Shown here: piece by piece, positions 1 to 64,000 of the stretch
How positions within the stretch are numbered: the first letter of the stretch is position 1
How the letters are laid out: every line of letters begins with the position of its first letter
NCBI GenBank assembly: GCA_949987565.1
Contig: OX465102.1
Location: 12,106,763-12,170,762 of the forward strand
Length of the DNA: 64,000 nucleotides
Reading direction: 5' to 3'
From: Luidia sarsii
Lineage: Eukaryota > Echinodermata > Asteroidea > Paxillosida > Luidiidae
Notes under the pieces: model-generated
Database searches by the model: none
What the model saw: only the letters and a program-made list of their open reading frames with translations
Told to the model about the DNA's origin: nothing
Made by a program: the position numbers and the translations under genes

Positions 1-745
1 ATGAATCAAGTTAAAAGGAAAGTCAACAAATAATGAATATATATATGACAATGAACAGAATAAACAGAAATGTACAAGTTTAAACAAGTAAAAGAGTTGT
101 GTTTTAAATCAAGGAGGTTTTTGGGGTTTTAGGTGAAAGAAGAAGAAGAAGAAGAAGAAGAAGAAGACTCGTGTCGACCTTTCAAATGTAAACTTTTTTT
201 CAAATAAAAAACAAAAACAGTTCACAATTACTCAATTATATACAAGAACAAATGAATAAAACATAAAAAAATATCTTTGCACTGAAGGGCACACAGGATA
301 AGAGATGAAAAATATATCCGTCTTCTCTGCACCATCCGCATATGCGTGGCATATCGGGGTTGAAGTGATGGAGGACTGGAAGAGATAGTTGTGAAGGAGT
401 CTAAATTGACAATTGTAAAGGAGTCTGAATTGACAATTGTGATGGAGTCTAAATTGAACGTCTCATTCCTTTTTAGAAGCTCGGAGTTTGTATTATTGAG
501 TCCAGGGATAGAAGAAGAGGAAGAAGAAGACTTTTTTTGACTTTTCAAATGCAAATTTATTGCAATCCATTTGACATGAATCAACATACATGGAAATAAA
601 TAATGAATATACATAATGAATATACATGACAATGAACAGAATAAACAGAAATATACAAGTTTAAACCAGTAAAAGAGTTGTGTTTGAAACTAAGGAGGTT
701 TGGGGGTTTTAGCTGAACACAGAGGTATTACACCATTTCTCGCAA
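1..745. repeat. Two copies of a GAA-associated dispersed repeat
   Basis: Positions 1-135 and about 575-710 are the same sequence with modest divergence. Both contain AATGAATATA, a GACAATGAACAGAATAAACA block, a TACAAGTTTAAAC block, AAAGAGTTGTGTTT and a G-rich AAGGAGGTTT stretch. Each copy follows a segment with TTTCAAATG(T/C)AAA that itself follows a run of GAA/AAG triplets (136-170 and about 507-533). The layout suggests one element with GAA-rich ends present in tandem. No protein domain is visible; the minus-strand frame at 228-632 is serine- and isoleucine-rich low complexity and is not a gene. Confidence 0.6.
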
Positions 746-934
746 GAGCGAGCTGCTGTCTCCGGCAAAGGTCCCGCACCAAAATTAAATTACATCAGTA
801 GGTAATTATAAATTGCAATAGTAATTATAAATTTTATTATTATGATGATGATTATTATTAATATAATTGTAAATAAAATAAATGATATTTATATGAATAA
901 GATCTCAAAGGAGACAGAGGTAATACACCACGTC

Positions 935-1575
935 TCGCTAAAGAAGAAGAAGAAGAAGAAGAAGAAGAAGAAGAAGAAAATGAAGAAAAAGAAGAAGAAG
1001 AAGAAGACTTTTTTTGGACTTTTCAAAGGAAAACTTTATTTTCCAAATGAAACACAAAATACAGTTGACAAATACATACAAGAACAAATAATATAAAATA
1101 AAAAAAGGGAAAAACAATCATACAATTGGAAAAACAAAAAACACGGTATATTACTAATTGAAAACGAAAACATTCAATGAAAGGGAAAGCAACATTTGAA
1201 TGACTTTGATGAAACAAATGCTTTCAATGATAAACATAATCATTAATCGATGGTAATGACAATAAAAATTGATAAGAGTCACATTCAATGATGTGAAAAA
1301 ATTACGATTCAAATTTAAAAAAACTGATAGGGATAACATTCAATGAAAGAGAAAACATTCAATGATACAGGGAAACACTGTAAGTGTTATAGGGATAACA
1401 TAAAATGAAATAGGTGTGGGATAACATAAAATGAAATAGGTGTGGGATAACATAAAATGAAATAGGTGTGGGATAACATAAAATGAAATAGGTGTGAGAT
1501 AACATAAAATGAAATAGGTGTAACATTAAATGAAGAAGAAGAAAATAAGAAGAAGAAAAAGAGAAAGAAGAAGAG
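935..1575. repeat. GAA-flanked repeat with internal ATTCAATGA motifs
   Basis: A GAA microsatellite (about 942-1010) is followed by ACTTTTCAAAGGAAAACTTTATTTT, then AT-rich sequence with repeated ATTCAATGA(A/T)AGGG motifs (1170-1370), and closes with another purine run (about 1532-1575). The same order occurs at 48.1-48.9 kb, which supports a real dispersed family rather than chance low complexity. No coding capacity was seen. Confidence 0.55.
1393..1522 (+). repeat. 26-bp minisatellite, five units
   Basis: The unit GGATAACATAAAATGAAATA plus GGTGTG repeats head to tail from 1393. Four units are almost identical and the last drifts at its end. It lies inside the GAA-flanked element, so it is probably a local expansion of that element's AT-rich body. 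Confidence 0.9.
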
Positions 1576-2350
1576 GAAAGCTTTATCTTAAGGTCAGATC
1601 CCGCTCTTGGCCGGCGTGTCAAATCTGAAGTCCGACTGTTATTTCTTCAGCAAGTCGTATAGGCTCCCCCACTACCGGTCACACAGCTCTCCGATCGATT
1701 TCCAAGGACGGACATCCCCAGCCACCGCGCACCTGCATAAAGAGAAGATGATATACTTATTTCTCCTTGTACAACAAAAAGGAAAGGGCACAGTCTAAAA
1801 TTAGCGCGTGGCCCTTACAAAGGCCACCAATGAAGTCTCGCGGTGCATTTTAATTTGCAGATGTCTCCCCTCAAGCATCACCCGTTGTGTCCTCTGACAT
1901 TCACACTCCACTTGTGGCGATGCTAAAGTGGACAATTGCCGACCGATCCCGTCCACTGTAAAAGGCCGCCGCAATGTTGATGAAATTGAAAGAGCGCTGC
2001 ATGGCTAATGTTTAGCTAGGGAAAAGACGTCGTCGGCTTGCAAAAACATGGAAACGGGGAAAAACACATGGATTCGGATAAAAAAGATTATTGGAGGGGG
2101 GCTGTGCAAATATCAAATGTACAAATATCCTGCGTGGTTTTAGTAAAGAAGACCCTGGATGCTTTTGACAGTTCCACATTTTTAACAGGCAGTCATTTGA
2201 GAGGGTGCTGACATTTGTGGGCCCATCTGTCCGCAAACAGGACACCGCGATACTCGGTACAGATTAGTCCTCCAAATCGTATCCAATGACAGCATTGTTA
2301 GCCCTCTCCAATTCACGGGCGCCGCCATTTTATTTGGTAAACCAATTGAG
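1576..2350. other. No feature recognised
   Basis: Mixed-composition sequence without a recognisable gene, RNA or transposon end. Short open frames on both strands have no domain and overlap one another. Confidence 0.4.
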
Positions 2351-2377
2351 AAGAGCGTGCGCTTCCATTGGCCAGTT

Positions 2378-2600
2378 GTCTTTCTGTGCTCAGCACGTAG
2401 CTCATGCAGGTCGCCGCACACGGTGAGTTTTTCTTCTCCCCGCGAGTCGAACAAAAAATCAAGCGGGACAGATATCCGTCCCACGGTCTCAAGAGGTGGA
2501 AAACCCACTGACATTTTGACAGCACACTGTCAGGCACGTGCTGAGGTAATGGTCTCTAGATATTGGTTTTTGCTCAGCAGATAGCTCACGTGGGCCGCCG
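2378..2600 (+). repeat. Dispersed repeat related to the 6.6-6.85 kb inverted element
   Basis: CTCAGCACGTAGCTC, CGCACACGGTGAGTTTT and GGACAGATA blocks followed by CACGGTCTCAAGAGG appear in the same order, reverse-complemented, at 6600-6720. The second copy shows this is a mobile or duplicated segment. A CTCAGCAGATAGCTC motif at its right end also occurs reverse-complemented near 15,045. No coding capacity is apparent. Confidence 0.5.
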
Positions 2601-3450
2601 GTGCCCTAAAGCGAGTGAATTTGCCCGAGGCTCCCTGAAATCTCCATCGACTGGACTGGTGATATTGTGGGAAACTGGTATGTTACAGTGCGACGACTCG
2701 TAACGAGTCTAGGAAAACCAACGCAACTTTCCCTCTAATAACGTTATAACTTTTTGTTCGGAGCACATCGCAATTCAGTGTGAACATTGGGTTCATGGGC
2801 AATGAAAATAGATCGTAAGATAATATTCTTAGAATTAATAACTTTCCAAAAGAGCGATAAAATGCCTGTAGAAGTTCATTTGTGTTTAAATCAGAGATTA
2901 AGTTTTTATAATTTCGCCTTGGGGAGTATTTAGAGAGAAAGGTTGAACAGCGCATGAATAGTGAAACGGGCAAATAGGCTGGGACGCGCAGCTTTCGCGG
3001 TCACATGGAATCTGTCCGTTGGTAGACAGAGATGCATACTCATGGCTAAACATCCCTGATTTAAGGGAAACTTTCTCCGGAGCTTGCGGTGAGTGTCCCA
3101 ATCTGTTCCCTAACTTGCTACGTGCATACATAATTATGACATCTGGGGCTGTCTCTGAGTACTAATTTGCTCGGGTTTTTGGAAGCGGAGATGCCGGATT
3201 TGTACGACAAAATTGTCGATGCACTCTGCCGAAATTAATGCACACTGTGCTATACGATGTACATGTAGAGTGCTATAACATCTTTATGCGCATACGTGTG
3301 GTATTATGTGCACATACATATTGCGTACACGTACACATGTGTCACGCAGGCCTGTTGTAGGCTGAGTATGCGTTATCTCGCTGTGCATGTATCTATATTT
3401 AGCTTTTCCGCCGCGTAGCGGACAAGCTATTGTTCTTGTTCTGATTTTTT
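2601..3450. other. No feature recognised
   Basis: AT-rich sequence with palindromic GTACATGTA-type words near 3260-3340. No gene, domain or repeat boundary could be supported. Confidence 0.4.
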
Positions 3451-3455
3451 TTTTG

Positions 3456-3483
3456 TCTTCTTCTTCTTCTTCTTCTTCTTTTT
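3456..3483 (+). repeat. CTT microsatellite
   Basis: A run of about nine CTT triplets preceded by a T tract. It is the complement of the GAA runs elsewhere in the window. Confidence 0.9.
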
Positions 3484-3489
3484 CTGGTC

Positions 3490-4185
3490 GGAATAATCCC
3501 ATAGACTTTGTACAGGGTTTTTCTCCACGGCACTTTTGCCATTGAACACACTTGGATTTTTTTCAAACTTGGCAAATGCATAGAGCCTATGTTGAGCTAG
3601 TGCACAGTTGTCATAAAATTGTCATGACGTCATCATGTGTCACGTGACAGTGCTTTAAAGTGGCAAATTTCAAACTCCATTTTAAGCAAAAATGCAATTT
3701 TGTTTGGTTTCAATTTTGCAGTGTATCTAAGTTGGGAAAAGGTGTATCCAAAAATTGCCCTCATTTGTTCGTGATGTCATCTCATGAATATTAATGAGGT
3801 CATAAACTTTTAAGATTTTAACATTCAATTGAGCATATTTGGCCAACAGAGCAAGATTTTTCTCCTTTGGGGATGTAGTTTAGAAACACCCTCCGGGGCC
3901 AAAATGCCATGACGCAATCGTGACGTCATCAAAATGCATGTTTTTAAAACGCATATTTGTCAAAGGTCAATCGTCTCGAAATTTGGTGGGTATTTAGCTA
4001 TTGGGCTAGACATTCTAAATCCTGAGTTTGGAAGCAATTTACCATTGTTCAGAATTATTATGATTTTTTGAAAAAATATAATGATGTCCCATACACTTTG
4101 TGCACAAAATATGCACGTGCGTTTTGGGTGAGGAATGGAGGTTACGGGTTCGAATCCCGTTGATGTCAATTTTTTTTTCATCAAT
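3490..4185 (+). repeat. AT-rich dispersed element ending in a tRNA-like T arm
   Basis: Sequence rich in TGACGTCATC-type words leads into a perfect T-arm-like hairpin at about 4147-4165 (ACGGG, loop TTCGAAT, CCCGT). This contains a consensus pol III B box, GGTTCGAATCC. A run of T follows at about 4171-4180, as a pol III stop would. No convincing A box or cloverleaf lies upstream, so I read it as the remains of a tRNA-derived SINE rather than a tRNA gene. A near-repeat of 'ATCCCATAGACTTTGTACA' at 3496 and 4086 brackets the segment. Confidence 0.45.
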
Positions 4186-5600
4186 TTGTTTTTTTTTTAA
4201 AGAGAACCAGATGCGGAAAAGCGTTATGATCTGTTTTGCAAACAGACATAAATCTCTAGTTGTTATGTCTTTTTGTTTATTATCTTGCAGACAACATGAT
4301 AGCTGCACGATCAGGGATTTCTGTAGGGGATCAATTCTAATAGCATGTCATACATTAGTGGATCATCTGCTCCAGCATGTCCAGTGATGGGCCTACAATA
4401 AATGATTAGTGGGGTGATCCAGTGACCCAACATGTTGTGATCTTCGTTCGATTTCTTTGTCCCCGACGAGTCCACCCCTCACACTGACACACGCCGTTCC
4501 AAAAAAACATTGAGACTGAACTCCCCCCTAGTCGTGGCATCGCGACAACCCCAGGACGGGATCATCACAATATGAAATGACAGTTGGCCGTTCAGAAAAA
4601 AAACAGACTGTGTGTTATTTGGAATGTTTAATTAGCATAGTCTTGATCATTTTTAAGTTTCCCCATGTGCCTACACATATCCAATTGGGTCTTATTCAGT
4701 AATCTAACTTGGGCTTACTTTTACATGGTGTTTTAAGTAACTTGTGGTTACATACATTTTTCTAAAAGATACCTTTCATTTTGTCCTCATGTAAGTGTGA
4801 TTGTTTTATGCCATCTGCAAAGTCTTATATTAAGTCTCTGTTTTAAGCGTTATGCAATGTTTACGTAATAGAAGATCATCGGTTATAACATTTCCAGAAT
4901 GGACAGATCTCAACGACTTCGATACGAGACCCGAGCGAGGACGGACTGGCAGAGTTGAATGATCCCTGCCGGAGAGACAAGGCTTCGTCCACACGCCTTG
5001 ACACAGACCCCTTTTTTTACTGTAGAGCTATCGGCTGAAGCTAAAGCCATTGCGAAACCGAGAAAGCCATCACTACCAGATGAGTCACAACCAATCACTA
5101 TCAGTAGCACCAAGCCTTCTCTACCGATCCAGACATCCAGAGGCCGACGATTAAATTGAAACATTATTTTGAAGGACTTCGGTAGACCATTGAAAACAAA
5201 GTTGTTGCCGACAGAATATTCCCTTTGTTTTTGTCTTTTTTGTTTTTTTCTTTGCTCAAAGGTGCTCTCATGAGGGCGCTCTTCTTTAATTACATACATT
5301 CTCTAGTTTAGGCTTACCAGGATTAACCACCGTCCGTTTGACACAGTTCTGTTTACCCCTCATAAAGTCACCTTCGTGTCATATAAATTCTCGGACAAAT
5401 CAGCCAAAGTGAGTTTATTGCTCTTTGTTTTAACCAGCCTAAACCTTTATAGCTTATTTTGGACAGTAATTTCAGACGAAATTCTCCTTAGTAATAGTGT
5501 TGGTGATTATTGTAGTTGAAAATTGTTCCCGATGACTTGCTTTGGACATGTTTAGACTAATGTTTCATATAGTATACTCATGACATCCTTTATTTGTTTG
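4186..5600. other. No gene recognised; short open frame 4959-5159
   Basis: Mostly featureless. The plus frame 4959-5159 (66 residues, ends SRGRRLN) is proline- and serine-rich and could be the tail of a decayed LTR-retrotransposon polyprotein, but there is no integrase or reverse transcriptase motif to support that. The overlapping minus frame 4910-5299 has no domain. Confidence 0.25.
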
Positions 5601-5623
5601 TTTCCTTATAAAGTTGAACCACA

Positions 5624-5697
5624 GGCCACAAGCCACAAGTCACAAGCCACAAGCCACAAGCCACAAGCCACAAGCAACAAGCCAAAAGCCACAAGGT
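5624..5697 (+). repeat. CCACAAG 7-bp tandem repeat
   Basis: About ten tandem copies of CCACAAG with point variants (TCACAAG, CAACAAG, CCAAAAG). Confidence 0.9.
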
Positions 5698-5699
5698 AG

Positions 5700-6595
5700 A
5701 AGGCACAAGCACTATCGCTACCACAATCACAACCACACGTACTCATGTGGTCAACACATACAGGACACTCTGTAAAGACACTCACAACTTGTCAAGAGAC
5801 ATATTAAACTGAAGTCACCCCTCTGCAGTCAACAATGTGTGTCTCTTTTGGCTGAACCTTTTTGTGAAACTTGACAGTCTGTAGCGCAATAGGCTACAAA
5901 AGTGGTGCATGAATTGTCCAGCTTGCAGCAAATGAATATCACGACCTTAAAGACATTTGCATCAATTGGTAAAACAGTGGATTGGAAGGGGTGCAGTAGT
6001 CAACCCCATGTATAATTCGTAAGGCCCTTTGTTGTGAAATAAGAATTTGATTCAATGGACATACACCTTGTTTTCCCCACGTCAATATGAAATTATGTGG
6101 CACTACCAGTGCTTGACCGCATATCTTATAAAATTGTCAGAGGAAAAACACATTTCATTTTGATTTAAAAACTCCTATTTTTCTGTACATTAACTTACAC
6201 AGTTTATTTACATGATGATTGCAAGCCCACGCGAACATTGACAAGATCACCCCGATCTACGGATCCTCTCTTGACCTATATTCTGAAGGAAAGAGCAAGG
6301 TCGGGGGGGGGGGGCTAATTTCCCAGGGACCTCGGGGAGAGGGTCACCCAATTATTTCCGTGTTGCTGCTTTGTTGTTGCCTGGAAGTGAGGCCGAGAGA
6401 TATATTTGCACTGGGACAAACGAGCTGATTTAGAGGGGGCTATAATGGGACCAAGGGGACCAGACCATAGAGTGGAAGAAGCGCACAGGAAGGAGATCAG
6501 CATACATACAATGTACACTGATAGTTCTGTATAAAGCAGTTGCACACATGAGAGCTAAATAATGATCAGCTTAAACAAAATCTCGAGACATGCAG
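5700..6595. other. No feature recognised
   Basis: No gene or repeat boundary recognised. A run of ten or more G lies at 6303-6313. Confidence 0.4.
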
Positions 6596-6856
6596 CTCAG
6601 CACGTGGACCACCTTGTGCGGTCAAACTGCTCAAATGTCTGCCTCTCGATGCCGTGAGATCAGTATCTGTCCTACAAAATAAAACTCACCGTGTGCGACG
6701 ATTTGAGTTACATGCTGAGTTAAAAAAACCCAAGTAACTGTCTAATGAAAGTCATCGCCCTGTTCACGTGGTTACCAAAATCAAATATGACAGATTGGTC
6801 TTCACGGCCTCGAGAGGCAGGACCTTCGCCAAAAGTTGACCGCACACGTGAGCGAT
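6596..6856. mobile_element. Hairpin-type inverted-repeat element (MITE-like)
   Basis: TGTGCGGTCAA (6615) is matched by TTGACCGCACA (ending 6846). TGCCTCTCGA then GCCGTGA on the left match TCACGGC then CGAGAGGCA on the right. CACGTG lies outside both arms. The arms are interrupted by small gaps, so the element is old. It has no open frame and a diverged relative sits at 2378-2520. Confidence 0.6.
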
Positions 6857-7074
6857 TATACGTGCGGATCTAATGCTCTCAAGAGACGAGAGAGACTCAG
6901 GCTTTAGAGGACATGTATGGCGAAGCTATAAGCTCACCTTATACAGTACCCTGCAACTGCAAGCACAAAATATATGAAGCAGAATAACATAATGCTCTCC
7001 ATAGACAAATTGTAAGACTCATTTGAAGAGGCCGAAAATATTATAGTGAAGCAGTATCTATATCATGTATCATC

Positions 7075-7163
7075 TCACAACAATAACAACAACAACCACC
7101 ATAACAACAACCACCACCACAACAACCACCACCACCACCACCACCACCACCACCACCACCACC

Positions 7164-7232
<69 letters not shown>

Positions 7233-7252
7233 CCAACAACAACAACAACAGC

Positions 7253-7284
<32 letters not shown>

Positions 7285-7380
7285 CCACAACAACCACCAC
7301 AACCACCACAACAACAACAACAACAACCACAACCACAACAACAACAACGACAAAAACAACAACAACAGCAACTACAGCAA

Positions 7381-7427
<47 letters not shown>

Positions 7428-7440
7428 ACAACAGCAACAT

Positions 7441-7505
<65 letters not shown>

Positions 7506-7538
7506 ACAACAACCACAACAACCACAACAACCACAACC

Positions 7539-7602
<64 letters not shown>

Positions 7603-7815
7603 CCCCTACCACAACAACAACCACAACCACAACCACAACCACAACCCCTACCACAACCACAACCACAACCACAACCTTAACCACAACCACAACCACATCA
7701 ATATCAACAACAACACCAACAACAGCAGCAACAACACCAACAACACCAACAAAACAGCAACAACAACAACAGCAGCGACGACGACGACGACGAAGACGAC
7801 GACGACGACATTACC
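7075..7815 (+). repeat. CAA-based compound microsatellite, about 740 bp
   Basis: Triplets are nearly all CAN. They occur in blocks: mixed CCA/ACA to 7165, pure CAA to 7245, mixed CAA/CCA to 7370, CAGCAA to 7505, CAA/CCA to 7675, then CAA/CAG, ending in a short CGA run (about 7775-7810). All three plus frames and the minus frames stay open for hundreds of codons, giving poly-Asn, poly-Thr, poly-Gln or poly-Val. This is the signature of a microsatellite, not a protein. No flanking coding sequence continues any frame. Confidence 0.95.
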
Positions 7816-8616
7816 TTTTGGGCCTAATTTCTTATATAGAGCTCCTTAATGGTGAAAATGTGCTAAGCAATATATTTTCTTCCCTGGTTAAAACAAGATT
7901 GCCAACCGTAAATTTGGACAACATAACCTAGCCTCAGCTCCTCGCCCGCAATAACTGAGGCCAACAATGCTCAAGTACAGTACAGCCTACAGGGAGAAAC
8001 GTGACAGTAGACCACGAACGATGCTCGCCAGACCAATTCAAGTCTCACCCGGTTCTGGTGGGTTGGAATTGTTGGGAGAGACACCCCGTCTGCAAAGTGA
8101 GCGTGGTCCTCATTCACGGTAACGGAGGACAGTTGCCGGCCGGGGTTCACTGACCGCAAGATGAGGAGTGACCAAGGTCGCGCACCGTTCCCCGTGTGCT
8201 TGGGGAAGAAACGCCCTACGCCCACAGAAACAGAGGAAAGATGAGATGTTTGTTGTGGGAGCGAGACAAGCTCCCGAGAAAATATAAGATGTTATCTTAG
8301 TCCAACCATAAACGAGTGGAGAGAAGCAGGGTGCTTGATGCTTTGTTCGCGGTTCTGCCACGAATCTGAACAAAACACCAATCTCTTGCCAGTGTTCGTT
8401 TCCTTCGTAACTTCCACTTGGGTTTGTTAAACAATCTGCACCCACTTAGTGCGATCCCACGCGTTTCTCTTCATCTGAATGGAAATGAGGGGAGTGGGGG
8501 TGGGTGATCATTCAAAATGTAAACAACAGTTGGTGGTTAAATGCTTTTGACAAGAGCCCATATCTCAGCTATAAGGGAAGAGAGCTGGGTCGCCACATGA
8601 GTGCGGGCCCCGGGCT
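7816..8616. other. No feature recognised
   Basis: Ordinary mixed sequence with no supported gene, repeat boundary or RNA. Confidence 0.4.
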
Positions 8617-8617
8617 G

Positions 8618-8760
8618 GATTTCACAAAGCCTTACGATGCATCATAACTCAACTTACGATGGATAACCCATCGTAAGTTGTGATAGGCCGTATGGTTTCT
8701 GTGCGTCGCTAATCGCCTTGTGATTGATCTTAAGTTGCGACGAGTTTGGTGAAATCGACC
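8618..8760. repeat. Short repeat with perfect hairpin
   Basis: CAACTTACGATGG and CCATCGTAAGTTG form a 13-bp stem with a four-base loop at 8650-8679. The surroundings (ATTTCACAAAGCCTTACGA ... GGTGAAATCGACCCC) look like the inverted ends of a small element. A related CTTACGACGCGTCGCAGACT segment lies at 58,613. Confidence 0.5.
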
Positions 8761-9050
8761 CCTGGATGGATAGGTCGGATTGTAGAGCACATGTACGTCT
8801 ATAGCTAACCTGAATCTTCGGTTCATGTGAACGTGAAATTGAATTGTCTTTGATTTCAAAATATAAAAAAACAAAGTGATACTATGCCTAGACAAATACA
8901 GACTCGGGTTGGGAGAGTAAGATCATTATTTTCGATTATCCTTTGCTATTTTAGCCAGTGACCCTGAAACGTGTACAAGGGGGTGTGTGCAGAAAATTGT
9001 GAGACTTTGGATAAGGTTTGGTAGTGGCAGTTGGAAAGTTTGCATTACAA
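8761..9050. other. No feature recognised
   Basis: No supported feature. Confidence 0.35.
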
Positions 9051-9052
9051 AG

Positions 9053-9200
9053 TAGGAGGTTTGCGGTGATACTATGCATGTCGTCTATTAAGAGACGGAA
9101 TATGGCTATGAAACGAACCGGGAAGTCCGTCTCTTTTCAGTGCCATACTCCTAATATACGAAATGAGTATAAGTCCGGTTCAGTCCGTATCACCTAAAAA
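9053..9200 (+). repeat. Fragment matching the Penelope-like 3' tail at 60.3 kb
   Basis: AGGTTTGCGGTGATACTATG, TTAAGAGAC and GGAATATGGCTATGAAACGAACC align with the sequence at 60,300-60,365, between the two Penelope-like ends. It is followed by imperfect inverted words (AAGTCCGTCTCTTTTCAG). No coding part is attached. Confidence 0.5.
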
Positions 9201-9852
9201 TGTCCATACCATTAATGCAACATCTTCCACATTGACATATTTTACGATTTTGAAAGCTCAGCCGAGTCTGTCTGATACATCCCCTCGTCCTCGATCCCTC
9301 CTTTGCTCGGACATGTTAGCACAATGAGTGGCCGAGCCTTACAGAGTATGGTTAGAACTAACCGGTTTGCCCTTGGCGTGTCCCTTCAGCCACCAAGGGG
9401 TTGGGGATATACCAATCACGCGTCACAAGTCAAAGTTCGAGTAAGGATTGCCTTTGCAACGGGGCCCTCCGAACCCGGGCATCACTATTGTCCACATTCT
9501 AAACAAAGACTCTTTTCAGCTTAGAACAAAGCAATATGAATCAGTACAAAGACCCTTTTTGACGCAAGTTGCCACATGAATTGCAAGATTAGCAGCAGTA
9601 ATTGTGCAATTGTGGGACTTTTACTGTGGAGGATCAAGGGATACCGCGCTGCAGCTGCGGCCTTCTACATTGTCCACTCCTATCAGTATAGTTGGTCGTT
9701 TCTCCGTGCCGAGAGGGCGATCTGTATACTCGCTGAGGTTGCAGAGCAACCATTGAACACTGTATGTAAAACAACACTCATCTTCGAAGTCAGGTATTCC
9801 ACACCCAACATTTATCGGGTCTTGTAAATATAGGGTCTACTCCTAAATTTGT
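9201..9852. other. No feature recognised
   Basis: Short domain-less frames at 9303-9524 and 9576-9827 were considered and not supported as genes. Confidence 0.35.
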
Positions 9853-9855
9853 ATA

Positions 9856-10305
9856 TGTGACCCGGCACAGCGACATGAGGAATATCCCATCAAAACACTT
9901 TTCGAGTAAACAACGCCTGAAGTCAAAGTATCTTCTCAATTCGATAACAATTTTTTTTTTTTTTTTGTACTTTCGGAAAGTTAATGTAAATATATATTGG
10001 AGGATATTATGACCAAAGGATTTTTCCGAAATCCGTCTCTAAAATAATGTTTGTGTACTGTTTTCATGAAAATGTAAAGTTCCTGCCTTTTTGAATGGCC
10101 GCTTTCGAGGAGTTAGAAAGGCGCTGCTATATTGTGTCTGGTACCAAATGAACGAGCGAAGTCCCCTTGTACTATTTACAAAAAAGTTCACACGGAAATA
10201 ATTTTGATATCATTTGAAAGCTAATGGTATCCTCTTTCACATCATTAGAAATTCTCAAAATCTCAAATGTGGGGGTTATTCTTCATTATGCTGTGTCGGG
10301 TCACA
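9856..10305. mobile_element. TA-flanked MITE with TGTGACCCG termini
   Basis: The left end reads TA-TGTGACCCGGCACAGC and the right end GCTGTGTCGGGTCACA-TA. These are inverted termini (16 of 17 matched) flanked by TA, the target-site duplication typical of Tc1/mariner-type transposition. The element is 450 bp long with no transposase frame, so it is a non-autonomous copy. The short frames that cross its right end are not genes. Confidence 0.8.
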
Positions 10306-10307
10306 TA

Positions 10308-10775
10308 TTGGACCTTCATTTATTCTATTCAATGTTACTGTCCTTAGCCCATTATATGTTTTACTAATTACCCCAGGAGAAAATCTCCAAAATGTGTAGC
10401 CGTCCAAGCCGTATTTTTCTACAATGATTTTTGTACAGTCCCATTTAAAGCCATGATAAGTTCCAAATAACATACGAAACTGAACAGTGAACCCCAAGGT
10501 TGTTAAGCTGCACTTAATTATACTACAATAATAATATTCTATCAATTGATTTGCCTCTAAAGACCCCTTCCTAAAAAAAAAGAGTCTTGGTCAACATTTT
10601 ATGATAATGAGGTCGGCAAGGCATCTTGGATGAAGTGCCAGGTAGACCCTACAGGCGGGCTGGATTGGGGTCAGCACGTACCGTCGTCTGGACCTAATGG
10701 TCCTTCGGCCGCGCAGCGATATTTTCGCCGCATCACATAAACGCTATTGGCCCATATGTTTATGCACAAACAAAG
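10308..10775. other. No feature recognised
   Basis: No supported feature between two DNA transposon remnants. Confidence 0.35.
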
Positions 10776-10777
10776 TA

Positions 10778-11805
10778 CAATAAACCTCGGCTAAGCCGAC
10801 ATCGTTTTACTCGGCACCTTGCTCAAGTCGGCGGTGTGAACGAAATCCCGATTTCTATAATGCATTTTTTATACAAATTCTGAAGTCTAAATCGAAAAAC
10901 GTAAGTCGTCATCTCGCCCATGTCGGCGCATTTCTAGCGGTCCCTTGACAAAAAACATAGTAAAATCCTTTGTGTAACTCGTCATGAAATCACTTCCGAA
11001 CCATTTTTTTTTTATCCTGGAAAATTTTGATTTTTTTAGGAATTTTGAGGCACAGCTATTTTAGGTCCGTGAGATTATTGAAGAACTCGAACTTCACACA
11101 TTTTATTTTGTGCCTATAGTGCTTGCACACATGGATGGTCCTTCACGTAACACGTTCGGAGGGGTATTTCCCTCCCCAACGTGTCGGCGCGATGCCAATT
11201 GAGCATACCCACGTGAACACGCACGCACGTGCAAACACGTAGTCTTCATTCAAGACGTTGTTGGTTTGGCGAGCCGACCGTGATCTGCAGTGTACTGTAC
11301 ACCTGCGTACGTACTTGCACAGATCCGCACACACATACATGTACAGTACATGTACTTTACATGTGTGCATACGGGTGTTTGCGGATCATTTTGGGTACCG
11401 TATTCATTGTGCCCCCACGTGACGGCCGTTTATAGTGTATCTCAAACAACAACGTCTTGAACCAAGACTAGCAAACATGTTGCTAACAGCTTGCTGTTCG
11501 CTGTGCAAAACTGCATAACGTGTTATCGTGATGAACAATATTTGTTGAAAAATACATGGAAGAGAAGTATAACTGACTGTAATCTAAGTCAAACATGCAA
11601 TGGCAGGAGTGCAACTTATGATAAGTGTATAATATACTAAGTAGGCATGATTGACGACATGCCTACGTTACGTACGTATCCCACATGTATTTACACGTAT
11701 AATGTGTAAGTCGGCAAAATGACGACTTACAGTACATGTCGGCATCGGCGTAAGTCGTCACAAAAATGCCGGTCCCGGTGGTGCCGACTTAGCCGAGGTT
11801 TACTG
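10778..11805. mobile_element. Tigger/pogo-like non-autonomous DNA transposon
   Basis: The left end TA-CAATAAACCTCGGCTAAG and right end CTTAGCCGAGGTTTACTG-TA are inverted termini (about 24 of 26 matched) with TA on both sides. The sequence CAGTAAACCTCGG(C/A)TAAG is the style of end seen in pogo/Tigger transposons. Both ends continue with TCGGC and AAGTCG words characteristic of the sub-terminal repeats of that group. Within about 1,030 bp there is no transposase with a DDE or CENP-B-like DNA-binding domain, so mobility would depend on an enzyme elsewhere. The inner part contains GTACATGTAC palindromes and CACGTG words. Confidence 0.8.
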
Positions 11806-12395
11806 TATGAAGAATTGAGTCTCAGGTCACTCAGATTGTTCACGTACGTTGTATTCGCTGTGCAGAAAGCCTTTATTGGCTGTGCAGAAAGCCTATCCCT
11901 AGCTTTAACTTCAACTGGTATAGCCCCCTCTCCTCCCCCTTGCCCCCACCCCGTAAATGATTGTGCACAAAGATATGGGCCCATAGCGTTTTGTGTGTGG
12001 GCGGAAGGGGAAAGAGACGGGCGTGGGGTCGAAGAGTCCCCATGCAGCGTCTTCTTCGGTGCCCTTCTCCCTCCTACGTCTCTCTCTCTCTACCCTCGGG
12101 TCGCCGCTGTGTCTGGAGGGGACGGCGATGCGTAATGAGTTAGCAGAAGCTAACCGCGGGGTCTCCCGTGGGGTCGCCGCGGGGCCGTACGTTCGCGTTC
12201 AAGGCACGGGTGCTGCGCTGGATGACCGACGCCTGAACCGCGCTGAAACGTCCGCCGTCGACCGGGTGAAGACAGAGCAGCGATATTTCCTGGCCTCTCG
12301 CGTTCTATAGAAGCTTTTCAGTCTCAGACATTCTAGAAGCCGGCCCCCTACGTACAGATCTCAGCATGGCCCAATTGCATAGATCTGCTCAAGAA
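11806..12395 (+). other. GC-rich stretch, no gene supported
   Basis: Overlapping plus frames at 11,719-12,135 and 11,993-12,310 reflect high GC content. They lack any recognised domain and give unrelated peptides in different frames. A CpG-rich patch is visible at 12,110-12,260 and could be regulatory, but nothing more specific can be said. Confidence 0.3.
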
Positions 12396-12399
12396 CCAA

Positions 12400-12572
12400 C
12401 GTTTACTGAAGCAACAAAAGCCAACGCTGACTCCACTTTGTTCATGGTAAGTAAAGAAGAGTGGAGTACTAGTCTCAAGCAATTGACATCACATCGATAA
12501 ATAACACAAGGAAGCCTTTTCGTGATTAGCTGATTTCCACGCTTAAGAGGCTCTATAGAAATTGGTCCAGGC
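12400..12572. mobile_element. Partial copy of the CATAGAGCCGCTTAAGC MITE
   Basis: AAGAAGAGTGGAGTACTAGTC, ATTGACATCACAT, TTTTCGTGATTAGCTGATTTCCACGCTTAAGAGGCT and CTATAGAAATTGG match the right half of the MITE found in each array unit at 34.8-42 kb. The left inverted end is missing. Confidence 0.6.
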
Positions 12573-13025
12573 CCTTTTTGAAAGGCGAGCCATTTTCCGA
12601 TTCTGCCCCTGAGAAAGGTCCTACATCGACGGTTTACGGTGTCGCCATCTAAAACATCTCTTTTGAGCGCGGCTCTGAAAGAGCCGGTAACTCAACGTTC
12701 AGGGCAATGTGAACTCTGGCAGACATCGAGAGATCGCAGGATTCCAACAATCATCGGTGCTCGAATGTGTTTTGGAGGCCGCTGGAGCGTAGAGATTCGT
12801 TCCCGCCCAGTGTTTTGACCACCGGGGCGAGAAGAAAGGGGGTCAGAAATGTGGGTCAGTGGTGCGAGTAGATGTCAAGGGGTATAGGAGACCCAGGAGG
12901 CAGACTAGCTACATGTATGCGATGGATGAGGCGGAGTTGTCCGTGGCTAGACCCATTGAACAGGAGACTGCTCCCCTTATGTCGCTGATGGTGTGCAGTG
13001 CCGACGATGAACAACGTCGTATTTG
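12573..13025. other. No feature recognised
   Basis: Contains a short hairpin (GGCTCT/AGAGCC, about 12,669-12,684) but no gene. Confidence 0.35.
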
Positions 13026-13029
13026 TAGA

Positions 13030-13140
13030 TCTCGATGAAAGGTCCTGCTAGGATCGAAAGCATTTGATGCCAGCTGAGATTTGGAGATTTGCATTTTGGT
13101 CATTTCATCCCAGTGAGCAGTTTGCAATTTTGTTGTTGGT
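13030..13140 (+). repeat. GGATCGAAACGTCAGGCC-family element copy
   Basis: AAAGGTCCTGCTAGGATCGAAA is followed about 80 bp later by CCCAGTGAGCAGTTTGCAA, the constant tail of this family. The GTCAGGCC part has decayed to GCATTTGATGCC. It is a single-arm copy without an inverted partner. Confidence 0.65.
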
Positions 13141-13334
13141 AATTAAAGTCAGCTTTTGTTACAACTCACACCATAGGATCGGTTGTCAGTCTGTTTGGGT
13201 TTTTGAACGCAAAATCTGTAGGCCTATGGTTTGTTATCCTAACAGGGCAGATTGAAAGTGTTAGTATCGAGACGTTAGGTCCCAACTTTTTGATATTTGT
13301 GTCTGTATACAGGCAGTTTGTAATACTCATTTTT

Positions 13335-13392
13335 TCTCATCTTTGAGAAATGTCCTGCTAGTTTCGAAACTTTATATTTTTTACCCTTTCAT
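13335..13392 (+). repeat. Decayed copy of the same short element
   Basis: CTTTGAGAAATGTCCTGCTAG plus TTCGAAAC matches the family core with the GTCAGG half lost. Confidence 0.45.
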
Positions 13393-13397
13393 GTCTG

Positions 13398-13612
13398 TCT
13401 GCAGCGGGACTTGAACCCGAGACCTCTGGTTGTGTGTACCAGCGCTCTTGTCATCCGATCTACCCGGCCCTTAGATGGTGGCCTTCCCAAATAGTCAACT
13501 AGTCTCTGCCATGACGGGGGCGCCGGTCAGAAACATTTTAACCATGAACTGACGCACATCGCCAGGCGACACGTCCCCGTTTTCATTCAGATGCAAATAG
13601 CTAATATTATTT
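13398..13612 (-). mobile_element. tRNA-derived SINE, minus orientation
   Basis: Read on the minus strand, a body region (AGTTCATGGTTAAAATGTTTC, GGCGCCCCCGTCATGG) precedes GGGCCGGGTAGATCGGATGA (A-box region) and GGTCTCGGGTTCAAGTCCC (B box). The B box GGTTCAAGTCC is close to consensus. The same body-plus-tRNA arrangement recurs at 20.7, 34.6, 36.5 and 63.0 kb. This internal pol III promoter is what would transcribe the SINE; retroposition would need a LINE partner not present here. Confidence 0.8.
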
Positions 13613-13860
13613 TAAATCTGGCAACAACAATAGTTCAGTAGTTCCCAGTCAGTTTTCCTTTATTGTGTTTGACTTTCATTTTCTTTTAGAAAAAAAACAG
13701 AATAATACGTGCAATCATTTCGGTTTACGAAATGAAGGCTTAGCCTCGGGCTGAGGCCTCGGTCTAATTTCTGTCACCCGTTATAATGTCATAGAAATGC
13801 AGAAACCAACGTTTGGCCTCAGTTTCTCGGTAAATACTTTGTACTTCTCAAGCAAACAAA
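13613..13860. other. No feature recognised
   Basis: No supported feature. Confidence 0.35.
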
Positions 13861-13865
13861 CCTTC

Positions 13866-14462
13866 GGCCACAAACCACAACCTGAGCCCGTGCCTGATCC
13901 ATGGATTTGTCAAGGACCACATTAAGAGTGCACGTACGCTTAACAATGGGCATGGGTCCCAATGCATCCACAAACACAGATGAGGGCGCTGTTAGGGAAA
14001 ATGGCACAGGTACGGTGTTGCACAATGACCTAGTGCTAGTTCACCGCGTGCCGGACATCTTTTGACAACGCAGTGAAAAGCACGCCGCTCTAATGAATGC
14101 TGCATGATGTTTGTGCCGCAGTCAAAATAGTTGGGAGGCTTCCACATTTAATGGGATGCTCCGTTGTCTCCAATAATACCACCACCTTTGTGGTTTAGCT
14201 TTTGAATAACAGAGAAAACGCTGGAGCCGGAGTCTAAACCGTTTTTTTTTTCAGTGGGGAAAGACCCTAAAGATGAAATCCATATCCGTGATTTAATCTC
14301 CTACAATGGGAGTTGGCTGCCTCTTTCCAAGTGTCCGCCCACCGCAGTGCAGAGTCACAGGCCGTTAACGAATCCATGGATCAGGCTCGGAATCAGGCTT
14401 CCTCTGAAAAGACAAAACCGAAAATTACGGGTTGTGGTTTGTCGCTTGTGGTTGTGCACATG
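13866..14462. repeat. Inverted pair of diverged arms about 450 bp apart
   Basis: CACAAACCACAACC and CTGATCCATGGATT at 13,869-13,915 are matched on the opposite strand by AATCCATGGATCAG (14,379) and GGTTGTGGTTTGT (14,429). The arms have small gaps, so this is probably an old inverted-repeat transposon. The interior carries no recognised frame. Confidence 0.45.
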
Positions 14463-14880
14463 GCTTTCACATTTGGTTAGGTCCACCTAGCAACTGGGGC
14501 CAAACGCTTGTTTCTAGACGCTTGTGACATTTATATTTAACGGGTACGAAGTGGAATATGACCGAAGTAATAGGCCCGAGCTTGAGCCCCCATTTCGGAG
14601 CCGGCCGCAGTTGTTCCAATGCCCGAGTGTTGATGCGAACTGGTCAGTTCAGCTTGAGCCGTTAACTCACTCATTCAGACTGATACTATGTGATATTATG
14701 GACTCCATTCATGTCAAACATCATCGGCGCTGCAGCACAAGTTACGTCCAGTAGGGCAAACCTTCATTGAATTACAATCGCTTCGACGCAAAACAAAACA
14801 AATCATACTACACAATGTATGTCTATGAGGCAGCCCAAGTTCCTGGGTTGCCGAACGACACAATTTGAAGAAAAATAAAA
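14463..14880. other. No feature recognised
   Basis: No supported feature; the frame 14,524-14,754 has no domain. Confidence 0.3.
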
Positions 14881-14884
14881 CAAT

Positions 14885-15015
14885 TTATGAGAAATATCGA
14901 GGGCCTGATGTTTCGATCCTAGCTCTACCGGTCATAGGTTCTGTCAAAGGATCGAAACGTCAGGCCCTCGAAATGTTTATGTTGGCATATCGGTTAGTAA
15001 GTTAGCAGTTTGTAA
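14885..15015 (+). mobile_element. Hairpin copy of the GTCAGGCC-family element
   Basis: ATCGAGGGCCTGATGTTTCG (14,897) and CGAAACGTCAGGCCCTCGAAAT are inverted arms separated by about 30 bp, followed by the family tail GTAAGTTAGCAGTTTGTAAC. The outer part of the arms (ATCGAGG) is special to this copy yet present in both arms. Confidence 0.75.
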
Positions 15016-15340
15016 CATTCTGCATTTGAAGGCCGTCGCACACAAGAGCTATCTGCTCAGCAAAACACCTTGAAACGTAAGGTCCTCCTAATCGTTTTTA
15101 TTACTTTAGGATACTCGAAGAGATGTTGACGTTAGCATTTCTTTTCCGACACAGGACGCCCACTTCATAACAGAACGAAACCCGTTTCCGGGTCAAATGG
15201 GTGGGTCGATCCCACGACATGCACCCCCTACGGACGTTGATCCACCCACACCCCTCTTAACGTCCTCCCCGTGGCACGCCCGATCCCTCCAACGTGTTCG
15301 TAACCTTCACCTTGAAGGAAGCCAGCCGCCACCCCCGTGC
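15016..15340. other. No feature recognised
   Basis: Contains CTATCTGCTCAGCA near 15,047, shared with the repeat at 2.38-2.6 kb. Confidence 0.3.
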
Positions 15341-15616
15341 GTGAGAGGGGAGATGCCAGGGGAGACTGCCCACACGACGGGCGATCGAGCCGGTGCGCTG
15401 GACAAGCACTCCCGAGGAGAAATCCACGGAAGGAACCCCGAACCCTTTGCCCCTCGGCCCATCCCGTCCCTGAATGCCGTGAGAGGAGAGATGCCCGGGG
15501 AGACTGCCCACACGACGGGCGATCGAGCCGGTGCGCTGGACAAGCACTCCCGGGGAGAAATCCACGGAAGGAACCCCGAACCCTTTGCCCCTCGGCCCAT
15601 CCCGTCCCTGAATGCT
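15341..15616 (+). repeat. 138-bp GC-rich tandem duplication
   Basis: Two head-to-tail copies (15,341-15,478 and 15,479-15,616) differ at only a few bases. The period of 138 is a multiple of three, so frames stay open on both strands (plus 15,197-15,925; minus 15,257-15,697). The plus peptide has a 46-residue repeat beginning VRGEMPGETAHTTGDRAG. It has no known domain, and three other frames are equally open, so I do not call a gene. Recent duplication is clear. Confidence 0.85.
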
Positions 15617-15910
15617 AGGCGGTTGTTTTCGGTCGTCCCAAGCTCCACGCACGACCGCTTCCGCGTCCATTACATTACCGGCCACTCTTCCGTCCACGCC
15701 AATTTGGCTCGTAGGCCGTCAACGCCAAAGACGATTTACTGTTTCATGCTAGGATGTCATTCTCCGAGACGTCCCCTAAATGTCACATCTCGATCCAAAG
15801 TTGAATTGACGACTGTACAGAGGTTCTCCGTTTCGCCGTCGTTTCAGGATGTAAGTTATGTGCACGGATGTTCACGGCGTGCGACAAACTATCATTTCTC
15901 ATTCAAGAGA
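15617..15910. other. No feature recognised
   Basis: No supported feature between the duplication and the GA repeat. Confidence 0.3.
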
Positions 15911-15919
15911 CCGACCGAC

Positions 15920-16062
15920 TTATAGAGAGTGAGCGAGAGAGCGACATCGATAAGGGGGGAGGTTGGGGAGAGATGGAGTGACAGGGAAGAGAGGTGGAGA
16001 GGGGGAAAGGGATAGAAAGAAAGATAGAGAGGAGAGAGGGGTAGGGAGAGAGAGAGAGAGGG

Positions 16063-16119
<57 letters not shown>

Positions 16120-16165
16120 GAGAGAGAAAGAGGGAGAGAGAGACATAGAGGCAGAGAGAGAGAGT
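15920..16165 (+). repeat. GA-rich microsatellite
   Basis: GAGAGAGA interrupted by GGGAGA units. The long Ser/Leu/Pro frames on the minus strand are translation of this repeat. Confidence 0.95.
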
Positions 16166-16169
16166 GGGT

Positions 16170-16865
16170 GAAGAGAGACAGATACTTAGCAGGAGCAGGG
16201 GCAACGAGAAGAATGATGAGGACTGACGGAAGGGGGAAAAATGTTGTTTTGATTCCAAGATGTGGCTTTCCATTAGGCATTAAGGCGAGGCGAGGCGGGT
16301 CCCTGGGCAAAATTGAGCAAAAGCTTTCAACAAGTCCCGCGAGGCAGGCCCGCCGCAGCCGTCGATAGTGCACGAGGAAGCCGCGTTTAATTGCTGGCGA
16401 ACACAAACCGCCGGCGGTTGCTTGACGTCCACCGCATGCTGTCAGGTGCTCGGAGCGGGAATCGTGTGGATTTTTTTTTACCTTTTTTCATTTCGCTCTT
16501 TCGGTCGGGAAAGGGAAGCCAATCTGCATCATCAACGTCTTAGGTAGTTTACTGGAGAATGACGATATGGCACAATATACGTTCGGATAAAAACAAGAGA
16601 GAGGCAGAGAGACTTATAGGGATGAGGGGAGATGCATGTTTTCTCCGTGATCGATGGGGCTAAAATAAGTCTCAATCTTTTTTTTTCTTCAAAAGATGAA
16701 CTGATAACTGGGAACGAAGATGGCAATCGGACAACATTTCAATCATTTGACAGGCTATTTTATTATTATTATTATTATCTTTTTGCCGTACTAAATAATT
16801 TATAAAACTACCATTTTTTTTTATTTTTTTTTTGGGGGGAGGGGTGTAACAACCAAAGATGCTGA
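16170..16865. other. No feature recognised
   Basis: A small ATT microsatellite lies at 16,760-16,780 and A/T/G homopolymers near 16,815-16,840. No gene. Confidence 0.35.
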
Positions 16866-16867
16866 AG

Positions 16868-16975
16868 TCCACTTACTGACTACAGTAACCAAAATGAAAC
16901 CCTCAAACAACCCTCGGAGGGCCTGATGTTTCGATCCATTGAGAAAGGTCAGACCTTCCGAATTATCGGTGATGA
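16868..16975 (-). repeat. GTCAGGCC-family copy, minus orientation
   Basis: On the minus strand: CTTTCTCAATGGATCGAAACATCAGGCCCTC, a spacer, then GTAGTCAGTAAG, matching the core and start of the tail. Confidence 0.6.
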
Positions 16976-18140
16976 CATTACTTGGGGAAAAGCAACCAAA
17001 TATCTAGTTCTGACTAAAAGAAGAAAAGTGTCATTCTTAATACAAAGAACGATACACTGTGAAGGTACCATATGGGAGTCTACTGTGTCCATGTCAACAT
17101 CTCCTCTGGGACGAATTGGGGCTCTGAGAAGCTGTCCAAGTTGTCACGCTGGGCAGGAAAGATTATCCACGCTTGAGCACCGATGATAGTTGGAATTCAG
17201 CAGTCTCCTGACGACGGGCAGAGTGCACCCTGAGCATGCTCTTCTCAGAGCCACACTCCGTCTCACCTTAATAAAAAAAGCAACATCCAAATTCGACGCA
17301 CAAATCATGTGATATCTGTGACCAAACAATGGCGATACCTTTAAAGGATATACCAATATTGCTGTCAAAGAATCACTTCCATACTTTTTCATACACCACG
17401 TATGTTTACAATGACACACCAGCTCAAGTTTCAGATTAATCTGTCAACCGTGTCATTACAAAACGAATATGAAATTGAAACAAGAACGCTAACTTTTTTT
17501 TCTGAGATAGAGGGAGGTATTTTTAAAAGGAACTCGATCGCTTTTCTCCCAAAAGGTAGATCTTCGAGCGCTAACATTTCTCGGAATGTCTGATACCGCG
17601 ACAAACTCCTCGATGGGTATCAAAGTACTTTGGAATGTCCAGAAATCGGGCACTCTGTGTACCCTTGTGTGTACCCTTGCCTTTACAACTCTGGCGGACG
17701 GAAACAAAGCCGCTCAAATTGTAAACACTCCATACGGTGCCGGTCCTTTATCTCCTATAATAGTGCATTAGATGCGAGTCTCTCGCATCCTAGGTGCGGA
17801 AGGGAGACGCGGCAGCGCGGACTGAATTTCCAGTGCGGAAGGAATTCCTCCGCCATCGAAGCGGAAAACCAGAGCGGGCAAAACAGGAAGTCACTACATT
17901 ACGTGGAATTGTCCCCAAAACAAGTCAGCATTTTTTGTTTCCCTTGTTCGGCTGTCGGCTTCACCTTTGATTTAACAAAATCACAGCACAGAGGCTTGAA
18001 GGCGGCTTCAAGATTCCAGACAGGCATTTTGACGACAAAAGTAGACCGTAAAAAGTTTTGTTTAATGTGTCTTTAGCTCAATATTCAATAGCTTTCTGAC
18101 TGAAATGACTAGAATATAAATCTAAACTTCCATTTCAGAA
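16976..18140. other. No gene recognised
   Basis: Overlapping small frames (16,926-17,186, 17,586-18,076) share no domain. CTCCTGACGACGGGCAGAG at 17,207 faintly resembles Penelope-like termini. Nothing firmer is visible. Confidence 0.3.
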
Positions 18141-18345
18141 AAAAATCCTGCTAGGATCGGAGCTTCATGCAACATGTTTTTTTTTCTTCAGATTGTTACA
18201 ATTTTAGCGACAGAAATATTCCGTTAAGACTAAAAAAGATAAAAAAATATTAAACAAAACAACTTTTCGGCTAAAAAAATGATGAGAGGTGTTAACAATG
18301 TTTACCCGGAGTGATATACACACAATTAACTGCTAACTGACTGAA
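18140..18345. repeat. Decayed GTCAGGCC-family fragments
   Basis: AATCCTGCTAGGATCGGAGCTTC at 18,146 matches the plus-strand core. AACTGCTAACTGACTGAA at 18,328 is the reverse complement of the tail motif. Together they suggest one or two old insertions. Confidence 0.4.
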
Positions 18346-19345
18346 TTGTACACTAGCCGAAACGATGAGTTGCCGGGTTCTTTTTAGAGCCTCACTCCTC
18401 TGTAGAGATGATGTACACGGTGATCCCGTAAACCTCTTGCTCAGATGCCTAAACTTAAAAATGACATGACCTTAAGGGGCCAGAAGTCTCAAGCCAAACA
18501 TGACCTTTCCCGAAGGCAGATTTGTGCCTTTGAGAAAAGTCCACCTTCGGTGTACACAATGTACATGTACGCCACTGCACGTAACAAAAAATTATCATCC
18601 GGCGTCGACAAATTTCTCTTGGATTGTAGAGAGCACAGCTCACTGAAGGATTTAATTCAATTTGAACCGTCTGTGATTGATTGAGATGATTTGCGAAAAT
18701 ATGTCCCACGGGGCTCGCCTTCGGGCTCAGTTGTTAGCGAGCTGCCGCTTCAACATGGCCAACGAGGAGGCACTTATGAGGTAATTCATCCCTCACTAAT
18801 AATATTCTGTACTCCCCCTCCCTCCGACATAGTTACGAGAGGCCGGCCGATTATCGTCCGTTACACGATCGGCAGATTTGCCTAACAGGTCCCGTCGCCA
18901 CATCGAAGACTGATTGCGCCCCCCCCACCCATCCGGCCTCAACTGGTCTCAATGGGAGCCCATCATGGTCTCTCGGAGGCCACTGATTGGTTGCCATGGA
19001 GACGCAGGCCTTCGGGGTGCCGCCGTTGCCAAGGGGCGCGCTGACGTCTTTGGCTCGTTGCCAGTGGCTGGTACGTTGCAGGGCTCGAGTTTCTCCTTTC
19101 TCTCTTTCCCTTTCAGTTTCTGCTTCTCTTTCACTCCCTGTCCCTTTGACTCTTTCTCCCCCCCCCCACTCTTTAGCTCTCTGTATCTTTGTATCCCATC
19201 TCTCATTCCTCTGTCTCCCTAGATCCTCCAGATCTCCCTCTCTCTGTCTCTTCCTCCTCCCTGCTTTATTATGAGCCCTTTACAAGCCACGCCCTCTAGG
19301 CGTAATAGTCTTTCACACTAACCATTTCAATTACAATTACAATGT
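18346..19345. other. No gene recognised
   Basis: Pyrimidine-rich low complexity at about 19,085-19,265 explains the open frames there. No domain or RNA is apparent. Confidence 0.35.
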
Positions 19346-19352
19346 TCAAAGG

Positions 19353-19866
19353 CCCAATACAGCATTGGTAAAGATCGAAAGATTAGTCAATTTGACCAAA
19401 GAACACAGTGAAGTTTTAGCTCAAACGAAAATCTGAGAAAGGAAAGCAAGTAAAAAAAGACTAAAAAAATTGCATCAACCTGTGAGAAATAAATGGATTT
19501 GTTTTAATAGCGCCTTAATGAGTTTTTAACAGACTTTGGACATCTGATTTGTGTCGTAACCACCATAGACCGCGTATCATAATCACGTTGCCGTAAATGT
19601 GCACTTCTACACGTACGTCCGTTAGGTTTACAGTGCAATTCGGAAAAGTCTTTGGCTTGTTTGTGGGGGCTGAATTCAAGGAATCGCATTAAAAAAAGAG
19701 TAATCTCTCGAGATAAAACCTATTTGACTGTGTTTGTTTGAATTTGTTTTCGAAAAGTAGAACGATTTCAACATGGGAATTCTATCATAACCATTTACAA
19801 ACTGTTTAAATTATCAGATACATCCGTGGACATCAATGTTTTCCGACCTTCCCAGTGTTCTATTGG
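19353..19866. mobile_element. Diverged relative of the 22.1 kb MITE
   Basis: The ends CCAATACAGCATTGG and (reverse complement of the right end) CCAATAGAACACTGG are imperfect inverted termini. The interior CATAACCATTTACAAACTG near 19,788 aligns with TATAACCATCTTCAAACTG in the 22.1 kb element, so they are one family of different ages. Confidence 0.5.
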
Positions 19867-20700
19867 TCCTGATAGCAAGGCAGATAGAAACACACCCCAC
19901 CAAAGCACGCACGTGTAGGTAAACAAAGGTGATGCATAATTGCTTTGGTACATTTACCCATCAGTGACTAACACGGACAGATGACAAGGAACGTTCAAAC
20001 ATTAGACCAGGAAATAAAACAGACATAAGAAACTATGAGAAGACCTGGTGTTATTATTTAGAAAAAAATCCAAATGTATAGACTTTTACGTCTTTTAAAT
20101 CTTCGTCTCTTTCTGTCCGTCCGCATACTTGCATGTGTCTCTATGTCCTTCTCCCCGCATCTGTCTGTCTGTATTCCCTGTCCCTTTCCACTCTGCCCCC
20201 GCCTCTGTATCCCTCGTATTTCCTGTTTATCTCCTACGCTTTCACCATGCACAACCTGGACTGTTCAATCATGAAACACATTCTGACAACACATTGACGA
20301 ATAGTACATTTCCCGAGAAGCACGTATAGCCACGAGCTTCTTGGGTATCGATTCAGCGGAGTCCATTAAGAGGGATAGGGGGGCACGCTTGATGACAATG
20401 CGACCAGAATAAACCAAACCAATGGGATCGAGTTAGCCAGCGAGAAACCGGATCAGGTCGAAAGGAAAAAAAAAAACCTAATGAGAAACAAAGACGATTC
20501 TTAATTTGGACACCCACCACTCAAATTGATGGTGATTGGATGCGCGAAGCGTCACAAATTGCCAGCGAAATTGACATGGCACTCTTTTAGAAGCTCACTT
20601 CCTGTATTATATTTCAAATAATGAAGCTATAATTGAACGTCCCCAGTAAGTTTCTCCATATTTGATTGCATATGAATGACAAAAGTGGTTAGATCCTTTG
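19867..20700. other. No feature recognised
   Basis: C/T-rich low complexity at 20,085-20,240; nothing else supported. Confidence 0.35.
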
Positions 20701-20704
20701 AGAT

Positions 20705-20910
20705 ATACGGCAGTTAATGGTTAAAATGTTTCCGGCTGACGCCCCCACCACAGCAAAAAATAATTGACTACTTGAGAATGCCGCCCTCAAAGGGGTGGAT
20801 AGCTAACTAGTAAGAGCGCTGATACGAACACTAAAAGTTCTCGTGTTCAAGTCCAGGTCCAGTCAATGGTTTGCCATTTTTCAATATCGTTACAAGTAAG
20901 TTTTTCCTTT
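20705..20910 (+). mobile_element. tRNA-derived SINE, plus orientation
   Basis: The body GCAGTTAATGGTTAAAATG and GGCTGACGCCCCCACCA is followed by GGATAGCTAACTAGTAAGAG (A-box region) and GTGTTCAAGTCC (B box), ending in CAGTCAATGG. The order matches the reverse-oriented copy at 13.4 kb and gives the consensus layout of the family. Confidence 0.8.
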
Positions 20911-21240
20911 ATTTGTTCGACTTACAAATCAGTTGAGAAACGATCATTAGTAACTCTACCTTACTCACCATATTCAAGCATGAACTAAAAACCTACCTAA
21001 GTAAATATAGGTTAATTCATTATTTGTTCACGACTCCAATGGAACTACTGCTGTTACTCTCGTCTGTGGCCTTAAACTTGGAGAACATGCAACCCTTTGT
21101 GTTATTTAATCACCCGTACTGTATAGCATAATAATGCCATGTTTAGTGCACTGTTCTCTATACAACGTCATGATGATAAACGAATATGAATGTGAATGAA
21201 TAAATGAAGCAACGAATCACGACTCATATTTGAATGCTCA
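20911..21240. other. No feature recognised
   Basis: No supported feature. Confidence 0.35.
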
Positions 21241-21254
21241 GTCAAGATCAGACA

Positions 21255-21410
21255 TCTCAAAAGTTAGAGTGCCTGACATTTCGATCCAATTAGGACAATT
21301 ATCAAAGACCTTTGAGAAGGGTCCCGCTAGGATCGAAACGTCAGGCCCTCTAACTTTTGAGATTTATTGTATTGCAGGTCGTTTTAGTCAGTGAGCAGTT
21401 TGCAACAGTT
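21255..21410 (+). mobile_element. Hairpin copy of the GTCAGGCC-family element
   Basis: ATCTCAAAAGTTAGAGTGCC plus TGACATTTCGATCC (21,256) is matched in inverse by GGATCGAAACGTCAGGCC plus CTCTAACTTTTGAGAT (21,331). The tail AGTCAGTGAGCAGTTTGCAA follows. The arms match over about 34 bp with two differences. The loop holds CCTTTGAGAAGGGTCCCGC, as in other copies. Confidence 0.8.
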
Positions 21411-22092
21411 TTTGTATTAACTCAATATAGACATAGAATCCGTGCACGGATATACTAATGGTACAAACCTTTCATCATGCATGTTTTCTACGTATCTCAC
21501 TCGGTGAGAATAGAGATTTGCAGCGTGAGGTTCCTGAACTTCGTTCGACCTGTTCATCCTTAGTAAATTCCTGTCTCAGATAGATTGATTTGATGGGTTA
21601 CTTGAGCTTATCTTACTCGCATAATTGAGCTTATCTTACATAATTGATAAAAGTAAATACATATGTATACATATCATTCTCGAAAAAAGCCATAAGGTTA
21701 TTGATTTTTTTTTACCAAGTAGTGCTCGGAGTTCGGCTAAGCAAAACAAAGATTGTTTACTGCGACATCCCTCGCGCACTCGGTGCTTCGACTTTCTCCT
21801 AAATAGAAACGAATTTCCGTCCTTTGTCCCCATAACTATAAGCGGCCCGATATTTGTCGATTGGAGCAGAATGGCACGACAAGGGGCAAGAGTAAAGGGT
21901 GGCAAATGGGTTCGGTTCAAAGACCATTTCTGGGTGTTTTTGTTTGTTTGTTCCCGCTGTCTCGGGTAGCTTCGGAATTGGTAGGAGCAGCCACAGAGCT
22001 TACTGAGCGTACACACTGAAAGCTTTGTAGGTCCCTTCGGACCTGATGCACCCAAGCGGTGGGGGACACAAGTCACACAACACCCCTCCCCA
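21411..22092. other. No feature recognised
   Basis: GGTCCCTTCGGACC (22,031) is a short perfect hairpin similar to one at 57,685. No gene. Confidence 0.35.
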
Positions 22093-22094
22093 TA

Positions 22095-22459
22095 AAGCCC
22101 CTACACAACATTGGTAGAGGTCAAAGACTAACATCCATACGTTGTCTGATCCAACGTTTGCATGGAATAGCACACCTGTGAAAATGTCAGTTCAATCCGC
22201 CAACCGAGAAAATCATGAAAACCGCCTCATTATGTTTCGCGAAAATGCAGCATTCCACGCCGTACTGTTCCGAAAAATAGTTTAGATCTCGGTGAGACGT
22301 AAACGATTTCTTTTCCTTTTTTTCCCCCAAAATACAACATTTTAGGCAGAAATATTTCAGCGCGAGGTTTCTGCTATAACCATCTTCAAACTGTATAAGT
22401 TCAATGAATATCTGTAAACATTTCTATGCTTCGATCTGACCAATGTTGTGTAGGGGCTT
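22095..22459. mobile_element. TA-flanked MITE with perfect termini
   Basis: The left end TA-AAGCCCCTACACAACATTGG and right end CCAATGTTGTGTAGGGGCTT-TA are perfectly inverted over at least 20 bp, with a TA duplication. The element is 365 bp with no open frame: a non-autonomous Tc1/mariner-type element. Its perfect ends indicate a younger copy than the 19.4 kb relative. Confidence 0.85.
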
Positions 22460-23140
22460 TAATTAAAGCAACAAACAAATAAACGAGAATCGATTCGACC
22501 GAAATTACGTTCTTTTTTTGTGCACGGAAGGCCGCCTCCTCCCCTAAAATAGGTGCACCGGAAAAGGGCGGATTGGGCTTCAGTAAACTGCAGAGCATAA
22601 ACATCCGGCCGAGGCGAATTTATTCGAATCAAGATGGTGACAAATCCGAATGTCCGAATACGATTATTCAAATATCATGGGGGAAACCATAGGGGGACAT
22701 TAAGGAAACAACAAAGTCGTCGTACTCTGAACAGAAATTTCAGGCGCACAAATCATACACGGGGAAGAAACGTGCGTGCAACGTGACCGTCACTACACTT
22801 ATTCAAGAGCGGAGTTGAATCAAACATTTTGCAAATCCTGGATGCGGGCGTTAAATTTAGTTACGGCTGCTCTGACTGTAAAACATCTCCTTTGACTCTT
22901 AAGAGGCGCACATTGCCAATTGATGTCGCATTAATGGTGGAGATCATAACCTTAAAAGAAACTAAACAAATCACCCCAACAAAGAAAAAACAATGAAATA
23001 AAATGCTGGATCCAAGCTGTACACAGCACGCAGACAGCGCCGCTGCCACGCCACACAACGAGGCGCGGTTTCATAAACAAATCTTAGCGCGGACATACAG
23101 GTTAAACTATCGTCCTGATCATAAGTACAATTATTTTTAT
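22460..23140. other. No feature recognised
   Basis: No supported feature. Confidence 0.35.
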
Positions 23141-23143
23141 AAC

Positions 23144-23324
23144 GCAGTGGCTGTTGTTACGGCAGTCGTCCGTGTGGTTCCCTGACTTGATTTTATTTCG
23201 TCAGCATTGCAGGCTGGTTGAACCAGTCTATTAGCTGATAGTCTGGTTCCAAGAGCTAAACATCCTGGCAAATACTGTGAAGTCAGGGAACCACACGGAA
23301 GACTGCCGTAACAACAGCCACTGC
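23144..23324. mobile_element. Fold-back element with 45-bp arms
   Basis: The arms 23,144-23,188 and 23,280-23,324 are inverted with 44 of 45 positions matched, around a 91-bp loop. The arm starts GCAGTGGCTGTTGTTACGGC. The loop also contains GGTTGAACC and CTGGTT words that pair locally. No frame is present. It could be a MITE; if transcribed it would make a long hairpin RNA. Confidence 0.8.
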
Positions 23325-24125
23325 AATATTATAAAGGTGCACCCTTTAGATAGCTACATCTTTAGAAGTACATTTCCAATTGAGTTCAAATGTTTCTGGT
23401 GATTAGTGGAGTACGACGTATATATAATAAATGAAGTGATGCAATGATGACGTCGTCAGATTGAAACGTTGCTTAATAAAACTGAAAAGTATTCTACACG
23501 GAAACGGACGTCATGTGAAGGGGAGGGGAGGGAGTCATACGTGATCAATCGCGTGACTTCAAAGGTGCGCTTTTCAAAGCGACATATCTTCGTACGTTGA
23601 AATTGAACAGATATACTTCGAAAGGGAAATGTTATTCACTCTTTACAACATACATCATAATAACGATAACGCAATCACTTAACAAGTCCTCCGACCTGAA
23701 AGATGTACTCTAGCTTACAAGGTTTATATTCTGGAAATTTAGTTTCTGTGAAATCAAATAAAACATCATAATCCGAAACAGCTCTGTGTTTGTTAATCAC
23801 AACCACATTAATTGTGCAGTTCATTCTGTAAACGTCCAAAGCCGATCGGGTCAGCGAGGTACCGACATTGTTTTGCTGACTAACCGAAGGGGAATTCGAT
23901 CGACCGTTGGTGAGTTATTTTTGGTGTGGCCCGGGTCTTTTTTTGGACGGCCGTCTGATTGGTGTAATTGCTGACCTTAACGTGGCCTTATCCCATCCCA
24001 CCGAATCGTCGCCGACTTCTTGGACCGACGCAATGGGAGTCCCCACGAGCGGATGGTTTCAGCAGACGATTGTGCTGACTCACTTAACCAATTAGCAGTC
24101 AATTGCTGGGAGTCCAACCGAATGG
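23325..24125. other. No feature recognised
   Basis: The small frames at 23,786-23,974 and 23,907-24,095 have no domain. Confidence 0.35.
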
Positions 24126-24126
24126 G

Positions 24127-24965
24127 TACTCTAAGAGAGAAGGAAACGGAGAAGGAGAGGGAGAGGGAGAGGGAGAGGGAGAGTGAGAGGGAGAGAGAGA
24201 GGGGGAGGGAGAGGGAGAGGGAGAGTGAGAGGGAGAGGGAAAGGGAGAGTGAGAGGGAGGGGGAGGGGAGGGGAGAGGGGAGGGGGAGAGGGGGAGAAGG
24301 GGGAGAGGGAGAGGGGGGAGAGGGAGAGGGAGAGGGAGAGAGGGAGAGGGAGAGGGAGAGGGAGAGGGAGAGGGAGAGGGAGAGGGAGAGGGGGAGGGAG
24401 AGGGAGAGGGAGAGGGGGAGAGAGAGGGAGAGGGAGAGGGAGAGGGAGAGGGAGAGGGAGAGGGAGAGGGAGAGGGAGAGGGAAAGGGAGAGGGAGAGGG
24501 ACAGGGAGAGTGAGAAGGAGAGGAAAAGGGAGAGTGAGAGGGAGGGGGATGGGGAGGGGGAGAGGGGAGGGGGAGAGGGGGAGAAGGGGGAAAGGGGGAG
24601 AAGGGGAGAGGGAGAGGGGGGAGAGGGAGAGGGAGAGGGAGAGAGGGAGAGGGAGAGGGAGAGGGAGAGGGAGAGGGAGAGGGAGAGGGAGAGGGAGAGG
24701 AAGAGGGAGAGGGAGAGGGACAGGGAGAGTGAGAGTGAGGGGAGAGAGAGGGAGAGTGAAAGGGAGAGGGAGGGGAGGGGAGTGGAGGGGAGTTGGAGGG
24801 GAGTTGGAGGGGAGTTGGAGGGGAGTTTAAGGGGCGGGTGAAGGGGAAAGAGAGGCAGAGGCAGAGGAAGAGGAAGAATGAGTTGGAATAGGACACTACT
24901 ATGGGGAAGAGGAGGTGGAAAGAGGGAGAGAGAGGAGAGAGGAGAAGGAGAGGACAGACACATAG
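24127..24965 (+). repeat. GAGAGG-type purine satellite, about 840 bp
   Basis: GAGAGG hexamers alternate with GGGGAG and GAGAGT variants. A composite block GAGAGTGAGAGGGAGGGGGA starts near 24,246 and again near 24,530, so the array has a higher-order duplication of about 284 bp. A GGGAGTTGGAG repeat (four units) lies at 24,780-24,830. The 273-375 residue Arg/Glu or Ser/Pro/Leu frames on both strands are artefacts of the repeat. Confidence 0.95.
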
Positions 24966-25325
24966 AGACACAGAGACAGGCGAATAGTCGTGTACATGGA
25001 GGCGGAGTGGGAAGGGGGTAAAGGGGCGGACCTAGACGTACCTTTGCATGCCACAGCGACGAGCAAGCAAGACTGGGACGGGTGCTATAGGAGACTAAAC
25101 ACAATGAGTGTCAACTGAAACCGTGTTTTGTGAAAACGGGGCCGATCCGATTACAAGTAAACATCCTCTGGAGCTGACCATGTTTCTTTACCCGAACGAA
25201 GGACTTCTTTCAGGAACGCGACCAGGCCTTTTTTACACGATGGATCCTGAGTATAGGCGATGGACAGAGCTCCCTTTTCGCTACATCTAGAGTTACTGAA
25301 AAGGAAACAAAATAGTTGCCCGTCG
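24966..25325. other. No feature recognised
   Basis: No supported feature. Confidence 0.35.
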
Positions 25326-25344
25326 GCCATTCGAAATGTTTAAA

Positions 25345-25450
25345 ATTAATAGTTATACACATATTTTGCAAACTGCTGACCAACTAATTTTGTTATTGAC
25401 GAAATGCAATGACTATCTGATTGATATTTTCATCAGGCAAAGGACTGAGC
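25345..25450 (-). repeat. Penelope-like terminal relic with CTGATGA
   Basis: On the minus strand TCCTTTGCCTGATGAAAATATC is followed by a GATA stretch, TTTCGTC, and GTCAGCAGTTTGCAAA (the tail motif of the GTCAGGCC family). CTGATGA and (A)TTTCGTC sit where the CTGATGA and GAAANGTC boxes of a hammerhead would be, but the second box is mutated. I read it as an old terminal repeat of a Penelope-like element. Confidence 0.4.
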
Positions 25451-26065
25451 ACACGGTGCTTATTACGTCAGTTCGGGCAAACCCTCAGTGAGTTCCAACT
25501 TTAATGGTTAAATCCCCATACTGCTATCCTTACTTTGATTAAACATTTATTTAATTTGATACCCCCCTAGAAAGGGACCCAGTGTGCAGCGAAACACAAT
25601 GTATTATACAGAAACTGATCCCTGATTCCATGCTGAACCGTACCCTTTAAACCCCCATCCTTAATGACTATGTAAGTAGGTCCATGCAACGTAGTTTAGA
25701 GGGGGTTCGCTTCCTTCGCAGAGAATACATTACACCTACAGACTAGTATATAAGGCCTCGACAGCCGCTGGCCACATTCTTAGCAACTGCATGGTTGAGA
25801 GCGCTAACGTTTTGGAAGGACAACGCTCATGTCACACCGCCTCTTCTCTCGTCATGTAGGAACTTTGCGAGACCATGTGTTAACACCATTTAGAAGTGGA
25901 GAGACAGCTGGCAAGAGACACCTCATCCTGGTCGGCTGAATGTTCGACCAAACACGTCTCTACCACCAGGCGCCAACCTCCCCAGACGGGAATGGGTGTC
26001 TTTGAATCGTCTACGCGCATGGGTGCACAAACAGCTCACTGCTTAAAATGACCGAAAAAACGGAA
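25451..26065. other. No feature recognised
   Basis: No supported feature. Confidence 0.35.
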
Positions 26066-26071
26066 AATCAA

Positions 26072-26245
26072 ATCCTAGGAGGGCCCGACGTTTCTATCCA
26101 AGGAGCACCAAACTCTCACTCTTTCAAAGGCAGGAACATTGAGAAAGTTCCTGCTGGGATCGAATCGTCAGATCCTCTTGATTCTTAAAAAAAGTCTGGC
26201 ATTCATTTGAAAATTCCCAGTCGGTTAAGCACCATTTAGGCCACT
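26072..26245 (+). mobile_element. Old hairpin copy of the GTCAGGCC-family element
   Basis: AATCCTAGGAGGGCCCGACG plus TTTCTATCC and, about 75 bp later, GGGATCGAATCGTCAGATCC plus TCTTGATT are diverged inverted arms. The loop carries GAGAAAGTTCCTGCTGGGATC. The tail is degenerate (CCCAGTCGGTTAAGC). Confidence 0.65.
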
Positions 26246-26820
26246 CTGGTTAAAGGCATGCCGTTTGATTTTTGGTTCGAGGTCAACAGCGGACAATCTG
26301 CTCTGAAACCATTTCAGACGGCGCACGTGCTTCAAAGCAAGGGGACCGGAATGTGTCTCTCCCCCACTTCCCCCACCCCACGCCACCCCCCCCCCCCCAA
26401 AAAAACGAGCTTGTTAACGGTGTCGCGGAATGTTTTTTTCTTGCAGACAAAGCGTCACCGGGCTCGAATTGGGTCTCGCCGGCGTGTCAAAGGGGCGGCG
26501 TGTCGTGGCATTGACGTCCGCCTGGCGTCTGATACCACAGTGGGGCCCGACGGTCACTTCGCGCGCAGTTTATGGAAATTGACAGCAGCCACGAGATCTT
26601 GGACATCCCCCCATACACAACAGTGCCGTCACCCACCCGCACCAGTTCTCAGCCGCTCTCGATATTTCAAGCACCGCTTAATATGTCGAGTTGTAATACC
26701 AGCCCTTCTCAGAGCAACTGTCCCACTCAAAGCAGGTTAAGCACAGACATTATTGTTTATATGCTATGGGTAATGTTTAGTTCATGAACAATGCGAGTTA
26801 CACAAATCGATGAACAAAAA
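26246..26820. other. No gene recognised
   Basis: C and A homopolymer runs at 26,385-26,405 cross the open frame 26,258-26,740, which has no domain and overlaps others. I do not call it a gene. Confidence 0.3.
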
Positions 26821-26824
26821 CTGA

Positions 26825-26950
26825 CTGGGAACTTTTGAACACATCACAACAGCAAAACTAAAAGGTCTGACTGGAGCGGGATTTGAACCCAGGACCTTTG
26901 GTTTTGCATACCAGCGCTCTTCACATCTGAGCTATCCATCACTTACTATC
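26825..26950 (-). mobile_element. tRNA-derived SINE fragment, minus orientation
   Basis: The minus strand reads ATGGATAGCTCAGATGTGAA (A box) then GTCCTGGGTTCAAATCCCGC (B box GGTTCAAATCC, consensus) and CCAGTCAGACC. The body region found in other copies is absent. Confidence 0.8.
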
Positions 26951-27370
26951 TAGATGCAAAAGAGTGAATAATTGACTCTCTCAAGGAGTGAACATCGCTA
27001 CAAAAAGCCAAAATAGCTCAAAATGGGTGAAAAGACACTGTAAAAGATGTGAAAACCACTCAGAATGGAGTGAAATCCCACTATTGTAAGGAGCCATATG
27101 GTCATATTCAGTGTCCGCCCTTTGGACAGTGAAATTGCATACACAGCAACTTTGACTTTTACGTAAGACTTAATTTGTATGTCTAATATATTCCTGTCAT
27201 ATTACTTGGGTAAGTATAATTATTTTGTTGTATCAAGGTCGATGTCATGTTTTTGTAATGGAAATCCAACGGCTTTATGTTGCCCAGAGTGGAGGCAGAC
27301 AGGCTAGAATTTACCAGCGAGTTACCAGCTCATCTAATTTCCAAAAGAAGCCACTTAGCAAAGAGTTGAG

Positions 27371-27546
27371 GCGAGCCGGCTGACTGACTGTTTTGCTTAA
27401 AGGGTTGGGGCAATTATCATAAATTATCATAAATAGGCGTGTCGAATTGCTTTTAAAGAAAATTACGACAGGAGAATATTACGACACGCCCATTTATGAT
27501 AATTGCCCCTAACCCTTCTACGAAAATAAATTACGCGAGCCGGCTG
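27371..27546. mobile_element. Palindromic insertion with 12-bp flanking direct repeats
   Basis: GCGAGCCGGCTG occurs at 27,371-27,382 and again at 27,535-27,546. Between them, AGGGTTGGGGCAATTATCATAAAT and TTTATGATAATTGCCCCTAACCCTT form inverted arms that also include GGCGTGTCG/CGACACGCC. Direct repeats flanking an inverted insert fit a mobile element with a 12-bp target duplication. Confidence 0.7.
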
Positions 27547-30500
27547 TTTGGAGGTCAAAGGTCAAAGGTCAGAGTCTAGTCCAGGCGGGCCACCCACGAA
27601 GCAAACTGATGGGGGCCCATCTGTCTCTACCGCTCGCCAACTGCCAGCGAGAATCGAATTGTGTGACGAACGCGCGCCTACGAGCGACACGTTGAGTCCC
27701 GCCCCGAAAAAAGGCCACTCAAAATGCGACCTCGCAAATGCGACCGGAATGCCAGCTGAGAATGTTCTCCCTTTCGTTACCAGACTCGCTCGTATCGATT
27801 CGCCTTACCAGGCAGGCGTATTTTTTTTCCCCAGGACTGGAAAATGTGTCCCCACGAACGTTGAATTATTCATAATAATCCTTTTGCGCACCCAGCGCAC
27901 ATGTGTATGTGTAAGAGAGAATAATCAGCCACACACTAATGCATCTGTAGCATGACTTATTCACTATTATAATTATGAGGAAAACCATCATCTATGCGGC
28001 TCCTTCTTTTTAAAACAAACGATTCTGCATACTCCTTTCCTAGCACAGCTCAGCATTCCTTCTGGTTTACAGTTCAAACTGTACCGGTACTACATAAAGA
28101 AAGCTGCAGCTCCACATTTACCGACTAGTTTGACCGACGTTTTGGACAGCGTTGATGGACATTTGTACTGTTGTAGTGTCTGAAAGAAAAAGGAAGCGCA
28201 GAGATATTTTAGTTGAAATTAGTCTAAATATCGGGTCTTGGACAAATATATTCAGGTGATGGAGGGCATTGATCATCACGTGATAAAAATTTAAATGTTA
28301 TTAACGCAAAGGGGTCATGGAATTAGCCGGTGCGCGAATTTTTCCAGAAAAAAAACCCACAAAATGCACACTCTAACGGGGATCACATGTATATAGCGGC
28401 TAGCACGTGGCTTCCATGGACTCGTGAGTAGGCCTAAAACGTAGACGATTCATTTTGCCGTTGCCTCATAACGCACGTTGCTATGGGTGGTGGAAATGGA
28501 AGCTGGCCATGGAGCCTAGCAACCCTGTTGCTTTTGAGTGTGTAAATGACGCACAGCGGCTTCGCAACCATGTGCTATCTGATCAATTCAATGGCGTCTG
28601 AATTATTCATTCATTCATTATTTTTTTGTTTCGGTTTTACTTCATACCTTCATATCAAGCAGCAAGTCAAAAGACTACAAATGCCTGAATTACAACAATT
28701 AGTGAGTTTTAACTGTACAATTAAATTGTAATCAGAACTAAATAACTTCTCATCACGGAAACCTTGTCCTAATAATTTATATAGTTTCCTCATATTTTTA
28801 TTCTGATTTATAAAAGATATCGGGAAAAATCGTACAGTATATCTATTATGAATAGTAAATTAAGTAATCATTCCAAACAGTGGCATGTTTGATAAAGAGT
28901 AAATCATGCAATCATATTCAGCACACAGAAAATGTATTTGCACCCAAACTTTCATGGTTCATCGGACTTTCCGTTTCTGGGATCAATATGGGGCCTCCGA
29001 GCCCCCCCCCCAACCCAGCATTTACAGGGGCCAAAAAAACAGTGCACATAGGGTTAATGAGCTTCGATATTTATAGCGAGCCCTATTAACCAAAGAGGCA
29101 CGGCTCTAACCCCGAACCTCGCCCCGTCCCTAAAAGGATCCACAAGGCCCCAATTGTGACTACAAAATGTCATGCATGTATACTTAAGAAAGGCCCCCAT
29201 CCTCCCGAAGGTCGGAGACCTGAGGGTTACGGACCACTATGTACAAAAATAGACCGAGGTTCGTGTTTTTACCATTTTTGAAAAACCACTGTCCCGATCG
29301 CCCCTTTTCCCACCCTTTTGAAATTCGCCACACACACTCTTAGGACATTGACTTGATCCCAAATGTATACTGAATGTGATCAGATAACTCAAAACATCGT
29401 TGGGTAAAATATTTTTTACGAAAAACGGGCAGAAACTCACCCAAATACTGTTTGAAAATGTCTCGTCAACGTCTCCGCCAGGTTCGGAATCTAAACCTGG
29501 CGCTCTATAGACCAATCAGCATTTAGTCTCGTGACGTAGGCCTATATCCCGCACGACGGCTACCGTATTTGCTGTTTCGCAATTACAGTCCACGCACGTG
29601 TTGCGCGCGTAGGTCATCGCCCTGTAAAGAGCCGACTTGTACTGTATACAACACGTGCGCTGCACATGTATTTGTGATGGACAGTGCTGTACATGTACAA
29701 GCATAATGCGTGTACATCTACACGGCAGTTCTTTCCTCAGTTCTTCCTTAACCCTCAAAGAGCCGCTTGTATTTTTGTGTCTATTGCGTCTCTGTGATTT
29801 TTTTCTGCGTGCTGAGGCATTATGAGTTTTTTGCCAGCTTATATCAGGCAAATTTGGAAACAATTTTTTATAAAAATTGGAGATGCCGTTCTCTTACAGT
29901 GACCATTTTTTCAGGAACATGGTGCAGATTGATGTACATTTGTGTGTACATTTTTCGATTTACTTACTACATGGTGAATAATGCAAACTTACCTCATTAA
30001 GTTTGCCGCATGCAGTTGTAGGTTCTTGTTTTTAATTGTCATTGTAAAATTTATCAAAACATTGCACACAGATTATTTGATATGGGAAATTCAATGAAAC
30101 AAGGAAAAGATGAAAAAAATGAAAAAATAATAATAATGAGCTTTAATAGGACAAAACATTAATATGCTCAAAAATAATAAACTTTTACTCAAATGTTTAT
30201 TATGTGATTATCTATTACACTGCTAAAAAAATCATTGTAATCATGGACGACCGAGATCTGAGGGGGCGAAACCTCCCCATCCCTGGCTGTGAGATAGCAA
30301 AAATAACACTGCTCTTTCAGGGTTAAACATTTTTAACATGTCGAATTCTGATATGACAATCTTCGCTTGGCAAAAAAAGAAGTAATTTTTGATCTGATTC
30401 TCTTTTTAGGCAAAGAAGTTCAGATTGCACATCATATGTTTATGACATTAAAACAATAGTATCTTCCCTCAGATATATTAGATGCAAACTCAATTGTCAC

Positions 30501-30595
30501 ATGACCACTAACGATTTTTGTGATTTGCATTTCGGGAAATTTTAGGTAACGGAATTTTTGGACCTTTTCAACATCTGCATTATCATGACGAGAAT
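27547..30595. other. 3-kb stretch without recognised genes
   Basis: AT-rich overall with C runs at about 29,003. The frames at 27,548-27,955, 28,546-28,731 and 29,516-29,863 lack domains. CACGTG and TGTACATGTAC words occur at 29,690. A SINE or MITE was not recognised. Confidence 0.35.
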
Positions 30596-30611
30596 GAACA
30601 AATCTGTCGTT

Positions 30612-30705
30612 GAGGTAGGTCCTGCTATGATCGAGGCATCAGGCATTCGACTTGTTCTGGGTTTTGCAACGCGTCTGTATATTGACTGCAATCAGCTGAA
30701 AGTTG
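30612..30705 (+). repeat. Decayed GTCAGGCC-family copy
   Basis: GTAGGTCCTGCTATGATCGA plus GGCATCAGGCATTCGAC, followed by GTTTTGCAACGCG, matches the core and end of the family with several substitutions. Confidence 0.5.
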
Positions 30706-31460
30706 ATGCAGATGCGACAATGTTTTCGAACGTATGCACGCCCGCATGCCTTTTGACGAACGCCGGGAAGGTATGATGTGGTGTCCCTACGCTGGTAAAA
30801 CCAGGGACAACGCGGTGAATATAGGCCTTGGATATGTGGGCGTGCTATCCCCTGCCACCACCGGGATGTATTTTGCTGTTCTGTTCTCTGAGGGTACGAA
30901 TTATCTGGCTACGTGGGGTGTTCGGCCCTCTAGAGCGCCCTCTCGCGGCATCGTATGTGTCAGTCTTGCTAGTGGAGATGACGCCGTTCTGGCGCTTTTT
31001 GCGAAACGATTAAAAACCAAATCATGACCTGAATCTTGGTACACTATCAGAATTGGTATCAGAGCCACATTTCGTGATCACCCGCGTCACATCTTTCATC
31101 ATTCATTCTGCTGCGAAGCAGGCGACTGCAAAGGCTCTCCAGACACTCCGATCCCTGGCCAGTGCAGTAATGACATGTAGATTCAGAAAGTTTTCAATGT
31201 TCTTTGCCGTCCAGGTCTCCGTTTGCCATGTACATAACACCTGTCCGAAGCTCTCCTCCCACACTACGTGGGGCGTCTTATACATGCATAGGAATTGGTG
31301 AAAAATTCAGCAACAATAATATTCACCACTCTTACGTCGTCCAACATTTCGATGAAGTCGAACTAATTATTTTCAGGAATGTACAGTTTATGGTAGGCGT
31401 TTGCCACCTACGTGAGACATTCGTTCGAGAGCTCCTAGATTTTTTAATGCATTATCGTTA
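30706..31460. other. No feature recognised
   Basis: Short overlapping frames without domains. Confidence 0.35.
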
Positions 31461-31463
31461 AGA

Positions 31464-33223
31464 GGACGCACCATCATCCTCTTATGTAAATAAACAATTA
31501 TAATTATATAAATAATGCAATTGGGCGAGGCTATTATATATAATGGAAAGCGTCTACCTGCTTTATATATAAATAAAGAAGTTATATGTAAATTATGCCG
31601 ATAACCACGCCCACATCTAATATTCATGTCGGAACGTGCGACTTTGCTGGTTTTGCTGACATTGCATGCGCGATGGTCAGGCACCCTCTTCGAGCTTCGT
31701 TCACAATAGACCGTGTAAATCTCGTGGCGAAAAGGGTCACCGTACACTTCCGGGCACCTCCGCGCCGCCTGCTATACGAGATTAACACGTGCCCAATTTT
31801 GAATGCATTATTAAATAATGAAGAGAAAGCCTCTTTCCAATTAAAAACCCAGGTTTATGGATTAAGTATATCAAAAATATAAGAATGAGCAAAAGAAATA
31901 ATACAAAAAATGAGAATACGGCAGAGAAAACAAATAAATAGAACCCGACCTTCATCTTCCGGTTGTAAGTACAGTATTGCGAATACGGCGCGACTGTGGT
32001 ATGCGACGTGAGCATTAGGCCTACTACTTGTATCGCGCCGAAGTTGGTGTCGTTAGCAATCGTCAAGAAAAGCGCCTTGAACTGTACTGTAATTGTGGAT
32101 ACCGTAGGCCTATATTTAAAAAAAATTAATACAAAACCGAAACACAAACGTGAAAATGTGCAAAATCACGTACTTTACACATTGTATTTTAATATTTTAT
32201 TCCTAAAAGACTATTATAATAGTTTAAAATGCATCAATCGGCGCGATACAAAATATTTTAACAAAAACCTTCGACGCCCCACCCTTTACCTCCTATCAGA
32301 CGAGCCCGGAAGTAAGGAATCTCGCGGTAACACGTACATTCTCGAGGCCAACCTACACGGTCTATGTGCGCTTCATAGTACAGGTATACGAGTACACATG
32401 TACAATGTACATGTACACTGTACATGTACATGTACATGTACATGTACATGTACAGTACATGTTTACAGTACATGTACTCTGTAGATGTACATGTACAGTG
32501 TACATGTACTGTACAGTGTACATGTACTGTACACATGTACTGCACATTATGCCACATGTACTGTACATTATGCCACATGTACTGTACATGATGCCCATAT
32601 ACTGTACATGTACCGTACATGTACAGTATTATGGTACATGTACATGTACATGTACATGTACTGTATACTGTACATGTACGGTACATGTACAGTATATGGG
32701 CATAATATACATATAACTTCTTTATTAATATATAATAGCCGGTAGACGCTTTCCATTATATATGATAGCCTCGCCCAATTGCATTATTTATATATAATTG
32801 TTTATTCACATAAGAGGGTGATGGTGCGTACACCCGCGTGCTGAACAAAAACCTTCGACGCTCCATGCTTTACCTCCTATCCGAGGAGCCCGGAAGTCAG
32901 GAATCTCGCGGTAACACGTACATTCTCGAGGCCAACTTACACGGTCTATGTGCGCTTCATGGTACAGGTATACGAGTACACATGTACAATGTACATATAC
33001 ATGTACATGTACAGTATATGTGTACAGTACATGTACATGTACATGTTCATGTATTGTATACTTTACATGTACGGTACATGTACAGTGTATCGGCATAATT
33101 TACATATAACTTCTTTATTCATATATAATAGCCAGTAGACGCTTTCCATTAATAGCCTCGCCCAATTTTATTGCATTATTTATATATAATTGTTTATTTA
33201 CATAAGAGGATGATGGTGCGTCC
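31464..33223. mobile_element. 1.76-kb element with about 135-bp inverted termini
   Basis: The left end (31,464-31,598) begins GGACGCACCATCATCCTCTT and reads through ATAAACAATTATA, GGGCGAGGCTATT and AAGAAGTTATATGTAAATTA. The right end (33,088-33,223) is the same in inverse with a few indels. A third copy in right-end orientation lies at 32,697-32,832. A roughly 150-bp inner segment starting AACAAAAACCTTCGACG occurs twice (32,262 and 32,846), each followed by a TACATG array. The right part was therefore tandemly duplicated after the element formed. No transposase was found. Confidence 0.8.
32385..32697. repeat. TACATG palindromic microsatellite
   Basis: TGTACATGTACA-type repeats with GTACTGTACA variants. 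Every unit is self-complementary, so the tract can fold back on either strand. The shorter sister tract is at 32,980-33,085. The Cys/Tyr/Met/Val-rich frames here are artefacts. Confidence 0.95.
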
Positions 33224-34535
33224 ACATATATATATATATGGTCAAATGACACACGTTGATTAATACATCCCCGTGGGCTATTCGGTCAGTGATCAGCCTT
33301 CGCCATAAACACGTGGCATGGCTTGGGGTAGGGAAATAACGCACATTTATAACAGATGGAAGTATCTCCCGCGGATGAAAGAACCTGAGGCCTTCGACCT
33401 TAAGCGGAGGAAATTGCACAGACTAATTTTGAATCGGTCCGACATGACTATAAGCAATACATTAAAGCAAACAAAAGATAATGACGAGAAACTTGTCTGG
33501 GATAAAATGTCTGTAGAGGCAATGGAAAATCTAGGTAGACTCTATATCTAGGGCCTATTGCATGGCCTATTGCGGTATGATTATGTGCAGTAGTACAGCC
33601 TGTCTAGCCAGTTGATTTCGGGCTTTCACCCGAGGGCCTCTCGACCAATCTGAAGGCTGGAATTACCCCATGTGACCCTTATTAGGAAAGAAGGAGGAGC
33701 TGGGATCCTACCATGCAGCGTGGATGTAGGTACTTTTATGTCGGACTATTTCAAATTTAAAAAAATAACGGAAAGAGCGTATACCTTGTGCGTATCGTTT
33801 GTCTGATATTTATGTATTACGCTCTATGAAGAAAACCAAATTGTTTATTGGATTGTATTTTCGTTGTAATGTTTTATCTGTACGGGGTGATGTTAATAGA
33901 TACAAAACAATGATACGGTCCCACGGAGAAAAAAAACCTCCCCGTGCCCGGGATACCGCACCGGACAATGGGCTGTATGTGGCATGAATTACTAATTGCG
34001 AAGCGCTCCTAATGAGGGGATACTACTCCGGATAATCAACAGCACTGTATGTTGCATCGATTGAACTGTACGTGGCATCGACTTTGATCCACAAAAAATG
34101 GACTGCTCTGGGCAGCGGGCAGCGCAGTACGTGGAGCTTTTGCGTCGGTGTTCTTGTTCTTAGGGATAATATTTTACCCTCTTAAAATCAGGATTGAACA
34201 CTTCAAAGTCGATGAGAAGGAGATGTTTAAATGGAAGATAGGAGATGGTCCGTAACCCCAGAAACCCACATGCATCCCGCTTTAATCGAAGAAGACCTCG
34301 TAAATTCGATGTGTGTCAAAGGGATCTATTCTACCCCGCATACGATTTATACATTTTATAGAGATCGACATGCGTGTGTAACCAATGGGGTATAAGCCTC
34401 TACTAATAACTGCTTGGTATAACTGGCGACTGAACATCGTAACATCGTATCTGTCTACGCAATTAAATTGTTAATCGTTAAGGGTATTTCAATGACAAAT
34501 TAATCTTGTACTATTTAAGATAAACAAACAAGAGA
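33224..34535 (+). other. Apparently unique sequence with a short frame at 33,318-33,551
   Basis: An AT run (33,226-33,240) is followed by sequence with no repeat recognised. The 77-codon plus frame 33,318-33,551 has a charged peptide (KEPEAFDLKRRKLHRLIL) that does not look like repeat translation, but no domain or splice context supports a gene. It may be a fragment of an old element. Confidence 0.25.
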
Positions 34536-34587
34536 CACACTGATAGGGAACTTTTACACAAATTTTCCAATTGGCAAACAAAACTTT

Positions 34588-34815
34588 GACTGGACCAGAA
34601 CTTTAACCCGAGACCTCTGGATTAATGTACCAGGGCTCTTTCGACTGAATTATCCAGCCCTTAGATGGTGGCCTTCTCTAATAGGTTGCTATACCGGGGT
34701 AGTTTTTGCCGGAGTGGGGGCGCCAGTCAGAAGCATTTCAATCATTAACTGCCATTAACTCCAGGGATCACTTACCCCGCTTTCATTCAGATGCAAACAA
34801 CATACTGTTGTAAAC
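34588..34815 (-). mobile_element. tRNA-derived SINE, minus orientation, at array start
   Basis: The minus strand reads a body (ATGATTGAAATGCTTCTGAC, GGCGCCCCCACTCCGGC), then GGGCTGGATAATTCAGTCGA and GGTCTCGGGTTAAAGTTC. Array units 3-5 keep only the body end. A second full copy is at 36,507-36,715. Confidence 0.8.
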
Positions 34816-34820
34816 CAGAG

Positions 34821-35246
34821 GCCAATTTCATAGAGCCGCTAAAGCGCAAAAATGTGCTCATGCTCAAAAACTCATGAGCCACAGGATCCCCTTGCCAACC
34901 CAAACTTCACTTTTATTTTACGCTAAATAAAGAAGATCTAAAATTTAGTGGGCCTGACGTTTCGATCCTAGCAGGACCTTTCTCAAAGGTCTGACTCTGC
35001 CTTTGAGAAAGGTCCTGCTAGGATCGAAACGTCAGGCCCACTAAATTTTAGATTTACTTTTTGGTAATTTTAGTCAGTAAGCAGTTTGCAACATTTTGTA
35101 TTATCACCCTAAATAAAGAAGAGTGCAGTACAAGTCATAAGCAATGGACATTACATTGCAGGGCAGATTGTAATCCTTGCTTACACGACGAAGACTTTTC
35201 CTGCTTAGCAGATTTTCACGCTTAAGCGGCTTTATGGAATTGGGCC
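34821..35246. mobile_element. MITE with CCAATTTCATAGAGCCGCT termini, unit 1 copy
   Basis: GCCAATTTCATAGAGCCGCT at the left and AGCGGCTTTATGGAATTGGGC at the right are inverted. In units 2-5 the MITE is about 245 bp (36,722-36,964, 38,340-38,581, 39,957-40,199, 41,575-41,817). Here the hairpin insertion enlarges it. Lone copies occur at 46.2-46.6 kb and partly at 12.4 kb. Confidence 0.75.
34936..35108 (+). mobile_element. 173-bp perfect-hairpin insertion with 13-bp target duplication
   Basis: CTAAATAAAGAAG at 34,923-34,935 is duplicated at 35,109-35,121. The insert opens with a 54-bp arm (34,936-34,989) that is perfectly complementary to 35,000-35,053 around a 10-base loop TCTGACTCTG. The right arm carries CCTGCTAGGATCGAAACGTC and AGGCCC. 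The tail 35,054-35,108 has AGTCAGTAAGCAGTTTGCAA. Units 2-5 read straight through with one CTAAATAAA, the empty site. This defines the exact boundaries of the GTCAGGCC-family element. Confidence 0.92.
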
Positions 35247-35470
35247 CTCGCTACAGCAGCTCGGTGATCACACAAAACGTATGCAGCTTTTCAGGTTAAA
35301 GATGAGTAGCACACAGAAAGTTAAGATAAGTAGAACACAAAAATATTTAGCCTTAGGCTTATCGATTGCTGAATTTGCTTGATACATATGGTTTTTAATG
35401 GGTGTGTGTATTCATCGACAACTTGTATGTGTTTTCAGTGTACACTAGCTAGCTAGTTGACTTTTAGAGA

Positions 35471-35560
35471 AGGGCTGGATAGCTCAGATGGAAGAACCGC
35501 ACTGGTACGTTACTCCATATACTTCTCGAGTTCACGTCCCAGTTCAGTCAAAGTTTTCTT
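35471..35560 (+). repeat. tRNA-like SINE head, repeated in all five units
   Basis: GGGCTGGATAGCTCAGATGG carries an A box (TAGCTCAGATGG) and, about 45 bases later, GAGTTCACGTCCC resembles a B box, followed by CAGTTCAGTCAAAG. Equivalent positions start at 37,181, 38,798, 40,415 and 42,039. A canonical cloverleaf is not formed, so it is SINE-derived, not a tRNA gene. The 61-135 codon frames starting just upstream in each unit are not genes. Confidence 0.75.
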
Positions 35561-35965
35561 TGTCTATTTGTTTTCAGTGTATTGTGCTTTCAAGGTTTGT
35601 TTTCGTGTTTGTACTATAATTAAATGCATTTATATCAATTAGTCTATGTCAGTTTTCACATGCCTCATTAGAATCCGAGTCATTAAAACGAAAGGGAAGA
35701 CATCATGCGTCACCTTGTGTCAATTATGCTGTCAGGTTATGCTCACGTTTCAGGCTGCATTACGTGGAGCGTTGCTGGCGTGAGCGATAGCTTTAAAAAC
35801 ATCAGCCGGATTGAATATCACGATTTCCACATTATACAAAAAAACCCGTGGTGACAATTATTGATATTCATGCAATCATATAATATAATGCACTACATAA
35901 TTACTTTCAAGTAATTAAACAAACATTTGGAGAGGTAAATCACACGCTAACATAGAAATTAAATT

Positions 35966-36441
35966 ATGTTGGCTCTCCTTAACCATTGTCCGAGAAGAGG
36001 ATCCCACTTTGGACATTTCAATTCATACCAAACGTGCTACATAAATAGTGTTCCTCGAGATGCCTCGTTTGCAAGACCCACGTCCAGGAACATACTCTTT
36101 CAATGGACTTTGCTTGGCTAAAAGCCGAAAGACCTATCGCACTATTAAAAGTACCACCTCTAACATTATCTACTTCTGCTGTTTTTTAGATTCAATACGC
36201 TGGCGAAATTAAAAACGCACTTAAAAAGCAGTGCCACGTCTTCAGCCATAGGTCAACTATCACTGCACACACCTGTTTGGTATCACTGTAATCTCCATAG
36301 TCATTGTATATCTGCTATGTGTGTACGATGCATGCAATCACTTTGTCATCCTAGTGATGCTATCCGTTTGAGTTGGGATAAACAAATATGGATGAAGTGT
36401 CTTTGGACAAATCAAACATCCAGGAGCAGAATGATAAACAC
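35966..36441 (+). pseudogene. Penelope-like GIY-YIG relic, array unit 1
   Basis: Nucleotide similarity to the intact frame at 59,780-60,290 is visible along the segment: TTGTCCGAG(A/C)AGAGG, TCGTTTGCAAGACCCA, CTCTTTCAATGGAC, AATACGCTGGCGAAATTAAAAACGC, CATAGGTCAACTATCA and ATCCAGGAGCAGAATGATAA. The translated motif QYAGEIKNALKK corresponds to QYVGETKNTLKK. Stops and frameshifts break it throughout. Such a protein would have been the endonuclease end of a Penelope-like retroelement. Confidence 0.85.
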
Positions 36442-36635
36442 TTTGCATGTTTACCAAGAATCCGTCTTATTGTGTTCTCTCCCGCGTCTCTCTTTCACCC
36501 TTTCCCTAACCCGAGACCTCTGGATTAATGTACCAGGCCTCTTTCGACTGAATTATCCAGCCCTTAGATGGTGGCCTTCTCTAATAGGTTGCTATACCGG
36601 GGTAGTCTTTGCCGGAGTGGGGGCGCCAGTCAGAA

Positions 36636-38252
36636 GCATTTCAATAATTAACTGCCATTAACTCCAGGGATCACCTACCCCGCTTTCATTCAGATGCAAA
36701 CAACATACTGTTGTAAACCAGAGGCCAATTTCATAGAGCCGCTTAAGCGCAAAAATGTGCTCAAGCTCAAAAACTCATGAGTCACAGGATCCCCTTGCCT
36801 ACCCAAACTTCACTTTTATTTCACGCTAAATAAAAAAAGAGTGCAATACAAGTCAAAAGCAATGGACATCACATTGCAGGGCAGATTGTAATCCTTGCTT
36901 ACACGACGAAGACTTTTCCTGCTTAGCAGATTTTCACGCTTAAGCGGCTTTATGAAATTGTGCCCTGGCTACAGCAGCTCGGTGATCACACAGAACGTAT
37001 GCAGCTTTTCAGGTTAAAGATGAGTAGCACACAGAAAGTTAAGATAAGTAGAACGATAAGCCTTAGGCTTATCGATTGCTGAATTTACTTGATACATATG
37101 GTTTTTAATGGGTGGGTGTATTCATCGACAACTTGTATGTGTTTTCAGTGTACACTAGCTAGCTAGTTGACTTTTAGAGAAGGGCTGGATAGCTCAGATG
37201 GAAGAACCGCACTGGTACGTTACTCCATATACTTCTCGAGTTCACGTCCCAGTTCAGAGAAAGTTTTCTTTGTCTATTTGTTTTCAGTGTATTGTGCTTT
37301 CAAGGTTTGTTTTCGTGTTTGTACTATAATTAAATGCATTTATATCAATTAGTCTATGTCAGTTTTCACATGCCTCATAAGAATCCGAGTCATTAAAACG
37401 AAAGGGAAGACATCATGCGTCACCTTGTGTCAATTATGCTGTCAGGTTATGCTCATGTTTCAGTCTGCATTACGTGGAGCGTTGCTGGCGTGAGCGATAG
37501 CTTTAAAAACATCAGCCGGATTGAATATCACGATTTCCACATTATAAAAAAACCCCGTGGTGACAATTATTGATATTCATGCAATCATATAATATAATGC
37601 ACTACATAATTACTTTCAAGTAATTAAACAAACATTTGGAGAGGTAAATCACACGCTAACATAGAAATTAAATTATGTTGGCTCTCCTTAACCATTGTCC
37701 GAGAAGAGGATCCCACTTTGGACATTTCAATTCATACCAAACGTGCTACATAAATAGTGTTCCTCGAGATGCCTCGTTTGCAAGACCCACGTCCAGGAAC
37801 ATACTCTTTCAATGGACTTTGCTTGGCTAAAAGCCGAAAGACCTATCGCACTATTAAATGTACCACCTCTAACATTATCTGCTTCTGCTGTTTTTTAGAT
37901 TCAATACGCTGGCGAAATTAAAAACGCACTTAAAAAGCAGTGCCACGTCTTCAGCCATAGGTCAACTATCACTGCACACACCTGTTTGGTATCACTGTAA
38001 TCTCCATAGTCATTGTATATCTGCTATGTGTGTACGATGCATGCAATCACTTTGTCATCCTAGTGATGATATCCGTTTGAGTTGGGATAAACAAATATGG
38101 ATGAAGTGTCTTTGGACAAATCAAACATCCAGGAGCAGAATGATAAACACTTTGCATGTCTACCAAGAATCCGTCTTATTGTGTTCTCTCCCGCGTCTCT
38201 CTTTCGCCCTTTCCCTAAAACTTTCCCCATCTACGACCTTACAGTGAGGGCA
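36636..38252 (+). repeat. Array unit 2 (1,617 bp)
   Basis: Same order of parts as unit 1 but without the hairpin insertion. The GIY-YIG relic lies at about 37,675-38,150. The unit joins unit 3 through CTACGACCTTACAGTGAGGGCAG. Confidence 0.95.
37675..38150 (+). pseudogene. GIY-YIG relic, array unit 2
   Basis: Near-identical to the unit 1 relic, with the same stops. It was amplified by the array rather than by retroposition. Confidence 0.85.
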
Positions 38253-39869
38253 GCATTTCAATAATTAACTGCCATTAACTCCAGGGATCACTTACCCCGC
38301 TTTAATTCAGATGCAAACAACATACTGTTGTAAACCAGGGGCCGATTTCATAGAGCCGCTTAAGCGCAAAAATGTGCTCAAGCTCAAAAACTCATGAGCC
38401 ACAGGATCCCCTTGCCTACCCAAACTTCACTTTTATTTCACGCTAAATAAAAAAAGAGTGCAATACAAGTCAAAAGCAATGGACATCACATTGCAGGGCA
38501 GATTGTAATCCTTGCTTACACGACGAAGACTTTTCCTGCTTAGCGGATTTTCACGCTTAAGCGGCTTTATGAAATTGGGCCCTGGCAACAGCAGCTCGGT
38601 GATCACACAGAACGTATGCAGCTTTTCAGGTTAAAGATGAGTAGCACACAGAAAGTTAAGATAAGTAGAACGATAAACCTTAGGCTTATCGATTGCTGAA
38701 TTTGCTTGATACATATGGTTTTTAATGGGTGTGTGTATTCATCGACAACTTGTATGTGTTTTCAGTGTACACTAGCTAGCTAGTTGACTTTTAGAGAAGG
38801 GCTGGATAGCTCAGATGGAAGAACCGCACTGGTACGTTACTCCATATACTTCTCGAGTTCACGTCCCAGTTCAGTCAAAGTTTTCTTTGTCTATTTGTTT
38901 TCAGTGTATTGTGCTTTCAAGGTTTGTTTTCGTGTTTGTACTATAATTAAATGCATTTATATCAATTAGTCTATGTCAGTTTTCACATGCCTCATAAGAA
39001 TCCGAGTCATTAAAACGAAAGGGAAGACATCATGCGTCACCTTGTGTCAATTATGCTGTCAGGTTATGCTCATGTTTCAGTCTGCATTACGTGGAGCGTT
39101 GCTGGCGTGAGCGATAGCTTTAAAAACATCAGCCGGATTGAATATCACGATTTCCACATTATAAAAAAAACCCGTGGTGACAATTATTGATATTCATGCA
39201 ATCATATAATATAATGCACTACATAATTACTTTCAAGTAATTAAACAAACATTTGGAGAGGTAAATCACACGCTAACATAGAAATTAAATTATGTTGGCT
39301 CTCCTTAACCATTGTCCGAGAAGAGGATCCCACTTTGGACATTTCAATTCATACCAAACGTGCTACATAAATAGTGTTCCTCGAGATGCCTCGTTTGCAA
39401 GACCCACGTCCAGGAACATACTCTTTCAATGGACTTTGCTTGGCTAAAAGCCGAAAGACCTATCGCACTATTAAATGTACCACCTCTAACATTATCTGCT
39501 TCTGCTGTTTTTTAGATTCAATACGCTGGCGAAATTAAAAACGCACTTAAAAAGCAGTGCCACGTCTTCAGCCATAGGTCAACTATCACTGCACACACCT
39601 GTTTGGTATCACTGTAATCTCCATAGTCATTGTATATCTGCTATGTGTGTACGATGCATGCAATCACTTTGTCATCCTAGTGATGATATCCGTTTGAGTT
39701 GGGATAAACAAATATGGATGAAGTGTCTTTGGACAAATCAAACATCCAGGAGCAGAATGATAAACACTTTGCATGTCTACCAAGAATCCGTCTTATTGTG
39801 TTCTCTCCCGCGTCTCTCTTTCGCCCTTTCCCTAAAACTTTCCCCATCTACGACCTTACAGTGAGGGCA
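38253..39869 (+). repeat. Array unit 3 (1,617 bp)
   Basis: Same length as unit 2 and very similar. Its relic is at about 39,292-39,767. The SINE tRNA part is deleted at its left edge. Confidence 0.95.
39292..39767 (+). pseudogene. GIY-YIG relic, array unit 3
   Basis: Near-identical to the unit 2 relic. Confidence 0.85.
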
Positions 39870-41487
39870 GCATTTCAATAATTAACTGCCATTAACTCCA
39901 GGGATCACTTACCCCGCTTTAATTCAGATGCAAACAACATACTGTTGTAAACCAGGGGCCGATTTCATAGAGCCGCTTAAGCGCAAAATCGTGCTCAAGC
40001 TCAAAAACTCATGAGCCACAGGATCCCCTTGCCTACCCAAACTTCACTTTTATTTCACGTTAAATAAAAAAAGAGTGCAATACAAGTCAAAAGCAATGGA
40101 CATCACATTGCAGGGCAGATTGTAATCCTTGCTTACACGACGAAGACTTTTCCTGCTTAGCGGATTTTCACGCTTAAGCGGCTTTATGAAATTGGGCCCT
40201 GGCAACAGCAGCTCGGTGATCACACAGAACGTATGCAGCTTTTCAGGTTAAAGATGAGTAGCACACAGAAAGTTAAGATAAGTAGAACGATAAACCTTAG
40301 GCTTATCGATTGCTGAATTTGCTTGATACATATGGTTTTTAATGGGTGTGTGTATTCATCGACAACTTGTATGTGTTTTCAGTGTACACTAGCTAGCTAG
40401 TTGACTTTTAGAGAAGGGCTGGATAGCTCAGATGGAAGAATTGCACTGGTACGTTACTCCATATACTTCTCGAGTTCACGTCCCAGTTCAGTCAAAGTTT
40501 TCTTTGTCTATTTGTTTTCAGTGTATTGTGCTTTCAAGGTTTGTTTTCGTGTTTGTACTATAATTAAATGCATTTATATCAGTTAGTCTATGTCAGTTTT
40601 CACATGCCTCATTAGAATCCGAGTAATTAAAACGAAAGGGGAGACATACATGCGTCACCTTGTGTCAATTATGCTGTCAGGTTATGCTCATGTTCCAGGC
40701 TGCATTACGTGGAGCATTGCCGGCGTGAGCGATAGCTTTAAAAACATCAGCCGGATTGAATATCATGATTTCCACATTATAAAAAAACCTCATCGTGACA
40801 ATTATTGATATTCATGCAATCATATAATATAATGCACTACATAATTACTTTCAAGTAATTAAACAAACATTTGGAGAGGTAAATCACACGCTAACATAGA
40901 AATTAAATTATGTTGGCTCTCCTTAACCATCGTCCGAGAAGAGGATCCCACTTTGGACATTTCAACTTATACCAAACGTGCTACATAAATAGTGTTCCTC
41001 GAGATGCCTCGTTTGCAAGACCCACGCCCAGGATTATACTCTTTCAATTGACTTTGCTTGGCTAAAAGCCGAAAGACCTATCGCACTATTAAATGTACCA
41101 CCTCTAACATTATCTGCTTCTGCTGTTTTTTTTATTCAATATGCTGGCGAAATTAAAAACGCACTTAAAAAGCAGTGCCACGTCTTCAGCCATAGGTCAA
41201 CTATCACTGCACACACCTGTTTGGTATCACTGTAATCTCCATAGTTATTGTATATCTGCTATGTGTGTACGATGCATGCAATCACTTTGTCATCCTAGTG
41301 ATGCTATCCGTTTGAGTTGGGATAAACAAATATGGATGAAGTGTCTTTGGACAAATCAAACATCCAGGAGCAGAATGATAAACACTTTGCATGTCTACCA
41401 AGAATCCGTCTTATTGTGTTCTCTCCCGCGTCTCTCTTTCGCCCTTTCCCTAAAACTTTCCCCATCTACGACCTTACAGTGAGGGCA
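39870..41487 (+). repeat. Array unit 4 (1,618 bp)
   Basis: Slightly more diverged than units 2-3, with variants such as GGGGAGACATACATGC shared with unit 5 but not with units 1-3. Units 4 and 5 therefore form one sub-lineage. Confidence 0.95.
40909..41384 (+). pseudogene. GIY-YIG relic, array unit 4
   Basis: Same relic. TTTTTTATTCAATATGCTGGC here lacks the in-frame TAG seen in other units, so a 113-codon frame (41,141-41,482) opens by chance. It is still disrupted downstream relative to the intact homologue. Confidence 0.8.
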
Positions 41488-42529
41488 GCATTTCAATAAT
41501 TAACTGCCATTTACTCCAGGGATCACTTACCCTGCTTTCATTCAGATGCAAACAACATACTGTTGTAAACCAGGGGCCAATTTCATAGAGCCGCTTAAGC
41601 GCAAAAATGTGCTCAAGCTCAAAAACTCATGAGCCATAGGATCCCCTTGCCTACCCAAACTTCACTTTTATTTCACGCTAAATAAAAAAAGAGTGCAATA
41701 CAAGTCAAAAGCAATGGACATCACATTGCAGGGCAGATTGTAATCCTTGCTTACACGACGAAGACTTTTCCTGCTTAGCGGATTTTCACGCTAAAGCGGC
41801 TTTATGAAATTGGGCCCTGGCTACAGCAGCTCGGTGATCACACAGAACGTATGCAGCTTTTCAGGTTAAAGATGAGTAGCACACAGAAAGTTAAGATAAG
41901 TAGAACGATAAGCCTTAGGCTTACCGATTGCTGAATTTGATTGATACATAGGCCTATGGTTTTTAATGGGTGTGTGTATTCATCGACAACTTGTATGTGT
42001 TTTCAGTGTACACTAGCTAGCTAGTTGACTTTTAGAGAAGGGCTGGATAGCTCAGATGGAAGAACCGCACTGGTACGTTACTCCATATACTTCTCGAGTT
42101 CACGTCCCAGTTCAGTCAAAGTTTTCTTTGTCTATTTGTTTTCAGTGTATTGTGCTTTCAAGGTTTGTTTTCGTGTTTGTACTATAATTAAATGCATTTA
42201 TATCAATAAGTCTATGTCAGTTTTCACATGCCTCATTAGAATCCGAGTCATTAAAACGAAAGGGGAGACATACATGCGTCACCTTGTGTCAATTACGCTG
42301 TCAGGTTATGCTCACGTTTCAGGCTGCATTACGTGGAGCGTTGCTGGCGTGAGCGATAGCTTTATAAACATCAGCCGGACTGAATATCACGATTTCCACA
42401 TTTTAAAAAAACCTCGTGGTGACAATTATTGATATTCATGCAATCATATAATATAATGTACTACATAATTACTAGTAATTAAACAAACATTTGGAGAGGT
42501 AAATCACACGCTAACATAGAAATTAAATT

Positions 42530-42976
42530 ATGTTGGCTCTCAGGCGCCTCCTTAACCATCGTCCGAGAAGAGGATCCCACTTTGGACATTTCAACTCATA
42601 CCAAACGTGCTACATAAATAGTGTTCCTCGAGATGCCTCGTTTGCAAGACCCACGCCCAGGAACATACTCTTTCAATGGACTTTGCTTGGCTAAAAGCCG
42701 AAAGACCTATCGCACTATTAAATGTACCACCTCTAACATTATCTGCTTCTGCTGTTTTTTAGATTCAATACGCTGGCGAAACCAAAAACGCTCTTAAAAA
42801 GCAGTGCCACGTCTTCAGCCATAGGTCAACTATCACTGCACACACCTGTTTGGTATCACTGTAATCTCCATAGTCATTGTATATCTGCTATGTGTGTACG
42901 ATGCATGGAATCACTTTGTCATCCTAGTGATGCTGTCCGTTTGAGTTGGGATAAACAAATATGGATGAAGTGTCTT
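42530..42976 (+). pseudogene. GIY-YIG relic, array unit 5 (split)
   Basis: Retains GGCTCTCAGGCGCC and GGCGAAACCAAAAACGC, which match the intact frame better than the other units do. Its 3' end lies beyond the insertion at 44,312-44,342. Confidence 0.85.
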
Positions 42977-44090
42977 TGTCACATCCCCCGGTTTTCCCCC
43001 ACCCCAGATGGATGTAACCCTCGGTAGTCACCTGAAAATGTCAGTCAGAATGAAGGCTCTTTACGACGATTCACATTACATGTCACCTATTGCGGCGAAT
43101 TTATTTAAACCCTGAGTTACACTATGTACAAATTCTGCGGATTTCTAAAAGGGCTGAACCTCAACTCAACTATATTATTAATTTAGTAACATATGCTATC
43201 TTAATTATTATTAATTTAGTAAACATCACTTGGTACTCCTGCTGCGTCCTAAGCGAGGGTTGGTGTCCTTGAGCTCACGCTGGGTGTCCAACCGGTTCAT
43301 CAGCGTGTGTGCTCCCTGTCTCTAGGATGGGTTCAGTGCCGGAGACTGGCAGGTATGCGATCAGTCGTCGTCATACGGCTCTTGGCTGTTTCCCTGGCTA
43401 GGGTCTCACCCATTTGTCGGCAGTCCTCGTGGGCAGTCCGTGATCCACGGAGGAACCAGGTCGGTTTACGATCCTGGTCCTCAGATGATCCTCTGCTATT
43501 ACCCCTCTGGTGTAGTAAGCGTTCTCGGTTCAGAGTACGGGATCACCGTAAACCAATTCAAGCACTCAATTGCTGAACTTCTGATTTGGCAACTTTCGTA
43601 GCCCTTCAGCTCTCACAAAATGGCTGGTACGGCCTTCGAGGCCGGCAAAAACTGACCCTCTCCTCGGGGTATCTCCGAGGCTGGTACTGCCTGTACTATG
43701 GCCGTCGAGGTTGGCAAAATTCGCCCTCTCCTCGGGTTATCTCCCAGGCTGTTACTCCTGATTTTCCACCTCTATCCGAAAACTCCTCTCCTCAATTCAA
43801 AATCTCCAAGCCCGCGAATAAACTGTCCCCGTGACTGCTTATTCCATCTTTTGTCTTCTGAGTCTCTATTATATACAAGAAAGTATTCACTGAAGCAGTA
43901 CTCCGTCAACCAATCAGATATAGTGGTTTCGTTCCCGCGACAAGACGTAATTTAAATAAGAAAACGTACGGCTGGCCAGCGGCCTTCTGGTTACCCAGAA
44001 TAAATTTACGTTTCTCTTAACACTTTACACACCTCCACATTATAGTTAAGAGTAATTTCTCAGTATACTCACATATCTCACATCGTGACA
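42977..44090 (+). mobile_element. LTR-like insertion (TGTCAC...GTGACA), 1,114 bp
   Basis: The segment begins TGTCACATCCCCCGG and ends CATCGTGACA, giving the short TG...CA inverted ends typical of retroviral-type LTRs. A TTTAAATAAG TATA-like box lies at 43,951 and an AATAAA signal at 43,999, in the order promoter then polyadenylation expected of an LTR. No gag or pol is seen in the 221 bp that follow (44,091-44,311). Either this is a truncated single-LTR remnant or a solo LTR beside other foreign sequence. No clear target duplication was found. Confidence 0.6.
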
Positions 44091-44311
44091 ATTAGCCCGC
44101 CCAAGAGAATTACTCTCAGGATAAATTAGCCCTTTACTCAATTAGATGCTCATTTCTGTTTTTCTTTTCTTTTTTACAGACAACACTTGATTACATGTAA
44201 CTACAACGCTCTCTGGCGACATAATCAGCTGAAGAGGATTACTCTTCGGATCATTAAACGTTTGTTTTTTTTTCTTCTTCGATTTACAATTTACGTTAAT
44301 CAAACCGCGTG
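44091..44311 (+). other. Foreign segment between LTR-like end and resumed unit 5
   Basis: AT- and T-rich sequence not found in the other array units. It could be the beginning of the retroelement interior, but no primer-binding site complementary to a tRNA end is obvious directly after 44,090. Confidence 0.4.
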
Positions 44312-44448
44312 ACCTTAACATCCAGGAGCAGAATGATAAACACTTTGCATGTTTACCAAGAATCCGTCTTATTGTGCTCTCTCCCGCGTCTCTCTTTCAC
44401 CCTTTCCCTAAAACGTCCACCCATCTACGACCTAACAGTGAGGGCAGC

Positions 44449-44955
44449 CTGCATGGAACCCGCATTCTACCTTTCTGTCAACACCTCCTCTTCCTCCCGG
44501 TTACAATACAAGATATACGCGACGAAGACATAATGCTTTAGCAATTCGATCGCTAGCTGGTACGAGCAATAGCTTTCATGACCCGGCTGCGTATATTTTT
44601 TTTCCAGCACAGTAAAAGCCGTCAGTATTATAGTATTCATGCTTGCTACTCGTTGGATCTTCCCAAGAATGCTGAATAATTGATTGTGCGTATGGTGTTT
44701 GGGGTCGTTCCATGTCAGACCAAAGCAATTTCGGACCGTATAGGTCATTTGGTGTGTAAGTAGGTATTAATGAGCAATGCATACATGCCAACTTTTCGTG
44801 GAATCCCAATGTCCCCAAAAATATACATTTTCTTGATCAAACACTACCTTTTCAAATGAGTCTAAACCGTAATAATAGTCATATTTCTACCAAAATATGC
44901 AAATTTGGTATCACAATGACCAGAATTAGATGATCTAAGTGACACTATCCTAAAT
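44449..44955. other. No feature recognised
   Basis: No supported feature. Confidence 0.35.
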
Positions 44956-44961
44956 CAAAAA

Positions 44962-45079
44962 AGAACAAACAGTTTGAAAAGAACAAACAGTTTAAAAAGA
45001 ACAAACAGTTTAAAAAGAACAAACAGTTTAAAAAGAACAAACAGTTTAAAAAGAACAAACAGTTTAAAAAGAACAAACA
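44962..45079 (+). repeat. 18-bp minisatellite, seven units
   Basis: AGAACAAACAGTTTAAAA repeats from 44,962. GAACAAAC recurs every 18 bases at 44,963 through 45,071. The first unit differs by one base (GAAA). Confidence 0.95.
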
Positions 45080-46175
45080 TCGGTCCGACAATTCACGAAA
45101 CAACATCTGCTTGTTCGAGCCGGCCTCCCTCTACAAAATTCAATTAAAATTGTGTTTGGCTCTAGAAAAAATGCTGCTGCTGTTGACCTGTAATGGGCTA
45201 GAATATTCAGACACGTGCTCATGCATTTGCATACGAATAATTTAATCTTATGAGAAAGAGTATGATATGCGAAGACGGACAGAGCGCACTATCAGAGCAT
45301 TGAGGAAGAAGGGCCCATTCTTCCTCCATGGTCATAGATGTCGGGTGAAACCCTCCGGTTTTTTTTCAGAACAACATTCAATCACAACAGACATTTCCGT
45401 GCACGCTGTCATGGCAAACCTACCCATTAGTACCACCTCCATGCAATGCCTTAAGTCTTGCTCGATGTATCAGAAAACCCAACCAGTGGCTAATGTTAAT
45501 GATAACCTTTCCAATTCAGGAAAAAAACACACAATTGCGCGATACTGTCCCGAGCATAGACGTCATGACTTTTAATGATAGTGGGCCCCGGATCAATGCA
45601 AGCGCGTCATTCACGTTGATACAGTCCCTTGAATGAAGAGCTGGAGCAAATTCATGACACGCGACGCGTCGGGGTTGCGCATACTGTCGCCCGCGTGGGC
45701 CACGTGGTATTTGGTGCCACTTACGCTTGACTGACTCTTAACAGACAGCCGTGGGTGGGCTGGAGAGGTGAAAGGTCACAACGGGACACGCTAGACAGTG
45801 TTGATGAGGCTGAGGTAGAGCTCCACTTGGATAGGCTCAGAGCGAAACAAAAGCGAAGGAGCTCAAAGTCCAGTCCTTTGCTCTGCTGTTTAACCTGAAC
45901 AAATTTAAATGATGGTAATTTCTAACAGACTTTCACACTAGACTGCATACTTTCATAACCAACATCTCGCGTTAAGATGACTCTTCGGAGTGTGGAGGGT
46001 CAAATGTCACCTAGCGTTCCATCACGCACAGCGTGGAAAATCAGCACGATTACTTGTAGAATTGGCACATATTGTGGAGTCCTAGTCCTCCTTCCACGTT
46101 AGGGAGCTTTCAGCATTTTTGTTCTTGTAAACAGTCTTGTAAATATGCCACATTAACGTATGGTGCATAGGGACT
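45080..46175. other. No gene recognised
   Basis: The frame 45,267-45,575 has no domain. No RNA or transposon boundary was found. Confidence 0.35.
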
Positions 46176-46187
46176 AGGCCTCCTGTC

Positions 46188-46578
46188 CATAGAGCCACCC
46201 AAGCCTGGAAATCTGCTAAGCATGAACAGTCTCTCTTGTGTGAACATGATTACAAAATGCACTACGATGTGATGTCAAGTGCTTTTCACTTTCGTGACGG
46301 TAAGGTCAACTTATGAATCTGTACATTTTGTGGTTGATTTGGTGCTTAAGCAGCTCTTTGAAATTGGCCCTTTGGCCAGAATTCATAGAGCCACTTCGGT
46401 GCCAAAATTATCTTAAGCACACAAAGACATAATTCATAATAGGATCACCTTCCCAACCCCAACTTCGCTTTTGTTTCATGCTATGTACAGAAGAGTGGAA
46501 TACGAGTCAAGATCGATTACATCACATGGAAGTGCCTTTTGTAATACTGTTTTTACAAGGGATACTTTTCATGAAATT
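46188..46578. mobile_element. Two adjacent MITE copies related to the array MITE
   Basis: The first copy runs from CCATAGAGCCACCCAAGCC (46,188) to GTGCTTAAGCAGCTCTTTGA (46,341). The second runs from AATTCATAGAGCCACTTCGG (46,380) to GATACTTTTCATGAAATTTG (about 46,560). Both carry TAGGATCACCTTCCCAACCC- or CTAAGCATGAAC-type interior words seen in the array units. Confidence 0.65.
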
Positions 46579-46579
46579 T

Positions 46580-46690
46580 GGCCCTGGTTAGTTGATATGG
46601 TGAGAGTGCTTATACGCAAAACCAGATGACAAATCCCTTGCCAGTCAAAGTTTCTTTTGCCATTTTTGTTTGAATTTGCTCTAAATATCC
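46580..46690 (+). mobile_element. tRNA-like SINE segment after the MITE
   Basis: GGTTAGTTGATATGGTGAGAG, then GACAAATCCCTTGCCAGTCA and AAGTTTCTTTTGCC, is a diverged version of the plus-strand tRNA-like segment that also follows the MITE in every array unit. The MITE-plus-SINE pair therefore pre-dates the array. Confidence 0.5.
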
Positions 46691-47180
46691 AAATCAGTTT
46701 TTCATAGATTATGTTTGTATTTTATCTCTCTCTACTCCAAAGCATATTCGTGAGTGAGAACATGTGCGTGTCTTGTTCAATACAGTTCATAGTGTTGCCT
46801 ATTATTTTTGTTTATCTGTTTTTTGGGGGCAAATTTGTTCAACCTACCTAGATGTTCTGATCCCTAAAAGTTCCCCCTCCATATTTGAATGCGTGAGGGG
46901 GTCATGTCCCCGTTCACACAACTTTTCGACCCCCATGATTAATTTGGAGGTTAGATTGATCGGCTTCCGTTCTGGATTTGAATATCTGTTTAAAGTCTTC
47001 CCTTTTTGTTCCAAAGCATAACATTTCTTTCGCAAGAATTATATTTCTGAAGAAAAATAGCACAGTGATAACAAAGTAAAGCACTGTCACTGCAAAACTG
47101 TGAGGAAAACATGACGCAATCAGAAACCAAACGTAAAAAAAAAAAAAGACTAACATGCGAGATATCTGATTTTACTGATC
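46691..47180. other. No feature recognised
   Basis: No supported feature. Confidence 0.35.
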
Positions 47181-47185
47181 AGGAT

Positions 47186-47300
47186 GAGCGCTCCTACCCC
47201 CTTATGAACTTTCCAGCCCTTAGATGCCGGCCTTGCCGGATTGGAAACGCTAGTCAGGAACATTCACCCATTATCTTCGGTACATCACCAGGGAACACGC
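47186..47300 (-). mobile_element. SINE fragment, minus orientation
   Basis: AGCGCTCCTACCCCCTTATG, CCAGCCCTTAGATGCCGGCC and GCTAGTCAGGAACATTCACC match the A-box half and body of the reversed SINE; the B box is missing. Confidence 0.55.
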
Positions 47301-48110
47301 CCCCGCTTCCATTTAGCGCCCCCCGCTTCCATTTATGGACAGCAATTCGTTGTCAATGTTGCTGACGTAGTCCGCGGATTACACGGAGTGGTGCAGCTTT
47401 TTAAAGTTAGAATTTCAAAGGTAAGGAAACAACGATTGGATAATGTTCCAACAATTTGGAAGACATAAAAAATTTGACTGTAAGGGAACTTGAATAGGCC
47501 TCCAGTTTAACATACTAGCGTTTTTTTACCACAAGAGGTACCCAGCCTTTACATTTCACTTTTCACAAATTAGTTGGCCTTGGTAGGGGTGCCAGTCCAG
47601 ATACAGTCAGTTTTACCATGTTGTATTGAAGATGTTCTTTTTTTTGTTGAAATGATGCAGATGTAGTCGTTTCTGCACATGTCGTCAGCGCTGAGCAACG
47701 GACCCATAGTTGGCCCGCACCGAGCTCCTTCCCAGCCCTGCCCTCGTGCATGCAGCTCGGTTCAATTGGCTCCTTGCCAGGCTCGCGATGCAATAGGTCT
47801 CGTGGCCCGCAACGTGGGGGCTTTTGAGCTCATCGGCAGGCCGGCGAAATCGGTGTACGCCGCTAATCACGCGTAATGCTTGATCCGGGCGCTGCCCCTG
47901 CCAGACTTTGATAAAGGGTACGGTAATTCCCCGCACAAGCGGTGGCGGGACAGTGACGGCGGAGGAGAAGAGGGAGGGGGTAGATGTCTGATTCCTTTAA
48001 GACTTTGTTTCAGGGCAATCAGAGTCTTTGGGTCCACGGGACAATGACCGACGATGCAATTGTCGTACCTGTCCTGTACCGAAGCCCAAGTACTTGCAAG
48101 GTAAACGCAC
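47301..48110. other. No gene recognised
   Basis: GC-rich part at 47,690-47,900 with overlapping frames on both strands; no domain. Confidence 0.35.
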
Positions 48111-48865
48111 CCAAGACGAAGAAGTAGAAGAGGAAACATAAACAAAAGTAGAAAAAGAGTAAGAATAAGAAAAAGAAGACGACGAAGAAAAAGAAGACGA
48201 TGATGAAGAAAAAGAAGACTGTTTGTACTTGTCAAAAGAAAACTTTATCTTTCAATTAAAAACAACATTAAAACAATTGAATACAAACAATTAAGCATGT
48301 GATAAACAGATCATGCAATGAGGAAAAACAGAAAAAAAACCTAGAATATCGCTAGATGCTAATTATGGCATTTAATGAAAGGGATAATATCATTCGATGA
48401 TAGGTCAAGACTTCAATAAAATGAGTATACCCTTCAATGATAGAAAAACTATTAAACGATGGTATTTACAAAAAAAGGATAGGGAAAACATTAGGAAATA
48501 CATTCCACGATTCTCATAAAAAGACTGGGTTCACATTTAATGATAGGGAATACATTCGATGATATGAGTGAATAATAAAAAAAAATTAGGAGAAGAAGAC
48601 GAACTTGATGTAGAAGAAGAAGAAGAAGAACAAGAAGGGACGAAGAAGAAGAGGAGGAAGAAGAAGAAGAAGAAGGGACGAAGAAGAAGAAGAGGAAGAA
48701 GAAGAAGAGGAAGAAGAAGAAGTTGATGTACAGAAGAAGAAGTTGATATAGAAGTAGAAGAAGGAGGGGAAGAAGAAAACGAATAATAAAAGGAAGTTGA
48801 TGTAGGAGAAGACGAAGGAGAAGAAGGGGAAGAAGACGAATCAGAGGAGTAGGAAGATAAGAGGA
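48110..48865. repeat. GAA-flanked dispersed repeat, second locus
   Basis: Purine run (48,117-48,220), then ACTTGTCAAAAGAAAACTTTAT, AT-rich body with TTCAATGATAGG- and TTTAATGATAGGG-type motifs (48,370-48,560), then a long GAA/GGA run (48,590-48,860). It is the same architecture as 0.9-1.6 kb, so an element with GAA-rich ends is dispersed at both sides of the window. Confidence 0.6.
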
Positions 48866-51800
48866 TGGGGAAATGTTAGCAAGGAGTCCATCCGATGGGA
48901 GAGAGTGATAGAGAACGATATCTTAATGGGAGATGCCTGTTTGGCACGGTGTCGGGGTCGACCGAATATATCACTCGTTAAGACTGCGTTGAACCAATTT
49001 CCCATCAAAACCCGCAGCAATAATTATTGTCAACTGCAAATTCGGAGAATGTGCGGAGAGTGGAAGGGTATTAGTTTACCATCATTGGGGTGGAGGAGAG
49101 ATAAATAGAAAGAAAAGATAGTAGGTATTTTACCAATTGAATACAGACAGGTGTCATATCAGATTTCCCTAATGTAGATCCAATGGAATCAGTGCACAAT
49201 ATTATGAGGGCGTTCGGTTCGCATGAGGGCAGTTCTGGCATCGTTTACCTAAACAGCCATCCGTATACGAATAGAGAAAAAACAATGTCCAAAACGAATG
49301 GTGGATTTGTAGCGATTGTTTGGCTCTCGGCAGGGTATCGAGTTTATGTTTTAAACAATGCTCGCTGCCAACTCCCACTCCTTCCCTCTGGAGACTGGAG
49401 ACGGCAGCTGAAACGCGAGAAGCCTCCCGCTATTCAGACATTTGCAAATTGCGACAATTGCATTTCATTCATTGCCGGAGAAAAATAACACTCGAACCCG
49501 TGGGGCTATGAGGGGCAAGGCGGAGGGGGCAGATATTTGAAAATGGAGAACTTCGATTTGTCCTCTTCTTAGAAGATTCTTTTTCCCCCAACCTTAAACA
49601 AAAAATCACATGAAAGATAATGTGCATTTCACATAGTGTGATTTAGGAATGCGTCACTGAAAAGGGGCCTTTTCTACTTGTGGTCGGTACGACATCCCTG
49701 ACGTCAATTCCCATCACAAGCGAAACGAGTTTTTTGTCGTCTTGTCTTCTTTATCCGATTCGTTTTGCCTCGGTCCCCGAATAATCAGGTTTCGACTGAA
49801 TTATTCGACACCGTACACGTGTGGCGCGGTAGTACAGGATGCACGGGGTCCGCGCAGTCAACACAGAGGGAAGCAAGGGCGAAAATCATACGACCTTTCT
49901 CCGTCATTTTTTATTGGTTTTTTTTGCCCCGCAAAAGCGGGGCAAAACAATAGCGCTCCAATAGCGCTGTCTGTCCGCAGGTACTAGCGATAATGCGTCT
50001 AAGTGCTGCGACTGATCCGAATCGGGGATGGACGCAAACGCACCCCGAAGCAGTTCTACTTTCCTCCTAATCGCACTAATCCATATACACGACAGCGTTT
50101 CCTCTGATGAGAGGTGTCCTTTCTGACGAGAAAGGAGAATCATACAAAAACAAGGTTGCTAAAATAATACTTGTCCTGTCAGAACCGTTATATGGCATCT
50201 GCACGACGAAGTAATTATTTCGCCTTAATGCACTCTTTTCCAACCGGTTATGAGCTAGGTGGAAAGCATTTTATTTCTCGTTGTTCACGTTCTTAGTTCG
50301 TCTTATTTTTATACACTTTGTCTTACTCACGAAGACCCTCAGAAACATGCACGAAATGGCATGATCGCAAGCAAGAAAATGCCAAAAAGCTCTATATTGT
50401 GGGAGGGACGGGAACACCCCTCCAACCCCCGCACCCTTCTCGAACTCGGTTACTTTGTTCCTCCTGAAAATGGTCCACCATCCGATTTCCAAAACCGGTT
50501 CCAGCACACCCGCGATGGTGTAAAGTGACAGTAAAATGAAATACAAATAATTATGCTATCATTTTAGAACTGAATGACACTGGTCAAGGACAAAGTTGGT
50601 GTTGGGGACCGCAGGGCAATTGGTCCGTGGTCACATCTTAACCACGCTGTGCCCGTTAATTCTACTAGTATGTGTCGAGGGGCGAGTGACAACTTACACT
50701 CTTAGACTGCTATACTGGTTTGAATTACCTTGATTCATATGACTCTTAATCGAGCACAAGCCGAGTGTCCAATTATTGACATGCATTAAATATAGCTCAC
50801 GGTTACAGAAACTGCTATTAGAAAACTATGATGACGTGGAGAGATAAATAAGCGATTTCCTGTGTACATAATATTATACAAGATCAGGTGTATGGCTTAT
50901 GTATCCTGCTCAGTACAAGTGCAATTTCTAGCAATTTCTTCTTTATTCGATTCTTTATCATTTTACTGTATTTTTTATTTTATTTTATTAAAATAGATTA
51001 CCTTCGCAGGATTTCTTTTTTGAAATGTTTAATGGTTGAACACACAAAATGTGGCTACCTTTTGACCTTTACCAATGTTGTAAAGGGCCTTTAAGCGAGG
51101 GAAAAAAACCAAGGCATCCGTTACGAAACTTGAACGAGTCCGAATGCTGTTAAAATAAGTGACAGACAAAGCAAAGACAAGTGCGCTCCAAGGCGTACAA
51201 CACGAAGCGGACTTCGGTGATCGAGTGGTGCCGTTACTGCGTAACTCATCTCCTAGTTTCAGGCCCCCTGTGCGCTGACATTCACACTCTTGTCTGTTAT
51301 ACCCTTGGCTGCCGAGTGGCCCGCGAAGAGTCCCAAATCTGAAGCGGCTTCGGTCGGGTCTCCACTGAGTTCCTGCTCAGCGGTGCACCTACTACAGATA
51401 CTCGAGAAGATTGCGACGCGGGTTGTTCTCCTCTTTCGTTCACCCTAAAAGCAACAAAGAGCACGTCAGATGTTCTTAAATCCCAAACGAGTTTCGAGTT
51501 ACTCCTCTCATGTCAGCAATGCGTTACCAAGGGTTCTCCTGAGAGGAAAATGACTTGCGTATATTGCGTTTACGTGGTAACTGCATTATATATATATAAA
51601 AAAGATTTTATCTACAAATACACATATCTAGGGACCTTCATCAAAAACAACATACATCGTCATTATACTACTCAAAAAGGAGCGGCAAACGCAGCCCAAA
51701 GCATATTCCCCCACAGGAAGCCTATTTAATGTTGGCAGTGATATTTTGTATTTGTTTTATCAGAGTGTTTTTCAGTCAATGTTAACCATTTGTTTTATCA

Positions 51801-53845
51801 CGTGCAATTGGTACGGTGAAAGAACGAATAAAACCCCAAACAATTGGAACTTAAGTTGAAGCAAAAACTAGTGGGCTGTTCCAACCAGACCGAAGCCAAC
51901 CCACCCGAACTCAACCTATCCAACCCATCTCAATTCAACCCAAACCAAACCAGAAATCCTTTTGAGAAGACGATTTTGTTTTCAAAGAAAATGACGATCT
52001 TAACGATAGTTCATTGATCAAACCATTTATATGGCAAACTAGAACAGATGCTAACGCTATTCAGATCAACCCAAAACCCAAGGCCCAAAGAGAATACTCC
52101 AAATCAATCGATTCTATGTTGTTGCTTTGACTTTCAGTTTCGCCTCGGAGACGTTTTTCGGGATTTTTTTGCCTAAAAAATCATGAATGTTTAATCAGTT
52201 TACACATCAGTTAAAAATGCCAAAAACTATGTTTTGTGTCAGAAATGTAAAGCATTTGTCGACCGAATCTTCACTAAGAACCGCCTTGTACTGGGATTGT
52301 ACTCATCCTTGTGATTTGTGTACGCTGCGAGACCGTGAGTGTGCACTCAGACCGTCCGCAATGATTAGTAGACTTCCACCAGTCTTTACACACTAAATAA
52401 CGTAATGTTTATTACAGGCGTATAATTATGGAGCTCCGTATGACAACAAGTTACCAACGATGTTTCGCGTTTCGCGGTCAACCGAAATACGCGCTCCGAC
52501 CAGTCCAACAAATCAATGCCGAACGTGTATAATTATTAGTCTACCGGATATAAACTTGAGATCACTCGACTACTTGTAGGCCCTAAAGGTTTCTCAAAAA
52601 CCTGGGCTTGTGAAAACATATTAAATGTAGACTTCTTGTCTTCTAGAGCGGTTTGAGAGGCATTATTGCGCGACGAAAATCGTTCAACTTGACCCCAAAG
52701 CCGCGCGTTATGAAACCTTGGACAAAATGGACACGCAGTCCAATAATTGATTTTATGTAAACAATATTGTTTTCTTGTTTTCCCGTTCTTCAAATGAAAT
52801 TTTATCTAGAAATTCTGAAAACTTACGGATTTGTCATATATTTTTTGGAGATATCGGAAGTTGAAAATTGCATAAATTGCGACCGCCAAGTGCACCCTGT
52901 AAACATCGTCCAAACTGGTGCATATTACCCTCAAATTGAAGCCTGTATATTTCTCTTTCTTTCCATACCACTTAAATTAATGACGGAATAATATCAAATT
53001 ATGCGGAAACAACATTAAGAGACATGGAACTATAACATGCACAGCGGCTACATGGCTGCATCCGTGTATACGATGCACTACTCAAGCATCTCTGCTTGAT
53101 CAGCGCTCAGCAGTACACGGTTTTTTTACCACCGAAAAAACATGGATTGGGATAATAATATGGTTCTTTCTTTATCTTTGCAATTGTGTGGGGTTTTTTT
53201 TAAGAAAAAAACTCCAATCCCAGTGGGGCGAAGAGGGGGGGGGGCGACCATCTGTCATGGGGAGTAAGCCCCCCCCCCCTAGCTACGCCGCTAACATACA
53301 ACCGCTGTTTGTGAATAGAAAGCAATTTTCTAACCGTTGCTACAAACGTGGTGTTTCTCAGCATGGTAAATATTGGGTGTGCAAATTCAGACAAAAAAGA
53401 CGGCATGAATAACCAAATTCTTCAAAGTAATTCTAACATTGTGATCGCAAGGTTCCGTCGGGACAACCGTATAATAATCCGGTGTGTTGGCCGCGTGTAA
53501 GCACATTAGACTTACGTTCACGACAAGCGTGTTGCGGACACCTGGGAACGCTATCTCCCCTAAGGCACTCGACCAATTTCCGAGCTGAATGCTCGTCCTG
53601 TCCTAAATAAATATATGCCAGATACTAAACGAAAACGCTATAGAACTGGCATGGTTGCCACGGCGTAGATTGCAGCCGAATCCCGGAGCGATGTGGATGC
53701 TGTAAGGAGGTCGGCATGGCACAGGGGGATTTGAGGAATACTCAGCTGTTGTCCTAGTATAGTAAGAACATTAGCCTTGTCTTGAAGCAGGGTACTTTTT
53801 TCACCAGGACCATTTCAGACCAGAATTAATCAACAACAACAAGGT
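48866..53845. other. 5-kb stretch without recognised genes
   Basis: No coding domain, tRNA or known repeat end could be supported. Small structures seen: a GCCCCGC/GCGGGGC hairpin at 49,926-49,946, a TA run at 51,583-51,598, CCAACCCA- and CAACCCAAAC-type short repeats around 51,890-51,950, and G and C homopolymers at 53,235-53,280. Confidence 0.35.
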
Positions 53846-56565
53846 CATCATTAACATTGAAACATCATCATCAGCAACAACATCAGCATTATCATCGGCA
53901 TCAGTCTCAACATAACTAACAACATCATCATCTGCATCATCATCTGCATCGTCATCAGCATCAGCATCAGCATCAGCATCAGCATCAGCATCAGCATCAG
54001 CATCAGCATCAGCATCAGCATCAGCGTCTGCATCAGCATCAGCATCAGCATCAGCATCAGCATCAGCATTAGCATCAGCATCAACATCTGCATCAGCATC
54101 AACATCATCATCTGCATCATCATCTGCATCAGCATCAGCATCAGCATCAGCATCAGCATCAGCATCAGCATCAGCATCAGCATCAGCATCAGCATCAGCA
54201 TCAGCATCAGCATCTGCATCAGCATCAACATCATCATCTGCATCAGCATAAGCATCAGCATCAGCATCAGCATCAGCATCAGCATCAGCATCAGCATCAG
54301 CATCAGCATCAGCATCAGCATCAGCATCAGCATCAGCATCTGCATCAGCATCAACATCATCATCAGCATAAGCATCAGCATCAGCATCAGCATCAGCATC
54401 AGCATCAGCATCGGCATCAGCATCAGCATCAGCATCAAAATAAGCATCATCATCAGCATCAGCATCAGCATCTGCATCAGCATCAGCATCAGCATCAGCA
54501 TCAGCATCAGCATCAGCATCAGCATCAGCATCAGCATCAGCATCAGCATCAGCATCATCATCAGCATCAGCATCTGCATCAGCATCAGCATCAGCATCAA
54601 CATCAGCATCAGCATCAGCATCAGCATCAGCATCAGCATCAGCATCTGCATCAACATCAGCATCAGCATCAGCATCAGCATCGGCATCGGCATCAGCATC
54701 AGCATCAGCATCAGCATCAGCATCAGCATCAGCATCAGCATCAGCATCAGCATCAGCATCAGCATCAGCATTAGCATCAGCATCAGCATCAACATCACCA
54801 TCGGCATCAGAATCAGCATCAGCATCAGCATCAGCATCAGCATCAGCATCAGCATTAGAATCAGCATCAGCATTAGCATCAGCATCAGCATCAGCATCAG
54901 CATCAGCATCAGCATTAGCATCAGCATCAGCATCAACATCACCATCGGCATCAGAATCAGCATCAGCATCAGCATCAGCATTAGAATCAGCATCAGCATC
55001 AGCATCAGCATCAGCATCAGCATCAGCATCAGCATCAGCATCAGCATCATCATCAGCATCAGCATCAACATCAGCATCAACATCAGCATCAACATCAGCA
55101 TCAGAATCAGAATCAGCATCAGCATCAGCATGATCATCAGCATCAGCATCAGCATCTGCATCAGCATCAGCATCAGCATCAGCATCAGCATCAGCATCAG
55201 CATCAGCATCAGCATCAGCATCAGCATTAGCATCAGCATCAGCATCAACATCACCATCGGCATCAGAATCAGCATCAGCATCAGCATCAGCATCAGCATC
55301 AGCATTAGAATCAGCATCAGCATTAGCATCAGCATCAGCATCAGCATCAGCATCAGCATCAGCATCTGCATCAGCATCAGCATCAGCATCAGCATCAACA
55401 TCAGCATCAACATCAGCATCAGAATCAGCATCAGCATCAGCATCATCATCAGCATCAGCATCAGCATTAGAATCAGCATCAGCATTAGCATCAGCATCAG
55501 CATCAGCATCAGCATCAGCATCAGCAATCAGCATCAGCATCAACATCAGCATCAGCATCAGCATCAACATCAGCATCAACATCAGCATCAGAATCAGAAT
55601 CAGCATCAGCATCAGCATTATCAGCAGCATCAGCATCAGCATCAGCATCAGCATCAGCATCAGCATCAGCATCAGCATCAGCATCAGCATCAGCATCAGC
55701 ATCAGCATCAGCATCTGCATCAGCATCTGTATCAGCATCAGCATCAGCATCAGCATCAGCATCAGCATCAGCATCAACATCAGCATCAGCATCAACATCA
55801 TCATCTGCATCATCATCTGCATCAGCATCAGCATCAGCATCAGCATCAGCATCAACATCATCATCTGCATCAGCATCAGCATCAGCATCAGCATCAACAT
55901 CAACATCAACATCAGAATCAGCATCAGCATCAGCATCAGCATCAGCATCAGCATCAGCATCAGCATCAACATCAGCATCAGCATCAACATCATCATTTGC
56001 ATCATCATCATCATCAGCATCAGCATCAGCATTAGCATCAGCATCAGCATCAGCATCTGCATCAGCATCAACATCATCATCTGCATCAGCATCAGCATCA
56101 GCATCAGCATCAGCATCATCATCAGCATCAGCATCAGCATCTGCATCAGCATCAGCATCAGCATCAGCATCAGCATCAACATCACCATCGGCATCAGAAT
56201 CAGCATCAGCATCAGCATCAGCATCAGCATCAGCATCTGCATCAGCATCAGCATCTGCATCAGCATCAGCATCAGCATCAGCATCAGCATCAGCATCAAC
56301 ATCACCATCGGCATCAGAATCAGCATCAGCATCACCATCTGCATCTGCATCAGCTTCAGCATCAGCATCAGCATCAGCATCAACATCAGCATCAGCATCA
56401 GCATCTGCATCAGCATCAGCATCAGCATCATCATCATCATCAGCATCATCATCAGCATCTGCATCAGTATCAGCATCAGTATCAATATCAGCATCAGCAT
56501 CAGCATCAGCATCAGCATCAAAATCAGCATCAAAATCAGCATCAGCACCACCATCGGCATCAGAA
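53846..56565 (+). repeat. GCATCA hexanucleotide satellite, about 2.7 kb
   Basis: GCATCA units with ACATCA, TCATCA, TGCATC and GCATTA variants run almost unbroken. The hexamer length keeps all frames open, giving 953- and 558-residue minus frames (Asp-Ala or Leu-Met) and a 301-residue plus frame (Ile-Ser or Gln-His). They are artefacts. Variants are clustered: blocks containing AACATCACCATCGGCATCAG recur near 54,791, 54,940, 55,250, 56,181 and 56,301, showing higher-order duplication. Confidence 0.97.
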
Positions 56566-56925
56566 AAAATATAACATCAAATATTGCACTTAGGATTTTG
56601 GGTACAAAAAGTTGGCCAATGCATTTCATTGAACAACAAATTATCTGTAAAAAAAACCCCAAAACCCTGCGATAGTTTTGTTATTTGTTTGAGCTCCCTG
56701 TTGCAAATGAATTAAATTATGTGGCCAATGCATTTAATTGAAGCCAAAGAAACAGCGAGATTTATTTATGGAACTTTTCGATGAAAAGGCTGCCGTTCCA
56801 GGTTCGTTGGTAAGGACGAAGCCCCAAAATAGTAATTTGTAGTATCCTACGGTTTATTTATTGCACACATTAGTGGACAAAATAAAATACAACAAAACAT
56901 TCCATAAAGTTCGTTACTTGTAGCA
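56541..56925. repeat. Right flank of the satellite, copy 1
   Basis: CGGCATCAGAAAAAATATAA then AACATCAAATATTGCAC, TAGTTTTGTTATTTGTTTGA, GCGAGATTTATTTATGGA, AATAGTAATTTGTAGTA and CATTCCATAAAGTTCGTT. The same sequence follows the short satellite at 57.8 kb, so satellite and flank form one repeat element. Confidence 0.85.
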
Positions 56926-57215
56926 AACAGTAAAACATACAATGATAAGTGTATAGTCAAGGCTACCTTTAGAAAATTATACAGTCAAGTATAAAGTAAA
57001 TTAGTTAAGTAAAATAAATAAATGAAATAAAAGTTACAAATGAAATGGACAGGTGTTAAGAATTGTTTTTCTTTTTTAAGCCGACAAAATCTGTTTGGTT
57101 TGTTTTGGGAGGGGGAATTTATGAACACTTTTAAAGTTCTAGTTGGTGTATTCTTTTTCTACTCGTCTAGTTGGAAATTTGCAGTTTTGTATCACTATAC
57201 GTGTATCACTATACA
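56926..57215. other. No feature recognised
   Basis: No supported feature. Confidence 0.35.
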
Positions 57216-57221
57216 TCTCTC

Positions 57222-57292
57222 TTCCTTTGAGAAAGTTCCTGCTAGGATCGAAACGTCAGGCCCACCAAATTTTGAGATACTATTTATGTAGT
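57222..57292 (+). repeat. GTCAGGCC-family fragment
   Basis: CCTTTGAGAAAGTTCCTGCT plus AGGATCGAAACGTCAGGCCC and ACCAAATTTTGAGATA: one arm with well-preserved core, no inverted partner and no tail. Confidence 0.75.
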
Positions 57293-57672
57293 AAGTGACA
57301 TACGTACATGTACTTTACGAACCCACACGCGGTTACCTTCACCGCCGCGGTGCAATTCCTCAGAGATACTCGTGCTAGAGGTAGATACACGTTTGTTGTA
57401 GATATGATCCCTTAGTGATCTGTTTTCAAACTATTCGTACAGACCTTGGGAACTTTTGCTAGTAGGAGTACGTACCATGCTCTCTTAACGAACGAATGGT
57501 ACGAAGCTACTGCAGGATACCCATTGACAGTATTAGGCAATGACTGCTTACCAGCACAAGCTGGACATGAATACGGTACCCCTTCCGATGATCCGTTGGT
57601 TGTTCAGCGAGTTGTTTACGCGAGCAGGATTAGCTGACGTCACTACACGGTGGCTCATCGGGATTGCCCATT

Positions 57673-57715
57673 CATTCGGTGTAACAGGTCCCGTTCGGAC
57701 CTGTTACATCGAATG
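57673..57715. other. Long perfect hairpin (19-bp stem)
   Basis: CATTCGGTGTAACAGGTCC and GGACCTGTTACATCGAATG pair at 18 of 19 positions around the loop CGTTC. A shorter GGTCCCTTCGGACC hairpin at 22,031 may be related. Confidence 0.8.
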
Positions 57716-57764
57716 GCTCCATGCTTCGAACCTTCACATTAATGGGGGTTGGATTTGGAAACAT

Positions 57765-58165
57765 CTGCATCAGCGTGAGCATCAGCATCAACATTAACAT
57801 CAACATCAACATCAGCATCAGCATCAGCATCGGCATCAGAAAAAATATAACATCAAATATTGCACATAGGATTTTGGGTAAAATCATCTGTGAAAAAACA
57901 ACCCCCGAAACCCAGCGATAGTTTTGTTATTTGTTTGAGCTCCCTGATGCAAATGCATTATATTTATGTGGCCAATGCAGTTAATTGAAGCCAACGAAAC
58001 AGCGAGGTTTATTTATGGAGCTCTTTGATGAAAAAGCTCCTGTTCCAGGGTCTTGCTAAGGACGAAGCCACAAAATAGTAATTTGTAGTAAACAACGGTT
58101 TATCTATAGCACAGATTAGCGCACAAACTAAAATACAACAAAATGTTCCGTAAAGTTCGTTTCCC
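57765..58165. repeat. Short GCATCA tract plus flank, copy 2
   Basis: About 70 bp of the same hexamer (57,770-57,838) is followed by the same flank as at 56,541, with roughly 90 percent similarity and a short deletion. This supports an element whose end is a GCATCA tract that expanded only in the first copy. Confidence 0.85.
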
Positions 58166-58285
58166 TGATTTGCAAAAAGCGATGGTTGAGGAGGTTTTTG
58201 ACATCAAACAACCTCGTTTGTTCCAGATCAAGAGAACCGTGTGTCTGTGATATCTAACTATGATATTTAACTCTATGTTATTCAT
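58166..58285. other. No feature recognised
   Basis: No supported feature. Confidence 0.3.
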
Positions 58286-58287
58286 AT

Positions 58288-58390
58288 GGTAGACCCTCTC
58301 AAATAGTCAACTTTGCCAGGGTTGGGCGTCAGTCTGAAGCTTCCGTCCATTAACATTATACTTTGAGAGATCACATCACTGGTGTGTCGG
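58288..58390 (-). mobile_element. SINE body fragment, minus orientation
   Basis: CCCTCTCAAATAGTCAACTTTGCC and GGGCGTCAGTCTGAAGC plus CCATTAAC match the body of the reversed SINE (compare 13,490-13,560); the tRNA part is absent. Confidence 0.55.
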
Positions 58391-59282
58391 GTCTTGATTA
58401 GAAGTATGATGCAGTTGCATTCATGACGTCGCACATTATGAGTAATGAATATTCATGACATTGGTTAATATTCGGAAAGTTTATGTACATGTACTACAGA
58501 ATTATCTGTATGAAGTAATTTTTCAACAAAAATGGTGTGTAGATATTGAACAATCGGGGAGTTCGTAAGTATGTCCGCGCGCACGCTTCAAACATTTGAA
58601 ACTCTTCTTATCTTACGACGCGTCGCAGACTTACGATGCACGCGTTGTGCGATCCATTTCATAAAGCACGTCGTAGGGGCGATGCGTTTAATATTTATTT
58701 TGACTCGTTTTAAGTTGTTGTACGAGCATAATTTCCATGCCACTACGACTGTTTGCCGACACCAACGCTCGCTTCTGCCCCGTTCTGGTAACAGCCGTCG
58801 CGCAGTCGCCACGAAACCAACATGGTGATTGGAAGAGAGGAGAGGCCAACAATTCGACGTTCCGGATATCGTCTGCTTTTGGAGCCGCACGTGAGCGGAC
58901 AAAGTCCTGCCTAGATTTTATAAGGACCTCTTCCAATTCATAACTCTATCTTTTGTCTACAGGTAGTGTAGGCCTATGTCGATATGTCTTGTTCGATTGT
59001 CTTTACCTTCGTTTTATGTAGAATTTAAAGCGGTCTCGCTAATACAATCTCCTGAGTATTCGTCTGATCCAAAGGATTCCTCCTTTACCGAAAGGCCCTT
59101 TCTCGTCGGTATGCCCGTCGCGCTTCGCGTTGCACACTGAGCAAAATGAACAGGTCAATGAGCAGCTCAACGAGCAGCACAATGAGCAGATGACCAATGC
59201 AAAATACTGGCAGCTCAGTGAGCAAATCAACAAGTCACAGAAAAGTGAAATGAGCAAATTGACAGCTCAATGAATAATTCCT
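58391..59282. other. No gene; AATGAGCAG short repeats
   Basis: AATGAGCAG-type words repeat at 59,143-59,275 with a period near 12-15 bases. A CTTACGACGCGTCGCAGACT segment at 58,613 resembles the 8.6 kb repeat. The frames 58,571-58,943 have no domain. Confidence 0.4.
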
Positions 59283-60284
59283 TCCACAGGACTATCAAAT
59301 TCACATGGGAGCAGTCAGACCCACTTTCTGGACGTCACCGTCCGGAAAGACCTCAATACTCTCACTACTGACTTGTATTCTAAGCCCACCGACACTCATC
59401 AATATCTCCATTCCTCCAGTTGTCACCCCAGACACTGTAAGACTGGTATAGCTTACAGCCAGGCCCTCAGATTGACGCGCATATGTTCCAATGAGTCTGA
59501 CTTTCGCCGCCATACACGTGTATTTGCCAGTAACTTGGTTGCTAGAGGCTATAGTTCTCGCCAAGTGAAGAACTCCATTGCTAAAGTCTATTCCATTCCC
59601 AGAAGTTCGGCACTAAAACAAAAGCCACCAGGTCCCAAGGAAAAGCCCAAGGTTCCCTTAGTTACTTCCTACCACCCTTCTTTTCTTCCTCTCAGGAAGA
59701 TAACTAAGGAAAACCACCATATTCTCCACACTTCAGATCGTCTGGCTGATGCCATTCCAAATTCGCCTGTTTTGGCTTTCAGGCGCCCCCGTAACCTGCG
59801 TGACTTAATTGTCCGAGCAGAGGTTCCCCCTTTGGACTCTTCATCTCCAACTAAATTTGGTACATTTAAGTGTACCTCGAAATGCATTGTTTGCAAGACA
59901 CATGTCAAGGAAATAGACTCTTTCAATGGACATTCTTCTGGAACTACCCACACGACCTATGGCTGTATCACGTGCACTACCTCCAACATCATATACCTCA
60001 TCTCTTGTAGAGTTTGTAATATTCAGTATGTTGGCGAGACCAAAAACACCCTAAAAAAACGGATCTATGGCCATAGGTCTACTATCAAAACCGGTAAAAT
60101 GGACACCCCTGTTGGGTATCACTTCAATCTCCCTGATCATGCGATATCAGATATGAGTGTACTGGGCATAGAATCCCTTGGTCACCGTAGTAATGCTGTC
60201 CGTCTTAGCCGTGAGAAAATGTGGATGAAGCGTCTTCGGACTATTCAACTACATGGACTCAACATCCAGGAGGGTAATGACTAA
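59283..60284 (+). CDS. Penelope-like polyprotein C-terminus with GIY-YIG endonuclease (partial)
   Basis: The frame is open from about 59,274 (in-frame TGA at 59,271) to the stop ending at 60,284. It has no plausible own start; counting here is from the TTG at 59,373 as residue 1. Before that lies HFLDVTVRKDLNTLTTDLYSK in frame, the palm/thumb segment of Penelope-like reverse transcriptases, and YSKPTDTHQYLHSSSCHP continues it (residues 2-19). A Cys motif C167-x3-C171-x2-C174 precedes the GIY-YIG domain. In that domain Y208 (IIYLISC) and Y219-V-G (QYVGET) are the paired motifs, R230 and H234 follow, and E281 (REKMWMKRL) fits the catalytic acidic position. Established for the family: the endonuclease nicks DNA to prime reverse transcription. 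No stops or frameshifts are seen inside, so it is recent, but it cannot act alone without the missing reverse transcriptase core. Confidence 0.88.
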   Translation, partial: STGLSNSHGSSQTHFLDVTVRKDLNTLTTDLYSKPTDTHQYLHSSSCHPRHCKTGIAYSQALRLTRICSNESDFRRHTRVFASNLVARGYSSRQVKNSIAKVYSIPRSSALKQKPPGPKEKPKVPLVTSYHPSFLPLRKITKENHHILHTSDRLADAIPNSPVLAFRRPRNLRDLIVRAEVPPLDSSSPTKFGTFKCTSKCIVCKTHVKEIDSFNGHSSGTTHTTYGCITCTTSNIIYLISCRVCNIQYVGETKNTLKKRIYGHRSTIKTGKMDTPVGYHFNLPDHAISDMSVLGIESLGHRSNAVRLSREKMWMKRLRTIQLHGLNIQEGND

Positions 60285-60290
60285 CACCAT
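59283..60290 (+). mobile_element. 5'-truncated Penelope-like retroelement
   Basis: Contains the 3' part of a Penelope-like reverse transcriptase plus the GIY-YIG endonuclease region. Truncation at the 5' side is typical of these elements because reverse transcription stops early. Everything upstream of the reverse transcriptase palm/thumb boundary is absent. The 3' side abuts the end of a second, oppositely oriented element near 60,290-60,300. Confidence 0.85.
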
Positions 60291-60299
60291 TAATATAGG

Positions 60300-60695
60300 A
60301 AGGTTTGCGGTGAACACCATGTATCAGGTCTCTTAAAGGAAGGGGTATGGTTCTGAAAAGAACCCGAGGGTAACTCGACGTTTCGACCAGTATGCTCTGG
60401 CCGTCATCAGGAGAATGTCTTGGGATCGGTGGTGGAACTCCTTATGTACCGGTGGTCGCTGAGGCGGGAAGGCGGGAAAGATAATCCTCTGGGGAGGATT
60501 ATCCTAAGGGGGGCTTAGGTCACTGAGGTGGGAAGGCGGGAAAACCCTAAGGGGAGACTGGTGGGGGGGACCTATAGGTGCTCACTGGGGTGTGTCAGAA
60601 GGTGGTGGGGAGGCCGTGGATATAATTATATAGGTGATCCATGAGTCGGCTAGGGAAGGGGGGCTTGGACTGGTGTGGGTAAGGTTGGGATGACC
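60300..60695 (-). repeat. 3' tail of the minus-strand Penelope-like element
   Basis: Runs from the stop codon at 60,695 down to the AAGGTTTGCGGTGAACACC block (read on the plus strand at 60,301). It contains the hammerhead-like region and a G-rich tract with a repeated GAGGCGGGAAGGCGGGAAA/GAGGTGGGAAGGCGGGAAA motif (60,462 and 60,525). A fragment of its distal end recurs at 9,053. Confidence 0.6.
60355..60430 (-). ncRNA. Hammerhead-ribozyme-like motif (type I)
   Basis: On the minus strand: CTGATGA (60,404-60,410), a stem-loop GGCCAG-AGCATA-CTGGTC, then GAAAC and GTC (60,377-60,384). CTC before the core pairs with GAG after the cleavage-site GTC. Beyond 5-by-5 internal loops, CCCAAG and CTCGGG pair at five of six positions, as helix I should. 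Hammerheads of this type are known in the terminal repeats of Penelope-like elements. Deviations: one extra C separates CTGATGA from helix II, and helix III has only the ACGT core, so activity as a monomer is doubtful. Confidence 0.6.
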
Positions 60696-61035
60696 TAGGA
60701 TATAGAAGATCCATTGGTCGGGATGAGGGGGAGCCAAATGTCGCTGAGGTGGTAGCCGATGTCTTGGGGTACTGTGTCGTGCTTGCGGATTTCGGTGGCC
60801 TCTCGGATCCGTCGGGAGCCTGTGCCATTGTTGAATAGGGACGAGTAGTTCCGCTGCCTGCCAGTTGACAAGGTGGTCCTCAGAGTGGGAGTGTTTGACT
60901 ATGGATGACTTGTCAAAGTCACCCCGCCGGCCGTGTGCTTTGTGCTCCTTCAGTCGGGTTTCCAGGTTTCTACCGGTGTCCCCAATGTAGACTTTTCCAC
61001 ATTCGCAGGGGATACGGTAACACCATGCAGCTTTC
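60695..61035 (-). pseudogene. Second Penelope-like GIY-YIG fragment, frameshifted
   Basis: Minus-strand translation from about 61,029 gives YRIPCECGKVYIGDTGRN then LETRLKEHKAHG, SIVKHSHSEDHLVNW and, after a frame change near 60,850, NYSSLFNNGTGSRRIREATE and IRKHDTVPQDIGYHLSDIW before a stop at 60,695. CECGKVYIG with R and H of TRLKEH and E of REATEIRKH are the GIY-YIG residues of a Penelope-like subgroup distinct from the plus-strand copy. A base loss near 61,012 breaks the N-terminal junction (GVYRIPC became a frameshift). The reverse transcriptase is absent. It is inactive as protein. Confidence 0.85.
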
Positions 61036-61039
61036 TGAT

Positions 61040-61295
61040 AATCCTTCTTTTGTGTTCAGTCCTTCACACTTCTCTCTTTGATCTTTCCCCCTCTTCTCAC
61101 TAATCCCTACCCTACTCCTTGCCCTTCCCTTTGATCTCTCCCTACCAGCTTCACTCTTTGTCATCTGTTTCTCATCCGTACCCGTGTCCTATTCACTCTC
61201 TCCCCTTCCTTCCTGTACATGTATCTGTTTTGTCCTTGACACTCTGCCTTTGAGAAAGGTCCTGCTAGGATCGAAACTAAATTTAACTAAATTTA
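61040..61295 (+). repeat. Pyrimidine-rich tail plus GTCAGGCC-family core
   Basis: C/T-rich sequence (61,060-61,225) runs into CTTGACACTCTGCCTTTGAG plus AAAGGTCCTGCTAGGATCGAAAC. A similar C/T-rich stretch with TGTCATCTGTTTC and TTGTCCTTG lies at 63,290-63,460. The pairing suggests that this pyrimidine tract belongs upstream of the core in a longer Penelope-like element. Confidence 0.55.
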
Positions 61296-61975
61296 AGAAT
61301 TATAATATCAGTGAAATCGGAATATACAATGCATTGAACGATCTCCTCCCAGTTTTGTCATTTGGGGCGAATAACACTCAACTAGTCAACATGGACGCAA
61401 TTTCTTTAATAAAGCTTTTGGTTTGTGACCACTACATATATCAAAAGCTATATTCGGCGATATAATCTTACAACTAGACGGGCGGGCTTGCGGGAAGGTT
61501 GAAGGCAGACAGGCAACTGCCACTCGCAAGCTATTTTGTAATTATGTTATTAATCAGCTCGGATTCGTTGGAAGGATGCCAATCGATTGAGGCAATTCGG
61601 AACGTGCAAATCGAAAGGTAAAAAAATGTAAACCTCTCTACACAGGTTAAATGAATGCGGCTTTTTGAGCGTTCGTTCCAGAATTGAGGGACCCGGTCTA
61701 TGTTTAGTTGAAGTGAGCGTCTGTGAATATTTTCAGTCAACGGCTGGCTATGTTCTCTGTGAGGTTTGTCTTGTATGCAGCCAAGGGGCTTGAGTCACGT
61801 TGCAGTCTCCCCGCCTGACTCATCGAACTATTTGCCCGTATATGAACTGGCCTTCGAGCCAGTGTAACGGTGCCGATGAACTATATGCTGGGCGGTCCCA
61901 CAGTCACCCTTGGTGCCTGGAGTGGGAGACTACTCATATTGGGAGAGCGGGACCCTCATACAGCGAATTAGAGAA
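61296..61975. other. No feature recognised
   Basis: No supported feature. Confidence 0.35.
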
Positions 61976-62515
61976 ACAGAGCAACAGAGAGAGACACACG
62001 CGCACGAGAGAAATAGACAGCAGGAGAGGGTGGTAAAGAGAATTGGAATAGATAAGGACTGAAACAGACTTTGAAAGAGACAGAGAGAGGCAGAGAAAGG
62101 CCGAGTGATAAAGACACAGGGGAGGGAGTGAGAGGGACAGACAGAGGGAGGTAGATGGACTACACATAGATAGTGAGATAGAGGTAGAGATGCAGAGAGA
62201 CACGGAGACAGAGAGACAGTGAAACAAAGGCGGGGAAACAGAGATAAACACAGAGATACACACAGGCATATACAAAGAGAGACAAGTGCCTTCCCGAGTC
62301 CCTCTCTGTATCTCCTTCTTCCCTGAGCACTTTCCTGAGACAGGTTGAGAGACAGATACAGAGAGAGACATGTGGAGAGAGGCAGAGAGAGGCGTACAAA
62401 CAGAGAGACAGAGGCAGAGACAGAAAGAGGCAGAAATAGGCAGAAAGAGAGAGAGAGAGGGAGAGGCAGAGAGAGACAGGATGTGACCGAGAGACGGAGA
62501 TAGAGGAGGGAGTCG
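61976..62515 (+). repeat. GA/CAGAGA purine-rich low-complexity tract
   Basis: AGAGAGACAGAGA words with little fixed period. The long Ser/Leu frames on the minus strand (up to 278 residues) are translations of this tract. Confidence 0.9.
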
Positions 62516-62890
62516 GTAAGTGTTTTTGTTTGCGTTTGGGGGAGGGGGTCGCGTAGACAAAAGGAATCCGCACTCTTCAATCCAAACACTTGACACGGAT
62601 TATGCGGCTTCAGAACAAGACCGAGGTCACCGCGGGCCAGACAATTGGAGGGCGATGATTCAGCCGTGTTGAAAAGTGCAAGCTGACACCTCGAATACAG
62701 AAAACCGCCTGCTCCGCAGAAGGAGGGGAGCCGTTCAAAAAGGCTAGCAGGATATTGTACATTCAAGGGCGGAGAATCCCGAACCGTGGCAATGTGTACT
62801 TATGATTGGTAACATGGGCTCTTCTGGTAAAGGACGTCGTGCTGTTTTAGATAAAAGTATAGAACAAAAGAAGGCAAACAATTAAAGGGG
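62516..62890. other. No feature recognised
   Basis: No supported feature. Confidence 0.35.
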
Positions 62891-62892
62891 AA

Positions 62893-63170
62893 AAAATGAC
62901 TGGAAACTTTGAAACAAAATGCAAAATTGTCGTCGGTTTAATACAGTGATAAACATTTCAGGTACTGACAAAATGGTCAAGAAAAAAAGAGTTACTGAAC
63001 CTGGATATGAAACGGAGACATATTGCCTTGCGCACCCGTGCCATCCACCCCCTTAGCTTGCGGCCTTCCCCAAAAATAATAGTCAACTCGTCTTTGCCGG
63101 GGATGGGGGCGCCCTTCCAGAAGCATTAAACCATTATGGTTACAGCAGCTCGGGATCATACAGTTAAAAC
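62893..63170 (-). mobile_element. tRNA-derived SINE, minus orientation, decayed
   Basis: The body GGGATGGGGGCGCCCTTCCAG plus AAGCATTAAACCATTATGGTT and AGTCAACTCGTCTTTGCCGG matches the family. The tRNA part GAACCTGGATATGAAAC (a weak B box on the minus strand) and CCATCCACCCCCTTAGC are strongly mutated. Confidence 0.65.
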
Positions 63171-64000
63171 ATGAAGAAAAAAAATATTGATACATTTTGA
63201 ACAAATTGAGGTTCACAAAATCAATGTAAAAAATAACAGGTTTCAGTTTCTACAAACGATTTTATTTTTTTTACTTATATTTTTTACTTGACTTCTCTAT
63301 TTGACTTATTACCTCTGATCTTTCCCTCTACTACCTAATCACTATACCGTTACCCCCCCCCCTTCTCTTTGATCCAACTCTTCCAACTATTGTCTTTGTC
63401 TTTTGTCTGTCATCTGTTTCCCTAAGGCTCACACTTCCTATTCGTTTTTGTCCTTGTCGTTTTGGATTTGAAATGTGTGCAAAGTTAGCCCGACCCTCTG
63501 ACCATGCCCTAAATATATAAATATCCCCCAAATCTGTGATTTCTGCCCCTTTTCAACATTTGCACCACCACGAGAGGGCGCTAGATACATACAGTGGTCT
63601 GTTGCATACCCTTACTACACTTCCATGGTCCATCGTGACTTTGTCGATCGCATGAAAGTTATCCCTAAACCTCTTGAATTGAATTTAATACTAGTGAATT
63701 AAATTGAATTGAATTGATGTGAGAATGCTCCACATTACTGGCAATGACCCGCGTTGCATCATTTCAACGCCAGAGCACCGGCACAGTTTCACAGCAATAA
63801 TTCATTTAGATATTCACAGTGAGATCTTGTTGACCGAGCAAAACCATTCTCATAAAGCATCGGTATGACACAGGATACAGTATTGAAGAAGTGCCTTGAC
63901 GAGCACGGCAAACAAATTCATTTTTACGCCTGGCCGCTTTGCTACTCAGTCCAGACCTTATTAATCATCGCCCCTCCCACTGGATTGATGAAGGGGGATC
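63171..64000. other. No gene; pyrimidine-rich and A/T-rich sequence
   Basis: C/T-rich segment at 63,290-63,460 similar to 61,060-61,225, and AATTGAATT repeats near 63,676-63,716. No other supported feature to the window end. Confidence 0.4.

Follow-up and report, generated by a model that had tools for sequence, protein, structure and literature searches.

A 173-bp hairpin insert in a Luidia sarsii tandem array, read as a possible minimal insertion of a Penelope-like element

The stretch of Luidia sarsii DNA analysed here, referred to as the window, comprises 64,000 bp and contains a tandem array, relics of Penelope-like elements (PLEs) and a family of short hairpin sequences (Table 1). The array is made of units of ~1617 bp and spans roughly 34.6 to 43.0 kb. 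Its first unit is interrupted by a hairpin insert between direct repeats, designated c1, and this insert is the main subject of the present analysis.

The insert and its empty sites

The anatomy of c1 agrees with the preliminary description of the locus: 173 bp in length, the insert consists of two 54-bp arms that are perfect reverse complements of each other (54/54 pairs), a 10-nt loop between them and a 55-bp tail on one side. With loops of 3-20 nt allowed, no perfect hairpin in the window is longer. The runner-up measures 18 bp and lies within a simple-repeat tract, and five first-order Markov sequences used as controls yielded hairpins of 9-11 bp. As RNA, c1 folds into the same structure with an energy of -107.5 kcal/mol (z -20.7), a value equalled by 0/200 shuffles.

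The flanks of the insert bear an exact duplication. The 13-mer CTAAATAAAGAAG occurs only at 34923-34935 and 35109-35121 when both strands of the window are searched. In its longest form, however, the direct repeat reaches 14 bp (CTAAATAAAGAAGA, at 34923-34936 and 35109-35122), since the base that opens the left arm recurs immediately after the right repeat copy. The duplication, originally given as 13 bp, is therefore 13 or 14 bp long, and the left junction is ambiguous by one base. Outside listed tandem repeats, flanking duplications of at least 8 bp at a spacing of 173 bp are found at 7 of 53,537 positions, of which two belong to the c1 site, four overlap one another near 1177-1180 and one lies near 9495. 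In three flank-alignment tests, controls scored as high as c1 in 4/3000, 1/150 and 1/400 cases.

Units 2-5 carry uninterrupted paralogous counterparts of the c1 site, as first noted, which are near-identical to the site in unit 1 but not identical to it. Compared with CTAAATAAAGAAG in unit 1, they show one substitution and a 1-base gap, with one further substitution in unit 4. Once the insert is removed, an alignment of 454 columns puts the identity of units 1 and 2 at 95.8%; units 3-5 match unit 1 at 92-93%. A PLE insertion of the inverted pseudo-LTR type is expected to show a target duplication that can be set against an empty site, and c1 presents both, with an exact duplication of 13-14 bp. 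The insert had also been called young, a claim with which the perfect arms and duplication are in keeping. There are zero mismatches over 67 paired positions of c1, against a divergence of 4.2% between units 1 and 2; if the insert were as old as the split of these two units, zero mismatches would arise with a chance of ~6%, which makes the dating evidence weak.

Each of the five units also holds a decayed GIY-YIG stretch that matches a Penelope-like protein in pieces, at 31-48% identity, and the array was therefore probably built from a PLE fragment. The Pfam GIY-YIG model gave no match in the one unit ORF tested against it. Inverted pairs at 34569-34662 and 35470-35568 recur in later units (GGCTGGATAGCTCAGATGG..GAGTTCACGTCCC). 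This stretch is presumably tRNA-like and perhaps a SINE head; Rfam returned no gathering-score match at the two positions.

Table 1. Positions of the insert, its relatives, the empty sites and the PLE remains within the window
Feature	Position	Strand	Remarks
Insert c1	34936-35108		173 bp, between direct repeats, within unit 1 of the tandem array
Left target-duplication copy	34923..34935		CTAAATAAAGAAG; 14 bp with base 34936
Left arm of c1	34936..34989	-	inverted copy of the right arm (putative inverted pseudo-LTR piece); starts at the putative inner start point
Loop of c1	34990..34999		TCTGACTCTG, 10 nt
Right arm of c1	35000..35053	+	PLE sense orientation; carries the GAAACGTCAGGCC motif
One-sided tail of c1	35054..35108	+	55 bp; conserved core GTCAGTAAGCAGTTTGCAAC
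Right target-duplication copy	35109..35121		to 35122 if 14 bp
Copy c2	21254..21421	+	both arms, tail ~58 bp, decayed target duplication TCAAGATCAGACAT / TCAATATAGACAT
Copy c3	14894..15030	+	both arms, related tail core
Copy c4	26020..26190	-	arms and tail degraded
Copy c7	57217..57305	+	right arm alone
Copy c8	61246..61277	+	right-arm motif downstream of a PLE ORF, in like orientation
Empty site, unit 2	36826..36839		CTAAATAAAAAAAG
Empty site, unit 3	38443..38456		CTAAATAAAAAAAG
Empty site, unit 4	40060..40073		TTAAATAAAAAAAG (TTAAAT there)
Empty site, unit 5	41678..41691		CTAAATAAAAAAAG
Decayed GIY-YIG stretches, Penelope-like	36049-36409, 37758-38118, 39375-39735, 40993-41353, 42622-42976		one per array unit (five)
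Penelope-like ORF relic	59277..60281	+	reverse transcriptase end and GIY-YIG endonuclease; 5' side cut off
PLE fragment	60585-61055	-	own GIY-YIG part; interrupts the 3' part of the plus-strand relic
Canonical minimal type I hammerhead motif	60410-60377	-	CTGATGA..GAAACGTC; 3' of the GIY-YIG fragment 60585-61055

Relatives of the hairpin and relics of Penelope-like elements

Three copies supplied the right arm and tail sequences for a family profile, which returned 27 rows in the window. Fifteen of these, at 11 separate places that include the three seed copies, have E values up to 1e-3. Both arms are clean in three copies, namely c1 (34936), c2 (21254) and c3 (14894), and all three show a head-to-head inverted repeat with a tail on a single side. 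c1 and c2 carry the tail core GTCAGTRAGCAGTTTGCAAC unchanged, and c3 and c6 (13109) each differ from it at 3 positions; a match appeared in 0/100 shuffles. In c7 and c8 the right arm is present, and a left arm was not found. Degraded partial copies are clustered at 12500-18600 (~13.0, 13.3, 14.9, 16.9, 18.1 and 18.5 kb), and by eye c3 and c5 seemingly have in common a 10-bp deletion in the right arm. An exact search with 29 bases gave 0 matches in viral contigs and 0 in prokaryote contigs, as expected for an animal repeat.

The left arms of c1 and c2 end at the same family point, which is where the right-side tail begins. The corresponding end in c3 lies 29 nt before the tail core (26 nt in c1, 30 nt in c2) and 15 nt past TCAGGCC (22 nt in c1, 23 nt in c2), so that it represents the same family point only if c3 lost 7-8 nt within its arms; the family alignment sets it in a different column, with the gap elsewhere. 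The left-arm end of c3 is probably the point seen in c1 and c2. The true family boundaries claimed at the outset thus hold on the left for c1 and c2, probably also for c3, and on the right for c1 and c2 only. The 10-base loop, by contrast, is not a family feature as had been proposed, since the apex varies: c2 has almost no loop and the interior of c3 is changed.

In c1-c3, the two arms of a copy resemble each other more than they resemble the arms of other copies. Scored against its own right arm and against the best of four other right arms, the left arm reaches 60 and 50 in c1, 46 and 31 in c2, and 30 and 26 in c3, a margin that is wide in c1 and c2 and small in c3. The left arm of c4 obtains its best score against the right arm of another copy.

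Duplication tests covered c1-c3, as the arm ends of c4-c8 are unclear or their left arm was not found. In c2, TCAAGATCAGACAT lies to the left of the insert and TCAATATAGACAT 58 bp past the right arm, with the comparison anchored at the left-arm end. In this anchored test controls did as well in 2/400 cases (with up to 3 bases of slack) and in 1/150 in its first version; an unanchored local alignment was not significant, with 1121/3000 controls as good. No target duplication was found in c3 in three tests (controls as good in 440/3000, 92/150 and 254/400), and copies of this kind had been named in the preliminary description as an adverse outcome. In c4, c5, c7 and c8, inspected by eye only, a clear duplication was not seen.

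Among the best 120 of 438 protein matches to the Penelope-like ORF relic (59277-60281), the top three are unnamed, and the highest-ranking named ones are PLE proteins of the echinoderms Lytechinus, Strongylocentrotus and Apostichopus. Taken alone, these matches suggest animal and perhaps echinoderm DNA, although PLEs can move between species. Copy c8 lies 3' of this GIY-YIG ORF on the plus strand, in the sense orientation, and its sequence leaves the family directly after GAAAC. The two are separated by the minus-strand PLE fragment, and in both relics a GAAAC motif comes after the endonuclease in the sense orientation. By eye, the loop of c1 resembles TTGACACTCTG (~61236), which immediately precedes, on the 5' side, the c8 motif downstream of that relic. 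A full-length PLE of the hairpin's family was not found in the window. A CATCAG hexamer array of 2.7 kb and 450 copies (53863-56563) is located a few kb from the relics.

The core of a hammerhead ribozyme reads CTGANGA and precedes helix II. A strict pattern scan located a single such site in the window, at 60410-60377 on the minus strand and outside the hairpin element. The cleavage-side motif GAAAC..GTC, in the form GAAACGTC, is carried by each arm of c1, and c2, c3, c4 and c7 have it in the right arm. A canonical hammerhead in the c1 arms was rejected, as CTTTGAGA stands in place of the core. Rfam returned 14 matches on the c1 insert, with hammerhead families absent, but it also misses the motif at 60410-60377 and is therefore no sensitive hammerhead test here. 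The best of the 14 are microRNA families, which may have been drawn by the long hairpin; all fall below gathering scores, and a microRNA identity of c1 was rejected. A tRNA-derived SINE would be expected to have a tRNA-like promoter head; the only gathering-score Rfam match in the window is a tRNA (26868-26940, minus strand, 38.5 bits), outside the c1 insert and ~0.7 kb from c4. The histone 3' UTR stem-loop model matches weakly at 60325-60369 (minus strand, 20.9 bits against a gathering score of 34), probably by chance or through a PLE 3' hairpin.

A possible route to the insert

Taken together, c1 looks like a minimal PLE insertion that is recent and very small. The one-sided tail, the 13-14 bp duplication, the PLE relics and the published anatomy of such elements support retrotransposition of the Penelope type, and the PLE identity of the insert is highly probable. 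The early suggestion of such an origin, rather than cut-and-paste movement, is supported by these features and by the occurrence of the right-arm motif 3' of a GIY-YIG ORF. Specifically, c1 may represent a PLE product that has no coding part, in which an inverted pseudo-LTR piece is placed head to head with a direct piece and its tail.

A mechanism can be proposed from the observed anatomy, the empty sites, the arm end that c1 has in common with c2 and the PLE relic. A GIY-YIG endonuclease would make a staggered cut in AT-rich DNA, leaving 3' overhangs of 13-14 nt, and each 3' end would then prime reverse transcription inside pseudo-LTR RNA, the polymerase being presumably supplied by a PLE. 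The bottom-strand primer would start at an outer site (..TATTATCACC) and give rise to the tail and right arm, and the top-strand primer would start at an inner site 55 nt upstream (..TTTTAGAT) and give rise to the left arm. Both cDNAs would end after a short distance, close to CCTTTGAGAAAGG, which is self-complementary in part, and would then be joined at these ends. Extension of the 13-14 nt overhangs on both sides would produce the observed duplication. Since both products derive from the same stretch, two RNA templates or two repeat units would be needed. In c1, the left target flank agrees at 5/7 bases with the RNA immediately beyond the inner start point, as do 1.6% of random pairs; such similarity was dropped as a general rule, with 3/7 in c2 and 2/7 in c3.

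The proposal as a whole, a minimal PLE product formed by two-sided priming and joining, is finely balanced between right and wrong. The two-sided priming step taken by itself falls slightly short of that balance, and the view of c1 as a snapshot of two-sided target-primed reverse transcription, with fixed start points 55 nt apart and joined cDNAs, is more tentative again. In its favour are the preference for the own arm in c1-c3, the decayed duplication of c2 and the 58-bp tail of that copy, which is similar to that of c1, as well as the head-to-head PLE insertions of PMC3846280 and the in vitro activity of a lizard PLE on both target strands (PMC11167929). Against it, the PLE link comes from a single relic copy, c8; c3 has an arm end 7-8 nt closer to TCAGGCC than c1 and c2 and no duplication that was found; the left arm of c4 fits another copy best; and the c1 arms are without CTGANGA.

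The strongest competitor, which is nonetheless rather unlikely, is a fixed, non-autonomous hairpin element of SINE-like character, whose arms, loop and tail would be copied whole by PLE enzymes. Constant ends come naturally to such a unit, and both the presence of two arms and a related tail in three copies and the 11 arm-tail profile places in 64 kb are consistent with it. However, the differing apices and the own-arm agreement of c1-c3 would call for several masters, an argument drawn from three copies, and c7 and c8 display a right arm for which no left arm was found.

A little less probable still is a route of the same PLE origin in which the left arm arose by fold-back self-priming, the cDNA snapping back at the CCTTTGAGAAAGG palindrome and copying its own right arm. 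The perfect arms, short loop and self-complementary apex of c1 would fit this process, and self-priming is how PLE inverted repeats are interpreted in PMC3846280. Yet fold-back copying should continue through the tail, whereas the left arm ends 55 bp short, and it does so at the same family point in c1, c2 and probably c3. Two-sided priming is favoured over fold-back in this respect, as it accounts for a left-arm end at the very point from which the tail continues on the right.

Cut-and-paste movement of a foldback or MITE-type DNA transposon would suit the long, perfect inverted arms but is very improbable, given that a 55-bp tail separates the right arm from the duplication, so that inverted repeats do not occupy both termini, that the duplication measures 13-14 bp and that a PLE ORF is likewise followed by the motif. 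The idea of an assembly or gene-conversion artefact, prompted by the setting of the site among array units that are 92-99% alike in the stretches compared, is hardly credible in view of dispersed relatives of the insert elsewhere in the window and of the exact flanking duplication that marks an insertion.

Comparison with known elements

A general account of the pseudo-LTRs of PLEs, of their inverted forms and of 3' extensions is given in PMC8969392. In PMC3846280, PLE copies are reported with head-to-head pseudo-LTRs, the inverted one being shorter than the direct one, together with a 31-bp tail on one pseudo-LTR, duplications of 8-10 bp in some copies and none in others, and palindromic insertion junctions. 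Pen2a_Av and its kin from Adineta vaga thus resemble c1 in their unequal head-to-head pseudo-LTRs, their short one-sided tail, the duplication of some copies and the palindromic junctions. The dimensions differ, since c1 has a 55-bp tail and a 13-14 bp duplication, and the inverted pseudo-LTR copies described from Adineta vaga carry an ORF, a partial ORF or captured DNA, whereas c1 consists of 54-bp arms only. Solo pseudo-LTRs are mentioned in the same source as well, without duplications.

How PLEs complete their insertion is not established, and the later steps are described as yet to be validated in a 2024 in vitro study (PMC11167929). Minimal inserts that come with a duplication and empty paralogous sites display their two ends and the junction to the base, and make the choice between fold-back and two-sided priming testable. 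If true, the two-sided reading would account for the lesser length of inverted PLE pseudo-LTRs compared with direct ones, and for a tail that is confined to one side and can be missing. Two-sided priming as a source of PLE inverted repeats was not found in the literature searched, a body that largely excludes subscription papers.

In twin priming of L1, a second primer, from the opposite side of the cut, initiates on the element RNA, which results in an inverted 5' part. The two halves of a twin-primed L1 are different stretches, whereas the two products proposed for c1 derive from a single stretch and make up a palindrome. Metazoan retrozymes (PMC7229834, PMC7761336) are, like c1, short, non-coding retroelements with a hammerhead-type motif and with target duplications that exceed those of plant retrozymes. 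They are tandemly repeated and possess a functional type I hammerhead, in contrast to the single hairpin and degenerate core of c1.

In vitro, the purified Poseidon PLE from the lizard Anolis carolinensis (PAc) cleaves the two strands of its target and extends both, prefers AT-rich DNA and begins reverse transcription at two internal sites that bound a 'tail'; a joined two-sided product is not reported in the portion of PMC11167929 cited here. The likeness to c1 lies in the two start points, putative in c1, bounding a tail downstream of a hammerhead-type motif and in the AT-rich target. PAc possesses a working, protein-assisted hammerhead (PMC11167929), whereas the core of c1 reads CTTTGAGA instead of CTGANGA. 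The PAc start points are situated 111-118 nt into the ORF (PMC11167929), which by our own arithmetic is 85-92 nt past the ribozyme cut, and counted from the equivalent place in c1, the putative inner and outer points are 20 and 75 nt further on.
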